Shown in pieces: positions 1-64,000 of a stretch of DNA of 64,000 bases (positions within the stretch are counted from its first letter, which is position 1; every line of letters starts with the position of its first letter). The DNA is from Daphnia pulex (lineage: Eukaryota > Arthropoda > Branchiopoda > Diplostraca > Daphniidae). The translations under genes were made by a program, and so were the position numbers. Under the pieces are notes generated by a model. The model saw only the letters and a list, made by a program, of their open reading frames with translations, was not told the origin of the DNA and made no database searches. The DNA lies in the NCBI RefSeq assembly GCF_021134715.1, contig NC_060026.1, positions 4,960,001-5,024,000 on the forward strand, given 5' to 3'.

Positions 1-111
1 AGTACGTAGTTTCTTCGTATTTTTTTATGGAAAATAGACGCAACGAAGAATGGATAAACATACGTCAAATAGACGGATATTAGACCAGCTGTGCTAGCAG
101 GGTATAGTATA
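1..111. other. AT-rich flank, nothing recognised
   Basis: No reading frame or repeat that I can support; it ends at the left terminus of the MULE-like element. Confidence 0.4.
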
Positions 112-2612
112 GGGGATGGCGGGGTTATCCTGGACAAAATTTGTAAAATAACCGATTTTAACGAAATTCATTACGATTTGACAAAAAAAATGATGAAAGT
201 ATAGTTTATTCTTTCCCTCATATTCCCTATTTTTCTCAGGGTTCTAGGTGAGTTTAGAAAAATCGTAACAAGATACAACAAATAAAAAAAAACGAGGTAA
301 AACAGGACGGTTTGGGTGATCAATTGGACAAGCAAAAAAAGAACTTTTACTAAAGTTTTATTGTTTTTTTGTAAATATTAAAGTAGAGAAATTTCTGTTC
401 TCTTGTTTTGTAAAAAAAAATGTTGAATTCTTGTTAATTAACACAGAATTTCATAAATTAAAACTAGAGGGTAAAAACTGGACAAATCGGACAAAAAGTA
501 AGAAAAAGGGGGGCGTTTCAGTATCTCAATCTCCCTTGCAGTCCAATTTTGCCCCCGAGCGCCTGTCCAAACAACCCCCAGCAATGGTCATCAAGGAAAG
601 TTGTTATAATGTTTTAATCAAGTACATTTATAATTTGAAAATTATTACAACTGATAAAGGGATGGGTAGGCTATTTTTTATTATATTTTATATTTAATTT
701 GTGAGCTATTACTTGGTCGTAACCCAAAAAAACTATAGAAAAAAAGGAAAAAATAGGGCAAGGGTATATCCACCCGACAAAACTTAAAGTTGACAAGACC
801 TCGACAAAACTCCGACAGAGGTCGATTTTACCCCGACAGTTCCCGAATTTACTCCGACAAAATGCGATTTCCCCCCGACTGGATTTCCTACGTGTTTGTT
901 TATTAAATATCCCTGTAACTTTTGTTAATAACGTCATTTGTATTTGAATGTCATAAATCAAGGCGTTGTTTGTAAAAAAAAACAGAGGGAATAAATCAAA
1001 AATTAATTAACGACGGCGAGAAATTTTGCACAGATTACAAAATGCAATTAATCACAAAAGCAATAAGAAAAAAGTTGTTATCTTAAAACGATAAAACTAA
1101 CGGAACAATTAAACATCATTATCATGCTCCCTATTCCTCATAGTCAACCAGCCAAGATGGGCGCTTAGTTCTTCTAGTACTTGTTGCTAGTACCGCTTGT
1201 GGGTTTCTTTTTCTCTTCTCACCTCTTGCATCGATATCTGTTTTCATATGTGTGCCCCAAGAATCGCAGGCTCAAAATCAGAAATACAGTATTTAATGTT
1301 ACAAAGACTGATGCCTAGAAACTCCAATGAAACATTTTCCTTAATGTGATACAACACATCACTATAGAGCAGCTGGTTTCTGTGCGTCATCAATACGTAC
1401 GCGAACGGAAAAGAATGTTCTTGATAATCAACGTGAATTGTATACACTTGGTTGAACAACTCAGGGGCAGATCTGAAAGTTCCGTCTGACGCTAAAGTGG
1501 TGGCATCACCAAGAAGAGCCAAAATCGAGAGGGAAATAAAAATGACGCCGTACATTGCGACGCCACCCACCACTTTGTCAACAATCTTACTAAAGAACGG
1601 TTTACCCTCGTGTGTTTTACTGCATAAATAAATTAATTAGTAAAACAAATACAATCTTTGTTAAAAAAACATTCTTACCCATAATGGTCGAATCTGGTAC
1701 AAATGTCTTCAATATCGAGTACAGATTTCGGCAGAGAGGGCCCATTCTTTCTCCTTGCATTTTGCATTCTTTTTTGAATAGCGTCATCGCTCGAAGCTGG
1801 CACGTCAGCATAACTGTGACAATTAAAAGCATGTTTTAAGAAAGTACAAATCATGCACAAATACAATATTTACCTGGTGCAATGAATTTCTCTAAAAATG
1901 TCACTTAAATTGCCAGGTTCAGCAGCAGCTTTAGCGACACATTCATTAACTAGGGCAATTCTTCGCAATTATTGAGTCTCTGGACCATGATTATGAGGCG
2001 ATTCATTAAGAACGTAAACTCCGTTTCTCATCGTCATTCGATTCGGACAATCTTGTGACTGTTTCAAACGACAATGGAGGTAACAAACATGACCCCTAAA
2101 GAATAATTAAATTATTAAGGTATATAGAGTGCACAGTCAATGAAAACTACTTGCCTGTTTCTTTCCACGAGATAAATCATGTCGTCGGGTGTCACGTAAT
2201 GAGTAGCTCCATCTCGATCTCCTGGAAGTTTCCTAACGTTCGTAAATCCAGCTCGAATATTAACCATTTAAAAATCAGTAGCAGCTTCAGATTCAGACGC
2301 AATGACGAAAGGGAATAGTGGGTGAATGACAGGAGAGATGATTGACATCGACAAAATGAAACAATAAGTGACACACCCCCATATATTCACACCTTTCCCC
2401 CTTTTCCATTCTTTTATTCTCTTCCTAGCGGTTTTCTTACTTTTAATGATATCTTGAGAAATTAAATAGATGGAAACATCTAATTACATTCTCGTATAAT
2501 GAATAACATTCTCATCATTAAAATGATTTTTTTTCCATTTTTTTTCTAAAGAGTTTAGTCACAGGATAATTTTTCCAATGCTGGACCCGTCCAACATAAC
2601 CCCGCCCTCCCC
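112..2612 (-). mobile_element. MULE-like DNA transposon with FLYWCH-MULE transposase, degraded
   Basis: The two ends are inverted copies: GGGGATGGCGGGGTTAT at 112-128 and its complement at 2596-2612, with one mismatch, both followed inwards by a TGGAC word. The interior carries minus-strand exons of a FLYWCH plus MULE transposase, so ends and content agree on a Mutator-like element of 2.5 kb. A target duplication of the 8-11 bp expected for MULEs is not clear (TATAGTATA left, TATTACTAA right, a poor match). Around 770-890 the word CCGACA recurs about six times, which may be a subterminal repeat. The coding part is interrupted, so the copy looks inactive. Confidence 0.65.
1244..2267 (-). pseudogene. 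FLYWCH-MULE transposase remnant
   Basis: Read on the minus strand in four exons (2267-2155, 2095-1874, 1813-1679, 1589-1244). The first begins with ATG at 2267 and gives GDRDGATHYVTPDDMIYLVE, the start of a FLYWCH zinc finger; the second continues with GHVCYLHCRL and SPHNHGPE, supplying the remaining Cys and His ligands. The last exon has SDGTFRSAPELFNQVYTIH and SDFEPAI, typical of the MULE transposase core (first catalytic Asp in DGTF, second in SDFE). The intron after the first exon must use a GC donor (AG|GCAAGT) to keep the finger in frame. An in-frame TAA follows HNHGPETQ in exon two, and the frame ends soon after SDFEPAI, losing the last catalytic part. Dead transposase rather than a domesticated gene. 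Confidence 0.6.
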
Positions 2613-3040
2613 TATTACTAAGGAAAGATGGGGAAGGAAGCCCGTGTTTTCGGGGCAATGGAACGTGGGGTCAATTAGAATTTTCTAGTTGAAAACTCGT
2701 CAAGCTACCATCCTCTTATGTATTATCATCCATCATCAGCATATTATTTCATCTGGCTTTATTTTTTTCTGACTGGCTTACAGCAAGCTACAGTAAGAAA
2801 ATCAAAATAGTTTTTTGCAATTATTCGTATTTCAAGTCTAAAGGGCTACAAACACGCTATTCGCTCCCGATTCTAATAAGATCCAGCTTCACATTCCTAA
2901 ATCGCTTCTTTTAAGCTGATCGTCACCATAGTTACAAGTTAATAATAATAATAATGTATTCAATTTAATATAAAGTAACATCTGTTACAGCAGATTATCA
3001 AAGGCTTTATGAGCTCAGATAGAAAATGAAGCTCTGATCG
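2613..3040. other. Non-coding, AT-rich, short TAA microsatellite
   Basis: No gene seen. A short (TAA)n tract lies at about 2940-2955. Confidence 0.4.
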
Positions 3041-3044
3041 TCAC

Positions 3045-3155
3045 GGCCACTGACTTGCCTGAAGGATTTGGCAATTCAGGTCGGTGGCCCGGGGACTTTC
3101 AGGTCCTGGCCTGAACGTCGCTGGCCTGAATGTACCTGTCCTGAACGTCCATTAC
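3045..3155. repeat. Cluster of CCTGAA / CTGAACGTC words
   Basis: A GC-rich island in AT-rich DNA. GGCCACTGACTTGCCTGAA is mirrored by TTCAGGTCGGTGGCC a few bases on, and the words GGCCTGAACGTC, GGCCTGAATGT and TCCTGAACGTCC follow in tandem. A similar island with GACGTTCAGGC and TCTGAACGTC lies at 61870-61975. Probably the ends of a small dispersed repeat. Confidence 0.4.
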
Positions 3156-3519
3156 CCTATCCCAAAATAACAATTATCCTCATAATTATTTAAAAAAAAA
3201 ACTAGACAAAAAAACTAAACGAAATTCTAGCTGCTGGTGACATCTCAAAAGGGGGGGGATTAGACTCTCTTTAATTTTCATGAGTAATCTAGGGTGGACG
3301 AATTATATATTTGGATTTTTCAGTATAAGACGCAGAATGTTCTAAACTATGATATTCCTGAACACTTAGATGATTGGATAAGTATTACTATGCTTAAAAA
3401 ATCAAAAACACACTTTCTACTATTCCCACAACGTTAAGAATGCCCGTTGACGCACAATCCTATATTGAGAGGATTGGAACTCAGCACCCACAATTCGTTA
3501 AGTGCTAGCTCTAGAGTAC

Positions 3520-4111
3520 CATGGACTACTCTAATTAAGGACGGAACTCTTCGGCCTTTCCTATTTTGGCCATGTAAATTTTTTTCTGGGAGAATCGGAA
3601 TCTGAATTTTAAAACAAACATTGAATAAACTAATGTTCCTATATCTAAAATTTATTTTTATAGAGATATTTCAATTTTTCTTTAAGGAAAATTTGAAATA
3701 GGTAAAAACACCGGTGCCATCTAGGAACTAGAAACCCTAAGCTCTTTGAGTTTGCAAGTAGATGCCCAAGCGTGCATACCTAAAGTAAGAGAGACCACTC
3801 TCTTATCTCTAGTCTTCTGACATAGCTACCTAACTATCTTTCACCTTATAGCGTATATTCTTAAGAGCTTAGTGTGTTTGGTTGATTGATGGCACCGGTT
3901 TTTTTACTTAATACCACTCCTCCCGAAAGAAAAACTATAAAAATAAAACCTTCTTAATAATCTTTTTCATTTAGATTCGTATACATAGTTGGATTCGGCG
4001 TAAAAAACTGAATTTATCCATTATTTTTATTTTTCATTAAAATACCCCGCCCGATTAGCTTTAACACTGCGAGGTGGCTAAGAGTCCCGTCCTTAATTAG
4101 AGTAGTCCATG
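3520..4111. mobile_element. Non-autonomous inverted-repeat element with a second inverted repeat nested inside
   Basis: Arms of 32 bp: CATGGACTACTCTAATTAAG and onward at 3520-3551 is repeated inverted at 4080-4111 with a single mismatch. Flanks AGAGTAC (left) and AGAGTGC (right) may be an eroded target duplication. Inside, GGTAAAAACACCGGTGCCAT near 3701-3721 is mirrored at 3888-3907, suggesting a smaller element inserted in the larger one. No coding capacity is seen. Confidence 0.6.
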
Positions 4112-4621
4112 AGAGTGCTCACTGTGAGTGGTATGCGATGTTGCCAAATAAGATTTACAAATAAAAATAAATGTTTTGAAGAAAAAAACAGATTATTGCA
4201 GAAATTTCAAATGGTAGTAAGGTGGCGCCTGGCACGTAGTGTTGTTACACACCCACCAGGTGGCAGTGATTGTCGTCACGAATTCAAAACGACGCCAAAA
4301 GCTTTTGAAAGCCTTTAACGTTGAGTCGGACAACCATAAGCCATGGCTCTGACGAAGATCAAGTTGACTTTATTGGCCTGTCCATTTTGGACACAAATGA
4401 CATGGCAACGCAGGATGTCCAACTACTCTATTAAATTTTTAAAACATAAAAGAAAGTTTTTATCATTTCTATGGGTTTTCTTTTTAAATTCTAGTGTTTT
4501 TCGGGGTTTTATCATTTGAAAAGCAGGGTTTTTTGGGGTTGCTTTTAAAGTTTTTTTAATGAAAAAAAACACCTTAGAAAATGTTTTCTACCTGGCAAAG
4601 TCACGGCATTATTCAAAAAAA

Positions 4622-4825
4622 AAGTAATTCAATTAATTTTTTTGTTAAAGTTTAAGGGTGTAAAAAAAAGAAAAAGAAAAAAATGACAAAATTTATCGTC
4701 TCTGAACAAGAAGTTGCTATGCCTACCACTAGAGAGACTCATCATTCGGGGAAAATTTTGCCGTTTTTTTCTTTTTCTTTTTTTTACACCCCTACACTTT
4801 AACAAAAAAATAAATTGAATAACTT
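4622..4825. mobile_element. Small palindromic MITE
   Basis: About 63-bp arms (4622-4684 and 4763-4825) are near-perfect inverted copies, including TTTTTGTTAAAG and the run of A and AAAAG; the spacer is about 80 bp. Length and lack of coding fit a MITE; the superfamily is not identifiable. Confidence 0.6.
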
Positions 4826-5829
4826 AAAATGTAGATGAACTTAGTCTTCATCTTTTAGTCAAAGCTAGAAGTGCGTAACTATAGCGGTTAATTTTTAATG
4901 ATTTTTTTTAAAGGGCCCTTTTTTTGGTAGCGCCATGAGAAAAGCACGGCAACTACCCAAAGTTTCGCTCGGCGAAGCGGTTACGCATGGCGCCAGTTCC
5001 AGGGGGTAGGGAAATGTACAAAAAGGGGGAGGGCGTATTTTTTTCATGTTAACAGTTATGTAGTGACCTCCCTCCCCAAAAATCTTTACACTACAGCAAC
5101 TAGGCTGCTAATAAAAAAATAAAAAATAAAGCTGCGTAGTGCCATAAGACGCCATGTAAAAACGGGCGAAGTTGGTACGCAGTAACAACTTCGCCGGTAG
5201 GTACTGTATATTGAGATAGAACATGTGAAGACTTAATTCCTTTTTCTTTTACCACTTCAGAAAGCCTCATTCCAGCGCCTTGTTCAGGATGTCTTCTATA
5301 TGCTTACAGGTTAACTGCAAGGTTTGTTCTCTTTCCAAAACCTATGTGTGTTTGGTCCACAGTTTTTTAAAGTAAGCTTTTCTCAGTAGGTTTACCCCTA
5401 ATGCACTTGAAAGCCTACAGACTGCTTCAGAAGATTTTGTAGTCCAAGTCTTTGAGGACACAGTTCTAGCCATGGGTCACACCAAAAGAAGTACTATTAT
5501 GGTTCGTAATATGAAATTCATTAGGAACCTACGAGGAATTTAAAGTTTTCTTAATGCGTTTATTCGTTTACCGCAATTTTGATACATTCAGTGATTCAAC
5601 CAATCAAGACAAATTATTATAATTACGTACATTTCAATCGGATTTGCTTGAATTTTGAATTGTTCTTTTTCGAAAACAATAAAATTACAAGTTATCAAAC
5701 TTTACATTTCATTTGTTAAGGTCTACCTCTTGCTGTTGTCGTTTTTATAATAGCTTGAGAGAGCAAAAAATTACAATATAATACAACGAGATAGTTTAAA
5801 AAAAACTTTATCCTTTTTTTTTAGGTCGT
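4826..5829. other. No supported gene
   Basis: Non-coding by eye. A minus-strand stretch at about 5480-5290 resembles a broken exon pair but matches nothing I know. Confidence 0.3.
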
Positions 5830-6293
5830 GTAGCCAGGGTTGCCACCCGTTTCGGCACTTTTTTTGGCACTTTGAATTTTGGTGGTTTCGGCACCAATTT
5901 TTTCCGTTTCGGCACTGCGATTGTATTTTTCGGCACCGCCACCAGAGGTGGTCCTAAGTATTGGTATTTCGATGCATGTTTTCTTAGCCTTTTTTGTCCG
6001 TTTCGGCACTATTATTGTCTGTTTCGGCACCGTGTATATATTGTGAAATTTTGCCCACTTTGTTCTTAGACGCTTTATTATCAAGTGCTATATACATTTC
6101 TCAGATGTTAGATTATTTATTCATAAAGTTTATTTGCTCATTATCATTAGGGATGTCGATATATCGTCAATTTCAGATTTCAGGTGTATCGATATCTTAT
6201 ATCTATATTTTAAGATATATCGCTGCTCAGTATCGGTAAAAATGAAAATTAGCGTGATCTGTTCTCGTACTTCTTTAGAATTGAACTGAGTTT

Positions 6294-6353
6294 CTTGGCG
6301 TGTAAGCATAGTATTCAGCTTGAGTTCGGGACATCCGGGTTTGAATCTCTGAT
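6294..6353 (+). other. tRNA-like segment (weak A and B boxes)
   Basis: TTGGCGTGTAAGC resembles a polymerase III A box and GGGTTTGAATCTC a B box about 35 bases on. It does not fold into a convincing tRNA. Possibly a SINE head or tRNA pseudogene inside the foldback-like element. Confidence 0.3.
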
Positions 6354-6520
6354 ATAATATAATTTATTAGAGGAAATTCATTTTATAACTAAGATGCATA
6401 TTTTATAACTAACCATGCAAAAATGAATGGTGTAATCGTAAGGTCGGAAATGAGATACATCTGTTTGTCTTATTTAGTAAATTTGGTACGATTTCTACTT
6501 GCCCTTCGTTCAGCTGAATA

Positions 6521-6592
6521 GGGACTCATGGCACAGTGGCATAGCATTCGACTAATATGCGGGATAGAAGGGTTCGATGCCTACATGAGACG
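6521..6592 (+). other. tRNA-like segment with good A and B boxes (SINE head or tRNA pseudogene)
   Basis: TGGCACAGTGG at 6529-6539 is a near-consensus A box and GGTTCGATGCC at 6571-6581 a near-consensus B box, 31 bases apart as in tRNA genes. The outer bases do not pair into an acceptor stem, so a working tRNA is unlikely. Confidence 0.45.
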
Positions 6593-7159
6593 ACTGGGCA
6601 TTCATTAGAATCGGAAGTCTACATTCATATCATCAGAATCGTTTTTACCATCTTTCCCCGTTTTTTTTCTTAAGATGACTTTAGAGATGAGAAGTAAGTT
6701 TCCTTTATTTGCCTTATTGTCTCCCACATCTTTGCACAAAACGCATTCCCAAACTTTTCTGGAGGAGTTGATGATGAGGTTAGTGGTGAATCTGTGCGGG
6801 TTGTGCGAGGCAGAGGTAGACGTGGTGAATTTAATGGAGGATATGAAAATCACCCCTAGATGACTTGAAAAATAATTTTTTGTTTTTGTGCCGAAACGGA
6901 CACAGTTGGTGCCGAAAAAGACACAATTTGTGCCGAAACGGAGAATATTAGTGCCGAAACGGAAAGATTTTTTTAATGAACGAGGAGATTTTAAATACAA
7001 GGGGGGACCAAGCGTTTTATATGGGTGCCGAAAACGTCAAAATAGAAAGTGCCGAAAAAAGTGCCGAAACGGGTGGACACCGTAGCCAGTTTACAAAAAT
7101 AAAGAAAAACATGCAACCGTGTTAGTCCTTGAGTTCCGCCAATGCATAGCACATATAAC

Positions 7160-7366
7160 TTTGAGTTATTATATGGTAGTTATGGTGACTCTCCCTTAAG
7201 CTGCATCGCTGCCTCCGTTGTTTACCTCGCCGCTGCCTCCCTCCATCTTCCACGTTGTCCCTGGCCCCATGTCTTACCAGAACGGCGTTTAAGTTGTGGC
7301 CTAATAAAAGCCCGAGCCCGTCGAACAACAAGGATACACAATGATTATATTGAATATGGGGAATAA
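7160..7366 (+). pseudogene. Degraded cuticle-type gene tail
   Basis: Ala-rich codons followed near 7310-7335 by a frame reading EPVEQQGYT, the same tail as the better preserved remnant at 8361-8638 (YEPVEQHGYQIA). Reading frames are broken throughout. The link is by resemblance of the last ten residues only. Confidence 0.3.
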
Positions 7367-7369
7367 AGA

Positions 7370-8350
7370 CGGAAATCAGCTCAATGGAAAAGAAATACAT
7401 TTTTTTAAACGATCTCTTTTTCTTTAAATGTTAATTCTTAGATAATAAATATAGCAAATTCTTTTCGCTTAAATTTGTTCAAGTGACACATATCAACTCA
7501 TACACTCAAGCCCAGTATGTTTTAATTTTGTGTTTCTATTTGTATAAATATTATTTCACCTCGTTAACCTTCATAATTTTTCCTTATTTAAAAATGTAAC
7601 AATTCACGTTCCTTGCGATGAGTGTCGCAAACTGCAGCTGAAATTACGAATACGAAGCAGTAGCACAATCTTTCTTTTGTTCAGGTTTGTGAGGAGCCGT
7701 ATGACTGATAGCAACGAAGTCGCAGAGCTGAAGGAGGCAACAACATCCAACAGGAGATTTCACTCATTTCAGACTGCATAGTAGCCTACTTTCAAATTTT
7801 ATATGTTCATCCACACACCTGGAACTTAGCAGACCTTTTTTCTTAGCTGGTCGTCGTTTTCTTGGTTTTCTTTTCTATCTAACCCCACTTTTGTGCCAAA
7901 TACGTATGTATACGTAGTTCCCAACATCATAAAGAAAAGTGACAAGAAAGAGGCACAAACTGCTATGGTACATATATTTCCGTTGGGCAAACTTGTGTCG
8001 CACGGAAACGCGCGAGGAACGCGCGCTCGTTTCTGACGAAAAGGTTTATGAATTGAACATTCAAAGGTGGAATAGACACAACACTTGATCGTCAAGTAAG
8101 CTCAACAATTATCTATTTCTTATACCTCTCCTTGTAAACAAGTCAATGGTAAATAATTTATTACCGTAGGCTGCTATAGCGACGTGCAATTTAAACGTCT
8201 AATTGAGTTTTATGTAGCTAATAGTTCAGACTTATGCTTACTCTTCTACTCAAATCAGCATGAAGTGCTTGGTACGTAGCCCAAACAATTCGCCTCTGCA
8301 ACGCATATCATTTAACCACCCTGAAATTGAAATCATTTGTCTGTTGTTTG
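7370..8350. other. No supported gene
   Basis: Mixed-composition spacer between the two cuticle-type remnants; an 89-codon minus-strand frame at 7826-8095 has no recognisable domain. Confidence 0.35.
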
Positions 8351-8360
8351 TTTCCTTGTA

Positions 8361-8638
8361 GATGGTTTTGGCTGTTTTGGTGGCTGCCGTTGCCGCTGCT
8401 CTCCAGTACTTGCCTTATGCCGGCTTCACTGGACTTCCCTACGCCGCTGCTCCCGGAGTCCTGGTTTCGCATATGCTGGTTATAGCGCTTCCCTCGGCTA
8501 CACCGCTGCCGCTACTCCCGTCGGCTATATGCTGCTGGCGCCATCTTCGTGCCATGTCGGCGCTAGAGTCGTGGGCTCGTGGCCAAGTACGAGCGCGAGT
8601 ATGAGCCCGTTGAACAACATGGATACCAAATCGCTTAA
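8361..8638 (+). pseudogene. Cuticle/structural secreted protein remnant
   Basis: Follows an intron acceptor (CCTTGTAG at about 8353-8360). The first frame reads MVLAVLVAAVAAALQYLPYA, a secretion signal plus Tyr/Ala/Pro-rich start. It then passes into a second frame (YSASLGYTAAATPVGYM) and into a third that ends AKYEREYEPVEQHGYQIA before TAA at 8636-8638. At least two frame changes are therefore needed, so it is most simply a pseudogene. The compositional style (AAP, GY repeats) is that of arthropod cuticle proteins. The young LTR element inserted about 100 bp downstream. Confidence 0.5.
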
Positions 8639-8744
8639 TTAATCGTACTCGAATGGAGCAATAACAGCTTTAAAAAACGACCAGTTCTTTAAAAAAAAAA
8701 AAAACAGCAACAGGCGATTAATAATAATATTAGCTTTATAATAT

Positions 8745-9074
8745 TGTCACGTACAGTTTAGTACAGACGTCGAGCTTAGAGACAATTCTGGGAAATTACG
8801 ATAAGGGGACGACTGACGACGATGACATAAGGTCACCTTGGTTCCCTCTACTTTAAAGACGACCCCCTGTAGACTTAAGGTAGACGAGTTTGGCCCTGAC
8901 TGGTGTGTGGGTCTCCCGTTTTGACTGGTGTTGGGCACTGTCGTCGGTCTGTAGTGACGGCAGTGCATGTGCTTTGGCGGAGGCTGGGCTCGTGCAATCG
9001 TGGAGCCAGCTCCGTGAAACTGCAGCACTGGTCGGCCACAGCAACATGAAGCCCGCATAGGCCCGGCCGTGACA
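8745..9074 (+). repeat. 5' LTR of the young non-autonomous element
   Basis: 330 bp, TG...CA ends, inverted terminal bases TGTCA/TGACA; matches 10845-11174 at an exact offset of 2100. Confidence 0.88.
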
Positions 9075-10301
9075 TTTGGTGGAGATGCAGGGTAGGCGGA
9101 TGCTTTCACGTGTGGCTCGACCAGATGCGTTTAAGTGAGTTTTCGAACGATCTCTTCGTTATCCTGATTGGACGTGGGCGACCCGTTGGAGACAGCGATT
9201 CGAAGACGCGCATTGGATTGCCCTGGATGGAATAGCTGACTCCCAGAAATTGACGGACAACGGCTTGCGTTCCGTGGCCTAAGAATAAGTTTTTTTTTAT
9301 GTCCAGTTGTTTTTTTTATCGTTGTCATTGAAATACGCGAGTTGTCAGCATGCTAGCTTCTGAGATTGAACTGTTGAAGCGCTATTGAGAATCTGCTGAT
9401 ATTCGGTCTTGTAATTAACGTTACGCAAAAATGGCAACTAGAGAAATTCGCGGGGCCAAATATTTGGGAAATAATGTTTGCGTTCGATTGAAACCGTTAA
9501 TTTTGATCTCAAGACTATCACAGGGTTAGTTTCAGCTGTAATTACGTTGTTGATCTGAACATCAGTCAATTATTCCCAAGTTCTCACGACGGACTATTGT
9601 TATTCGTACGTTGGACCCACGTTTTTACATTAACGGGAGCGTATACAAGCGTGTAGTGTTTGGGAGCATGGGATAGCAACGCGCGCTCGACCGCGCGTTT
9701 TGATGTGCGATTTCTGGCTCGCTCAGGAAACAACGCCACTCGTGCTTAATTTTGTCTGCGGCGATGTGCGAATTCTGTTAGGCCGAACCAGGTCGAGGGA
9801 TGCTGAAAACTAATGCGAAGTTATTTCGAATCATCCTGTTTTTATGGTCCCTCCGATTTTGTATGGATTTCCAGAGTTAAATGTTTTGGGAGATTCCGTC
9901 TAACAAGCGTTAAGCGTCCGTTTAAGCTGAAGTAAACTGCGCGACTGAACCGATGTGATGTTGATGTATGAGCGAATAGAATTTATGTGTTTCAAAGGAT
10001 TTTAGATGCATCTAAGCTAGCGGCTGAATTGGGATTGTGTATAGGCCTAATAAGATGCTGAAGCTAATAACAAAAAAACCACCAGTGTTTTTGAGTCTGT
10101 TTCAGGTAGAATGATAGCCGATGGAGCCAGATGTGACGGATGGCGTTCGATACCTGAAGTGAAGCGGTGGGACGGCCAATAACAACCGGAATGTACCAGA
10201 ACGGATGCAAATGAACCAAGGAGCTGCCGGATCAAGATCGCGGCGAGAATAGCCGAACCGAAGTCGTGGTCGGACTGACGTAAGGGTCGTGTTGAAGCAT
10301 A

Positions 10302-10400
10302 GTGCAGAGCGCGGAGCAAGTCGCAGAGCGCAGAGCACAAGCGTGCAGAGCGCAGAGCGCAAAGCAGGGCGCAGAGCACAAAGCTGAACACAGAGCCCGG
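10302..10400. repeat. CAGAGC-type short tandem repeat
   Basis: The word GCAGAGC(GC/AC) recurs about ten times in imperfect tandem inside the LTR element. Antisense frames over it are low-complexity artefacts. Confidence 0.7.
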
Positions 10401-10844
10401 AATTGAGTACAGAGCTCGAAAGAAATGGTGGCCACCAAGCGCGTCGCGAACCATGGTTGAGAGGCCTCATTAGCGAAGGCAATGATTTCGCGAAAGTCTG
10501 TAGCTGCAGCAGTGCGCCGTACGGAAACAAAAAGAATTGACCGAATTGAACTGCGGAGCGTCCTTGCGATTTCCGTAAAAGTTTATACAGTTGCGTAGAA
10601 CTGTACAGGGCGTCGTCGTACGAGTGAAACAAACGCTCGCCGAAATAAAGTCGTATAGTTGAGCTGCGTACAATTATGTCACAAGCGGTGTGACCGGCAC
10701 GTCGAGTTGCGAGAAAGTTATCGAGCGAAACAATCCGAAACCGTCGCCGAATAAAAAAAAAATACCTAATGCGTCGTAGATTTAACCTTCCGCCGTATAC
10801 GATTCGGATGATCGAGGTCGATCATTCCATTAAGGAGGGGAAAA

Positions 10845-11174
10845 TGTCATGTACAGTTTAGTACAGACGTCGAGCTTAGAGACAATTCTGGGAAATTACG
10901 ATAAGGGGACGACTGACGACGATGACATAAGGTCACCTTGGTTCCCTCTACTTTAAAGACGACCCCCTGTAGACTTAAGGTAGACGAGTTTGGCCCTGAC
11001 TGGTGTGTGGGTCTCCCGTTTTGACTGGTGTTGGGCACTGTCGTCGGTCTGTAGTGACGGCAGTGCATGTGCTTTGGCGGAGGCTGGGCTCGTGCAATCG
11101 TGGAGCCAGCTCCGTGAAACTGCAGCACTGGTCGGCCACAGCAACATGAAGCCCGCATAGGCCCGGCCGTGACA
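10845..11174 (+). repeat. 3' LTR of the young non-autonomous element
   Basis: Second copy of the 330-bp repeat, preceded by a polypurine tract and followed by the ATAT duplication. Confidence 0.88.
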
Positions 11175-11178
11175 ATAT

Positions 11179-11862
11179 TATTATAAAGCATTTAAATAAT
11201 AATAGCTAATTATTTATTCTGAAAGTTTTACTGGTGACGTAGTAGGCTGCAAAGCTACATAAACCTTGGAAGCCATCTATTTTTTACACCAATATATGAT
11301 AATGTCACAAAAGATTGGTCCAAATAAACGATCTGATACATTACTTATTTTTTATGGAATGTGCATTCGAGTACGCTAATAATAAAACACCTATTCTTCT
11401 TAATTTTAGATAAGAATTGCATCATACAGAACGACTGAAGATAACAATCGCCGACTAAAACTTCAGAAATATACAGTACAGTTTAGATCGTTTACGTCGA
11501 CACACTTACACGATCTACCGCGGCCCGTGACCAAAAATTGCTCCGAATCAATGTTGATACCTATTCTCTGATCATTTCGAACCGTTGGGGCACTTCAGTA
11601 ATCAGTTGTCAGTTAACAACAATCAGTCGATAATGCCAAACTCCTTAGTCCTTACTACGAAGACGCGGAGAGAACAAAAAAATTCAATATCACCAGGAAA
11701 TAGTAGTAAACATGGCGAATTGCAGTAAAAATTTGAGCGGTAAATTTTTTTGTTACTTTGGCGCTTCATAAAACTTGTCATAGACGTATCTCTTTCAATT
11801 GATTTGAAAAGTAGCGGGAAAATAGAAAACTCAGCTCCATCTGCTGGGGATTTGAATTGAAA
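11179..11862. other. Upstream region of the GFER gene
   Basis: No gene seen; presumably holds the promoter of the sulfhydryl oxidase gene. No TATA box is convincing. Confidence 0.35.
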
Positions 11863-12643
11863 ATGGCGAGTCAACAAAGCGAGGATTTTTCCCCCCACGG
11901 AAATAAAGGGATAAAAAAACCTTGTCGAGCATGTTCAGATTTTAAAACATGGACTACCAATTTAAACCAAAATGCCAATGTTCAGGAGAAAATGAATAGT
12001 CAGGTAAACTGTTATGTACTATCTTCTTTTTTTAACTACTGCTCTTACCCAATCATATCCTTTTCTAAGTTTTGTTAGGATGCATCAAAGGAACATTATT
12101 ACTGTTACATTACTGAGATCCTCAAAATGCTAATTAATCAACTTCCAATGTTTTTATATTTTGAATAGATTCCTCAATCTACTGCTGCTGAAACAAAGTC
12201 AAGTTTTCTGACAAAGTCTTCACACACAGTAGAGAAAACATTTCCAGAATGCCCCTTGGATCGTCAACAATTGGGCAGAAACTCTTGGAGTGTTCTCCAC
12301 ACAATAGCTGCATATTATCCTGAAACACCTACTGTTGATCAACAGAAGGACATGGTTCAATTCATGGCACTGTTTACAAAATTCTATCCATGCACTGATT
12401 GTTCTGAAGATTTCAAAGAGCGGTAAGTGAAACAGCTTATTTGTGAAGAAAACTTGCTTACAATTTTTGTTTTCCTATAGATTGATTGCAAACCCACCTG
12501 CAACACAGAACAATTTTATACTATCTCAGTGGCTATGTGCCATGCACAATGAAGTTAATGTTAAGCTAGGGAAACCAGAATTTGATTGTAGTTTAGTTAA
12601 CCAGAGATGGCGAAATGGATGGAAGGATGGATCATGTGATTAG
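11863..12643 (+). CDS. GFER: FAD-linked sulfhydryl oxidase ALR/Erv1 (GFER homologue)
   Basis: Three exons, 11863-12003, 12169-12422 and 12481-12643, all with GT-AG junctions and matching phases, give 185 residues. Family role: flavin-dependent oxidation of thiols in the mitochondrial intermembrane space, handing electrons from MIA40/CHCHD4 to cytochrome c. Seen in the sequence: the N-terminal [12 protein letters not shown] with its CxxC shuttle pair, the core [17 protein letters not shown], the FAD-proximal redox pair [10 protein letters not shown], the FAD-binding [15 protein letters not shown], and a C-terminal [12 protein letters not shown] that is nearly that of vertebrate ALR. The start is the ATG at 11863, the first in frame. 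The whole family signature is present and no break is seen. NSMCE2 follows on the same strand 1.1 kb later, with no sign of functional linkage. Confidence 0.95.
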
Positions 12644-13773
12644 CTTGTACAATGTATTCTCTATCATTCAAAAGTGTTCCTCTATGATACAACAATACAC
12701 TAAATTAATATTTTGGATTCTGATGAAATCTGATATATTTCGCTGCATCTGGATCATCATCTCTTTTAACTGTAAATTTAAACATAATAATAGCATTAGT
12801 ATTATACCACAATACACCTACTGTATATCCTGACTTTACCTATATAATGATCTTTAAAAGGTCTTGATACTTCCATCTTCGACGATCGATAGACTCCATA
12901 ACTAGCTAAGCAAATCCCTTTATAGAAAATAATCATGTAGATGTCATGTAGAAAATAATGTGTGTCTACTGTGTCAATGATAAATTGGTTTAACTGTGTG
13001 AATTATTTAGAAACATTACCCGAAATTGTAAGACACATTCCTATCATAATATCAGGAACCTCGATACATCCTCGTCGAAATAACTGAACGACTGTAAACA
13101 GATCAGATTTATACTTGCATTAGTAATTTTCGTACTTTTTAGAAATCAAAATCTCAAGTCAGATGTGCAAATACTTTTCGAACTGGATTGAGCAGCAGCC
13201 ATGACTTGTTTTTTTTTTAAGTTTTTTTCACGAGGAAACTCTTCGTCTTCGCTCGAGATTGCTTCGGTATTCAGCGAAGGTGCTGCAACCTAGGTTTCTT
13301 AACCCACACTATAGATTTTCGACTTTCGGCTGACAGTCACTAGGCGGCTCAACAGCGCTGCCCTCGCGCTGCCCCCTTCCAGGTATTTAGGTCGTTGGTA
13401 TTTGCCTCAATTACCTTACGTTTCGTAACAGAAAAACAGTTAATAATTAAGAAAATTTTATCTAGACCGGCGCGCCACAAATTACAATAAGAATAAGCAT
13501 TTTTCAACCATGATTGCATGCAGAAGGTCAGAGAGATTTCTAAAAAAACATGTTTTCTTATTTTGACCGTTAGATGGCAGAAAATAAAGAGGGAGAAATA
13601 CAGAGGTAAAAAAAGTGGGAGGAGGTAAAAAAAAATTGAGTTTTTAAATTTCAATCCTTTTGCTCACTAAAGCTGAAGTCAGTTACTAGAAGAATAATTG
13701 AAAAAAGTAAAATCTTCACCTGATTGTCATAAAGTGTTTGATAACAACCCTTCAAAGAGAAAATTTTACCAAA
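12644..13773. other. Spacer between GFER and NSMCE2 genes
   Basis: Holds the 3' UTR of GFER and the upstream region of NSMCE2; no additional gene is supported. Confidence 0.4.
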
Positions 13774-14609
13774 ATGGATCATAGACTTCCAGGTCCTAAT
13801 TCAAACATAGCTGAAAACATTAAACAGGCAAAAGAAAAGGTCATTCAAGTTTACGACATGCTGCCAAATTTTTGTTCAAATGAAGGTATACATTGAGTTG
13901 GTGCACATCAATTTTAAACTTTTCTTCATTAGTTGATTCTTACATATAGAAATTCCTGAATTACTGGATGACCTCCGAAGTGTAATGAAAGACTATGTCT
14001 TGCTCGACACAAAATACAAAGACCTTAAAACAAGCAAGCAGAAAGTAATTCAGTTATGCACTGAAAAAGTGAAGAAAGACATTGCAGAGGGTAGAGAAAG
14101 CTCAGTTGCTTTCGATGAAATCAATGAAGTAAGACTTTACTTATTAAACTTGTTAATCTATGGAAGCACACTTAAACAAGTTTTAATCTTTTATCTGTTC
14201 TACTGTTTAGTTGTTGAAAAATACTTTGAGAAATGAAATGGAGAAACATCATGAAGGGTTTTTGGAAAAAGATCCTTTGTACATCACTATGAAGAATTTT
14301 GGTGAAGATGAAATTAACAATGCAGAAGACCAAGCAATGAATAATGAAGACGACCTGGCAGTCACTGGAGAAACCATTCAGACAATTGATCCTTATTCAA
14401 AGAAAGAATTTTCTGATCCTGTTAAAAACCTGAACTGTAAACACACATATGAAAGGGAAATCATCATGGGACTGATAGCAACAAACTCGAAAACCCGATG
14501 TTATTGGATGGGATGCAACAATCGGGTGGCTATTAGAGCTGAACATCTCGTTTCTGATGATGAACTGAAACGTTACATAAATCGACTGAAAACAAGAGCG
14601 GCCATTTAA
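13774..14609 (+). CDS. NSMCE2: E3 SUMO-protein ligase NSE2 (SMC5/6 complex subunit)
   Basis: Three exons, 13774-13885, 13950-14128 and 14211-14609, with consistent GT-AG junctions, encode 229 residues, close to the usual 245 or so. The family is the Mms21/NSE2 subunit of the SMC5/6 complex, which SUMOylates chromatin proteins during recombinational DNA repair. Residues 1-140 are helical and charged, as expected for the SMC5-binding region. Residues from about 155 form an SP-RING: DPYSKKEFSDPVKNLNCKHT followed by YEREII and CYWMGCNN, supplying the Cys-His-Cys-Cys zinc ligands and the lone Ser position of this RING variant. The C-terminus LVSDDELKRYINRLK is also family-like. The ATG at 13774 opens the frame in good context (AAAATGG). 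Confidence 0.93.
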
Positions 14610-14889
14610 TTTTTGTTGGTTATTTGAATCCATTCCGCGAAATTTCTTCTCTTTGTACATGTCGTTCTTTCTCTTTTGAAAAGAGGAAGAAAAAAGTCTT
14701 TTTTAACACAGATAACTCTAAAAACCACTGTATGCATAAAGCGAATAAAGGAATTTTGAACCAGAGACGATAAAAGATTGAAACAAAGTCTAAAACAAAT
14801 AATATTTATATTGTTCAATCAAAGGTTTAATTAGTTCTTCATAATGAGGATTGTAAAGAAATAATATTCTCAGATCTGATCAAGTGAAG
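14610..14889. other. 3' flank of NSMCE2
   Basis: Presumed 3' UTR with an AATAAA-like signal (GCGAATAAAGG, near 14740); nothing else seen. Confidence 0.4.
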
Positions 14890-15128
14890 CAGGGGTGTGG
14901 AGAGATGGTTGCCAATGACCATGTTAAATTTCCCATAAGGGGATTCGACGGGAAGCTACTTATTTACTAGCGACTTTTGTGTGGAGGCATAGGGAGGTCT
15001 CTTTGAATCAACGCCATCTAGGCTGTTGCGACATATGGACATACAAAGAGACCTTTTAGTAAAATGAGCGAACGACCCCTTTTGGGAAATTTAACATGGT
15101 CATTGGCAACCATCTCTCCATACCCATG
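14890..15128. mobile_element. 239-bp inverted-repeat MITE
   Basis: About 50-bp arms are inverted copies (GGAGAGATGGTTGCCAATGA in both). The left end starts CAGGGGTG and the right end, inverted, CATGGGTA, reminiscent of hAT termini. No target duplication is clear and there is no coding. Confidence 0.6.
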
Positions 15129-16980
15129 ACTATAGTAAACTAATAGGTTTTTTTCGGGGGTTCCCAAAAAATTGTAATATTTTTTTTTAAAATGAACATT
15201 ATTTAAACTTACTTTCTAAGTAAGTACCTGAAAACAGTACGAAGTCGAACAATAGTCTTTCAGAAAATACCACTAAACATTTGTAGCTACAGAGTACAGA
15301 CCATTTTTAAATCTAAAGGTAACCGCAGAGCAAAAAGTCGTGCGACTCGTCGACTAGTGCGCACCCTAGTGGTGGTTTGGGGTTTGGAGAACTGCTGCTG
15401 CAAGTTTTTTTTATTCCGCTTACGAATCCATTTTTGCTGTAGGCTGACCTTTTTTTTGGTCAACTATAACACGTGACTAGCAGACCAATCACAAGATCTG
15501 TCCATATGGGTAATGGTTTATATGGGAAAAACGGGTCTGATACTGATACTCTGATTATAACAATTATTCATTGATTCTTTAAATAAATGAACTGAAAACC
15601 TAATGTACATTATAAAAATGTGTTCAAAATTTTGTTTACTTTCATTATCATTTACAATTTTTAACAAGCGATCCGCCACTCAAAGAGACCGTTTTGGGGG
15701 GTTTTTCATTACGCGGAAATCGTCGCTGGGGGTTATAAAAATAAACAAACAGATGGTTCCTGTGCAAATTTTTTTTCGCTAAGTAGATTGGAAAAAACCG
15801 CAATCGCCTAGCGTTTGTAGTTTGGGAGGTATTACCAAAAAAAAATCAAGGGGGGGGGGGTATCCGAAATTTTGACTTTTTTGGTTTTATGCAGCAGTTT
15901 TCTCGTAAACTGCTGCACCTATATATATAATAAAATTTTTTTAAATGATGGGATAGCCCACCTCTTCAAACATTTTTTATATTTTTTCAATACTTGGCTT
16001 AAAAGCCGAGATACAGTACCTACCTAAAGTTTGGGAACGCGCGAGAGAACCTTATGGAAAAAGGCGTTTTTCTCGGCGTTCCCAAAAATCCAATTTTCGT
16101 CGGATTACGATGAATTTTTTTTTGGCCGTAGCCATTGTGGTTATCATGAAGCTGATTTCTTTTGGATTTTTCCTAATAAGGGAAGGGTAGCTTTTGACTC
16201 AAGCCCTAAATTTGGGAACGCTCCGTAGAGCTTTTTATCAAATTAGGGTACTTTAAGGGGGGATAACTACAGAACGGGTAGAGCTAGGAAGATGCGGAAA
16301 ACTCTGAAATGAAGAGAACATTCTTCATTTTCAGATTTTTTGTGTCATATTGAATGTAGTCGGGTTGTCACCCCCTCATAAGGCCGCGTTTTCTCTGTTT
16401 AACAGAGAAAACGGCGCGCGGGGTGGAACTTGCGCTTGTCTAACAAAGGATTGTACCTACGTTTAGTGTCAAGCGTGATACAAATTTTAGTTCTCCTATC
16501 GGCCACAATGGTGCGTATCGGCGTAAACTGCGCATGACTTTTTTCTCGACTACTACTTTTTGATTGGAATACCATCTATATGTTAATTTTTAGAACCCCC
16601 AGTGACGAGTTCCGAATAATCAAAACCCCCCGAAACGATTTCTTTGAGTGTCGGATAAATGAATCACTTGTTAAATGAATTAACAGTTCAAAAAATCAGA
16701 CAGCTCAACAAAATATTAATATTCGAGCCGTGACTAAATCCGCAGTAGTCTTTAACAAAAATACATCCTGTTAAATAACCATAAACTATAAGCATGCAAG
16801 AACCCCCCCCCCCAAAAAAAAAAAAGAAATTACAAAACAATAAGTATATAATTTCCAAAGCAATTATACATATTTTATTTTCGCCAATGAAGTTTTATGG
16901 ACTGAGGAAGAACATAAAACAAAAGTTAACATTGCTAAGTTAATTATTTGCTGCAAGGTTTACATGGAAGAACTAATGTT
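15129..16980. other. Non-coding, no supported gene
   Basis: AT-rich with several homopolymer tracts. A 13-bp perfect palindromic stem (CGTTTTCTCTGTT and complement) lies at 16387-16413. The phrase TTTGGGAACGC recurs near 16030 and 16210, probably old repeat debris. Confidence 0.4.
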
Positions 16981-17167
16981 GTAAGCTCATCGTGTTAGAG
17001 AAACTCCCGTCTTTTACGGGAATTGACTGATGGTAACTAAAAACAACTGGAGTAAAAGAAAGCGGTAAACAAATATGCTAAAAAAACTTTCCCTTTCTCA
17101 ACTGACTCATAAGTGACCAACCATTCCATGTGAAAATATGTCATAGCAACAGTGAGATAATTAAAAG

Positions 17168-17175
17168 TATAAAAG
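17168..17175 (+). promoter_or_regulatory. TATA box of cuticle gene 1
   Basis: TATAAAAG 75 bases before the ATG, at the same spacing as in the other four units, although the surrounding promoter is diverged. Confidence 0.75.
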
Positions 17176-17242
17176 TCACATACATCCATTGTAAAATCCA
17201 TCAGTTACAAAATTGACTTAATCCGTTTGCCAGCTTTTACAA

Positions 17243-17893
17243 ATGAAGGTAACGAGTTATATTGGTGAAAATGGTTGAATCATGTTTTAAAACTAATTTG
17301 ATCTCATATAGTTCTTCATCTTCAACGCCCTCGTCTCTGTAGCCGTTGCCAAATCGGCTTACACAGCTCCGTCTTATGCTGCACTTGCTACCCAGGCGTA
17401 TTCGGCCCCAGCTTACTCGGCACCAATGTATTCATCACCCTCTTACGAAACCCACTATGTAAGTTCAGTTTCATTTTTTATTAAATCAATTTACTTTGTT
17501 AAAAAATATGAAATCAATGTCGGCCCCCTTATTTCATAGGTCGCTCAACCCTACAACTTTGACTGGGCTGTTAAGGAGGCTGGATACTATAATGATAACC
17601 TCGACTATTCTCATTCCGAGAGCAGTGACGGTAAAGTAACCACCGGAACGTACCATGTTGTTCTCCCCGATGGCCGCACCCAGATTGTCACCTACAGAGC
17701 TGACAGCTATGAATACGTTGCTAATGTCAAGTACGAAGGTGAAGCCAAGTACCCAGAATACAAACCTGCCTCATATGCCACACCCTCTTACTCTGCCCCC
17801 CGTGCCAACGTATATTCTTCCCCTGTCTACAATGCTCCTACCATGGCTGCACCAGTCTATTCTGCTCCTGCCCAGAAGGTTTCCGAGTACTAA
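17243..17893 (+). CDS. RR-type chitin-binding cuticle protein, copy 1
   Basis: Exons 17243-17248 (only Met-Lys), 17312-17458 and 17540-17893 give 168 residues. Signal peptide MKFFIFNALVSVAVA with cleavage before KSAY; secreted to the exoskeleton. Residues 18-51 are Tyr/Ala/Pro/Ser-rich. Residues about 56-115 are a Rebers-Riddiford chitin-binding domain (FDWAVKEAGY, SSDGKVTTGTYHVVLPDG, VTYRAD), closest to class RR-2, followed by a Pro/Tyr/Ala tail ending KVSEY. Unlike the other copies it has FNAL instead of FAAL in the signal, ALATQ for APATQ, and Glu for the domain's conserved Gly (ADSYEYVAN against ADSYGYVAN), so it is the odd member. The two-codon first exon is standard for arthropod cuticle genes. 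Confidence 0.93.
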
Positions 17894-18992
17894 CAGTGAA
17901 ATTTTTTTGAAAGAAAATTATATTTATTGGTGTAATTACTATGCATTATGTGCAAGTAATCGAAAAAAAAAATATGAATTCGAAATACAACGATTTTTAT
18001 CAGATTTTCGTTCGCTTTACCGACAAACAATAACTGAATTTTGTCTTGTGTCAGAAAATAAACAAATGACAACAAAAAGTATCGAACAAAGAGTGCTAGT
18101 TAAAAATCAGCAACCGCAAGTCAAATGTTTCTAAATATTGGAATGGGATTCTGGTTTAAAGATTCTCTTACAAAATAACTGCAGAGACCAAACTGTGATG
18201 CACATTTAAAATCTTTTTGTTTTCATAGGAACACTAAACATTTTATTATAGATGAATATTATTTTGAAGTCGCTGAGGCATTGAAAGCATCTAGTCAGGA
18301 TTCAAATATTGTTACTGTACTATCGTATTCCCATGATAAGAAAAACTGTATTCACTTTTATTAATTCAAATACCGGGCTTAATATAAAAAAGAAGAAACT
18401 GGGATTTCTGAAATAGCTATTAGCTTTTTGAATAAAAATTCGTAGCTCTATATGAAAGTGTAAACCGATTGATCCACATTAAGTGAAGAAAAAAGAAATA
18501 CCTGCCTATCACAATTAAACGAATCCTTCGACTCAGTAATGAACCGATAATATACATAGACATACAGGTAATTATTTATGCAAAAGATTTCTGCCAAGAA
18601 AGAGGTGTCGTTATTCCTATGAGTATGTGAACGTGTGTTTTTGTGACAGAGTACGAGTGCAAGGAAGGCTAATTTTAAATTTTGTTCTCTTTCCAGTTTT
18701 TTTATTTAATCTAATGAGATGCCGCAAGTCAAAGCAGTTTGTATATCCGTTATAATTATACGTATTATCTGATTCATGTTGGGGGAATTCCCATCTTTTA
18801 TAGGAGTTGACCTATTACCCTAAATGAAATCATGATTGAGAAGGTCACTTAGTAAAACTGGAGTGAACGTTAGCGGTAAAACGTCTTTGCTGAAATTAAA
18901 AATAAAACACTTTCCCTTTCTCAACGGACTCTTAGGTGACAGAACATTCCATGATTAAAAATATGTTTCAGCAACAGTGAGATAATTCAGGG

Positions 18993-19000
18993 TATAAAAG
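18993..19000 (+). promoter_or_regulatory. TATA box of cuticle gene 2
   Basis: TATAAAAG 75 bases before the ATG. Confidence 0.8.
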
Positions 19001-19067
19001 TCAGAAACATTGAATGTAAAATGCATCAGTTACCAAACTGTCTCAATCCGTTTCAAAACTTTTAAAC

Positions 19068-19731
19068 ATGAAGGTAAAAAAGTTTTATTGGTGAAAATGT
19101 TTGAAACATGTTGACGATAATTAGCTAAAACTAATTTGATTTCCTATAGTTCTTCATCTTCGCCGCCCTCGTCTCTGTAGCCGTTGCCAAATCGGCTTAC
19201 ACAGCTCCGTCTTATGCTGCACCTGCTACCCAGGCGTATTCGGCCCCAGCTTACTCGGCACCAATGTATTCATCACCCTCTTACGAAACCCACTATGTAA
19301 GTTCAGTTTCATTTTTTATTAAATCAATTTACTTTGTTAAAAAATATGAAATCAATGTCGGCCCCCTTATTTCATAGGTCGCTCAACCCTACAACTTTGA
19401 CTGGGCTGTTAAGGAGGCTGGATACTATAATGATAACCTCGACTATTCTCATTCCGAGAGCAGTGACGGTAAAGTAACCACCGGAACGTACCATGTTGTT
19501 CTACCCGATGGCCGCACCCAGATTGTCACCTACAGAGCTGACAGCTATGGATACGTTGCTAATGTCAAGTACGAAGGTGAAGCCAAGTACCCAGAATACA
19601 AACCTGCCTCATATGCCACACCCTCTTACTCTTCCCCCCGTGCCAACGTATATTCTTCCCCTGTCTACAATGCTCCTACCATGGCTGCACCAGTCTATTC
19701 TGCTCCTGCCCAGAAGGTTTCCGAGTACTAA
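19068..19731 (+). CDS. RR-type chitin-binding cuticle protein, copy 2
   Basis: Exons 19068-19073, 19150-19296 and 19378-19731; 168 residues. Signal MKFFIFAALVSVAVA, then AP/Y-rich linker, RR domain with the intact YRADSYGYVANV, and a Pro/Tyr tail reading SYSSPRANV. By eye the exons are the same as those of copies 3 and 4. Structural component of the cuticle; stage-specific transcription is expected for the family but not shown here. The shared TATA box and leader with copies 3-5 suggest joint regulation. Confidence 0.94.
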
Positions 19732-20828
19732 CAGTGAAATTTATTTGAAAGAAAATTATATTTATTGGTGTAATTACTATGCATTATGTGCAAGTAATCG
19801 AAAAAAAAATATGAATTCGAAATACAACGATTTTTATCAGATTTTCGTTCGTTTTACCGACAAACAATAACTGAATTTTGTCTTGTGTCAGAAAATAAAC
19901 AAATGACAACAATAAGTATCGAACAAAAAGTGCTAGTTAAAAATCAGCAACCGCAAGTCAAATGTTTCTAAATTTTGGAATGGGATTCTGGTTTAAAGAT
20001 TCTCTTACAAAATAACTGCAGAGACCAAACTGTGATGCACATTTAAAATCTTTTTGTTTTCATAGGAACACTAAACATTTTATTATAGATGAATATTATT
20101 TTGAAGTCGCTGAGGCATTGAAAGCATCTAGTCAGGATTCAAATATTGTTACTGTACTATCGTATTCCCATGATAAGAAAAACTGTATTCACTTTTATTA
20201 ATTCAAATACCGGGCTTAATATAAAAAAGAAGAAACTGGGATTTCTGAAATAGCTATTAGCTTTTTGAATAAAAATTCGTAGCTCTATATGAAAGTGTAA
20301 ACCGATTGATCCACATTAAGTGAAGAAAAAAGAAATACCTGCCGATCACAATTAAACGAATCCTTCGACTCAGTAATGAACCGATAATATACATAGACAT
20401 ACAGGTAATTATTTATGCAAAAGATTTCTGCCAAGAAAGAGGTGTCGTTATTCCTATGAGTATGTGAACGTGTGTTTTTGTGACAGAGTACGAGTGCAAG
20501 GAAGGCTAATTTTAATTTTATTCTCTTTCCAGTTTTTTTATTTAATCTAATGAGATGCCGCAAGTCAAAGCAGTTTGTATATCCATTATAATTATACATA
20601 TTATCTGATTCATGTTGGGGGAATTCCCATCTTTTATAGGAGTTGACCTATTACCCTAAATGAAATCATGATTGAGAAGGTCACTTAGTAAAACTGGAGT
20701 GAACGTTAGCGGTAAAACGCCTTTGCTGAAATTAAAAATAAAACACTTTCCCTTTCTCAACGGACTCTTAGGTGACAGAACATTCCATGATTAAAAATAT
20801 GTTTCAGCAACAGTGAGATAATTCAGGG

Positions 20829-20836
20829 TATAAAAG
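20829..20836 (+). promoter_or_regulatory. TATA box of cuticle gene 3
   Basis: TATAAAAG 75 bases before the ATG. Confidence 0.8.
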
Positions 20837-20903
20837 TCAGAAACATTGAATGTAAAATGCATCAGTTACCAAACTGTCTCAATCCGTTTCAAAACTTTTA
20901 AAC

Positions 20904-21567
20904 ATGAAGGTAAAAAAGTTTTATTGGTGAAAATGTTTGAAACATGTTGACGATAATTAGCTAAAACTAATTTGATTTCCTATAGTTCTTCATCTTCGCC
21001 GCCCTCGTCTCTGTAGCCGTTGCCAAATCGGCTTACACAGCTCCGTCTTATGCTGCACCTGCTACCCAGGCGTATTCGGCCCCAGCTTACTCGGCACCAA
21101 TGTATTCATCACCCTCTTACGAAACCCACTATGTAAGTTCAGTTTCATTTTTTATTAAATCAATTTACTTTGTTAAAAAATATGAAATCAATGTCGGCCC
21201 CCTTATTTCATAGGTCGCTCAACCCTACAACTTTGACTGGGCTGTTAAGGAGGCTGGATACTATAATGATAACCTCGACTATTCTCATTCCGAGAGCAGT
21301 GACGGTAAAGTAACCACCGGAACGTACCATGTTGTTCTACCCGATGGCCGCACCCAGATTGTCACCTACAGAGCTGACAGCTATGGATACGTTGCTAATG
21401 TCAAGTACGAAGGTGAAGCCAAGTACCCAGAATACAAACCTGCCTCATATGCCACACCCTCTTACTCTTCCCCCCGTGCCAACGTATATTCTTCCCCTGT
21501 CTACAATGCTCCTACCATGGCTGCACCAGTCTATTCTGCTCCTGCCCAGAAGGTTTCCGAGTACTAA
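20904..21567 (+). CDS. RR-type chitin-binding cuticle protein, copy 3
   Basis: Exons 20904-20909, 20986-21132 and 21214-21567; 168 residues with the same protein as copy 2 as far as I can read. The unit is exactly 1836 bp from copy 2. The spacer before it carries the derived form ATCCATTATA shared only with the spacer before copy 4, so copies 3 and 4 look like the products of the latest duplication step or of conversion. Confidence 0.94.
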
Positions 21568-22665
21568 CAGTGAAATTTATTTGAAAGAAAATTATATTTA
21601 TTGGTGTAATTACTATGCATTATGTGCAAGTAATCGAAAAAAAAATATGAATTCGAAATACAACGATTTTTATCAGATTTTCGTTCGTTTTACCGACAAA
21701 CAATAACTGAATTTTGTCTTGTGTCAGAAAATAAACAAATGACAACAATAAGTATCGAACAAAAAGTGCTAGTTAAAAATCAGCAACCGCAAGTCAAATG
21801 TTTCTAAATTTTGGAATGGGATTCTGGTTTAAAGATTCTCTTACAAAATAACTGCAGAGACCAAACTGTGATGCACATTTAAAATCTTTTTGTTTTCATA
21901 GGAACACTAAACATTTTATTATAGATGAATATTATTTTGAAGTCGCTGAGGCATTGAAAGCATCTAGTCAGGATTCAAATATTGTTACTGTACTATCGTA
22001 TTCCCATGATAAGAAAAACTGTATTCACTTTTATTAATTCAAATACCGGGCTTAATATAAAAAAGAAGAAACTGGGATTTCTGAAATAGCTATTAGCTTT
22101 TTGAATAAAAATTCGTAGCTCTATATGAAAGTGTAAACCGATTGATCCACATTAAGTGAAGAAAAAAGAAATACCTGCCGATCACAATTAAACGAATCCT
22201 TCGACTCAGTAATGAACCGATAATATACATAGACATACAGGTAATTATTTATGCAAAAGATTTCTGCCAAGAAAGAGGTGTCGTTATTCCTATGAGTATG
22301 TGAACGTGTGTTTTTGTGACAGAGTACGAGTGCAAGGAAGGCTAATTTTAAATTTTGTTCTCTTTCCAGTTTTTTTATTTAATCTAATGAGATGCCGCAA
22401 GTCAAAGCAGTTTGTATATCCATTATAATTATACATATTATCTGATTCATGTTGGGGGAATTCCCATCTTTTATAGGAGTTGACCTATTACCCTAAATGA
22501 AATCATGATTGAGAAGGTCACTTAGTAAAACTGGAGTGAACGTTAGCGGTAAAACGCCTTTGCTGAAATTAAAAATAAAACACTTTCCCTTTCTCAACGG
22601 ACTCTTAGGTGACAGAACATTCCATGATTAAAAATATGTTTCAGCAACAGTGAGATAATTCAGGG

Positions 22666-22673
22666 TATAAAAG
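22666..22673 (+). promoter_or_regulatory. TATA box of cuticle gene 4
   Basis: TATAAAAG 75 bases before the ATG. Confidence 0.8.
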
Positions 22674-22740
22674 TCAGAAACATTGAATGTAAAATGCATC
22701 AGTTACCAAACTGTCTCAATCCGTTTCAAAACTTTTAAAC

Positions 22741-23404
22741 ATGAAGGTAAAAAAGTTTTATTGGTGAAAATGTTTGAAACATGTTGACGATAATTAGCTA
22801 AAACTAATTTGATTTCCTATAGTTCTTCATCTTCGCCGCCCTCGTCTCTGTAGCCGTTGCCAAATCGGCTTACACAGCTCCGTCTTATGCTGCACCTGCT
22901 ACCCAGGCGTATTCGGCCCCAGCTTACTCGGCACCAATGTATTCATCACCCTCTTACGAAACCCACTATGTAAGTTCAGTTTCATTTTTTATTAAATCAA
23001 TTTACTTTGTTAAAAAATATGAAATCAATGTCGGCCCCCTTATTTCATAGGTCGCTCAACCCTACAACTTTGACTGGGCTGTTAAGGAGGCTGGATACTA
23101 TAATGATAACCTCGACTATTCTCATTCCGAGAGCAGTGACGGTAAAGTAACCACCGGAACGTACCATGTTGTTCTACCCGATGGCCGCACCCAGATTGTC
23201 ACCTACAGAGCTGACAGCTATGGATACGTTGCTAATGTCAAGTACGAAGGTGAAGCCAAGTACCCAGAATACAAACCTGCCTCATATGCCACACCCTCTT
23301 ACTCTTCCCCCCGTGCCAACGTATATTCTTCCCCTGTCTACAATGCTCCTACCATGGCTGCACCAGTCTATTCTGCTCCTGCCCAGAAGGTTTCCGAGTA
23401 CTAA
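22741..23404 (+). CDS. RR-type chitin-binding cuticle protein, copy 4
   Basis: Exons 22741-22746, 22823-22969 and 23051-23404; 168 residues, protein identical by eye to copies 2 and 3 (SYSSPRANV form). The same signal peptide, RR domain at about 56-115 and KVSEY end are present. One extra A in the 3' UTR homopolymer explains most of the one-base change in unit length. Confidence 0.94.
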
Positions 23405-24503
23405 CAGTGAAATTTATTTGAAAGAAAATTATATTTATTGGTGTAATTACTATGCATTATGTGCAAGTAATCGAAAAAAAAAATATGAATTCGAAATACA
23501 ACGATTTTTATCAGATTTTCGTTCGTTTTACCGACAAACAATAACTGAATTTTGTCTTGTGTCAGAAAATAAACAAATGACAACAATAAGTATCGAACAA
23601 AAAGTGCTAGTTAAAAATCAGCAACCGCAAGTCAAATGTTTCTAAATTTTGGAATGGGATTCTGGTTTAAAGATTCTCTTACAAAATAACTGCAGAGACC
23701 AAACTGTGATGCACATTTAAAATCTTTTTGTTTTCATAGGAACACTAAACATTTTATTATAGATGAATATTATTTTGAAGTCGCTGAGGCATTGAAAGCA
23801 TCTAGTCAGGATTCAAATATTGTTACTGTACTATCGTATTCCCATGATAAGAAAAACTGTATTCACTTTTATTAATTCAAATACCGGGCTTAATATAAAA
23901 AAGAAGAAACTGGGATTTCTGAAATAGCTATTAGCTTTTTGAATAAAAATTCGTAGCTCTATATGAAAGTGTAAACCGATTGATCCACATTAAGTGAAGA
24001 AAAAAGAAATACCTGCCGATCACAATTAAACGAATCCTTCGACTCAGTAATGAACCGATAATATACATAGACATACAGGTAATTATTTATGCAAAAGATT
24101 TCTGCCAAGAAAGAGGTGTCGTTATTCCTATGAGTATGTGAACGTGTGTTTTTGTGACAGAGTACGAGTGCAAGGAAGGCTAATTTTAAATTTTGTTCTC
24201 TTTCCAGTTTTTTTATTTAATCTAATGAGATGCCGCAAGTCAAAGCAGTTTGTATATCCGTTATAATTATACGTATTATCTGATTCATGTTGGGGGAATT
24301 CCCATCTTTTATAGGAGTTGACCTATTACCCTAAATGAAATCATGATTGAGAAGGTCACTTAGTAAAACTGGAGTGAACGTTAGCGGTAAAACGCCTTTG
24401 CTGAAATTAAAAATAAAACACTTTCCCTTTCTCAACGGACTCTTAGGTGACAGAACATTCCATGATTAAAAATATGTTTCAGCAACAGTGAAATAATTCA
24501 GGG

Positions 24504-24511
24504 TATAAAAG
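24504..24511 (+). promoter_or_regulatory. TATA box of cuticle gene 5
   Basis: TATAAAAG 75 bases before the ATG. Confidence 0.8.
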
Positions 24512-24578
24512 TCAGAAACATTGAATGTAAAATGCATCAGTTACCAAACTGTCTCAATCCGTTTCAAAACTTTTAAAC

Positions 24579-25242
24579 ATGAAGGTAAAAAAGTTTTATT
24601 GGTGAAAATGTTTGAAACATGTTGACGATAATTAGCTAAAACTAATTTGATTTCCTATAGTTCTTCATCTTCGCCGCCCTCGTCTCTGTAGCCGTTGCCA
24701 AATCGGCTTACACAGCTCCGTCTTATGCTGCACCTGCTACCCAGGCGTATTCGGCCCCAGCTTACTCGGCACCAATGTATTCATCACCCTCTTACGAAAC
24801 CCACTATGTAAGTTCAGTTTCATTTTTAATTAAATCAATTTACTTTGTTAAAAAATATGAAATCAATGTCGGCCCCCTTATTTCATAGGTCGCTCAACCC
24901 TACAACTTTGACTGGGCTGTTAAGGAGGCTGGATACTATAATGATAACCTCGACTATTCTCATTCCGAGAGCAGTGACGGTAAAGTAACCACCGGAACGT
25001 ACCATGTTGTTCTACCCGATGGCCGCACCCAGATTGTCACCTACAGAGCTGACAGCTATGGATACGTTGCTAATGTCAAGTACGAAGGTGAAGCCAAGTA
25101 CCCAGAATACAAACCTGCCTCATATGCCACACCCTCTTACTCTGCCCCCCGTGCCAACGTATATTCTTCCCCTGTCTACAATGCTCCTACCATGGCTGCA
25201 CCAGTCTATTCTGCTCCTGCCCAGAAGGTTTCCGAGTACTAA
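24579..25242 (+). CDS. RR-type chitin-binding cuticle protein, copy 5
   Basis: Exons 24579-24584, 24661-24807 and 24889-25242; 168 residues. Signal and RR domain as in copies 2-4, but the tail reads SYSAPRANV as in copy 1. Its 3' flank also shares AACAAAGAGTG with copy 1 where copies 2-4 have AACAAAAAGTG. The outermost copies thus keep states that the inner ones have lost. Downstream similarity to the unit ends near 25615. Confidence 0.94.
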
Positions 25243-25619
25243 CAGTGAAATTTATTTGAAAGAAAATTATATTTATTGGTGTAATTACTATGCATTATGT
25301 GCAAGTAATCAAAAAAAAATATGAATTCGAAATACAACGATTTTTATCAGATTTTCGTTCGTTTTACCGACAAACAATAACTGAATTTTGTCTTGCGTCA
25401 GAAAATAAACAAATGACAACAATAAGTATCGAACAAAGAGTGCTAGTAAAAAATCAGCAACCGCAAGTCAAATGTTTCTAAATTTTGGAATGGGATTCTG
25501 GTTTAGAGATTCTCTTACAAAATAACTGCAGAGACCAAACTGCGATGCACATTTAAAATCTTTTTGTTTTCATTGGAACACTAAATATTTTATTATCGAT
25601 GAATATTATTTTGACGCGA

Positions 25620-26192
25620 GGGGTTTAATTGCGTTTCATATAATGAGAATTATAGAGACGATGATGATAACTAAGGTGAGGAAATGAAAGAAAATATCAG
25701 AGAATAAGAATCCCAATAAAATGTATATGAGATCATTGATAAAACACGCAGGAAACAGGCAAAATCACCAGTACGAAACGTTTAGCTAGTCTCTAGAACG
25801 CCTAGCTAAAAAAACAGCTCCACAAATATAGGCTGGCCATAACTCTCTATCTGCTTTTTAAATAACTGATGAACATGAGCATCAGCCTAGTTTCTACCAG
25901 CTAGTTGCTAGCTAGAACCTGTTAATTCTATGCTGCTTGCGTTCAGCAGTAATTTTAACATGGATTGCTAGTAACGGCCAGCCTATTTACGTAAAGATAT
26001 TTTAAGCTAGCCGTTTGGCTCATAAAATTAAGCTAAATAAATCCAGCATAGTTTAACCACGGATAGCTAGTAACGGTTAGCCCAAATATGTATAGTTATT
26101 TCAATCTAGGCGTTGTATTCATAAAAATTATGTATATAATAAAAATTTCCTGCTTTTAATCAACTAGCTGTTTTATAGCAGAGCATCAGTTA
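25620..26192. repeat. Diverged tandem repeat rich in TAGCTAG
   Basis: A segment at about 25960-26034 (GGATTGCTAGTAACGGCCAG) recurs at 26057-26132 (GGATAGCTAGTAACGGTTAG) with roughly 70% similarity, and CTAGC words pepper the region from 25780. No gene seen. Probably old repeat debris at the edge of the cuticle array. Confidence 0.5.
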
Positions 26193-26364
26193 ATATAGGT
26201 CAGTGTCTCCTATCTTTCGTAAAAGATAAGTTAAGATAAGATATTTTTTGTATCTTTTTGGTATCTTGTATCTTGTGTCAAATTCAGTTACAATTAAGTA
26301 TTTTCAACTTTAGGGTATGAAAATAATGGTAACTTTTGCCTTAAAAGATAAGATACTTAAGATC

Positions 26365-27131
26365 AGGGTTGTTAACGATACTTTAAAATAATATCGGCGA
26401 TAGAGATACCGATACTCGACTTTTTTTTCTATCGGCGATACCGTTACCGGTACTGGTTTTCGAAAGTATCGCGATACCGATTATTTTTGTTTATACCGGT
26501 ACCGATACTTTTGAAACATTTAAATTCATAAAATTACTAATTTCATGCAATTGTTTTTTTCCCCTTTTTTATTTAAAAAATTCGGTTAACACTTCATGTA
26601 ATGGAATAAAGAATTTCCACTTTTTGAGGCTGGGCCAAAATATTTAAAAAAAAGTTTTCCAGACAAATATTCGCGATGTCATTTTTTTTCGTACACCAAG
26701 GACTGTAACGACAGACGAAATATCGCTATCAGAGTATCGATCGTTACTGCTTCGATACCCTTCCGATACCCCTTTTTAAAAAGTATCGCCGATACTGACT
26801 CAATACTAAGTATCGCTAACGGCGATACTGTAACGGATGTCTCACGACTATCATATAGATCCGTTGACCCATGTATCAGTAACGGCTAGATCAATAGCCT
26901 TTAGTCAAATAGCATAGCACGTGAAGGAAGCATGCAGAACAGACCCAAACCGGAAGTGTCAGATAGTTCCGTCAGATACGACATAAAAGAACATCCAAGC
27001 CGGGCAACCGGGATCAGTCTATTGTATCGCATCACGTTGTATACTTCATCTTAATAAACGGTCCAACCATCTGTCACTCTCGTTACAATACTATCGGTAT
27101 CGATTCCGCTACCGATACGATATTAACAACC
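26365..27131. mobile_element. Inner hAT-like element with CGATAC words, itself interrupted by a solo LTR
   Basis: Ends GGGTTGTTAACGATAC and, inverted, GGTTGTTAATATCG. Flanks TTAAGATC and GTAAGATC agree in 7 of 8 bases. TATCGGCGATACC-like words recur through both arms. A 259-bp LTR interrupts it near the right end. Confidence 0.6.
26829..27087. repeat. Solo LTR
   Basis: 259 bp beginning TGTAACG and ending CGTTACA, flanked by the 4-base duplication ATAC (26825-26828, 27088-27091). Contains AATAAA at about 27053. No internal domain or second copy nearby, so it is a recombined remnant of an LTR retroelement; the family is unknown. Confidence 0.75.
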
Positions 27132-28018
27132 GTAAGATCCCATCTAGCAGTAGAAAAATGATTTACTTTGAGGTATGAAATTCGAAAATTTTAAGGCCAA
27201 GGCTGTTCAGACTTCAGATTTAAGAATACTGAGAGCTGACAGCTGACTCATCAGGACGTTGCAGACTTTCAGCCATGCTTTCAGCGAATTAGTCGAGCTT
27301 TTTTCGTCTAAGACTCTGAGTCTCTGTACTCTCTGAGATTTTAATCTTCTGATAGCGTAATTTTGCTTATATTTTTTTATCTTATTTTTTTTTTTAATTT
27401 TTCATCACATTGCGTGTGATCTGTGATCTAGTGTTTGCAAATTAATCCCAAGAAATCCAGTAGGGCCTAAGTATTTTCAATTTTTTTTGTGCCCTACCCT
27501 TACCGGCAATATTGCCATTCGTTTTATACTATATAATCTAAATACAGCAGCAGTGTTCTTTTGTTATCTCTCTGTTGCTGAGTTGCTGACTTGCTGTTTG
27601 AATATTGAATTATCATTTTTATCACTCAGATTAGTCAGGTATGAGTAACTCAATGACCGGTTTGTCGTGCAATACAATGCAAAAATTGAACAGTTTTACA
27701 CTGTTCAATTTGCTTGTCGTGAAATACAATAAAGAAATTAAACAATTTATCGACTCAAATGTTCTTTTTCCTTTTTTTCACTTTTTTGGCTAAAAAATAA
27801 CTACTATCTTATCTTAACTTATCTTATCTTTAGCCCACCATAAAAATTCGGAAATATCTTATTTTTTTCGTATCTTGACTATTTTTTCCAGATACTATCT
27901 TTTATCGGAGCATTTTTTTCGGTATTTTGGATACTAACTTAACTTTTTTTGGGGGGGGGGATTAATTTTAGTATCGAAAAATTTTTGTAAAAAAAAGATA
28001 GGAGACACTGATATAGGT

Positions 28019-28680
28019 ACTATCAAGTATATTTCATGTACGAAATACATTTATAGCAAATTAATAATTGTAAATTTTATTTGATTCTCCCTTTTTGTAT
28101 TTTTGGACTGGGATTAAAATGGTAGTTTTAAATTGCTTTTAAAAACATGTTAAAAGTTTGGAACTGTACCCAATTCAGTTTAATTGAATACAGGAAACTG
28201 GACATATATTCAAATTCAAATTTTAATACTATTACCAATGCGCCGAGGCTCCTTGGAGAGTTTCCCGAAGGGCTTTTTTTATTTGTAATATATGGTTGTG
28301 TAGTAATTTTTTTTCGAAACCGCATCTTGGCTGTTGATATTGAATGCACGTTTGTTCAAAACGATTGGATTGATTTAATTGTAAGTTGTTTACTCGTTTG
28401 TAATGGAAATCGTCTGGAATCGTTTTGAATCGATATTTGCGGTTACAGTTGGTTGATATTTCGACGTTGAACGTGGTATGCAACTTGGAAGCTAAAATAA
28501 TTTTAATGACGCACATATACCGGATTCAATTCTGTGTATTCCATTTCAGAGCATTACCTTTTCAACATTTTGTCTAAAAAAATCTCTTTAATCTTCATTT
28601 TTCATGGATATAACATGTTGAGTTGAGGGAAAAAAAATTTTTAAGCGTTCTTTTTTCATGAATACAACAAGATCGCTCAC
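28019..28680. other. No supported gene
   Basis: Two overlapping open frames on opposite strands (about 93 codons each, 28147-28516) have no recognisable domain. It could hold further 3' exons of the RPA-like gene, but none is convincing. Confidence 0.3.
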
Positions 28681-29352
28681 CGATGCGACGTCTTTTGCTA
28701 CCATCGCCCCCCCCCCCCCCCCAACCAGCGAAGTAACTCTTGGGCGTCGAGAGTCTTCGGATTGAACTGGATATAAGACATGGACGATGAAAAAAATGGT
28801 ATGAAAAAAACATAGGGAAGATATTTTTAAAATGTAAACCAACCTCGACATCCGTTACTCCAGTCGCTTTCAAACTGAGACGTCCTTCCCGACTTATAAC
28901 AACAAAGCCTTTCAGTTTGATGGCAGACCCAGCCGGATGGCGACGGACATCGGCGGTAGCAGGACCCCAGAAAGTGATCGGAATCTAAAAAAAATAAAAA
29001 ATAAAAAGGAAACGGAGACAATTTAGTATCGTAATTGCCAAACACGACACGAAGAAAAATTTTTTTTATAACCTGACTCTGTTGCAAACTAGGATCGACA
29101 AGTTGGGCCTCCAGATAGGCAGCGTCTCTTATAGTGCCATCATTGTTTTTTATTTCTTTGTTTTGCATGGCCCCAACAGATTTTAACACAACCAAAACAT
29201 CTATAGAGAATGAAATAAGTGAGAATTTCGTTAAAATGTCAGCAAACGTAATATCATGTACTTACTGATCGAGGCTTCGACGTCTACAGTTCCGGAATCC
29301 AAATCAGAAAGAGGACGGAAATGGTCAACAGGAGCAACATAATCATTGTCGT
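28681..29352 (-). pseudogene. RPA70-like OB-fold gene, partial
   Basis: Minus-strand exons 29352-29266 (5' end uncertain), 29200-29073, 28984-28844 and 28766-28681 join in phase. They read NDYVAPVDHFRPLSDLDSG, then VLVVLKSVGAM and DAAYLEAQLVDPSLQQSQ, then IPITFWGPATADVRR and IKLKGFVVISREGRLSL, then FNPKTLDAQELLRWL. This is the layout of the second single-stranded-DNA-binding OB fold of replication protein A 70 (strands around the conserved ITFWG, then FNP...LRxW). Known RPA70 roles are replication and repair. No in-frame ATG opens the first exon, and a run of 16 G in the last exon (28707-28722 on +) drives the frame into a stop, so it may be a partial gene or pseudogene, or the G run may be miscounted. 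The nested retroelement stack lies immediately upstream. Confidence 0.5.
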
Positions 29353-29430
29353 CATATCAGATCTCGCCACTTGTCTAGCTATCTCAATTACTCATCAGTT
29401 CGCTAGTTAGCGACTTCGAGCAATTATTCA

Positions 29431-29469
29431 ATTGCTGAACAAGTATCTCGACCTGGATCTATTATGGTG
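29431..29469 (+). repeat. Left inverted terminal repeat of the DIRS-like element
   Basis: Starts ATTGCTGAACAAGT and ends ATCTATTATGGTG; the complement is at 49165-49203. Inverted rather than direct ends are the mark of DIRS1-type elements. Confidence 0.7.
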
Positions 29470-29599
29470 ACTTCAATGCACTAGTTCATAAGAAAGAGAC
29501 CTAACGGTCTTCATGCAATACGCATGCCACAGACGCTCCCGATATCGGGCGTCGGTAATATCGAGTAAACGTGGACTCCAGTACTGAATTCCAGTACTC

Positions 29600-30257
29600 T
29601 GCTAGCAAAATAGCCTAGGTTGGGACCCCCAAATGAGCAGCTTTCGATGCGACGCCTCGCATTGAGTGAGCCGAGTCCACACCCGCATCAGATAGAACCA
29701 CTCTTAATCGAACGCGCTAAAGTTGAGCCGCCTACTGAGTTCCAAGGCGGACGCAGTCCCAACAGAAGCAATTTAGACTTTGATCCCGAACGAAATTGGT
29801 CAGAAACTGTTAAATAATCTTTCAATGTCTCCACCGGGCACGCGAGGGAAACGGGCTGCATTTTCTTTAGCGTGATGACCTGCAATGGCGAATTTCGCTA
29901 AGTCTTTCTTGGTTTTGACAAGCTAAAGTTCGTTTGTCCTTCTTCCGTCACGATTGAATCTCTGTCGATATTGGCCAACTCCAATACTCTGCGCAAAGAC
30001 GATAGCGCCAGCAGAATGACCAGCTTCTTTGACAGGTCCGGAAAAGATAAGCCACTGTTAGGGCCCAAAGAGATTAAATAGTCCACCACTGTACTAACAT
30101 CCCAAAAACCTGAATATTTTGGGACTGGCGGTTTCTTTTTATAGGCTTCACTCATCAGCTTAACAATAAGCGGATGCTTGCCAATGTCGTAACCATCAAT
30201 CTTGCCAAACGTTGAGAACAGCATGGAACGGGCAACATTTATGGTCCTAGATCTCAT
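29600..30257 (-). pseudogene. DIRS tyrosine recombinase remnant
   Basis: Part of the DIRS-like fossil. Core phrases GKIDGYDIGKHPLIVKL and KKLVILLALSSLRRVLELA match the tyrosine recombinases of DIRS/Ngaro elements, which integrate circular DNA by site-specific recombination instead of using an integrase. The gene is broken. The IS4EU element abuts it. Confidence 0.7.
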
Positions 30258-30299
30258 ATTGTTGTTATTTGAATTACACGTTTGTTGTTACGTTAAAAC

Positions 30300-32440
30300 G
30301 TGAAACTTGTCAAGTGTTTGGTTCCTAATTGTACTAGTCGGCCCAGTATTAATGCGGAGATTAAGTTCTTACAATTTCCCAAAAAACTTGAAAAAAGAAA
30401 AGTGTGGTTCAAGGAATTAGGCCTTGACAGCTGTAATTTCCATCCAGAAAGACGCCTACATGTCTGCGAGAAACATTTCGAGGTAACTATTTCTAAATGA
30501 AGACTGAGTACAATTTTGTCAATCATGTGTATCTTTAGTTAGAAAATGATTTGAAAGATTACGACAAATTTCAAAATGGTATTGGCTACATGAAACTCAA
30601 ACCTGATGTAGTACTCATCGCAATATCCCAGAAGGTAAGAAATATTTAATGTTGTAATGAACAAGTCACAAGTTTTCTGTAATCTATTTATTGATAGCTA
30701 TTACTACAGAAGACAAATATCAAACTGGGTCGACCAATATGAATTACAATCCATGTCTGGTGAATCAGACCAAGGAGGTAACACATTGAAATGATTATGC
30801 ATTAATGAATACAGTCTTAACTGTCATTGAAATTCATTGGTAGAATGACTGTCAGTAGCATGTCCAGTGGATATGGTAGTCTCACTAGCGAATCAAGATT
30901 ATCTTGCAATTTGGAATGTGAAAATCTGTCAGATCCCATTGATGATGGTATTTCAGTTAGAATGGAATTTCTGTTACACCTTCGATGATTTAACATTTGT
31001 AAATAATGCAGGGGCAAGAGAATCAAGTTTAAATAACGAAAATTTTGGACTTCAAGAAAATAGAAATATTCCTGACATTTTTTTACATAAAGCAACACAG
31101 ACAGATCGTATGCGACCAGTGCATGGTTTACTATGGAAGAAAGCGACAAAAACGTAATATGCAAGAAAGCCTTTGTAAGAAGCAAAGCAGTGCAACACAA
31201 TCCAATTGGCTGGGATATGAAAGATGCAGCAAGTAGTCCGTGGAAGGTTACGCCACAAAAAGAAAACAGTCCAATTCCTTAACAAACATCCACGCCACAC
31301 TCATGGCACGTAACATCTACTCCAATAAGTGAGAAAAGAAAGGCATACAAAATGGAAGGTGGTCGTTTGGATACGTTTCCTTCATATTCTGAAGGGAGGA
31401 TGAAAAGGAAGTGTACAAGGTCACTGAAATTTCAAGACACTTCGGACACCGAAAATCACCAAAATTTGTGTGAAACATCAAGCTCAACTATTGGCAGTGA
31501 CCTATCCTGGCGAGAAACCAGTACTTCAACCAACGCGTCCATACTTTGTACCTCGGATTTCAAACGGAAAAGTCTCATGCGCGTCCGACAGCTGATTGAA
31601 AGTAATCTGAAAACCTATCTAGGCATTGACGGTGACTGGCTTTCTGTTATTTCCCTACTCACTTCAAAGTTCAAAGTAAGAGGTAGTCTAACTTCATTGG
31701 ATATTGCTTGCCTAGTCATAAGGAAAATTCGCTTGAATGAAACCTTTGCTGTCCTTGGACATGAATTTGGAATTTCTCTTAGTCAAGCATCCAGATATTT
31801 CAAGTGCTTCTTGCCTTTTTTCGCGAATCACATGAAAGAACTAATTGCTTGGCCAAGTAAGGAAGCAATCCACAGAGCAATGCCTATTGGATTTCGAAAA
31901 TCATTTAAGAAAGTAATGGCGATTGGCGATTGTTTAGAAATCAGCATCCAAAAGCCAAGTGACGCTTTCGAGCAGGCGTTAACTTGGTCTGATTACAAAA
32001 AAGCTAACGCAATCAACTATTATGTAGCTATCTCCCGAAATGGGTTGTTCATGTTCTGTTCTACTGGTTATGGAGGAAGAGGAACTGACGAATTAATTGT
32101 CTCTCATTGTGGTTTCTTAAATAAACTGGAAAAAGGTATGCACATCATGGTCGACAGGGGATTCAAGAAAATAGAAAGTATGGTTTTGGCAAAAGGTTGC
32201 GAAATTGTTCGTCCACCTAGTGTGTCCGATGGTAAGCAGCTTTCAAAAGAACAAGTGATAACTGGTAGGAAAATCGCCGGTGCACGAATTCATGTCGAGA
32301 GAGCCATTCGTCGAATTAGAGAATTTAAATTTCTTGCTTCACATGCTGGTATTCAACATTCCTTGATTCAATGTGCTGATGACGCTATTTCTATTGTGTG
32401 TGGACTCACCAACCTTCAAAGTTGTTTAACTAGATGTTGA
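30300..32440 (+). pseudogene. IS4EU transposase: THAP zinc finger plus DDE_4 domain
   Basis: First exon at about 30300-30482 reads VKCLVPNC, FPKKLEKRKVWFKELGLD and RRLHVCEKHFE, a C2CH THAP finger for sequence-specific DNA binding. Short exons follow (30540-30632, about 30700-30777), then the long frame 31352-32440 (362 codons). The catalytic core shows AIGDCLEI (first Asp), MVDRGFKK (second Asp) and RIHVERAIRRIREFKF (Glu), so the DDE triad is complete. No ATG opens the THAP frame: it begins at GTG after an in-frame TAA, so the start is lost or the leader is spliced from elsewhere. The region 30840-31350 is not open throughout. The long DDE frame is intact. Confidence 0.7.
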
Positions 32441-33183
32441 ACGTGGTATTGTCATTTCGCTAAATGTTGTTTCGTGTGCTTATTGATTTTCTGCATACTG
32501 ATCTGATACAATACAGGTGTACTTCCAAAATCACATTTTTTTTATTCAAGAACAAAATTTCCAATAGCACTTTTCCAAAAATTGAGAGCTTTCACCATTA
32601 ATGCTGTAATGTACTTTGGTTCATAATCGATAGGCAAAATTTTGACTTGTTTGTTTTTTTCGAATTCAGGACTGGCAACACAAAAAAAGGATTTTTTTCT
32701 ACCGGACATGTGCATTTGCAACTGGACTTGGGCATTACATTTATGAGTTATTTTGCCAGATCTATCTATTAAATGGAAATAAGACTTGTCGTTGGAAGGG
32801 CATTTGATTTCTAACGTGTAATCAACAGTAATGGCATCTAGCGACGCACTGAAGATTGGGTATTTAGGGTGTGACATGATACCACAACGTAGAAAAGACA
32901 TTTTAAGCTTTTGTGACACAACTTCAAGCACTTGTGACTCTAATCTTGTTCCTCTCGACATAGCTGCAGTCTCTCTCAATTTTGCGCCATGCATTATGTC
33001 CACTAATGATCCATTTACAGTTTTGCAGTGAGAAATAGCATACAAGTTGGATGCTGTTATACGAAGATACCTGTTTAGTTGAAAAAAATTGTATAAAGCA
33101 CACTGATAAAATAGTGGTAAAATTAAAGTTTGAATTACCTTAACCTGTTCCATAGAACACTATCTTTTTGTTCGGTTGTCAAC

Positions 33184-33431
33184 TGTGAAGTTTAAATAAA
33201 CTGATACAATATCTATGCAATTAACTGAGGACATTTATTTAAACTACTCCAAGTATGTCATACAATTTCTGTCTTACTATCTACTTACAGTCTGTTCGGG
33301 AGAGAGATTAAAGTAAGAGTGGAGATAAGAGCACTTTGACATAAGTCACCATGAAGAAGAGAGTAGACCAAACAGTCAAGAGAGGAGGTTGCCCTCTTGA
33401 CTGCTAGATGGCGTAGTTTGCTATTCTTACA
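33184..33431 (-). repeat. 3' LTR of the Copia element
   Basis: 248 bp; carries a 60-bp stretch missing from the other LTR. Confidence 0.88.
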
Positions 33432-36400
33432 CTTTCCCTCAAACACACATACATATGAAACAAGAAGTAGTATAAACGGGATAAGGGATTTTTAAAAAAT
33501 CTTTCCCTCAAACATGACATTAGAATGGAGAGGATATGTGAGGAAAAATGAAGACAACCGATTATGACATGATTAACGAGTTTGCCATTATACACTTTCC
33601 CTCAAACACGGTATCAAAAAATAGACAAGGAGAAGGATTCGGAGACGAGAAAGAAAAAATTGCACAGCAAGATAGTGAAAAAAAAACGTTATTACTTTTT
33701 ACCTACACCAATCTTTTCTCTGTTTTTCTCAAACGAAGTCCTTGGGAGGGGCTTGGTAAAGATATCGGCCAATTGGTTCTCAGATTTCACAAACAATACC
33801 TCGATGAGTCCGTCTTCGTCCATTTTGCGAACAAAATGATAACGGTTGTCAACATGTTTTGTCCGTGGATGGAATTCCGGGTTGCGAACTAGTCGCACAG
33901 CACTGATTGTCGCAGAAGAGCGGGACTTTGTAGTTAGTTCCAGTGAAGTCGTTGTGTAGGGTTCTCAGCCACACAGCTGTTTTTGTCGCTTCACTGGCCG
34001 ACACGTATTCCACCTCGGTGGTGGTAGCGCAACACATTTATGTTTCTTACTGCTCCAGGCCACTGGCCCTCCATGAAAGAAGAAGATATTTACAGAGGTG
34101 GATGTCCGGTCATTGATATCGCCAGCAAAATCCGCGTCGCAGTATCCCATAATGACGTTCTCTTCATCGCCGCCAAGCAAATCAATCAAGTTTACAAAGA
34201 TTTGTTCTACGGCTTCCCAGTGTGAATTTGATTGAAAGTCCGGATTTTGACAGTGTTTCACTACTTGTCCAACAGCATAAGAGATATGTCTGGTCTGGTG
34301 TAGATTGCAAGATAGAGAAGGGCTCCTACCGCCTCTCCATACGGGAAATTGAACGAGTCTGATGCAAGCATGCACCGTTTCAGCCTTTTGGATGGGTCAG
34401 CAGGGATGAACTTAGGAGACAAATTTCCCATACAAAATCGGTCGATCAATTTCACTATCATGTGCTGCTGGCTTAGGTGGATTTTCTTGTTGATTAGGTC
34501 TCTCGTAATATCCGTGCCTAGAAAACGAGTGGGGGGAACAGATCGTCCTTAAAATTGCTCAAACAGCACAAGCTTGACAAGTGCATCCAGGGCTTCCGTT
34601 GTAGTTGCTGCCATAAACAGATCATCGACATGGGCAATTACAATTAAAATGAAAATTTGATCTCTGAGCACGTTGACACACTTATCTGCATTAGATTTCA
34701 CCAAGTGCTTGCCTTTGTGTGAGAAGGTTCCAAGAACTCGGTCCAGCAGTTGATACCAAAGGCGGGGCGCTTGTTTAAGACCGTCAATTGATTTTTGCAG
34801 CTCGCATACCCATGATTCATTCCCTTTTTTAAGGAAGCCCTGAAGATGTTTCATGAAGATTTTCTTGTCCAGTTCTGAATATAAGAACGCCGTTTTGATG
34901 TCGATTTGTTTGGCATACAAACCGCGGGACGCAACCTCAGCGAGTATTGCTTTGACAGCTTCTTGATGAGCGACAGGAGAGAACACTTTGTCGTAGTCAC
35001 GGCCAAATTTTTGACGGCAACCAATAGCTACAAGACGTCAATTGTATCTCTCCGGCACACCTTCGTAACCTGGTTTAATTTTCCCAATCCATTTGCAGTT
35101 GATAGCAGTGTATCCGGGAGGCAGTTTTTCGACTAGCTTCCAGGTGTTGTTTTTCTCCAGAGAGTCAAATTCCTCTTTGAATGCCGCCATCCACTTTTCA
35201 GGACAATCCGACGCTACTGCTTTATCATAACTCTGAGGATCAAATGGCTCGGCAACGAGAGCTAATTCGTTTGTACGAAACTCATCGAGAAGCACCATAT
35301 CCGCTTTATCTGCCAGACCTCTTTTGTACTCATTGTACCTCGCAGTATATTGAGGTGCTCTGCTTGATCGACCAACGCTCCATCTGCCAAGTATCAGTGG
35401 CTCCTCCCCAGGTAGACTTTGGATTAGCTCGACAGGATTCACGGCAGGTGGTGCAGGAATATGTTCAGGTGACACTGGCAATTGATCATCGACTTCTATT
35501 GGTCCAGCTTCAGAATTCACGTCGTGGTCAGCTTCTTGAAAAACACCAGACGGGCTATGACTCAGTACCCAGTCATCAATCAATCCATTTTCAGATAATT
35601 CTTCGACCGTTACGAACGATATTTGGTCATCAGTGTCGTCTTCTTCGCTGCCGTCCTGGTCTTTGTTCGGCTCAATGACACCGATTTCACGGTTGATCGT
35701 GATTGGTGCCATGGCAGGAGCATTGACTTGGTTTGGTAGGGGATTTTCGATCTCGTCATCCTGTATAACACCCAAAGAGAGAGACGGAGGAGAAAGAAAA
35801 AAATTCTAAGAAAAGATTTTAAAATTAAATGGATATCAGAAAGTTACCAGTCCGAGTATCGAGATACAATGTGAAACGGTTCAAAGTTTTGTGGAAACAT
35901 GTTGGTTTGGTTTGTTTTTTGACTCTGGAACATCAGTGATGAGGAGCGTTTCGTCGAAACGGACACTAGGACTTGTGGTATACTTCCGTGTTGTCGGGTT
36001 ACATAGAGTCCATCTTTTTTTACCATCTCCATAACCGACAAACCAGCATGCTTTCGATTTTGGGTTCAGACTTTTTTAAGTAGATCAGGTGTGTGGGGAT
36101 AGGCTCGGCAGCCGATCACTCGCAAATTACTCAGATCCGGTTTGGTGCCGAAGAACAGTTTGTATGGCGTTTTTGTGGAGATGGAAGAGATGACACGGTT
36201 GAGAACGTACACCACGCCGATCAAAAAATCTCCCCACATCTCCAGCACAGACCTAGGAGCTTGTTCATACATGTTGGTGATTTTGTTTGAGCGTGTATTG
36301 ATTATGCTTCGGACTGCCTCCATCCCGGTCCTGTTCATGCTTTCCGCACACCATTCTGTTGTGGGGTGTATCTGCATGATGTTTGATGGACAATGCCAAG

Positions 36401-38461
36401 TTCTTCCAGTCTAGTCTTCAAATACTTGCTGCCGAGTTCAGTGCCTTGATCACTTCTCACAATTTTCACTTTGTTACCAGTCGAGGTTTCAACGAAGGCA
36501 ATGAAGTTAAGAAGATGGCCAGCACTGACGTCCATCCAGAGTAGTCGTCTTTGAAGGTTGTGTAGCATATTTCACCTCTTGAGGTGGGAATAGAGACAAA
36601 GCCAACGTCCGTGTGAATGATACCGCCAGCTTCTGTCGCTCTGGTTCTACCAGGTGGAAATGGAGAACGCATCATCTTCCCAAGTGCGCATCCTTCACAT
36701 ACACAGTCGGTTTTGCATTTCCTAGTTGAGACATCAAATCCTTTGACAGCTCCAATTCGGTTTTGTCTTATGATGGTTTGGTCGTTGAGATGGACGAGAC
36801 GGAGATGTGCAAGGCGAAGAGAAATTTCACCATGGGCAGCAGCATTAGCTGTTTCTTCTTTGTGATCAATGAGCTTTGGAACAATTTTCAAATGATAAAG
36901 GGAATTTCCCTGCTTTTGACCGACCATTATTCCAGTACCGTCCTTTGTAAACTCCACGTCGTCACCGCTAAAGTTAACATTAATACCCATGTCGGCCGCA
37001 CGACCGATCGAGTAAAGGTTTACACCCAATTCAGGGACGTAGAGAACTTCTTTTAATTCGCCCTCCAAGACTTTTCCATTGACGTAGGAGTGAATCGGAA
37101 CAGTCCCAATGCCGGCTGCATGAAGAATTGTGTTGCCAACACCATTCACCGTCCACGAGCCCGGAGGTATATCACGAAGATTTTCAAAATAAGACCGGTT
37201 GCTCATCATGTGATGAGTGGTGCCAGAGTCAGCGTAGATGTACTTGGGTCGCCGTACTAGATGACACAGTGATGTCAAGCCGGCGAAGGTTTTCTTGTCC
37301 AATTCAGGGTCAAAGTCGCGATTCTTGTTGTGAGTGATACCGCGAGCCTCCTTCTGGTCAGCCTGTTTCTTGTCTGGACAGTTGTTGTTTCTGTGACCAG
37401 GCATGCCACATGACCAGCAGACCCCACGATTGGACTGACTCGAGTTGCCGGCTCTGTTGCCATCACGATAGTCTTTTCCATTATTGCCACTGCCTCTGCC
37501 GCCACCACGATAGTTGGGATTGAAGTTCGATGCTTTGCCTCGATAATTAGAATTTCGATATTCATTCCGTACATTTTGATCTGGCGATTGAACAGAAAAA
37601 ATCGCTCATAAGACATTAGTATCCACAGAATATTTTCTAATCAGGCTTTGTTACCTCTACTGTTGTTGTTCGACCGCGTTGCCAAAGCATTTTCAGCCGC
37701 GGACTTCAGTCTAAGCGGGTGTGTGGCAAAGAAAGCCACATCTTGGGGACTTATAGTCCCATTACTTCTGTCATTCAGCTTTCTTTCCTCTTCCGATAGT
37801 TTGGCTGTGAGATTAGCCATGGTCTGATCAGCCACTGGTATACCACCCCACATTGTCTCGAACACAACATAACTTGGGGGTAGAGTTTGGATGATTTTGG
37901 ACACGATCATATCGACAGTCTGTGGCTGTCCCACACCTCTAAGCTCCTCTACCATCTGTCTGAAGACATTGACATGGGTAGTGACCTTATGGTCTTTTGG
38001 GAAAAAAGAATTTTATTTTATTTTTTTAATTAACAACCATCATTTTTGAAATGTTTCACCTGGATTCATGTTGTAGCTGTGGAATTTACCGAGAAGTGAT
38101 CGGACATTAGATGCTGCAACGTCAGCAAACTCAGCCAGTAGCCTTTGCCACATTTCCTGGGCAGTAACAGATCCTTCGATAGAGCTCTGGTAGGTCGGCT
38201 CGATGTTGTAATAGATCAATTGTTGGGCTTGCAGATCTTTGGTCACCCAAGTTTCAATCTCAGCTTGATTAGTGACTGGAGCTACCCCCTCCACTGTTGG
38301 ACCCAGAACCTGTAGACAGGATAGATTTCAGATTAATTTGCCTTTTTTTCTCTTAAAAAAGTAAATTTAGAATAGGATGCTGAATTGATTTCCAACTGCA
38401 CAAAGTGCCTAACCATTGCTTTTGCTTAATCACAAGTCACAAACAAAAAGAATTGTCTGTG

Positions 38462-38810
38462 CACAGTTAGATCAACATGTGCTTTACGATCAGTTTTCCT
38501 CATTCACATAAGTGACCTGAGACTTGCATTCTGACTGCACAGATGAATGAACATGTGCCTTACAATCAGTTTTGCTCATTCACATAAGTGACCTGAGACT
38601 TGCATTCTGACTGCACAGATGAATTAACATGTGCCTTACAATCAGTTTTGCTCATTCACATGAGACTTGTATTCTGACTGCACAGATGAATTAACATGTG
38701 CCTTACAATCAGTTTTTGCTCCTTCACATTAGTGACCTGAGACTTGCATTCTGACTGCACGGTTGAAATTAACACGTACCTTACAATCAGTTTTTAAATT
38801 CGGAGCTGCA
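38462..38810. repeat. Tandem repeat, period about 76 bp, in the Copia leader
   Basis: GACTGCAC recurs at 38533, 38609, 38676 and 38753, with AACATGTGCCTTACAATCAG and ATTCACATAAGTGACCTGAG in each unit. Four to five imperfect copies between the 5' LTR and gag (minus strand). The copies share the same order of words, so they arose by slippage inside the element. Confidence 0.85.
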
Positions 38811-39091
38811 CAGACTTAGTTAGACTGGCCACATGAGCATGGTTCGACTGGCCACACTGGAAACACAAAGTTTGATATTTAACACGAGAGCACTTTTTGT
38901 TACCTACTGAGGCTTGGGTTCAGTGCCTAAGACAATGTTCTCTAGTCTCAGCACCTTAAGCTTGAGCATGATGGGCCATCATGCCATCATTGATGGCATA
39001 GCGAAATTGTGGAAAGTTGATTCCGTTGAAACGAGCAAACTCTCGTCTTTCGGTAGTGGATTCGTTAGACATACTTTAAGTTACGTAACCC

Positions 39092-39104
39092 TAGGCCCAT
39101 AACC
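39092..39104 (-). other. Copia primer-binding site, half-tRNA type
   Basis: Minus-strand GGTTATGGGCCTA directly follows the 5' LTR. It complements the anticodon arm of initiator tRNA-Met (GGCCCATAACC), as known for Drosophila copia, which is primed by a tRNA fragment. Confidence 0.6.
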
Positions 39105-39296
39105 TGTGAAGTTTAAATAAACTGATACAATATATATGCAATTAACTGAGGTCTGTTCGGGAGAGAGATTAAAGTAAGAGTGGATGGAGATAAGAGCACT
39201 TTGACATAAGTCACCATGAAGAAGAGAGTAGACCAAACAGTCAAGAGAGAAGGTTGCCCTCTTGACTGCTAGATGGCGTAGTTTGCTATTCTTACA
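39105..39296 (-). repeat. 5' LTR of the Copia element
   Basis: 192 bp, TGTGAAG to CTTACA, followed by the TCAAC duplication. Confidence 0.88.
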
Positions 39297-40237
39297 TCAA
39301 CTGAGCGGCTTTATCACACACTGATTCAGTCATCTTCAATGAGCAGAAATTTTAAAATGTGTCGATGCTTTTTTATGTTGGGTGTTCTTTCTTAAAGTCT
39401 CTTGACAAGCAGTGTAAATCAATGCAATCAAATTCATAGATTGGGAGGTATATCATGGCAAGTTCAGGAATCACTAACAGTTTCTGGCTCTTTATTTTAG
39501 AATCCATGTGATCAACGACTTCCTTAAAAAAAGATCCGTGAATGGATGTTGTGGTATTAACTTCATTCCTTTTTTTGTGTATTCTTTTGTTTTTTGTTTT
39601 ACTCAAAGTTTCTTTTGTTTTCTTCTTCCATTTTGTTTTCTTTTTTAAGTCTCGTTCCTTAGATCCAATTTTCTTGGCTAAAATGAACTTAATAGTAGTT
39701 CCCACTTTCGATAGTTTGGATTTCTTCCAGTAGCATTCCTTTTCAGTTGGAGTTTTATCTTCACTACGCCTATGCATCGAACCCAACAGAGCTAGCTGAT
39801 GTTTGCAGCCTCCCAATGCTGCAATGCAATCATAACACACGATACTATTTCACCTTTGAGAATGTTCACTACTAGTTCCACTTGATAGCCTTTGGAGGTA
39901 ACTTTGTGTTCAGGTGCAACACAGCATCTGACGGTGTGTATGTGTGCTTCCCTTTTCACCTGTACGTAGCTATAGCTGATTCTCCATATGATTTTCTGCC
40001 ATTACGAATGGCTTTAACATTAGAGATTTCTGGGGAGATAAAATTGGAGTCTTTACCTATGAAAACACAAAGAGAAATTAATATGTTCACTTCCGGCAGA
40101 TTATCACTAGTGGCTTTTTCAAAGCCTACTAATAACTTGTGAGCCATTGTATATAAAATAACAAGAAATACACACATAACAACAATCTGAGACAGCCAGA
40201 AAATTTCACGTTTTTGTGAAAAAAACGTCTGCTACAT

Positions 40238-43200
40238 TTATCCCATTTTAAGGACCACCCACCAAAAATGGCGCATGTCCGTTTTAAAGAGGGAGGAGCC
40301 ACTTCGTGAGATCAACCACTTGGCCCGAAAGGCCGCTGCTTTAGAGCGGTCCCCTGACAATCTCCAAGTGATCAGCAGAAGCGATCCCGCTAGTGGATGC
40401 TGTTTGCCCGCCGGGCCCAACAATAACTCGGAAGAGCGAGAGCCGGCTCGCACGACAATTCGAGCAGAGACGGAAACCATGGCTGAGCTGGCCAATATGG
40501 CGTCACCAACGTCAGATCCACCCGCTCCATCATTATCTTTATCAGACACCTCTGAACTAGTCAAAATGGCGGAAACGCGTAGGCCCCCCGACCCGCCCAG
40601 CTGATGCTGAACGCATCCCCTGCCAAAGCGCCCAGCTAGTGGCCCCAACTGACGAACTGTTCCAGTTGCCTGTTCCGTGCGGAAGCTAAAAGATTTTCCT
40701 TTGGGCTCCAGTGAGCTCTTAGGAGTCCGAATGTTGCTGGATTGAGCTTCCAGTCGCTTGAGTCCAGAGGCGCACGAGACAGCCGATCTGCAATGACATT
40801 TTGGGCCCCGGGAAGATAGACCGCATTAACAGAAATAGTACGTGGCTCACACCACGCTACGATTTCGGAACTTATCCGGCAGAGTTCTTCCGACTTCGAG
40901 CCTCCAGATTTGTTCACGTAGTGAACCGCCGTGCTGTTTTCCAGCATCAACCTCACTGAAACACGATATGCAAAACTCGTGAATGATTTCAGGGCGAACA
41001 GGGCTGCTAATAGCTCCAGTTCATTTATGTGGCGGGATCTGCTGCGATCTGTTTATGGCCCTTTGGCCGCGACTCCGTTCAAAACTGCACCCCACCCTGA
41101 TAGGGACGCGTCGGAAAAAATCACGAGATCCGGTTCTACCGTTGAAAGTGGGCGCCCATTGGAACTTTCCACGTTGGATTCCCACCATACTAAATCGGAA
41201 ATTGACTCTTCATCCAAGCGGATTTTAGTCGATAGATCTCCGCCTGTACGCGCCGACTCTTTCAAAAATTTACGCTGGATGCATCGGTAGTGCCCTTGGG
41301 CAAAGGGATCCCTGAATGGCCCATGCCAGATTCCCTAAAATTTTTGCTACTTCTCTCAGCGAGACGGACGTAGCGACCCCTGCCTCTCAGCAGATCTTCT
41401 CAATTTGTAGTACCTTGCGGGGTAAGAGGGAGAGAGAGAGCGAGTCTACAATAAGGCCCAAAAATTCTCGTTGTTGGGCGGCCACGCCCAGAGATTTTCT
41501 CTGTCGATAAAAAACCCGCATTTTTCTAGCAAGTCTACAGTCAGGAGAAAATCGCGCTCTGCCCCCTCTTTAGACTGATTCAGAATCAGAAAATCGTCTA
41601 AGTAGACTATTATTCTAATCCCTTTCCTTCTTAGAAAAGCCACAAGCTTATACAAAAGAAACATAAAGGGGTTAGAATTTTACCCACTTAAATAGGTTTT
41701 TATTTTGGTCACTGATCGGTACTGTTTTTATTTTAACCTGAATTGGAGCGAAGCCCACTAATCTCACTCTTATCAGTAAACTTGAAAACTCACTAAGACT
41801 AGCGGTTTCAAAATTTTTGAAAACGACCAGTGGGCGGACAAGAGCCCGAAACAAAGGCAAGTAAATTGAAAAAGTGACCCGTTCCAGAAAAATTGTAAGA
41901 ATTTTGCATGATAAGGGTGAATGGGAATGGTAAGGTAAGCATCCTGAAGATCTATCTTCGTAAAAAAATTGCCTTTCCTTACCATTCCCCTCAGCACGCT
42001 GACGCCCTCCATTTTAAAGTGTAGATGCTCTAAGAATTTATTGAGTGATTTTAAATTTATAATGGGCCTAAAACCCCTCGAGCATTTAGGGATGACGAAA
42101 ATTCCGCTCACGAAGCAGCTACTTTCGAATGGGATTTTTTCAATAGCGCCTTTAGACAGAAGGGACGTCACCTCGGCGTCACAGATCACCTTCATCTTTG
42201 AGCTAAGGAACATGTTAATTCCGGGGCAGATTTGGAACGGTACATCGATAAAAGGAATTTTCAATCCCGTGGAGATCGCTTCCTAAACCCAAACATCGGC
42301 CGTTAAAGATTGCCAAAGGGACGCGAACTTGTGGACTCTTCCGCCGACCCTGACACCGAAAATCGGCGTCGGCAAAACAATTGGAGAGACGGATAAATTC
42401 GGAGAGACTAACCTTGAACCACGGTTGGAAGAACCAGGCTTGGAGCCACGCTTATTAAAGTTGCCGTGAAGAGTGAATCCCTATCCTGCTCTACCGCTTT
42501 TCGAGCCACGTGAGCCGCTGGATCTACTGTGGTGGCCCGAGGACGTGGATGGACGTCCCCCTGGTTGGCCCAAAGCCTTCATCTTCTGGTCGTCTGATGC
42601 ATCTCTCACCATACTCTTGAGGAATGTCCAGCCGAACAGCAACCCGCAGTCCCTCGGTTTAAAGCGGCCCAGTTCAGACAGCAAGGCCTCGAGGCATGGG
42701 TCTGTCAGGCGCAGCACATTTTCTCTCCTCTACACGGTGATGCTGTGAAACGAGTGGCCCCACAACTGCAGGGCTGATTCGGCCGCCGTGACGAAAAGAG
42801 GGTTTGAGGTGGCCGGATTCGTTGCCGCTTCGGTCATGTCACTACCCCACAGATACAGGGGCGGCTTGGCGATGTCCAGAATCTTGTATTTAGAGGCCAC
42901 CGGGGCCTTCTTCTTCGCTTCCGCCTTGCTTGCTTCCCCTCCTCTCACTTCTTTGTGCCTTTGTGCCATAGACGGGTCCAACTTAGGGACTTGCACGTCA
43001 AAAGAATTTTTACCGAATGATGGGACAAAATTCTCCCGTAGTTGCTTGGCCTCCGCCGGCTTCTGGGCTGCCGTCATCAGCTCTTTGGAACGCTCCGCGT
43101 TCAGATGAAAATTTTGAGGCAGCGTGGGCTCTTGTTCTTTGGGTGGCAGAACATTTTCGGCTTCTAAAATAACTTCTTGATCTGGGAGATTTGGTTCGGG

Positions 43201-43539
43201 CAGAGTAGGTTCTCGGTGCCGAGCCGTGGAACGGTTGTCTGCTGAACGGTTGCTGCCACGTGATGAACTGCGGCTCCTGTTGCGGCTGCGCGTGCTCTCT
43301 CTGCCCGCAGAATTCTCTCGACCACTCGTGACTGAACGGCTACGAGAGCGGCTGCGCCTCCTGCTTCTCTCACGGAGCCTGCCTCGACGGTCTGCATCGC
43401 GCCTTTCTTCGTCAGTCCGGGAATAGCTGCGTAGGCGACGACGATATACATCTCGATTGGAATCGGAACTCGACGAGAATGATGAAGGTCTTGACAAACT
43501 TGAAGAACTTGGCGAACTTGGTGCTGCTGGAGGTGCCAT
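40238..43539 (-). pseudogene. gag-like, reverse transcriptase and RNase H part of the DIRS-like element
   Basis: Fossil coding region. 43539-42730 is Ser/Arg-rich and gag-like. 42264-41773 reads RPIINLKSLNKFL and TKIDLQDAYLTIPIHP, reverse transcriptase of DIRS type. 41664-41446 has IIVYLDDFLIL, and 41265-41053 FSDASLSGWGAV. 40956-40636 has TAVHYVNKSGG and LPGAQNVIADRLSR, RNase H. The parts are broken. No methyltransferase domain is seen. Confidence 0.72.
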
Positions 43540-43654
43540 GTTGTCGCTTTGAAAGCTGAAAAAGGTCTGAAGGGGCGTATGCCTTAATGGCCTGAGGTGA
43601 CATCATTCTTTTGTTTCTTTTTCGTTCTTTGAAAAATCAGCTGGGAAATACAAG

Positions 43655-43771
43655 TGGAATGAAGTGAAATAAATGGGATGAGAGTAACAGATGTATTCTC
43701 GTCTGTGTACCAAGACCAACTGCCGTCTCTAAGCTGCAAGGGGAGGGGAGAGACATTGCCAAGTCATTCCA
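43655..43771 (-). repeat. 3' LTR of the Gypsy element
   Basis: 117 bp, one mismatch to 49038-49154. Confidence 0.9.
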
Positions 43772-46700
43772 TGTCTTTTTCTCCAAGGAGCAAATCACGA
43801 AACAGACAAACAAACAATGAAGTACCAAGAGATGATCAGGGGAGGGAAACGAAAACCAAAAAAAAAACATGAAAGAACACAAAATTAGACGACGGCCGAA
43901 TGGGAAGTGATGGAAAGAGAAAGGTACAATAAGAAACAAAAAACTGAAAGGACGAATAATGAGAAAAAGCGACTAATGAGTAAGTGACTAATGAACACGA
44001 AATGAAGGAATGAAACAATATTCCGTTAAGAACACTAGTCCACCAGCGTATGGAAATTACGGTTTCTTGGCCGCGAGACGCGTCGAGCGACGAGGACCGG
44101 CCGGTGATGTGTCAGCGGGAGCCGCGGGAACAGGAGGAGCTGCTGTCGTCGGAGAAGAAGATGAAACCGGAGGACGGACACCATTAGGCGCCGGAGACGG
44201 GCTATGAGGTACGGACGTAGGGGAATGCAAGCGAAGAAGACGACGATTACGACGGAATAGCCGACCAGCGGGGGTCTTTACCAAATAGTCCCTGAATGCG
44301 TCAACTTCCACGATGACTCCCGGAGTTTTCCAGCGTTTGGAATCGTGATGCTGAATGACGACGTGATCACCGACGTGAAGGGCGGGAAGTGGGCGTGTGG
44401 TGTGGTTGTAATGGAGGGTACGAAGTTCTCTGGCGCGGAGTGCGCGTTTTTCGAGAATTCCGGCAGCCTTCTGCCACTCAGGCGCAAACGAACGACGATG
44501 TGCAGGGATGAGGTCACGAGAGGGCCGGTTAAAGACCACCTGAGAAGGGGATGCGCCTCCGGCAATGGGAGCATTACGGAAGAGGAGGAGGCCTTTCCCA
44601 AACTTGTCCAGGTCAAAGGAACCTGAGGTCCAGGATCCTGCAATGAGTTTTTTCATTGATTTTACGGCAGCTTCCGCATAACCGTTAGACTTGGGATGAT
44701 GAGGAGAAGACCGGCCGTGAGAGATGTCCCATTCTCGCAGGAAAGTTAGGTACTCATCCGACTTGAACTGTGGGCCACCGTCGGACCAAAGCTTGACAGG
44801 AGCGCCTGCTCCGCAAGTGAAGAAGGAGCGGAGGGCGTCGGTGATTCGGCGTGTAGATGTGTTGGTGTCTGGAAAGGGGTACACCTGGGGCCAACCACTG
44901 AACTGGTCGGCAACAATCCAAAAATCGCGACCGCGAAAAGTGCCAAGGTCGGCAAAGATAAATTCGAACGGACGGGATGCCGGCTTGTGTGGAAGAAGGG
45001 GCTCCGACGGGTTGGAAGGGAGACGCTCGGAGCAAGAGGGGCAGGATTTGACGGCCATGACAATATCATTGTCAATTGAAGGCCAATACACTGGCGGCGT
45101 GCGCGTTGGCGAATTTTTGTTGCGCCCTGGTGCATCAGGAGGAGCCGACGTAGAATTTCCGGGCGTTAAGACGCCGGAAGGACGACACGAGGACCGACGA
45201 GGATGATGTCATTGTCGACGTAAAGTTGGCTGCGGACCTGCCAAAATGGGCGTAGCTCCAGGGGAAGGTTGCATTTATCATTTGGGAAGCCCTGGAGAAT
45301 GGTGCGACGGAGAGAAATCATTACAGGATCGACGGCAGGCGCTGCAGACACCGATGACAATAAAATATCCGGATTGGCGGAGCTGGATCCTTCCATAACG
45401 TCCATCAGATGAACGCGCTCGGAAGCTGAACGGGGGCCTTCCGCGATCTCGTCCGTTGGAGAAGGTTGATCAACGGGGGAGCGGGATAATGCGTCGGCCA
45501 TGACATTTTGTTTTCCCGGTACCCACGACGCGGTGAACGAATAACGCTGCATTGAAAGGCGGAGGCGCAGAATCCGGGGGCCAGTTTATCTAGAAAATAG
45601 TCGTTTAGAATGGGAATGAGGGGTCGGTGGTCCGTAAGGAGGTGAAACGACGGTAGGCCCTCAAGAAATTGCCGGCATTTTCGCATAGCCCATGCTGCAG
45701 CCAAACACTCCAGCTCTATCATGGCGTAGCGGGATTCGGCGTCGGACAGGAACCAGGATCCAGCTTGAACGACAATCCAACTGCCATCAGTCTGCTGCTG
45801 ACGGAGGATGAACCCTAATCCAATGAGCCGAGACGCATCAACATGAAGGGACGTCGGTCGAGCGGGGTTGTAAAATGCCAACTTGAATATGGAGGTAGAG
45901 GACAAGGCAGCTCTGGCAGCTTAAAAATCCGTGTCGTGCTGCGGAGTCCATTCCCAAACGAATTCTTTGCGTAATAGGGGAGACAACGGACGGAGCAGGG
46001 ATGCCAGGTCGTCCGAAAAGTTCCCGACCTGTTGACAGAGGCCGTGGAAGGCCCGCATTTCGGACACGCAGGTTGGCTTCGGGAACTCATGAATGGCCTT
46101 GAGCAGATCAGGGTTGGGTTGAAATCCACTTTCACCGACGACGTAGCCGCCGAACAATACGGACGGTTGAGCAAACACAATTTTCTTGACGTTGATAGCA
46201 ATTTGATGATCCGCTGCGAGATGAAATAGACGCCTCACCAAGCTGACATGCTCGGCCCAAGTGGCGAAAAAAACCAGGACGTCTTCGACTACGCGCCGGC
46301 AGTTCGGGAAATCATCAAAAACATCAGCTAGACGCTGACCGTAGTCGTCACCAGCGAGAGAAACACCAAAAGGGAGGCGGAGATATTTGTAGCGGCCAAA
46401 TGGAGTGGAAATGGTCGTCATGAGGCTGGATTCGTCGTCAAGTTCCACTTGGTGGTATCCTTTAAGAGCGTCAATTACCGTGAAAAATTTCATCCCTGGG
46501 GGAATTGTGCGGACCGCTTGAAAAGGAGTCGGTGCCTCGAAAATTGGCCGAATGATGCACCGGTTGAGAGACGTGAAATCGCCGCAAATCCTTATTTCGT
46601 CGTCCGCCTTTGGCACGATCACTATGGGGTGGACCCCCGCAGTCGGTTCTGTCACTTTGGCGATGACATTTTGCTTCTCCAATGAATCTAATTCACGTTT

Positions 46701-49037
46701 AACCTTCGGCATTAAAGGGACCGAAATGGGGCGCGAACCACGGATTGACGAGGGAACTGCATCATCCTTGAGCTGGAAATGGCATGGAGCGCCGCGCATC
46801 GGCCGGCAGACACCATCGAAGATGGAAGGTACTTCCGACATCAATCCAATCAGTGTTGATTGGATGACTGGCGATTCTGGATAGTCTGGAGCACTCGATT
46901 CGGAAGAGGGAATGGATGCCAACACGCAGGAGTGGGGGTATTGGGCAGGAAGCATTCCAAGTTTCTTTTGTGTTTCCTTTGAAACCACCGGCTGCTGAAG
47001 ATCTTGAAGGACATGGATCGATGTGGCGACCGGACCGCTTGAACTGCTGGCCCAAACCAACGATGCGTGAAACTGGCCCAGTGATATTATAGAAGAACCT
47101 GTGGCAGTCACGGCTTTGGGGCCGTGAGAAGATTATGGAATGTCCTTGAAGTGACGATGATATAAGCCAACCGGGATGGCGTCGATGGATGCTCCGGAAT
47201 CTGGAAGCATTTGAATGAAATATTCCGCGGTGCTGCAGGTAGGAGTGATACCGAGCCGGACCATGTCGTCTTGAAGGATGGACTGAATGGTGAGCTACCG
47301 GCGATTTCAGTTTTAGGTGATGAACTACCTTGGGAGCACACTGACTGAAAATGGCCCGACTTGTGGCACGTATGACACTCCTTCCCGAACGCAGAGCATT
47401 CCTCCTTTGCATAGCGGGATGCAGCTCCACAGCTCCAGCAACCATACGGTTGACAACCGGGAGGGTACCATCGGACAGATGGTTTACCGCGGGGCTGACT
47501 CCTCTGTGAATCTGCTTGCCTGTCGTTGGGCCGCTTCCCTTTTAATTTGATGGACGGTGCCGCGGTACCTTGCTTCATGTTGGACGACTGCAGACGCGTG
47601 GCCTCTGCCGTGCGAATAATGGTGATAGCTTTTTCTAGTGTCAACTTAGTGCCGAGCTCCAATAACTTGCGACACACATCGTCGTCCAGAACACCGAAGA
47701 CAATTTGCCCCAACAGACGCGTGTTCTGGCAGGCAGCGCAGCAATCCTTTTCAAACTCGCACTTGCGGGATAAATCTCGAATGTCGCTGAGCCAACTGTC
47801 GATGGACTCGGCATCACGTTGAACACGAGAGGCAAACTGCTGGCGCCAGACATGACAGTTGCGGCCAGCGTTGCACCGCTCCTGCAGTTTCTTGATGATG
47901 ACATCAGCATCTTCCAGGTCAGTCGCGGATAAACCCATCGTTAACACCGCCTTCAGTGTGGAATTGGAAAGACAGGACAGCAGAATATTGGTGATATACT
48001 GTGGGCGCTCAGTCTGGGGCAGCGCCGTGTTGATAGTTGAAAGGGAGAGAAAAATCTTCCACTGTTGATGCCATATCTCGAAGGAATCCTTGAATTCTTC
48101 CACGTCGAGAGGAGGTGGCGTGCCATAAGGCTTGAACGGTTTGGGAGGCATCGCGACACGACGTGAAATGGATCACTGATCAGAATAGGGATGAACAATA
48201 ATAAGTGAAAAGGGACGGAACGAGAATGAATTGAATTTGAACGGAGTTGAATGAAATATTTGAATGAAAATGAATGGCCAGTACGGAGATGAGAACAAAT
48301 GAGAATGGGACGATGGGTGGAATGATAGACACTGAAATGTGGGAGAATAGAATGAATTTGGAAATCCACGAATTCGGAAATGCAAGCGTGGAACGAGAAT
48401 GCGGGACGCAAGTGAACAGGGGGGGGAGAGAAAATCAAAATGGCGGCTCACAAAAAAAAACGGGAGAGAGGGAATCAAAAGAAAAAATTAAATGTACTGA
48501 AGAAACTAGCGTGATACGGGAGGAAATACTCAAAAGTAATGAACGGGAGACGAGTGGGGCACACCAGAATAACGTTGAAGGAAAAAGAATGGCGGGCGCG
48601 CAACATGTGGGCCCTCTTCAAGAATGAAACAGAAAACGGACACGAACGCACAAGAGATAAGAGGAATATAAGAATAATAATACCGATGAACTGAAATAGG
48701 GGTGAGAATGGGGCAATGGACTCAAGTGATGAAAATTGAACGGAAACGGGCCGGCGTCATGAGGAAACTCACACAAAACAAAATGGCGGCCTCCACAAAA
48801 CCACGCTGGGATGATGAGCACCGAAAGGGAATGGACGATCGTAAGGAAGAAACGCACCAAATCCAAAATGGCGGCCTCCACCAAAACCACGCTGTGAAAC
48901 GGCCGGGGGGGAAATCACAAGAATACTGGAAACAAGTTGAAAATTGCCTGTTCACATTCACACACACTACAAAAAAAAATTGAAGTTGTGATCGGGAATA
49001 AGTTCGAGAATTCACGAAGAATAAATCAACTGCGCCA

Positions 49038-49154
49038 TGGAATGAAGTGAAATAAATGGGATGAGAGTAACAGATGTATTCTCGTCTGTGTACCAAGACC
49101 AACTGCCGTCTCTAAGCTGCAAGGGGAGGGGAGCGACATTGCCAAGTCATTCCA
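49038..49154 (-). repeat. 5' LTR of the Gypsy element
   Basis: 117 bp; its inner edge abuts the primer-binding site. Confidence 0.9.
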
Positions 49155-49164
49155 ACAAGGTCAA

Positions 49165-49203
49165 CACCATAATAGATCCAGGTCGAGCCACTTGTTCAGC
49201 AAT
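49165..49203 (-). repeat. Right inverted terminal repeat of the DIRS-like element
   Basis: Complement of 29431-29469 with two mismatches. The Gypsy duplication lies six bases inside. Confidence 0.7.
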
Positions 49204-49219
49204 AAATCGAAGATGAATA

Positions 49220-49335
49220 TACCTGTCTAACGAACCATCAATGTTTTTAGTATCTCCTTTTCTTTTCTTTGAATAAGTTTTTGTTTGTGAAATTTTAACT
49301 GGCTTTGTTATAACCACGGTACACCGACGTGGCAT
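49220..49335 (-). CDS. Candidate 5' exon of an unknown host gene
   Basis: ATG at 49335 opens MPRRCTVVITKPVKISQTK, then a basic stretch (YSKKRKGD) and NIDGSLD, and reaches a plausible donor (GACAG|GTATAT) at about 49219. The DIRS-like right end starts only 16 bases further on, so the insertion is in, or at the edge of, the intron. The RPA-like exons beyond the other end of the stack are on the same strand and could be the continuation, but phases do not join cleanly. Basic residues might be a nuclear localisation signal. I do not recognise the protein. Confidence 0.35.
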
Positions 49336-49904
49336 TTATGTAAGCACGCTTTAATAAACTGTTTGTTTAACAGAAAAAAGAAAACAAGAAGGAACACTGG
49401 AAAACTTGCTGAATGACAGAATGCTCAAAAATGTGACAAGAATGGGTGCAATATGCTGGTACTTTTTATTTCGTCGTCTGCTTTGTTTTTACCAAGTTAA
49501 AATTATGGCTGCCGTTTATTTCTTCTATCATTTTTAATAATTTACTTTTCTTACGAAAGTAACAATGCTTGTCGACGTAAACACTATTAAATATTTTTAT
49601 CCGTAAACGTTTATTTCTAAAATTCTTCACCAAATTAGAAATTTGTACCTGCGTTTTACTCAAATCCATCTATTGAGCTTAGCAGGCGAATTTCATTCGT
49701 TTCCACCACATTTCCAACCAACCCCAAATTTTAAAATTTTAATTTGATGTGGAAGTAAACGCTTTTATGGTAATGTAGTTCCATACGCCTACTTGCAGTT
49801 GCGGTAATTATATATTTATTCCCAAAAAATTAATTTAAAGCACTATTTGACAATGCTTTCATGTTTTTGTGCTCAGCTATTATTTCTCTCTGGCTTCATT
49901 CTCA
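49336..49904. other. Upstream region; one small unassigned frame
   Basis: A 67-codon minus-strand frame (49669-49466, MDLSKTQVQISNLVKNFRNK) is Lys-rich and unrecognised. No homologue, splice partner or codon signal supports it as a gene. Confidence 0.3.
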
Positions 49905-50270
49905 GTAGGGGGCGGATAGGTGAGTCGGATAAGGTGTTGCTTGGTGATCGGGGAGCACCTTGAGACCTGAGTTCGACTCTCCTGGTGAGCATAGTTGCTC
50001 GCGTATGGGCACTACCACTACACAGTAAACTGCAGACAAACAATACAAATCTCTTCCTAAAAAGGCAGGCACTAGCGCCAAATCGTACATACTGTTGGTA
50101 CTTCCATCGACTTCCATCCCCCTTCTTGGGGCTTCTTCCACACAATACTACACTACTCACGACCTACGACATGCCCCAAAAATCAATAGAAAAAATATCT
50201 CGTCGGTGCAAGAAGGTCATCTAGTTGAAGACCAGATGTCTGCTAAACATAGCAGACGCACCTAATCCTA
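49905..50270 (+). mobile_element. tRNA-derived SINE candidate
   Basis: A tRNA-like head at about 49908-49990 has a B box GAGTTCGACTC (49969-49979) preceded by a weaker A-box region (GGATAGGTGAGTCGG). A non-coding body of about 280 bases follows. A tRNA gene is unlikely because the outer stem does not close. Ends and target duplication are not certain. Confidence 0.45.
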
Positions 50271-50992
50271 CCAATAACAATTCATTCTCAATAGAGTTGT
50301 CATGGCGTAGGAAATATTTGAGTGTACATCTTTTCTTTGAAAAAATGGGAAATCCCACTGTGTTATTACGTTCTCATTCATTTTAAGAAGAGTAAAAACG
50401 TGTGACTAAATGCTGGGTTTGTGGTGAATCATCACCAGGAGGCGAGCAGGCGGGCGAGAGAGAGGCGAGGCAGAGCGGACGACAGTTTTGGAGAGATCTC
50501 ACGTGGAAAAGTAGAGAGTCGACTGTGTGTAATTTTCGTGGTTCTCTTTCGAAAGTAATAAAGCTACTAAATTTCGCCCCCTCCCCTTTAACGGGTTTTG
50601 ATCATTTCTCAGCCGAGGCAGAGTAGCCGTATATTAGAGGGTTCATGCTTCATGCTTTCCCCAACACATTCGTCTCTGCCAAACCTTGAAGACAAGATTC
50701 AAGTGCTTAAAGAGTCCATTGTGTAAAGATTGACTTTGCTTTTAAGTATGGGTAAATTTTTAACTTAATGTGTACCCAATTGATTTAAGTGTATTTTTAG
50801 CTGGCCCAAGCATTGTGTCAGTGCATCAGGTGTCAGTGCATCGGAAAAGGCGGGAAAAGGTCTTATTGGAGACTGACTTACCTGAGGAGGGTCAATATAC
50901 CAAAGTAACACGTAAAATAAAGAATGAGAGCTGACTACCTTGACAAAATAGGGTAAAGAAACAGACGAAAAATAGGTGAGGAAAATATAGCG
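50271..50992. other. No supported gene
   Basis: Spacer with a short purine-rich GGCGAG stretch near 50440-50490; no domain-bearing frame. Confidence 0.35.
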
Positions 50993-51000
50993 GTTTACGT

Positions 51001-52736
51001 GGGTGTTACTAGAATGCGCGTTGCGCGTTGCGCGGATACTAAAATGCGCGGAATTTGTCTTGCGCTTAAAAAACTAAAATGCGCGTCTCAAATTCTGGAA
51101 TTTTTGCGCGGAAACGCACTAATATGCTCGCATCGCAGGGGGAAAATGCGCGCCTAGACACTAAAATGCGCGCTGGTCGAAGAAAATATGCGCGCACCCA
51201 TACTGAAATGCGCGCAAGACCCAAACTTGTGCATTTCAAACCTGCGCGTCGCTATCGCTGATGCGCGCAATCAAACAGGAGATTGCACATTTTAAACGTG
51301 CGCGCAGCCATACAGAATGAGCGCAAGGCCCAAACTTGCACATATTAATCCAGCGCGCAGCCATAGCATATAGCCTACTAAAATGCGTGATTAGCCAAGA
51401 AAATTTTGAGCGTGTGCGCCAATCAAACAGAAAATGCCCGCGAAACCCAAACTTTCCCATTCTGAACGTTGCAGAAGCAAATAATAACGAATACTTGATA
51501 GATAATGGGAGAAACCAATTCAGAATATGCGCGTCCAAACAGTCACAAGTTTATGTGGTGTAATCATGTTTAGATTTAATCAGAATCGTTAAACACATTT
51601 CACGCAGCGCCATTTACTATAATCGTATTAATTATAATCGCTAAAAAAACGAGAAATGACTTCGCACTAAAGAATTCACGAACATTTGAATTCATTGAAC
51701 CCATGTAAACAATAAGGGCATGAAGAATATCGTAAATATTCAAAAGTAAAATTAAAATTCCTGTTTCAGTTATGAAATTCTATTCTAATTAGATACAAGA
51801 ATAACTTTGGATAGTTACTACGATCAAATAATAATAAAAAATTTCACCACAAGAAAAAATTCATGCAAGTCATACCAACAAATGTAAATACAACATTAAT
51901 AATTTGAATTAATTGCATTGGGCCTGAGAACTCCACCTTGTGATTTCACTAAATGTTCAGAAATGGGTTCCAAAATATAAATTTTGCTTAAATATGTATT
52001 TGCTGACCAAGTGGAATGCGCCATATTGCACGGACCAAAATTCACACAGCAACTGAAGTTATGAGGGAGTCAACAGTCAAGGCAGTTCATCTCGAGCAAT
52101 GTCGATGAAGACGAAGTTAGGTTAAGACGACGAAATAAAAAACGAAAAAGGAACAGCTAGATGAGACTCTCGAAAATGGGAGGGAAGGGGCAGGGTAAGA
52201 AAAAGGAGTATGGGATGGTATATTAGTAAACGTACCTGCTATTCGAACATGAAGACGAAGATGAGAAAGTTCTAGAAGATTACAAACACAATTGTGCAGT
52301 GCAAGCTATTAAAGAAGAGAATCATCGGCTTTATTTGCATCTGCGACACGCAGGTTTAAAATGCGCAAGTTTGAGCCATGCCATCAGTCAGTATGGTTAC
52401 GCGCACGTTTAAATATGCGGTTTGGGTTTCGCACGCAATTTCCGTTTTCATCAGTGTTGGCTGCGCGCACGTTTAAAATGTTCAATTTCCTGTTTGATTG
52501 CGCGCATCAGCGATGGCGACGCGCAGGTTTGAAATGCACAAGTTTGGGTTTTGCGCGCATTTCAGTATGCGCGCATATTTTCTTCGACCAGCGCGCATTT
52601 TCCCCCTGCGATGCGCGCATATTAGTGCGTTTCCGCGCAAAAATTCCAGAATTTGAGACGCGCATTTTAGTTTTTTACACGCAAGACAAATTCCGCGCAT
52701 TTTAGTGTCCGCGCAACGCGCATTCTAGTAACACCC
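51001..52736. mobile_element. Foldback-like element with arms built from ATGCGCG words
   Basis: Exact 8-bp flanks GTTTACGT (50993-51000, 52737-52744). Ends GGGTGTTACTAGAATGCGCG and its complement. The arms, roughly 400-480 bp each (51001-51480; 52330-52736), are long near-identical inverted copies with over a dozen ATGCGCG or CGCGCAT words in each. The left arm has an extra internal copy. The middle 850 bp is AT-rich with no transposase. Arm similarity is high enough to suggest a fairly young element. The superfamily is open: 8-bp duplications fit hAT, P or Zisupton. Confidence 0.8.
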
Positions 52737-53128
52737 GTTTACGTGGCGTTCAATGGGTGTCTGTCAGATGATAGGTGTTGCCTGGCTTCACGCTGATGAT
52801 CAGTCCTGTACCTCTGGAGGCGCCTGGATATTAGCGATGGTTCTTTAGAGGGTTTACAGGCGGATTTTTGGAGCCCCACAAACGTTCGTAGCTCATCCCG
52901 TAGGATAAAATTAGAACGAAACTTTGACGGGAAAATTATATTCAGAAAACAAATAATAGAATCACATTAGATTTATTTTTTATAACGCCACCTCACAAAC
53001 TAAAAAAAAAAAACAAGGATTGTATTAAGTTGTTATACGAATACGTATGTATGCGTTTAAACATCACTCTTTAATAACTATCAATATAAATTTTTGTTTT
53101 ACATTAATATGGTGAAATGCGAAATAAT

Positions 53129-56100
53129 TTACGAACGTAATACAAATTTTTGTCCTTTAATAAGAGATTTTCTGCTAGTTTCACCAAAATTACCAATTGC
53201 GTTAATTGGAATAGGGCTACTTGAGATTACGAACGTTATGTTAGTTTCATTTTCAAGGGTCTTTGTTACCTTTTTCAGAAAACAATAATAAAATGCGTAA
53301 TATAGTACACTAGCTAATGCTGAGATTAGGGCCATCAATTGAAACCCAGATGCTCTTCCCATTCGCGAGGCCAAGAATCCGCCCCAAAAGTTACCAAATC
53401 CTCCTCCTAAAATGTAATATTTTAGATATTATATATTAAACTAAGTAAGAAGAACATAATACCTATGGAGAAGTTGCAAGCATGTAGGACTCCATTGAGA
53501 GTAGCCAATAAACCAACAGGAGCTGTCTCAGAACAAAATCGGCAAGATGCAAGGATAAAAAATTGGCTTGTCAACGCTTTTAGCACTTCAAGTGGCAAAC
53601 ATAACCAGGGGTTTCTAATTCAAAGATCAAAATATTGGCTGAATGTTAAACTGAATCTGAAAGAATAACCAACATTCATTTAGGTTGCAGTTGCCTAAAC
53701 AAGGGATAATACCTTGGCAATAAGATGTCAACCTTGAACCACTTAGTGTAATTCGAACAGCATTTACGTAACTAATATAGCCTATACACCACTCTATAGA
53801 TCTTGATTTACTAATATATTTACTTTATTTAGCCGATGTATGTATATAGAACCGTATAGAACTATACTATATATAATTAATTTAGGTTTATTGAAATAGG
53901 GTTTCAATTGTTTCTAATGCAAACGGGAAACTTTCGCTATAAATAGTTTAATCTTGAGTTTAATTTATATTCATTACAAATGCACACTCCCAAGAATAAA
54001 TCTACATAATAATAAAAATCCTTCGTGGATTTGACATTTCAACATTAATGTCAAATATGGACGCCTACTTGTTTTTTTTTTTTTTTTTATGGTTTTGTTT
54101 TGGGTAAAAGGACATTGCATGAAAAGTATAAGACCATAAATTAAATTTTAAAATATCGTAAGTAAGCAGCATACCTTATAAACGAATAACCAGTCATTCT
54201 TAGACTAAAAGCGAGTAGTACGAGTGAAATCACTCGAGCGTAGCCTAACCGATCAATTGTTTTGTCTCCCATCAAAAGTAATGGAATTCCAGATATATTT
54301 GAAACTGCAGAGCATAGACCTATAAAATGAATTTTCAGTTGTATGTAAAGTTGGTAAGTCAATTAAGTTTCCAATATAGCAATATACCAACAACGTTATA
54401 ATAAAAAAGATTTTTTTAAAAGTATTTCGTGAACTATTATGGTAGATAAAAATTAAGGAAAAATATATATAATCATAAAAAGAATAATTTCGACTATTAC
54501 TGAACATTGTTAAGAAAGCAAAGAGAAAAATGTGCAAAAATTTGGTAATTAATTTACTAACTCAGAAGAAAATCACTGGCGCCTAATTCCATCATGAAAA
54601 CTGCGAAGTATGTGTCGATGTAAAAGTGACACAAGCCATTAAATACTGAAACCGCCAGGAAAGCGATTACGTTAGGTGTAAGGAAAGATTGAAACACGAA
54701 TTTTTTATTTAATTTTTGTAAATCGATTTTTGACGTGTCACTTCCAACGACATCCATCTGAAAAACTGTGAGATAATATATTATTACATAAATAAAATCG
54801 AAAAAAATGGATGCACAACAATTATTCTTTCATTTTGTTTGTAGCCTATAAATAAATATGTAAGAAAGAACCTGTAAATGCCAAACACAGAAGAAGAAAG
54901 TCTGATCCATAGAATGCCAAGTCGTATTGACGCTGACTTGAATCTGCAAATAAAAGAATTCTTAGACCAAACAACTTTTTCTCTTCATTAGATAACTACA
55001 TAAAACAATTTGTACGGAAACTCATATATTAAAAGCATGTTATTCATTTAAAACTTGTTAGTTACTTCTCAGTTGCGTCATCCAAGTTACAAGAGCACCA
55101 CCCACAAGGGAACAGATGATCGCACTAATTACACCATATATCTTCTGTCCACCTACAGGCCCGTGATAAAGTTCGGTCAGTCGTATACAACACGAATCCA
55201 TCAATGTGAACGTCGCCGTATTACTGAATATTATAACAGGGAAATCAGTTTAATTAGAAAATAATTTGTTAAATTATTGGTTAACAAAATTATCATAACA
55301 TTTTTTCGGCATTTACAATTTTTCAGCGTTGTTAGAAACAGGTTAAACCGTCATAATTTACAAACTTTGCATACGAAACTCTTGTTCAGCATTTTTTACA
55401 CATTATTTTGAAAATAGTGGCAGTAGGGGTGATGATGAAAGAATTTAAATAGTTGGCCTAACCACTACAAGTAGGCCTATTTGAAAATATTCCACCTGAA
55501 TCAATAATAATACACTAAAGCTATATATTTATTTTTAATTTTTTAATACTCGGCGGTTATAGTTTATCTATAAAAAAATCAGATCTGTAAATTCCTGCAC
55601 TAAGGCAGTAGGCCTACACGAATTTTCATTATTATTTCTTTAATCTTGGCATTACTGTTTATAGATGGGAATTTGTTATGAAAGCTCATTGGGCACTCTG
55701 TTTCGTGAACAACTGAACATGGATTCATCAGGATTCACCAATAACCCTTTTTTATTCAACCCCATAAAAACGGAATAGGGATTATGGCATAAACAGAGAT
55801 CTTATTTCACTGATTTGAATTTTCCTCTAATAGGCCTACCTGGATGACGCCTAAAATATTTCTATGGATTGCATGCATTCTTTTTCATTTTTTTTTCTAG
55901 TTAAATCCTTTAATAGTCTGAAAAATTCGTCTAATATATTTGTAATTAACTGTAAACTAAATATGGGATTTCATTTTTTGTTTCTGCTATAGGGCTCTTT
56001 GGGATCTGTTTTCTTTTGCCGTTTTATCTGGCAACGCAGCATGGCTGGGCATTTTTTTAGCGCGAGAACTGGAAGAAGAGGGAGAATGGGACGAATGGGA

Positions 56101-57790
56101 GGGCTGAGGGCGTACGAAAAAAAAGGGGACCCACGTTTCCTCTTCTCCCCGTTCTCGCGCTAAAAAATACCCAGCCATGCTGCGTTGCCAGATAAAACGG
56201 CAAAAGAAAACAGATCCCAAAGAGCCCTAACAAAATCCATTCCCTAGACCTGAGGGGCCTGCTGGCCTTAAGCTGCCCAGTCCACTTCTTGACGCGAGAA
56301 GCGCACTAATTTTCTTTGTTTGTCAATGCACAAACAATTTTCTTTTGAACCACGCCCAAACCTACAGTGATGAAACGCGTTTTTTTACAGTTAATTCTCG
56401 TTTTTCACGCTTTCTATTGTAAATTAACCCCGACAGAGGACGTTAATAAATACACAGGAATCACTCATTATTAACTCTGAATGAACGATACAAAAGTTAA
56501 AACTAATATTATTATTGACTGATTCAAAAAAAAATAAGAGAAAAAATAGGCCTACTTTACTTTGAACTCTGGAATTTAAAAAAAAATGTTAATTAAAGAA
56601 ACCTATTACCAAAATTATAATTTTATCGACTTTAAAAAGAGAAGACTAGGATTGAAGTTGACCACTTTCTGGTCAATTTAAATTTTATGTGAAATTTAAA
56701 AACAGTTATAATACCATATTTTTGCTCCCAACAGGACGGCAACGAATATCCATAGTCCTGGACGATGCAAATCATTATTTTTTTCATGTTGACGGTTCCC
56801 ATGTTGATTTGTGTGTTGTTGTAAACTTTGTTGCAAAACGCTTTCTAAACAGTCTTTCGTACAATACTTACATAACGACATACTATTGTCTAGTTGCGTG
56901 ATCGAAATCCAATTCTTTTCACGAACTTGTAATATTAACTGGTCAGCATCAGTTTTAAAGATATTGCTTGTTACATTTTGGCATTCGTTGCAAATAATTA
57001 TTGGTATGCGAATGTTCATAGTGTAGCCAACCAAAAGCTGGAATGGAAGTGTCTTGTTTGAAACAAAAGATTTGTCTACTTTCTCATCTCCTTGATTGCA
57101 ATGCAATGTTGTGATTAGAGAATCAGTGGGAACATTTTCTGTGTTAATATGATGAGCGTCAATGAAAAGCAAAGAAGTATTCAAAATTGCACAGAAACAG
57201 ATGCCAGATATCATGATAACTTTCCTCTGTTTCAATTTATCGGAAAGATACCCTATTAATAATAAATTTCTTGATAAATCATATAATTTTTTCAGTGCAA
57301 TCATTATTGACATCGTTCGCCAAATATAAAATAATAATGACAAATGCAACTTAAAATCAATTACCTGCAATAGGGGGGCCTGCAAATGAAACGAGTGGAA
57401 TTATTGCAAAAATCGTTGTCATTTCATTCTGACTGATTCCAATTTTCAATCCTTGCAAAACTAAAAATGGCGCGTGCATGCTATTGGCTGTTTGTTGGTT
57501 GAAAATATGGTGAGCAAATAACGCGATTTTCAATTTTAACAGAAGATTAAGTCATTCTTACCTCCAAAAAATAAAAAAATGGCGATTTTCAGAGGTAATA
57601 GAGGAAAATATATTTGCGTTGCACCTCTAACTCGTTTTAGCAAAATCGATAACATTTCGGTGGATAGGCTTAATAGGAAAACTGCAAAGCAACCTCGACG
57701 AACAAAAGTACCAAGCTTCAATGAATAATATGAAGTACAGCTGTTTTTAACCTTCAGAAACCTAATTCTCATGTGAAACCTGAAAAACAT
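53129..57790 (-). CDS. MFSD6-like major facilitator transporter
   Basis: Nine minus-strand exons join in phase: 57790-57562, 57487-57365, 57252-56715, 55223-55066, 54943-54872, 54765-54562, 54319-54175, 53614-53463 and 53406-53129, giving about 632 residues. The family is the MFS_1_like/MFSD6 group, multi-pass membrane proteins of uncertain substrate. Family marks are PLKIAIFLFFGANSMHAPFL at the first membrane segment, GPPIAGYLSDKLKQRK (loop 2-3 signature) and a long hydrophilic lumenal loop from about residue 155 to 280. LWIFVAVLLGAKICNTATFT, TDLMDS-like helices and GGGFGNFWGGFLASRMG near the end follow. The start is uncertain: ATG 57790 and 57772 are in frame, and TTTTTCAG between them may be an acceptor for an upstream exon. 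The third intron holds a MITE. Confidence 0.82.
55992..56227. mobile_element. 236-bp MITE with TA flanks, inside an intron
   Basis: Arms of about 80 bp (GGGCTCTTTGGGATCTGTTT and onward) are near-perfect inverted copies, one or two differences each; TA on both sides (55990-55991, 56228-56229) suggests a Tc1/mariner-type relative. Located in the 1.5-kb third intron of the MFSD6-like gene. Confidence 0.75.
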
Positions 57791-59008
57791 ATGTTACATG
57801 AGCACGTATAGTTCGAAAAACCAGTAACTTGATCTTTGGATCAACTCAAACTTCAGGTTTTAGTAGTAATTTAAATAAACATGAGACAATTTTTTTTTCT
57901 AAGAATGGCAGTTTATTGTTCAAAAATAAGAGGTTTATGACTATATGGAATAAACCTGTTTACCATAACTAGAATGCGTCATTACTGAAAATGAAACCGA
58001 TTTCCCGTCCTATTAAATTTTCGCTTTCCCACAGATGACAAATCCCTATACAACAACTGGGCTGCATCGATTTCGTCATCATGATTAAAACACCAAGAAA
58101 AGAAATACATGATATGATGACATGATGATGACTCAACTCGCGTTCAAACATGCGTTCAGATTGTAAACAAATTGCATTTCCTCTAGCCAAGTGGTTTGAG
58201 GAAAGTGTTATTTTGATTTAAGTATGGAGCCATTCCATGGTAATTCATTTTTCTTAATTGTCGATGATGTTGATGTATAATACAGTGAAAATTTCAAATT
58301 TTTGGGATCAGCGCTTGGGTGTGAATTCTTATTCCAAATTTCAGTTTTCTTACTGAAGCGTAGTGGGGAATTGCGCTAAAACGTAAATAAAACGGCAGCG
58401 GATTGAGCAATTGAGATCGGACAAAAACCAAAAAAAAAGAGAAAAAAATGCAATTTTTTATTTTTTTCCTAGTTTAATTAGTCATTTAACACAGGCGAAA
58501 TCGCCTCTTATACTTCTCCCAGAAGGGGGCGCGCGCATCGTTAACAGCTCCCATATATCCCAGGTATAAAGATAGGGACATCGAACAAATTTGAATAGTT
58601 GATTAAATAAAATATGAAGATTGGAAGCTGAGGGAAATTTTTACAAGAGAGTAAAAATGCAGATGGCCTATCGTATGGCGCAAATCGCGACCCGCTCTGC
58701 CGTTCGAGAACGGAGATATTTGCAATTAAAGTATTTTTAAAAATGAAGATTGCGTAACCTTGCTAATGACTAGTAATCAAACTCCACTCGGACAAAAACT
58801 ATTTATCTTTTTTGGGGCTCACTCGTTAGTATTACTGTAATATCGTAATATACACCACTAAACTAAACTTTTACCCAATGCGCAATCATCTGGCAATGCG
58901 GGTCGAGTTCGGTAAATTTATGTAAATAGACTAGCTGTGCGTCTGCTAGTTTTCGCAGGTTTTTGTTGATCACAGACTTAATATTTTATTGTTATTGTCT
59001 CGTTTGTC
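57791..59008. other. Divergent spacer between the MFSD6-like and Rab genes
   Basis: Presumed shared upstream region; a 73-codon minus frame at 57969-58190 has no domain. No other gene seen. Confidence 0.35.
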
Positions 59009-59773
59009 ATGACTACTCTTAAAATACCCGAACAAAAAGTTATTTTATGTGGAGAATATGGAGTCGGGAAAAGTTCACTATTTCGAAGATTTACCTCTAA
59101 CATGTACACTACGGCAACAGATCGTCAGTCTACTTTAGGATTGGATCATTATAGCAAACGTTATCATGTAGCTGGAAAGGATTTAAAGGCTAGTGGTGAT
59201 TTCATTTAAACTTGTGTATTGAATTATTAATTCATTGTTCAATTTGCTATATTTAGCTTCAACTGTGGGACACTGGAGGAATGGAAAGGGTTGCTTCAAT
59301 AACATCAAGCTATTATAAGTTTGCAGATGCTGCAATACTTGTGTTTTCTTTGGATTCCCCTGAATCATTCAACATGGTATCACAGCATTTGCTGGATATT
59401 GTGTCTTATGCAGAGAATGCCAAAATCTATCTGTGTGGAAATAAATCAGACCTGAAATCTGTTATCCAAGTTACTGACAATGACATGGCAGCATTTTGGT
59501 GTGTATAAATGATGATTTATTTAAATTTTCAGTTACAGATCAAATATGTTTGAAATCTAACTTTAAAGTGAGCAGTGCCAAACCCTTGTTGCTGGGACTT
59601 TCAAATCATCTTGTAAAACTGGAGAAGGAGTTGATGAAATGTTTTCGCACATTGCAATGCAACTAGTGGAAAGCAATCGTTCAAAGTTTGAACTAGAGAA
59701 ATTGACAGAAAATAATGGACTTCAAGTAAGACATTTTGAGGACAGTGAAGATGCAAGTAAATGTTCCTGTTAA
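59009..59773 (+). CDS. Rab-family small GTPase with an unusual switch II
   Basis: Exons 59009-59188, 59257-59498 and 59569-59773 give 208 residues. Small Rab GTPases switch between GDP and GTP to direct vesicle traffic on membranes. G1 is GEYGVGKSS (residues 15-23), the switch I region has DRQSTLGLDHYSKRY, G3 is LQLWDTGGMERV, G4 is GNKSD, and G5 is SSCKTGEGVDEMF. The protein ends KCSC, a CxC site for double geranylgeranylation. Two oddities: G3 reads DTGGM where the family has DTAGQ, so the catalytic Gln is Met; and the first intron is only in frame with a GC donor (AAG|GCTAGT, 59189). The family member cannot be named from this alone. Convergent with DCTN3, 344 bases apart. Confidence 0.88.
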
Positions 59774-60117
59774 AGGAATTATATGTCGACAGGAAATGTA
59801 AACAAATTTTTTTTTTTTTAATATACCAGAATGAACTTTAGTTATTTGTATATTTTTTTTGTGTGTGCTAAGTTTAAAAGTGTCTTTCAAAAACACCTGT
59901 AGCTTACATGGACTATTCATTTCACAAATAGCCCAGGTGATATTTACTATTTAGAGCTATGAATTTTTTGTATGTAATATTCTCAATGTACAAGGAATGA
60001 AGGTAATAATAGACAAAGTAATAAGTAATAATAATGTATAGAATTGCTTAGCAAAAGCGGTTGGGGTTTGAAGATTCATCCGCACAATTGATTACAAACA
60101 CTTGAAAATCATATGTG
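59774..60117. other. Shared 3' region of the Rab and DCTN3 genes
   Basis: 344 bases between convergent stop codons; presumably both 3' UTRs. Confidence 0.5.
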
Positions 60118-60895
60118 CTACTTTTCTGTTTTGCTTGTTGATTTTTCAACCTCAGCTAACTTTTGTGAAACATCGTTAACCTGTAAATATTCAAAAGAAA
60201 TTATTAATATTACAGTAACTACAATTTTAAAACTGAAGACTTACAAAATTACTATAGTTCTTAATCAATGCATAGGTATCATCTGATAGGTTAGACACTT
60301 TTTTCTCTTGACTTTCTTGTAGCAAAGAAATTTTGTAAAGTTGACTTTCTAGTTGAGGCACATCTATTAATTAAAATATGTTATAAAATCATTTTCATTT
60401 TCATCTTGCTGCTAATACTTTGTATCGCTTGACTATCAAGAACGGGTTTTAACAAATTCATCTTTTGAAAGTGGTTGAGGGCTTCTTTCATATCCTCTTC
60501 CTTAGATAGTAGGAGCTGAAGCTTCACAGCTTCAGGCATAAAACCATCAGATTCAGCATATAAAGGATCTGCATATTTCTTGACTTCATCAGCTATAGAC
60601 ATGTTAACTGACATTGTTATCCATGAAAAACATTTTTTTTTTTAAGTTTTCATCTTACCTCTTTTCAGAGCAGAAGATACTTTTTCATTTTTTGAAACAA
60701 CACTAGCCAACTTTCGTGAAACAGCCAGCATTGTATCTATCAACTTAAATAAGAGTTGCTCAGTAATAATAATAGTCCATAAAAATGTGAATTTCGTAAA
60801 ACCTGTTCATCATCTTGTCGATGGACATCTTCCCCCAGTACATATTTTTCTAATCGTTTAAGTCGTTCTTCAACAGCGTCCAGTTCAGAACTCAT
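60118..60895 (-). CDS. DCTN3: Dynactin subunit 3 (p24) homologue
   Basis: Five minus-strand exons, 60895-60803, 60743-60659, 60607-60419, 60363-60245 and 60180-60118, join in phase to 182 residues (vertebrate p24 about 186). Dynactin links cytoplasmic dynein to cargo; p24 sits in the shoulder with p150 and dynamitin. The protein is almost wholly helical and coiled-coil: LDAVEERLKRLEKYVLGED at the start (family motif LE.RL..LE..VLG), then LAVSRKLASVVSKNEKVSSA, KKYADPLYAESDGFMPEAVK and LQLLLSKEEDM, and QKMNLLKPVLDSQAIQ, ending in AEVEKSTSK. The start is the Met of MSSELDAVEE at 60895; an upstream in-frame MIPQNLESF extension to 60940 is possible. The first donor (CAG|GTTTTA) is weak. Confidence 0.88.
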
Positions 60896-60940
60896 CTTGT
60901 AAAAACTTGAATCAAAACTTTCGAGATTTTGGGGGATCAC

Positions 60941-62752
60941 TAAATGTGAAATATGCCTAATTCTCTGAATGCCGCTGTTGAAATTAAAAATAATGAAAGG
61001 TGTAATATAGTTATCCGGTGTAGGCTCTCGGCTCTATGAGATGAGCTGTGTGCAGCTGTCACTGACTCACTGCGCTCACTGTTAGGAAAAAGTAAATAAA
61101 ATTAAAAAAATAATAATAGAATGCAACGCTGTGTGTTATGCTTACTGTGGTTACGCAAAAGGAAAATTCTAACAAAGATTTGTACATTGACCAAATATCG
61201 TGATTAATAATTTTTTTTTTAAATCTTTAGATATTTAATTGCTTTTCATTTAAATTTAATTCAGGGTTAGGGCTACACGGTGCGTGTAATATTTTTATAT
61301 CCTTAGGCGATTTTTACGCCACCTGCTAGTCATTTTCTGAAACGGTATTGCATTTAAATTTAGGACGTCTTGTTTACATTTTGTCACTTTCTACCACGGT
61401 GGACGGTGATTAAGTTAAACCCGCAAAAAATTTTTAAATATATATATATATATATTTTTTTTTAATGTTCGCACTGGAATAAGCTGAACTTAAGAACTTT
61501 ATATTGTTTGTTGTAATACCATTAAGTCCTTAAGGGATAGATAAAGACCGCTCACAACTGGTCTTTATCTATGATTTAGGCGTTAACTGCATAATCATGT
61601 AGCTCCTGCACAATCCCAGAAGCTCGTTTTTCTGAAGCTACCGGCCCTCTAATAAAAATTCATGACATAAATTTAAAAAAAGAAAAGGGTTAAATAGCAC
61701 ATGGGATGCGTAACGCTATTTGAAATTATCTAACTTCTCGATCTAAACTCGACAGTATAGCGCTATTACTTGGCTTTGCTCGAAAGCCAGCAAATTTATG
61801 TTAAAAGTGCAAGATCGGGAAAATAATATTCACACGCTTTCGCAGTCGTTTAGGGTTATAAGCGGGTGACCGACGTTCAGGCAAGTACCTAAATCAGTGT
61901 TTGTTTTGTTGGCTGGCCCCGTCTGTCCCGAAGGGTTCCCAGTACTGGCCTGAAGGGCCCGGTCTGAACGTCGTAAATCCTTATAAACTTATAAGTTATA
62001 ACTTATTCTAGACCGCATTTATTGGTTAACATTGTTTTGGTGCTACACTGATTTATGTTAATTTCGATATAAAGAATTCGTTTTCGTCACCGAAACATTT
62101 ATGAATTATGCGAGAATCAGTAATGAACAACACAGATACAAGTGAGTGTGTCAGGAACGTCCCGCCGCAAAGCCTGAGTTGCCTCAAACAGCAACGCTTC
62201 ATTTTCTTTAAAAATTTTTTGAATTTTTTGGATGGAATTAAAACCCTCGAGTGGACCATCGGTGATTTCTGATTACATTAAAATGGAATTCTCTCTTTAG
62301 AAAAACAAAACAAACATTTTTATGCTGAGTAAGAAAGCAGCCAAGAAAGGTACTAGGTAGAAGGTTTGGAACTCGTTGGAACTATTTCCACAGACAGCGC
62401 CATTGGGCCTATGGTGGCATAGAAGAACACTGCATCAAAAGGAAGATCGAGGTGCCGTCTGCCGTTTTGTTTGTTTTGTTATATTGATCGTGCGAAAACA
62501 TCACGAACGATTTCATTTCATAGTTGGTCCTTTTGGTGTGGCAATCACGCACTTCATTGACGTCATAATACATAAAAATTCGTATTTATTCGCGTTTTTT
62601 TACCGTGTTCATGGTATTGCTTTTGAGTCAGCACAGGCATTTTGATTTTCTCAACTTACCGATCACTTGAAACTTAATTTTCCTGGACCCACTTGATTAA
62701 TTCGTCGTAGTGTAAAACTTTACCTTTTAGAAAAAATACCCTAGTAAACAGA
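60941..62752. other. Spacer between DCTN3 and TMEM65 genes
   Basis: No gene supported. Holds a (TA)n tract near 61440, a 13-bp hairpin (61537-61549 with 61560-61572) and a CTGAACGTC-type repeat island at 61865-61975 like that at 3045-3155. Confidence 0.4.
61537..61572. repeat. Perfect 13-bp inverted repeat
   Basis: ATAGATAAAGACC and its complement around a 10-base loop. No poly-T follows; function unknown. Confidence 0.5.
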
Positions 62753-63843
62753 ATGTTTCATTCACCAATTTTGAATTGTATTTCCAAGAGGAATGTCTCC
62801 TTTTTCACTTCATCCAACTTATTGCTTAATGGTAGATTTTTAGAATTATTATAAATTTATTCCATGTTTGCTGTGAAAATATGTTTATTATTGGTTTTTA
62901 GGGGGAAAATGCCATCTGAAGATTTTAGGTACCAAAAAAATTCAAACAGAACCTTCTAAAACAGATTTTGCTCAACCAAAACCCACAGTAAATTTTGAAA
63001 AATGGGTTGCAAATCTATCACCAGCACAACAAAATTCCCTTCTTTCTACTTTATTAAAGCAAACACAAAGTAAAAAACAAATTACTTAAAGAAATTATTT
63101 TTTTTGTTGTTGAAGTGATGCACTTACATTATTATTGACAGTGTCTTCAGACAATTCACCACCTCCTTCTCTGAGAACATCACAGCTCTTCCATGGTAAA
63201 CTAGAAATATTATTTATATTGCAATTTTACTTAATGGTCCATTCTTGATTTCAGTTGGAATACATTATTCCCTTCCTTTCATTGGGTTTGGATTTTTGGA
63301 CAATTTTATCATGATTATTGCTGTAGGTTTTTCAAAGTGGATTAAATTGAGGCCTTCCATAAAATACGTTAATTCACGCGATTTCTTACACCCTCTAAAT
63401 TTCCCTCATAAAAATTTCTCTTACTTGCCGCACTCCTGTAGGCGTGGTTTCATTATGGACGGCCTCTATTTCCGTTATTGAATGTGCTTCAAACATTTTT
63501 AACATAATATTATATTTCACTTTATCAGGGTGACTACATAGATTTAACAATTGGAAGTATGTTTGGTATTTCTACTATGGCAGCAGCTGGAATAGGAAAT
63601 GCAATATCTGATGTTGCTGGAGTAGGATCTGCTCAGTTCGTCGAGTCTTTTTCTCAAAAACTAGGAATTCCTCAACCCGATCTCGAGCCTCGGCAATATG
63701 CTTTTCGATCAACTACTTGGGCCATTAATATCGGACGTGCTATTGGTGTTGCTATAGGATGTGTGCTTGGAATGGTACCACTTTTATTTTTACCTACATC
63801 TGACAGCAAACGGCATTCAAAGGACCCTTCATCTCATTTGTGA
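62753..63843 (+). CDS. TMEM65: Transmembrane protein 65 homologue (mitochondrial inner membrane)
   Basis: Five exons, 62753-62831, 62902-63069, 63142-63195, 63255-63322 and 63529-63843, all GT-AG and in phase, encode 227 residues, near the usual 240. The N-terminus MFHSPILNCISKRNVSFFT is basic, hydroxylated and acid-free, as in a mitochondrial targeting peptide. The conserved core is HYSLPFIGFGFLDNFIMIIA (first membrane helix), DLTIGSMFGISTMAAAGIGN with AISDVAGVG (second), and IGRAIGVAIGCVLGMVPLLF (third). TMEM65 is an inner-membrane protein reported to support mitochondrial sodium/calcium handling and, in heart, intercalated-disc function; that role is family knowledge. Exon 1 was chosen because it gives a targeting peptide and the right phase; the rest is secure. 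Confidence 0.9.
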
Positions 63844-64000
63844 TTGGCATGTCCGATATATTATTAGTCTTATAACCTTACAAATACGTGAACCTAAAAT
63901 AATTATTTAAACTCATAAAAATGACATTTTGCCGCGCAATGGCAATGGATCCTACTGCGACTTGGCAACTTTAATGTTCGATTCTTATTGTTTTGCACAT
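63844..64000. other. 3' flank of TMEM65
   Basis: Presumed 3' UTR; nothing else seen. Confidence 0.4.

Follow-up and report, generated by a model that had tools for sequence, protein, structure and literature searches.

The stretch is very probably best explained as an old, dead DIRS1-like retrotransposon, lying on the minus strand, into which ordinary transposable elements have piled. Within the 64,000 nucleotides of Daphnia pulex DNA analysed here (the window), the DIRS1-like element is the oldest layer and hosts an ISL2EU-like DNA transposon, which in turn carries a Copia retrotransposon, while a Gypsy retrotransposon is a second guest of the same DIRS element. The nesting is therefore three deep (DIRS, ISL2EU-like, Copia), not the four-layer stack described in a first-pass annotation, whose list of components had also overlooked a fragment of mitochondrial cytochrome b and a MITE-like fragment. 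The order of events put forward there, with DIRS oldest, the DNA transposon and then Copia following, and Gypsy arriving separately, is backed by target duplications, interrupted genes and insert-free paralogues; of the history it called clear, the Gypsy and Copia steps are clean and the DNA-transposon step is not. The identities of the elements, their nesting, their duplications and the insert-free paralogues are direct observations. As nested insertions go, the locus is ordinary though well documented, every element is of a known kind, and we found no description of it in the literature searched, which covered part of what is in print.

The DIRS1-like element and its ends

The DIRS1-like element spans positions 29358-49203 on the minus strand (~4.1 kb once its guests are subtracted arithmetically) and is apparently 3'-truncated and multiply interrupted, as judged from its colinear paralogue L029 (contig C3) and others, its reverse-transcriptase pieces and its recombinase. 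As previously annotated, a 10-kb insert separates minus-strand pieces of pol from a minus-strand piece of a tyrosine recombinase gene. The first open reading frame (42730-43539, minus strand, 269 aa) is RS-rich and gag-like by position, has matches in L029 and L031, and gave no Pfam match. The pol remnant (40308-42282, minus strand) comprises reverse transcriptase, putative RNase H and a methyltransferase (MT)-like stretch in broken frames; its DNA is 66-82% identical to paralogues, and its RVT_1 matches (E 2.4e-4 and 6.7e-4) fall below the curated Pfam cut-off. The RNase H and the MT stretch, neither of which matched Pfam, are putative assignments from motifs. The recombinase remnant (29516-30248, minus strand) lacks its N-terminal ~80 residues: by tblastn, residues 83-263 and 267-328 of recombinase L084 (C8:1755144) align to it with E 6.5e-45, and the alignment begins, at residue 83, at the ISL2EU junction. 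L084 itself scores 34 bits against PF00589, over the cut-off, and lies ~2 kb from a DIRS reverse-transcriptase match, so that the tyrosine recombinase gene characteristic of DIRS1-like elements is present through this alignment. Scanned directly against Pfam and PHROG, the window pieces matched no integrase family; the recombinase piece on its own had no Pfam match, a genome search with PF00589 did not place the window among its 63 matches, and the recombinase piece of L029, searched by sequence against the PDB, returned nothing useful.

The inverted pair 29431-29469 and 49165-49203, previously read as the 39-bp inverted ends of the DIRS element, is real (37 of 39 positions match), but its arms read differently: at the right lies the tip of the left inverted terminal repeat (ITR), and at the left, next to the recombinase, most probably the left internal complementary region (lICR) instead of an element end. 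The outer end of the left ITR (49160-49203, minus strand) starts with ATT and lies outside Gypsy, 49155-49203 aligning to positions 7550-7597 of L029. Its inner part (43564-43654, minus strand), on the other side of Gypsy, matches the right terminus of L054 (1357-1438), and in L054 the stretch matching this inner part runs on directly into the part matching 49155-49202. The lICR (29431-29469, minus strand) is complementary to the left ITR tip and is adjoined by extension-like sequence in ICR orientation, as in L054 1027-1130. Beside it, the right ICR (29358-29430, minus strand) gives an inverted match of 81% to the right terminus of L032 and of 78% to that of L054 (1458-1524), with similarity stopping at 29358. 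ICRs beside the recombinase, a feature of DIRS1-like elements, are thus present at 29358-29469, the right one being assigned through L054 and L032 because the window copy has no right terminus. No right terminus (right ITR plus extension) was found in the window, and the element therefore looks 3'-truncated; since L054 and L032 possess one, we take the missing end as a truncation of the window copy. With the left ITR as its one terminal repeat, the family name DIRS1-like rests on features other than ITRs at both ends and a right extension. Readings of 29358-29430 as a target site or, following L030, as a tandem DIRS junction were dropped because L054 displays the ICR arrangement.

In DpuDIRS3, a published D. 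pulex element, the ICRs measure 38 and 89 bp and the extension 50 bp. Compared by description, our element resembles DpuDIRS3 and further DIRS1-like elements of that species (PMC3266345, PMC2996953) in its ATT start, its 38-39 bp lICR, the adjoining extension-type sequence and the order of pol before recombinase, and differs from DpuDIRS3 in being interrupted and in that its right ITR and extension were not found.

Two alternatives bear on this reading. It is unlikely that 29431-29469 is a true terminal ITR and that the shared 29358-29430 is a mere terminal extension, although sequence alone does not distinguish an ITR from a left ICR and, of the five copies so arranged (window, L029, L030, L037 and L054), L054 alone has a separate right terminus further out within the stretches examined, none occurring within 1.9 kb in L029 or 1.3 kb in L037. 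Against it, the ITR-plus-extension order in L054 is flanked on one side by the recombinase and on the other by an inverted second copy with the look of a right terminus, a right terminus is found in L032 as well, window positions 29358-29383 run on into right-type ITR sequence, and the 39-bp length of the lICR here accords with the published DpuDIRS3 dimensions. Very unlikely, in turn, is the proposal that the pol and recombinase sides are remnants of two DIRS elements flanking the DNA transposon. The two halves do differ in their nearest relatives (L034 at 82% on the reverse-transcriptase side, L030 at 71% on the recombinase side) and DIRS sequence is absent at the junction; however, that junction lies mid-recombinase, and in L029, L030 and L037 the two halves occur with unchanged order and orientation and the 10-kb insert is absent, L030 and L037 being colinear across the insertion site. 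L029 aligns, in a single order and on a single strand, to window positions 29387-30248, 40308-41643, 41798-42093, 42199-43065, 43268-43654 and 49155-49203, and lacks the mitochondrial piece and Gypsy too. Moreover, the recombinase-side lICR fits the gag-side left ITR at 37 of 39 positions, better than any of four other termini tested (33 and 31 for two left ITRs, 29 and 28 for two right ITRs). The gene order from which a single DIRS element had been proposed is hence found in paralogues, and by these paralogues and the ITR/ICR match one family, not two, spans both sides. The unity of the halves in one DIRS1-like element rests on colinearity and the ICR/ITR match because its relatives are distant: the best recombinase-side match is the 71% of L030, and in the nearest reverse-transcriptase relatives (L034, L035 at 76-78% and L036 at 75%) no recombinase half was detected.

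Guests of the DIRS1-like element

The ISL2EU-like DNA transposon (30252-40192, plus strand), split by Copia, is bounded by 20-bp TIRs (30252-30271 and 40173-40192) matching at 18 of 20 positions, against 15 of 20 in the best of 60 shuffles. It breaks the recombinase gene itself, which has lost its first ~80 residues, and does not lie between the RNase H and recombinase parts as had been annotated. Both coding features of ISL2EU elements are present, and the same pairing occurs at other loci. The transposase region (30297-32440, plus strand) is in pieces, with THAP (Pfam, 2.7e-10) and DDE_Tnp_4 (3.7e-40) on separate stop-free pieces and an HTH_Tnp_4 match of 1.3e-9. The second open reading frame, a YqaJ nuclease gene on the minus strand, has its C-terminal part at 32542-33153 (Pfam YqaJ, 2.3e-12) and a broken N-terminal part beyond Copia at 39376-40001; in L065, L066, L068 and L071 the two parts are neighbours. 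The earlier identification as IS4EU, a name not met in the part of the literature checked for it, holds as far as a DNA transposon with DDE transposase and YqaJ nuclease genes is concerned, but the coding content fits ISL2EU of PMC4482050. According to that source, ISL2EU (PHIS superfamily) has an A/AT/T target with AT duplication, TIRs usually starting with GG and a mean length of ~4.8 kb. Our element shares the THAP-HTH-DDE transposase and YqaJ second frame, at ~3.8 kb without Copia, and departs from that description in its TIR start (TCTCA, not GG), its rearranged right junction and its target site: the TIR flanks read GA and CA, and no AT duplication is visible at this insertion, whose original flank may be lost because of the rearrangement. 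To the right of the element, ~115 bp of other sequence stands in place of ~160 bp of DIRS sequence that L029 has, and a fragment of a MITE-like repeat family lies at this junction (40236-40300; the 50 matches listed include at least 21 other places, 85-89% identical, seven of the 21 aligned). The ends given here, and the lack of a duplication, are provisional, since genome searches matched the window alone with the left end and gave one further, partial match with the right end.

The Copia element (33184-39296, minus strand; LTRs 33184-33431 and 39105-39296) splits the YqaJ gene with a clean 5-bp duplication (TCAAC, 33179-33183 and 39297-39301), just as the first-pass annotation had it. Its integrase region precedes its reverse transcriptase, as expected of Copia (Ty1): Pol_BBD (3e-18) lies at 36469-37404, matches to gag_pre-integrs and rve fall below cut-off, and SH3_retrovirus (2.5e-6) and RVT_2 (6.5e-30, 34552-35037) follow downstream on the same strand. 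The LTRs differ at two of 188 aligned bases and by indels of 60 and 4 bases; splicing as the source of the former was rejected by eye, its edges being unlike intron edges. The best match elsewhere is only 68% over 283 bases. Among eight distinct other ISL2EU-type loci (L065-L073, L068 and L070 being one locus), four (L065, L066, L068 and L071) have both YqaJ parts close together, free of Copia, with a convergent transposase; in L067 and L069 only the C-terminal part was seen, and in L072 and L073 neither.

The Gypsy element (43655-49154, minus strand) has 117-bp LTRs (43655-43771 and 49038-49154) that differ at one base and a clean ACAAG duplication (43650-43654 and 49155-49159). It had been placed near the right DIRS end and in fact interrupts the left ITR ~45-50 bp short of the tip; L029 carries the corresponding pre-insertion sequence, ATACAAGGTCAACACC, unbroken. 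RVT_1 (1.2e-10, 45924-47111) precedes rve (2.7e-8, 44060-45091) on the minus strand, both over cut-off, and the LTRs, duplication and domain order expected of Gypsy (Ty3) are thus present; a relative on C11 is 91% identical. Both retrotransposons resemble D. pulex Copia and Gypsy elements, for which PMC2996953 gives duplications of 4-6 bp, in direct LTRs, 5-bp duplications and integrase and reverse-transcriptase domains, and neither was matched to a named family.

Finally, an insertion of ~151 bp in the DIRS reverse-transcriptase region (41647-41797, plus strand), absent at L034 and L029, holds DNA of mitochondrial derivation, as a numt should: 41653-41755 is cytochrome-b DNA, 87% identical to mtDNA (C13, 15,333 bases, which reads as cytochrome b in code 5); a longer copy in the nucleus, on C5, is 93% identical. 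ARAGORN found no tRNA on a 2-kb mtDNA stretch, and C13 is recognised as mitochondrial by its cytochrome b and its length. It is like other numts in being a short mtDNA fragment in the nucleus and unlike usual ones in sitting within a retrotransposon, with ~50 bp of the insert not accounted for by mtDNA.

Insertion history

We infer the biochemistry of integration, the loss of the right terminus and the route of the mitochondrial piece. The DIRS copy would have been made by reverse transcription and integrated through its own tyrosine recombinase, its right terminus being lost later. The ISL2EU-like transposon would then have entered the recombinase gene by cut-and-paste, with DIRS sequence lost and the MITE fragment lying at the right junction, before Copia inserted into its YqaJ gene with a 5-bp duplication. 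Independently, Gypsy would have entered the left ITR with its own 5-bp duplication, and the cytochrome-b piece would have been captured in the reverse-transcriptase region, probably via end-joining repair of a break; the listing of the Gypsy, numt and ISL2EU-like steps implies no order in time among these three. The near-identity of the LTR pairs contrasts with the 64-82% identity of DIRS to its paralogues over longer matches. That an assembly artefact fused unrelated repeats is extremely improbable: the stretch is rich in repeats and a single assembly was examined, but the duplications at Gypsy and Copia are exact, L029 has the matching pre-insertion sequence and the stretch sits in a 16.3-Mb contig.

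As to how the DIRS family integrates, four related loci on contig C7 (L058, L059, L060 and L063) carry the outer ~30 bp of a DIRS extension as the one piece of DIRS sequence seen there, and in a fifth relative (L032/L061) the DIRS 3' end lies at the spot of that sequence. Integration by homology to the family's own right-extension sequence is quite unlikely; the footprint of a lost DIRS is a plainer alternative, and the scrambled flanks of the L032 copy weaken the case for homology. If the extension sequence predates DIRS at the C7 loci, the target recognised by the recombinase would be similar to the junction of its own circle.

Taken together, the stack is a clear example of how a repeat cluster builds up, with insert-free paralogues for the Gypsy and Copia steps, and it carries a caution for DIRS elements, in which a left ICR can be misread as a terminal repeat, making truncated copies seem complete.

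Paralogues and coding remnants of the DIRS element

The assembly examined comprises 13 contigs (133.19 Mb), the window corresponding to bases 4,960,001-5,024,000 of contig C10. Nine of the 18 stretches that we fetched from it are paralogues of the DIRS1-like element (L029-L037). The paralogue on contig C3 (L029) aligns colinearly with almost the entire window DIRS, L030 and L037 carry both DIRS halves in line over the insert site, and L031 retains both sides with greater damage. L032 shows the recombinase side alone, while L033-L036 hold pol-side pieces alone, except that L035 adds part of the first-ORF region. The one-element comparison is limited by the nearest pol-side relatives (L034, 82%; L035, 76-78%; L036, 75%), since a recombinase half was not detected in any of them. 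Separately, a 488-bp sequence stands twice in L029 as an identical direct repeat (at 4629-5116 and at 5524-6011, within L029:4629-6011), perhaps the LTRs of another young insertion.

All coding remnants of the window DIRS lie on the minus strand: a gag-like ORF (42730-43539), reverse transcriptase (RT) pieces matching RVT_1 under the curated Pfam cut-off (E 2.4e-4 and 6.7e-4), and, beyond a 10-kb insert from these, a recombinase remnant. No integrase family was recovered when the window recombinase pieces were scanned with Pfam and PHROG, and a PF00589 search of the genome gave 63 matches, none of them in the window. A recombinase at a further locus (L084, C8:1755144) exceeds the PF00589 cut-off, lies ~2 kb away from a DIRS RT match, and aligns from its residue 83 onward with window 30248-29703 and 29692-29516 (E 6.5e-45). 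This alignment identifies the left DIRS part as a tyrosine recombinase that lacks its first ~80 residues at the inserted transposon.

The 39-bp pair

The first-pass annotation had taken the 39-bp inverted pair, 29431-29469 and 49165-49203 (the tip of the left inverted terminal repeat, ITR), for the two DIRS ends. The 3' end of DIRS1-like elements runs from the recombinase through the left and right internal complementary regions (lICR, rICR) to the right ITR and right extension, and in DpuDIRS3 the ICRs measure 38 and 89 bp and the extension 50 bp (PMC3266345). Whole or in part, the 73-base stretch 29358-29430 outward of the left arm is found again in L029, L030 and L037, as well as in inverted orientation in L032. 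At a further locus, L054, the recombinase is followed by this same arrangement, and 200-300 bases farther out lies a second copy in inverted orientation (85 bp at 76%), which reads as the right terminus. Taken together, the L054 arrangement, the recurring stretch and the published 3' order suggest that the left arm is best read as the lICR. No DIRS right terminus was found in the window, where the right termini of L054 and L032 matched just the left ITR and the rICR (E up to 0.05). Caution on the lICR reading comes from L054 being the one copy in five with the ICR arrangement to show a separate right terminus within the stretches examined, and from L030:3273-3497, where, in a layout unlike L054, a right terminus of almost full length follows the left ICR directly and in inverted orientation.

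Of its 39 positions, the lICR shares 37 with the window left ITR, compared with 33 and 31 for two other left ITRs and 29 and 28 for two right ITRs. Parts drawn from two DIRS families would have spoken against the proposed single DIRS; the colinear paralogues and this match thus point to one family. As a separate observation, four related C7 loci (L058, L059, L060, L063) carry the outer ~30 bp of a DIRS right extension at the position where L032/L061 holds a DIRS 3' end, and no DIRS sequence was seen there beyond these ~30 bp.

The inserted elements

The Gypsy LTRs (43655-43771 and 49038-49154) differ at 1 position in 117 and have the duplication ACAAG on either side; L029 carries the uninterrupted site, ATACAAGGTCAACACC, and Gypsy has relatives elsewhere in the genome (91% on C11). 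The left ITR extends inward to ~43564, which places Gypsy inside it. Copia has LTRs at 33184-33431 and 39105-39296 and is flanked on either side by TCAAC. Its LTRs differ at 2 of 188 aligned bases plus a 60-base and a 4-base indel, the former at 33230-33289 versus 39150-39151 in otherwise almost identical LTRs. The Copia domains are encoded by broken minus-strand frames, with Pol_BBD preceding RVT_2, and the genome search returned, besides Copia itself, one 68% match over 283 bases. A 76-bp unit is repeated 4.5 times in tandem within Copia (38460-38794).

Copia lies within an ISL2EU-like element whose terminal inverted repeats (30252-30271 and 40173-40192) match at 18 of 20 positions, the best of 60 shuffles reaching 15. 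It encodes THAP, HTH_Tnp_4 and DDE_Tnp_4 domains with a convergent YqaJ gene, the coding content reported for ISL2EU (PMC4482050). Neither the reported AT duplication nor the GG with which such repeats usually begin was observed. Both YqaJ parts stand close together beside a convergent transposase in four of eight distinct other ISL2EU-type loci; two more showed the C-terminal part only and two neither. Around the element, DIRS similarity ends at 30248-30249 and picks up at 40308-40315. At this right junction, ~160 bp of DIRS present in L029 are missing, and the window carries 43 bp of unassigned sequence plus a fragment (65 bp) from a MITE-like family, for which 21 further places appear among the 50 matches listed (seven aligned).

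An insert at 41647-41797 holds a mitochondrial piece and is missing from L029 and L034; over 41653-41755, identity is 87% with mtDNA and 93% with a longer nuclear copy of mitochondrial sequence on C5. The mitochondrial contig (C13, 15,333 bases) has cytochrome b in the fetched 2-kb stretch (Pfam; invertebrate mitochondrial code), where a second long frame, under the same code, is presumably nad1. The mitochondrial piece and the MITE-like fragment had been missed at first pass.

Elsewhere in the window, an element at 26193-28018 has 17-bp perfect inverted ends (26201-26217 and 27994-28010) and an 8-bp duplication, ATATAGGT; from its ends and duplication pattern we take it to be hAT-type. It contains a second inverted-repeat element (~26365-27132) flanked by TAAGATC.

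Order of insertion

Nesting fixes the order of DIRS, then the ISL2EU-like element, then Copia, and makes DIRS older than both Gypsy and the mitochondrial piece. The insertion history proposed earlier is right in outline but most likely mistaken about one DIRS end, and its depth is three layers in place of four, Gypsy having entered DIRS separately. It also lacks a clean DNA-transposon step: with no AT duplication seen and DIRS sequence replaced at the right junction, the ISL2EU-like insertion is less clean than the other steps. Low LTR divergence shows Gypsy and Copia to be recent relative to DIRS, and nothing further. The stack is a real, well-supported nested cluster, all of whose element types are known.
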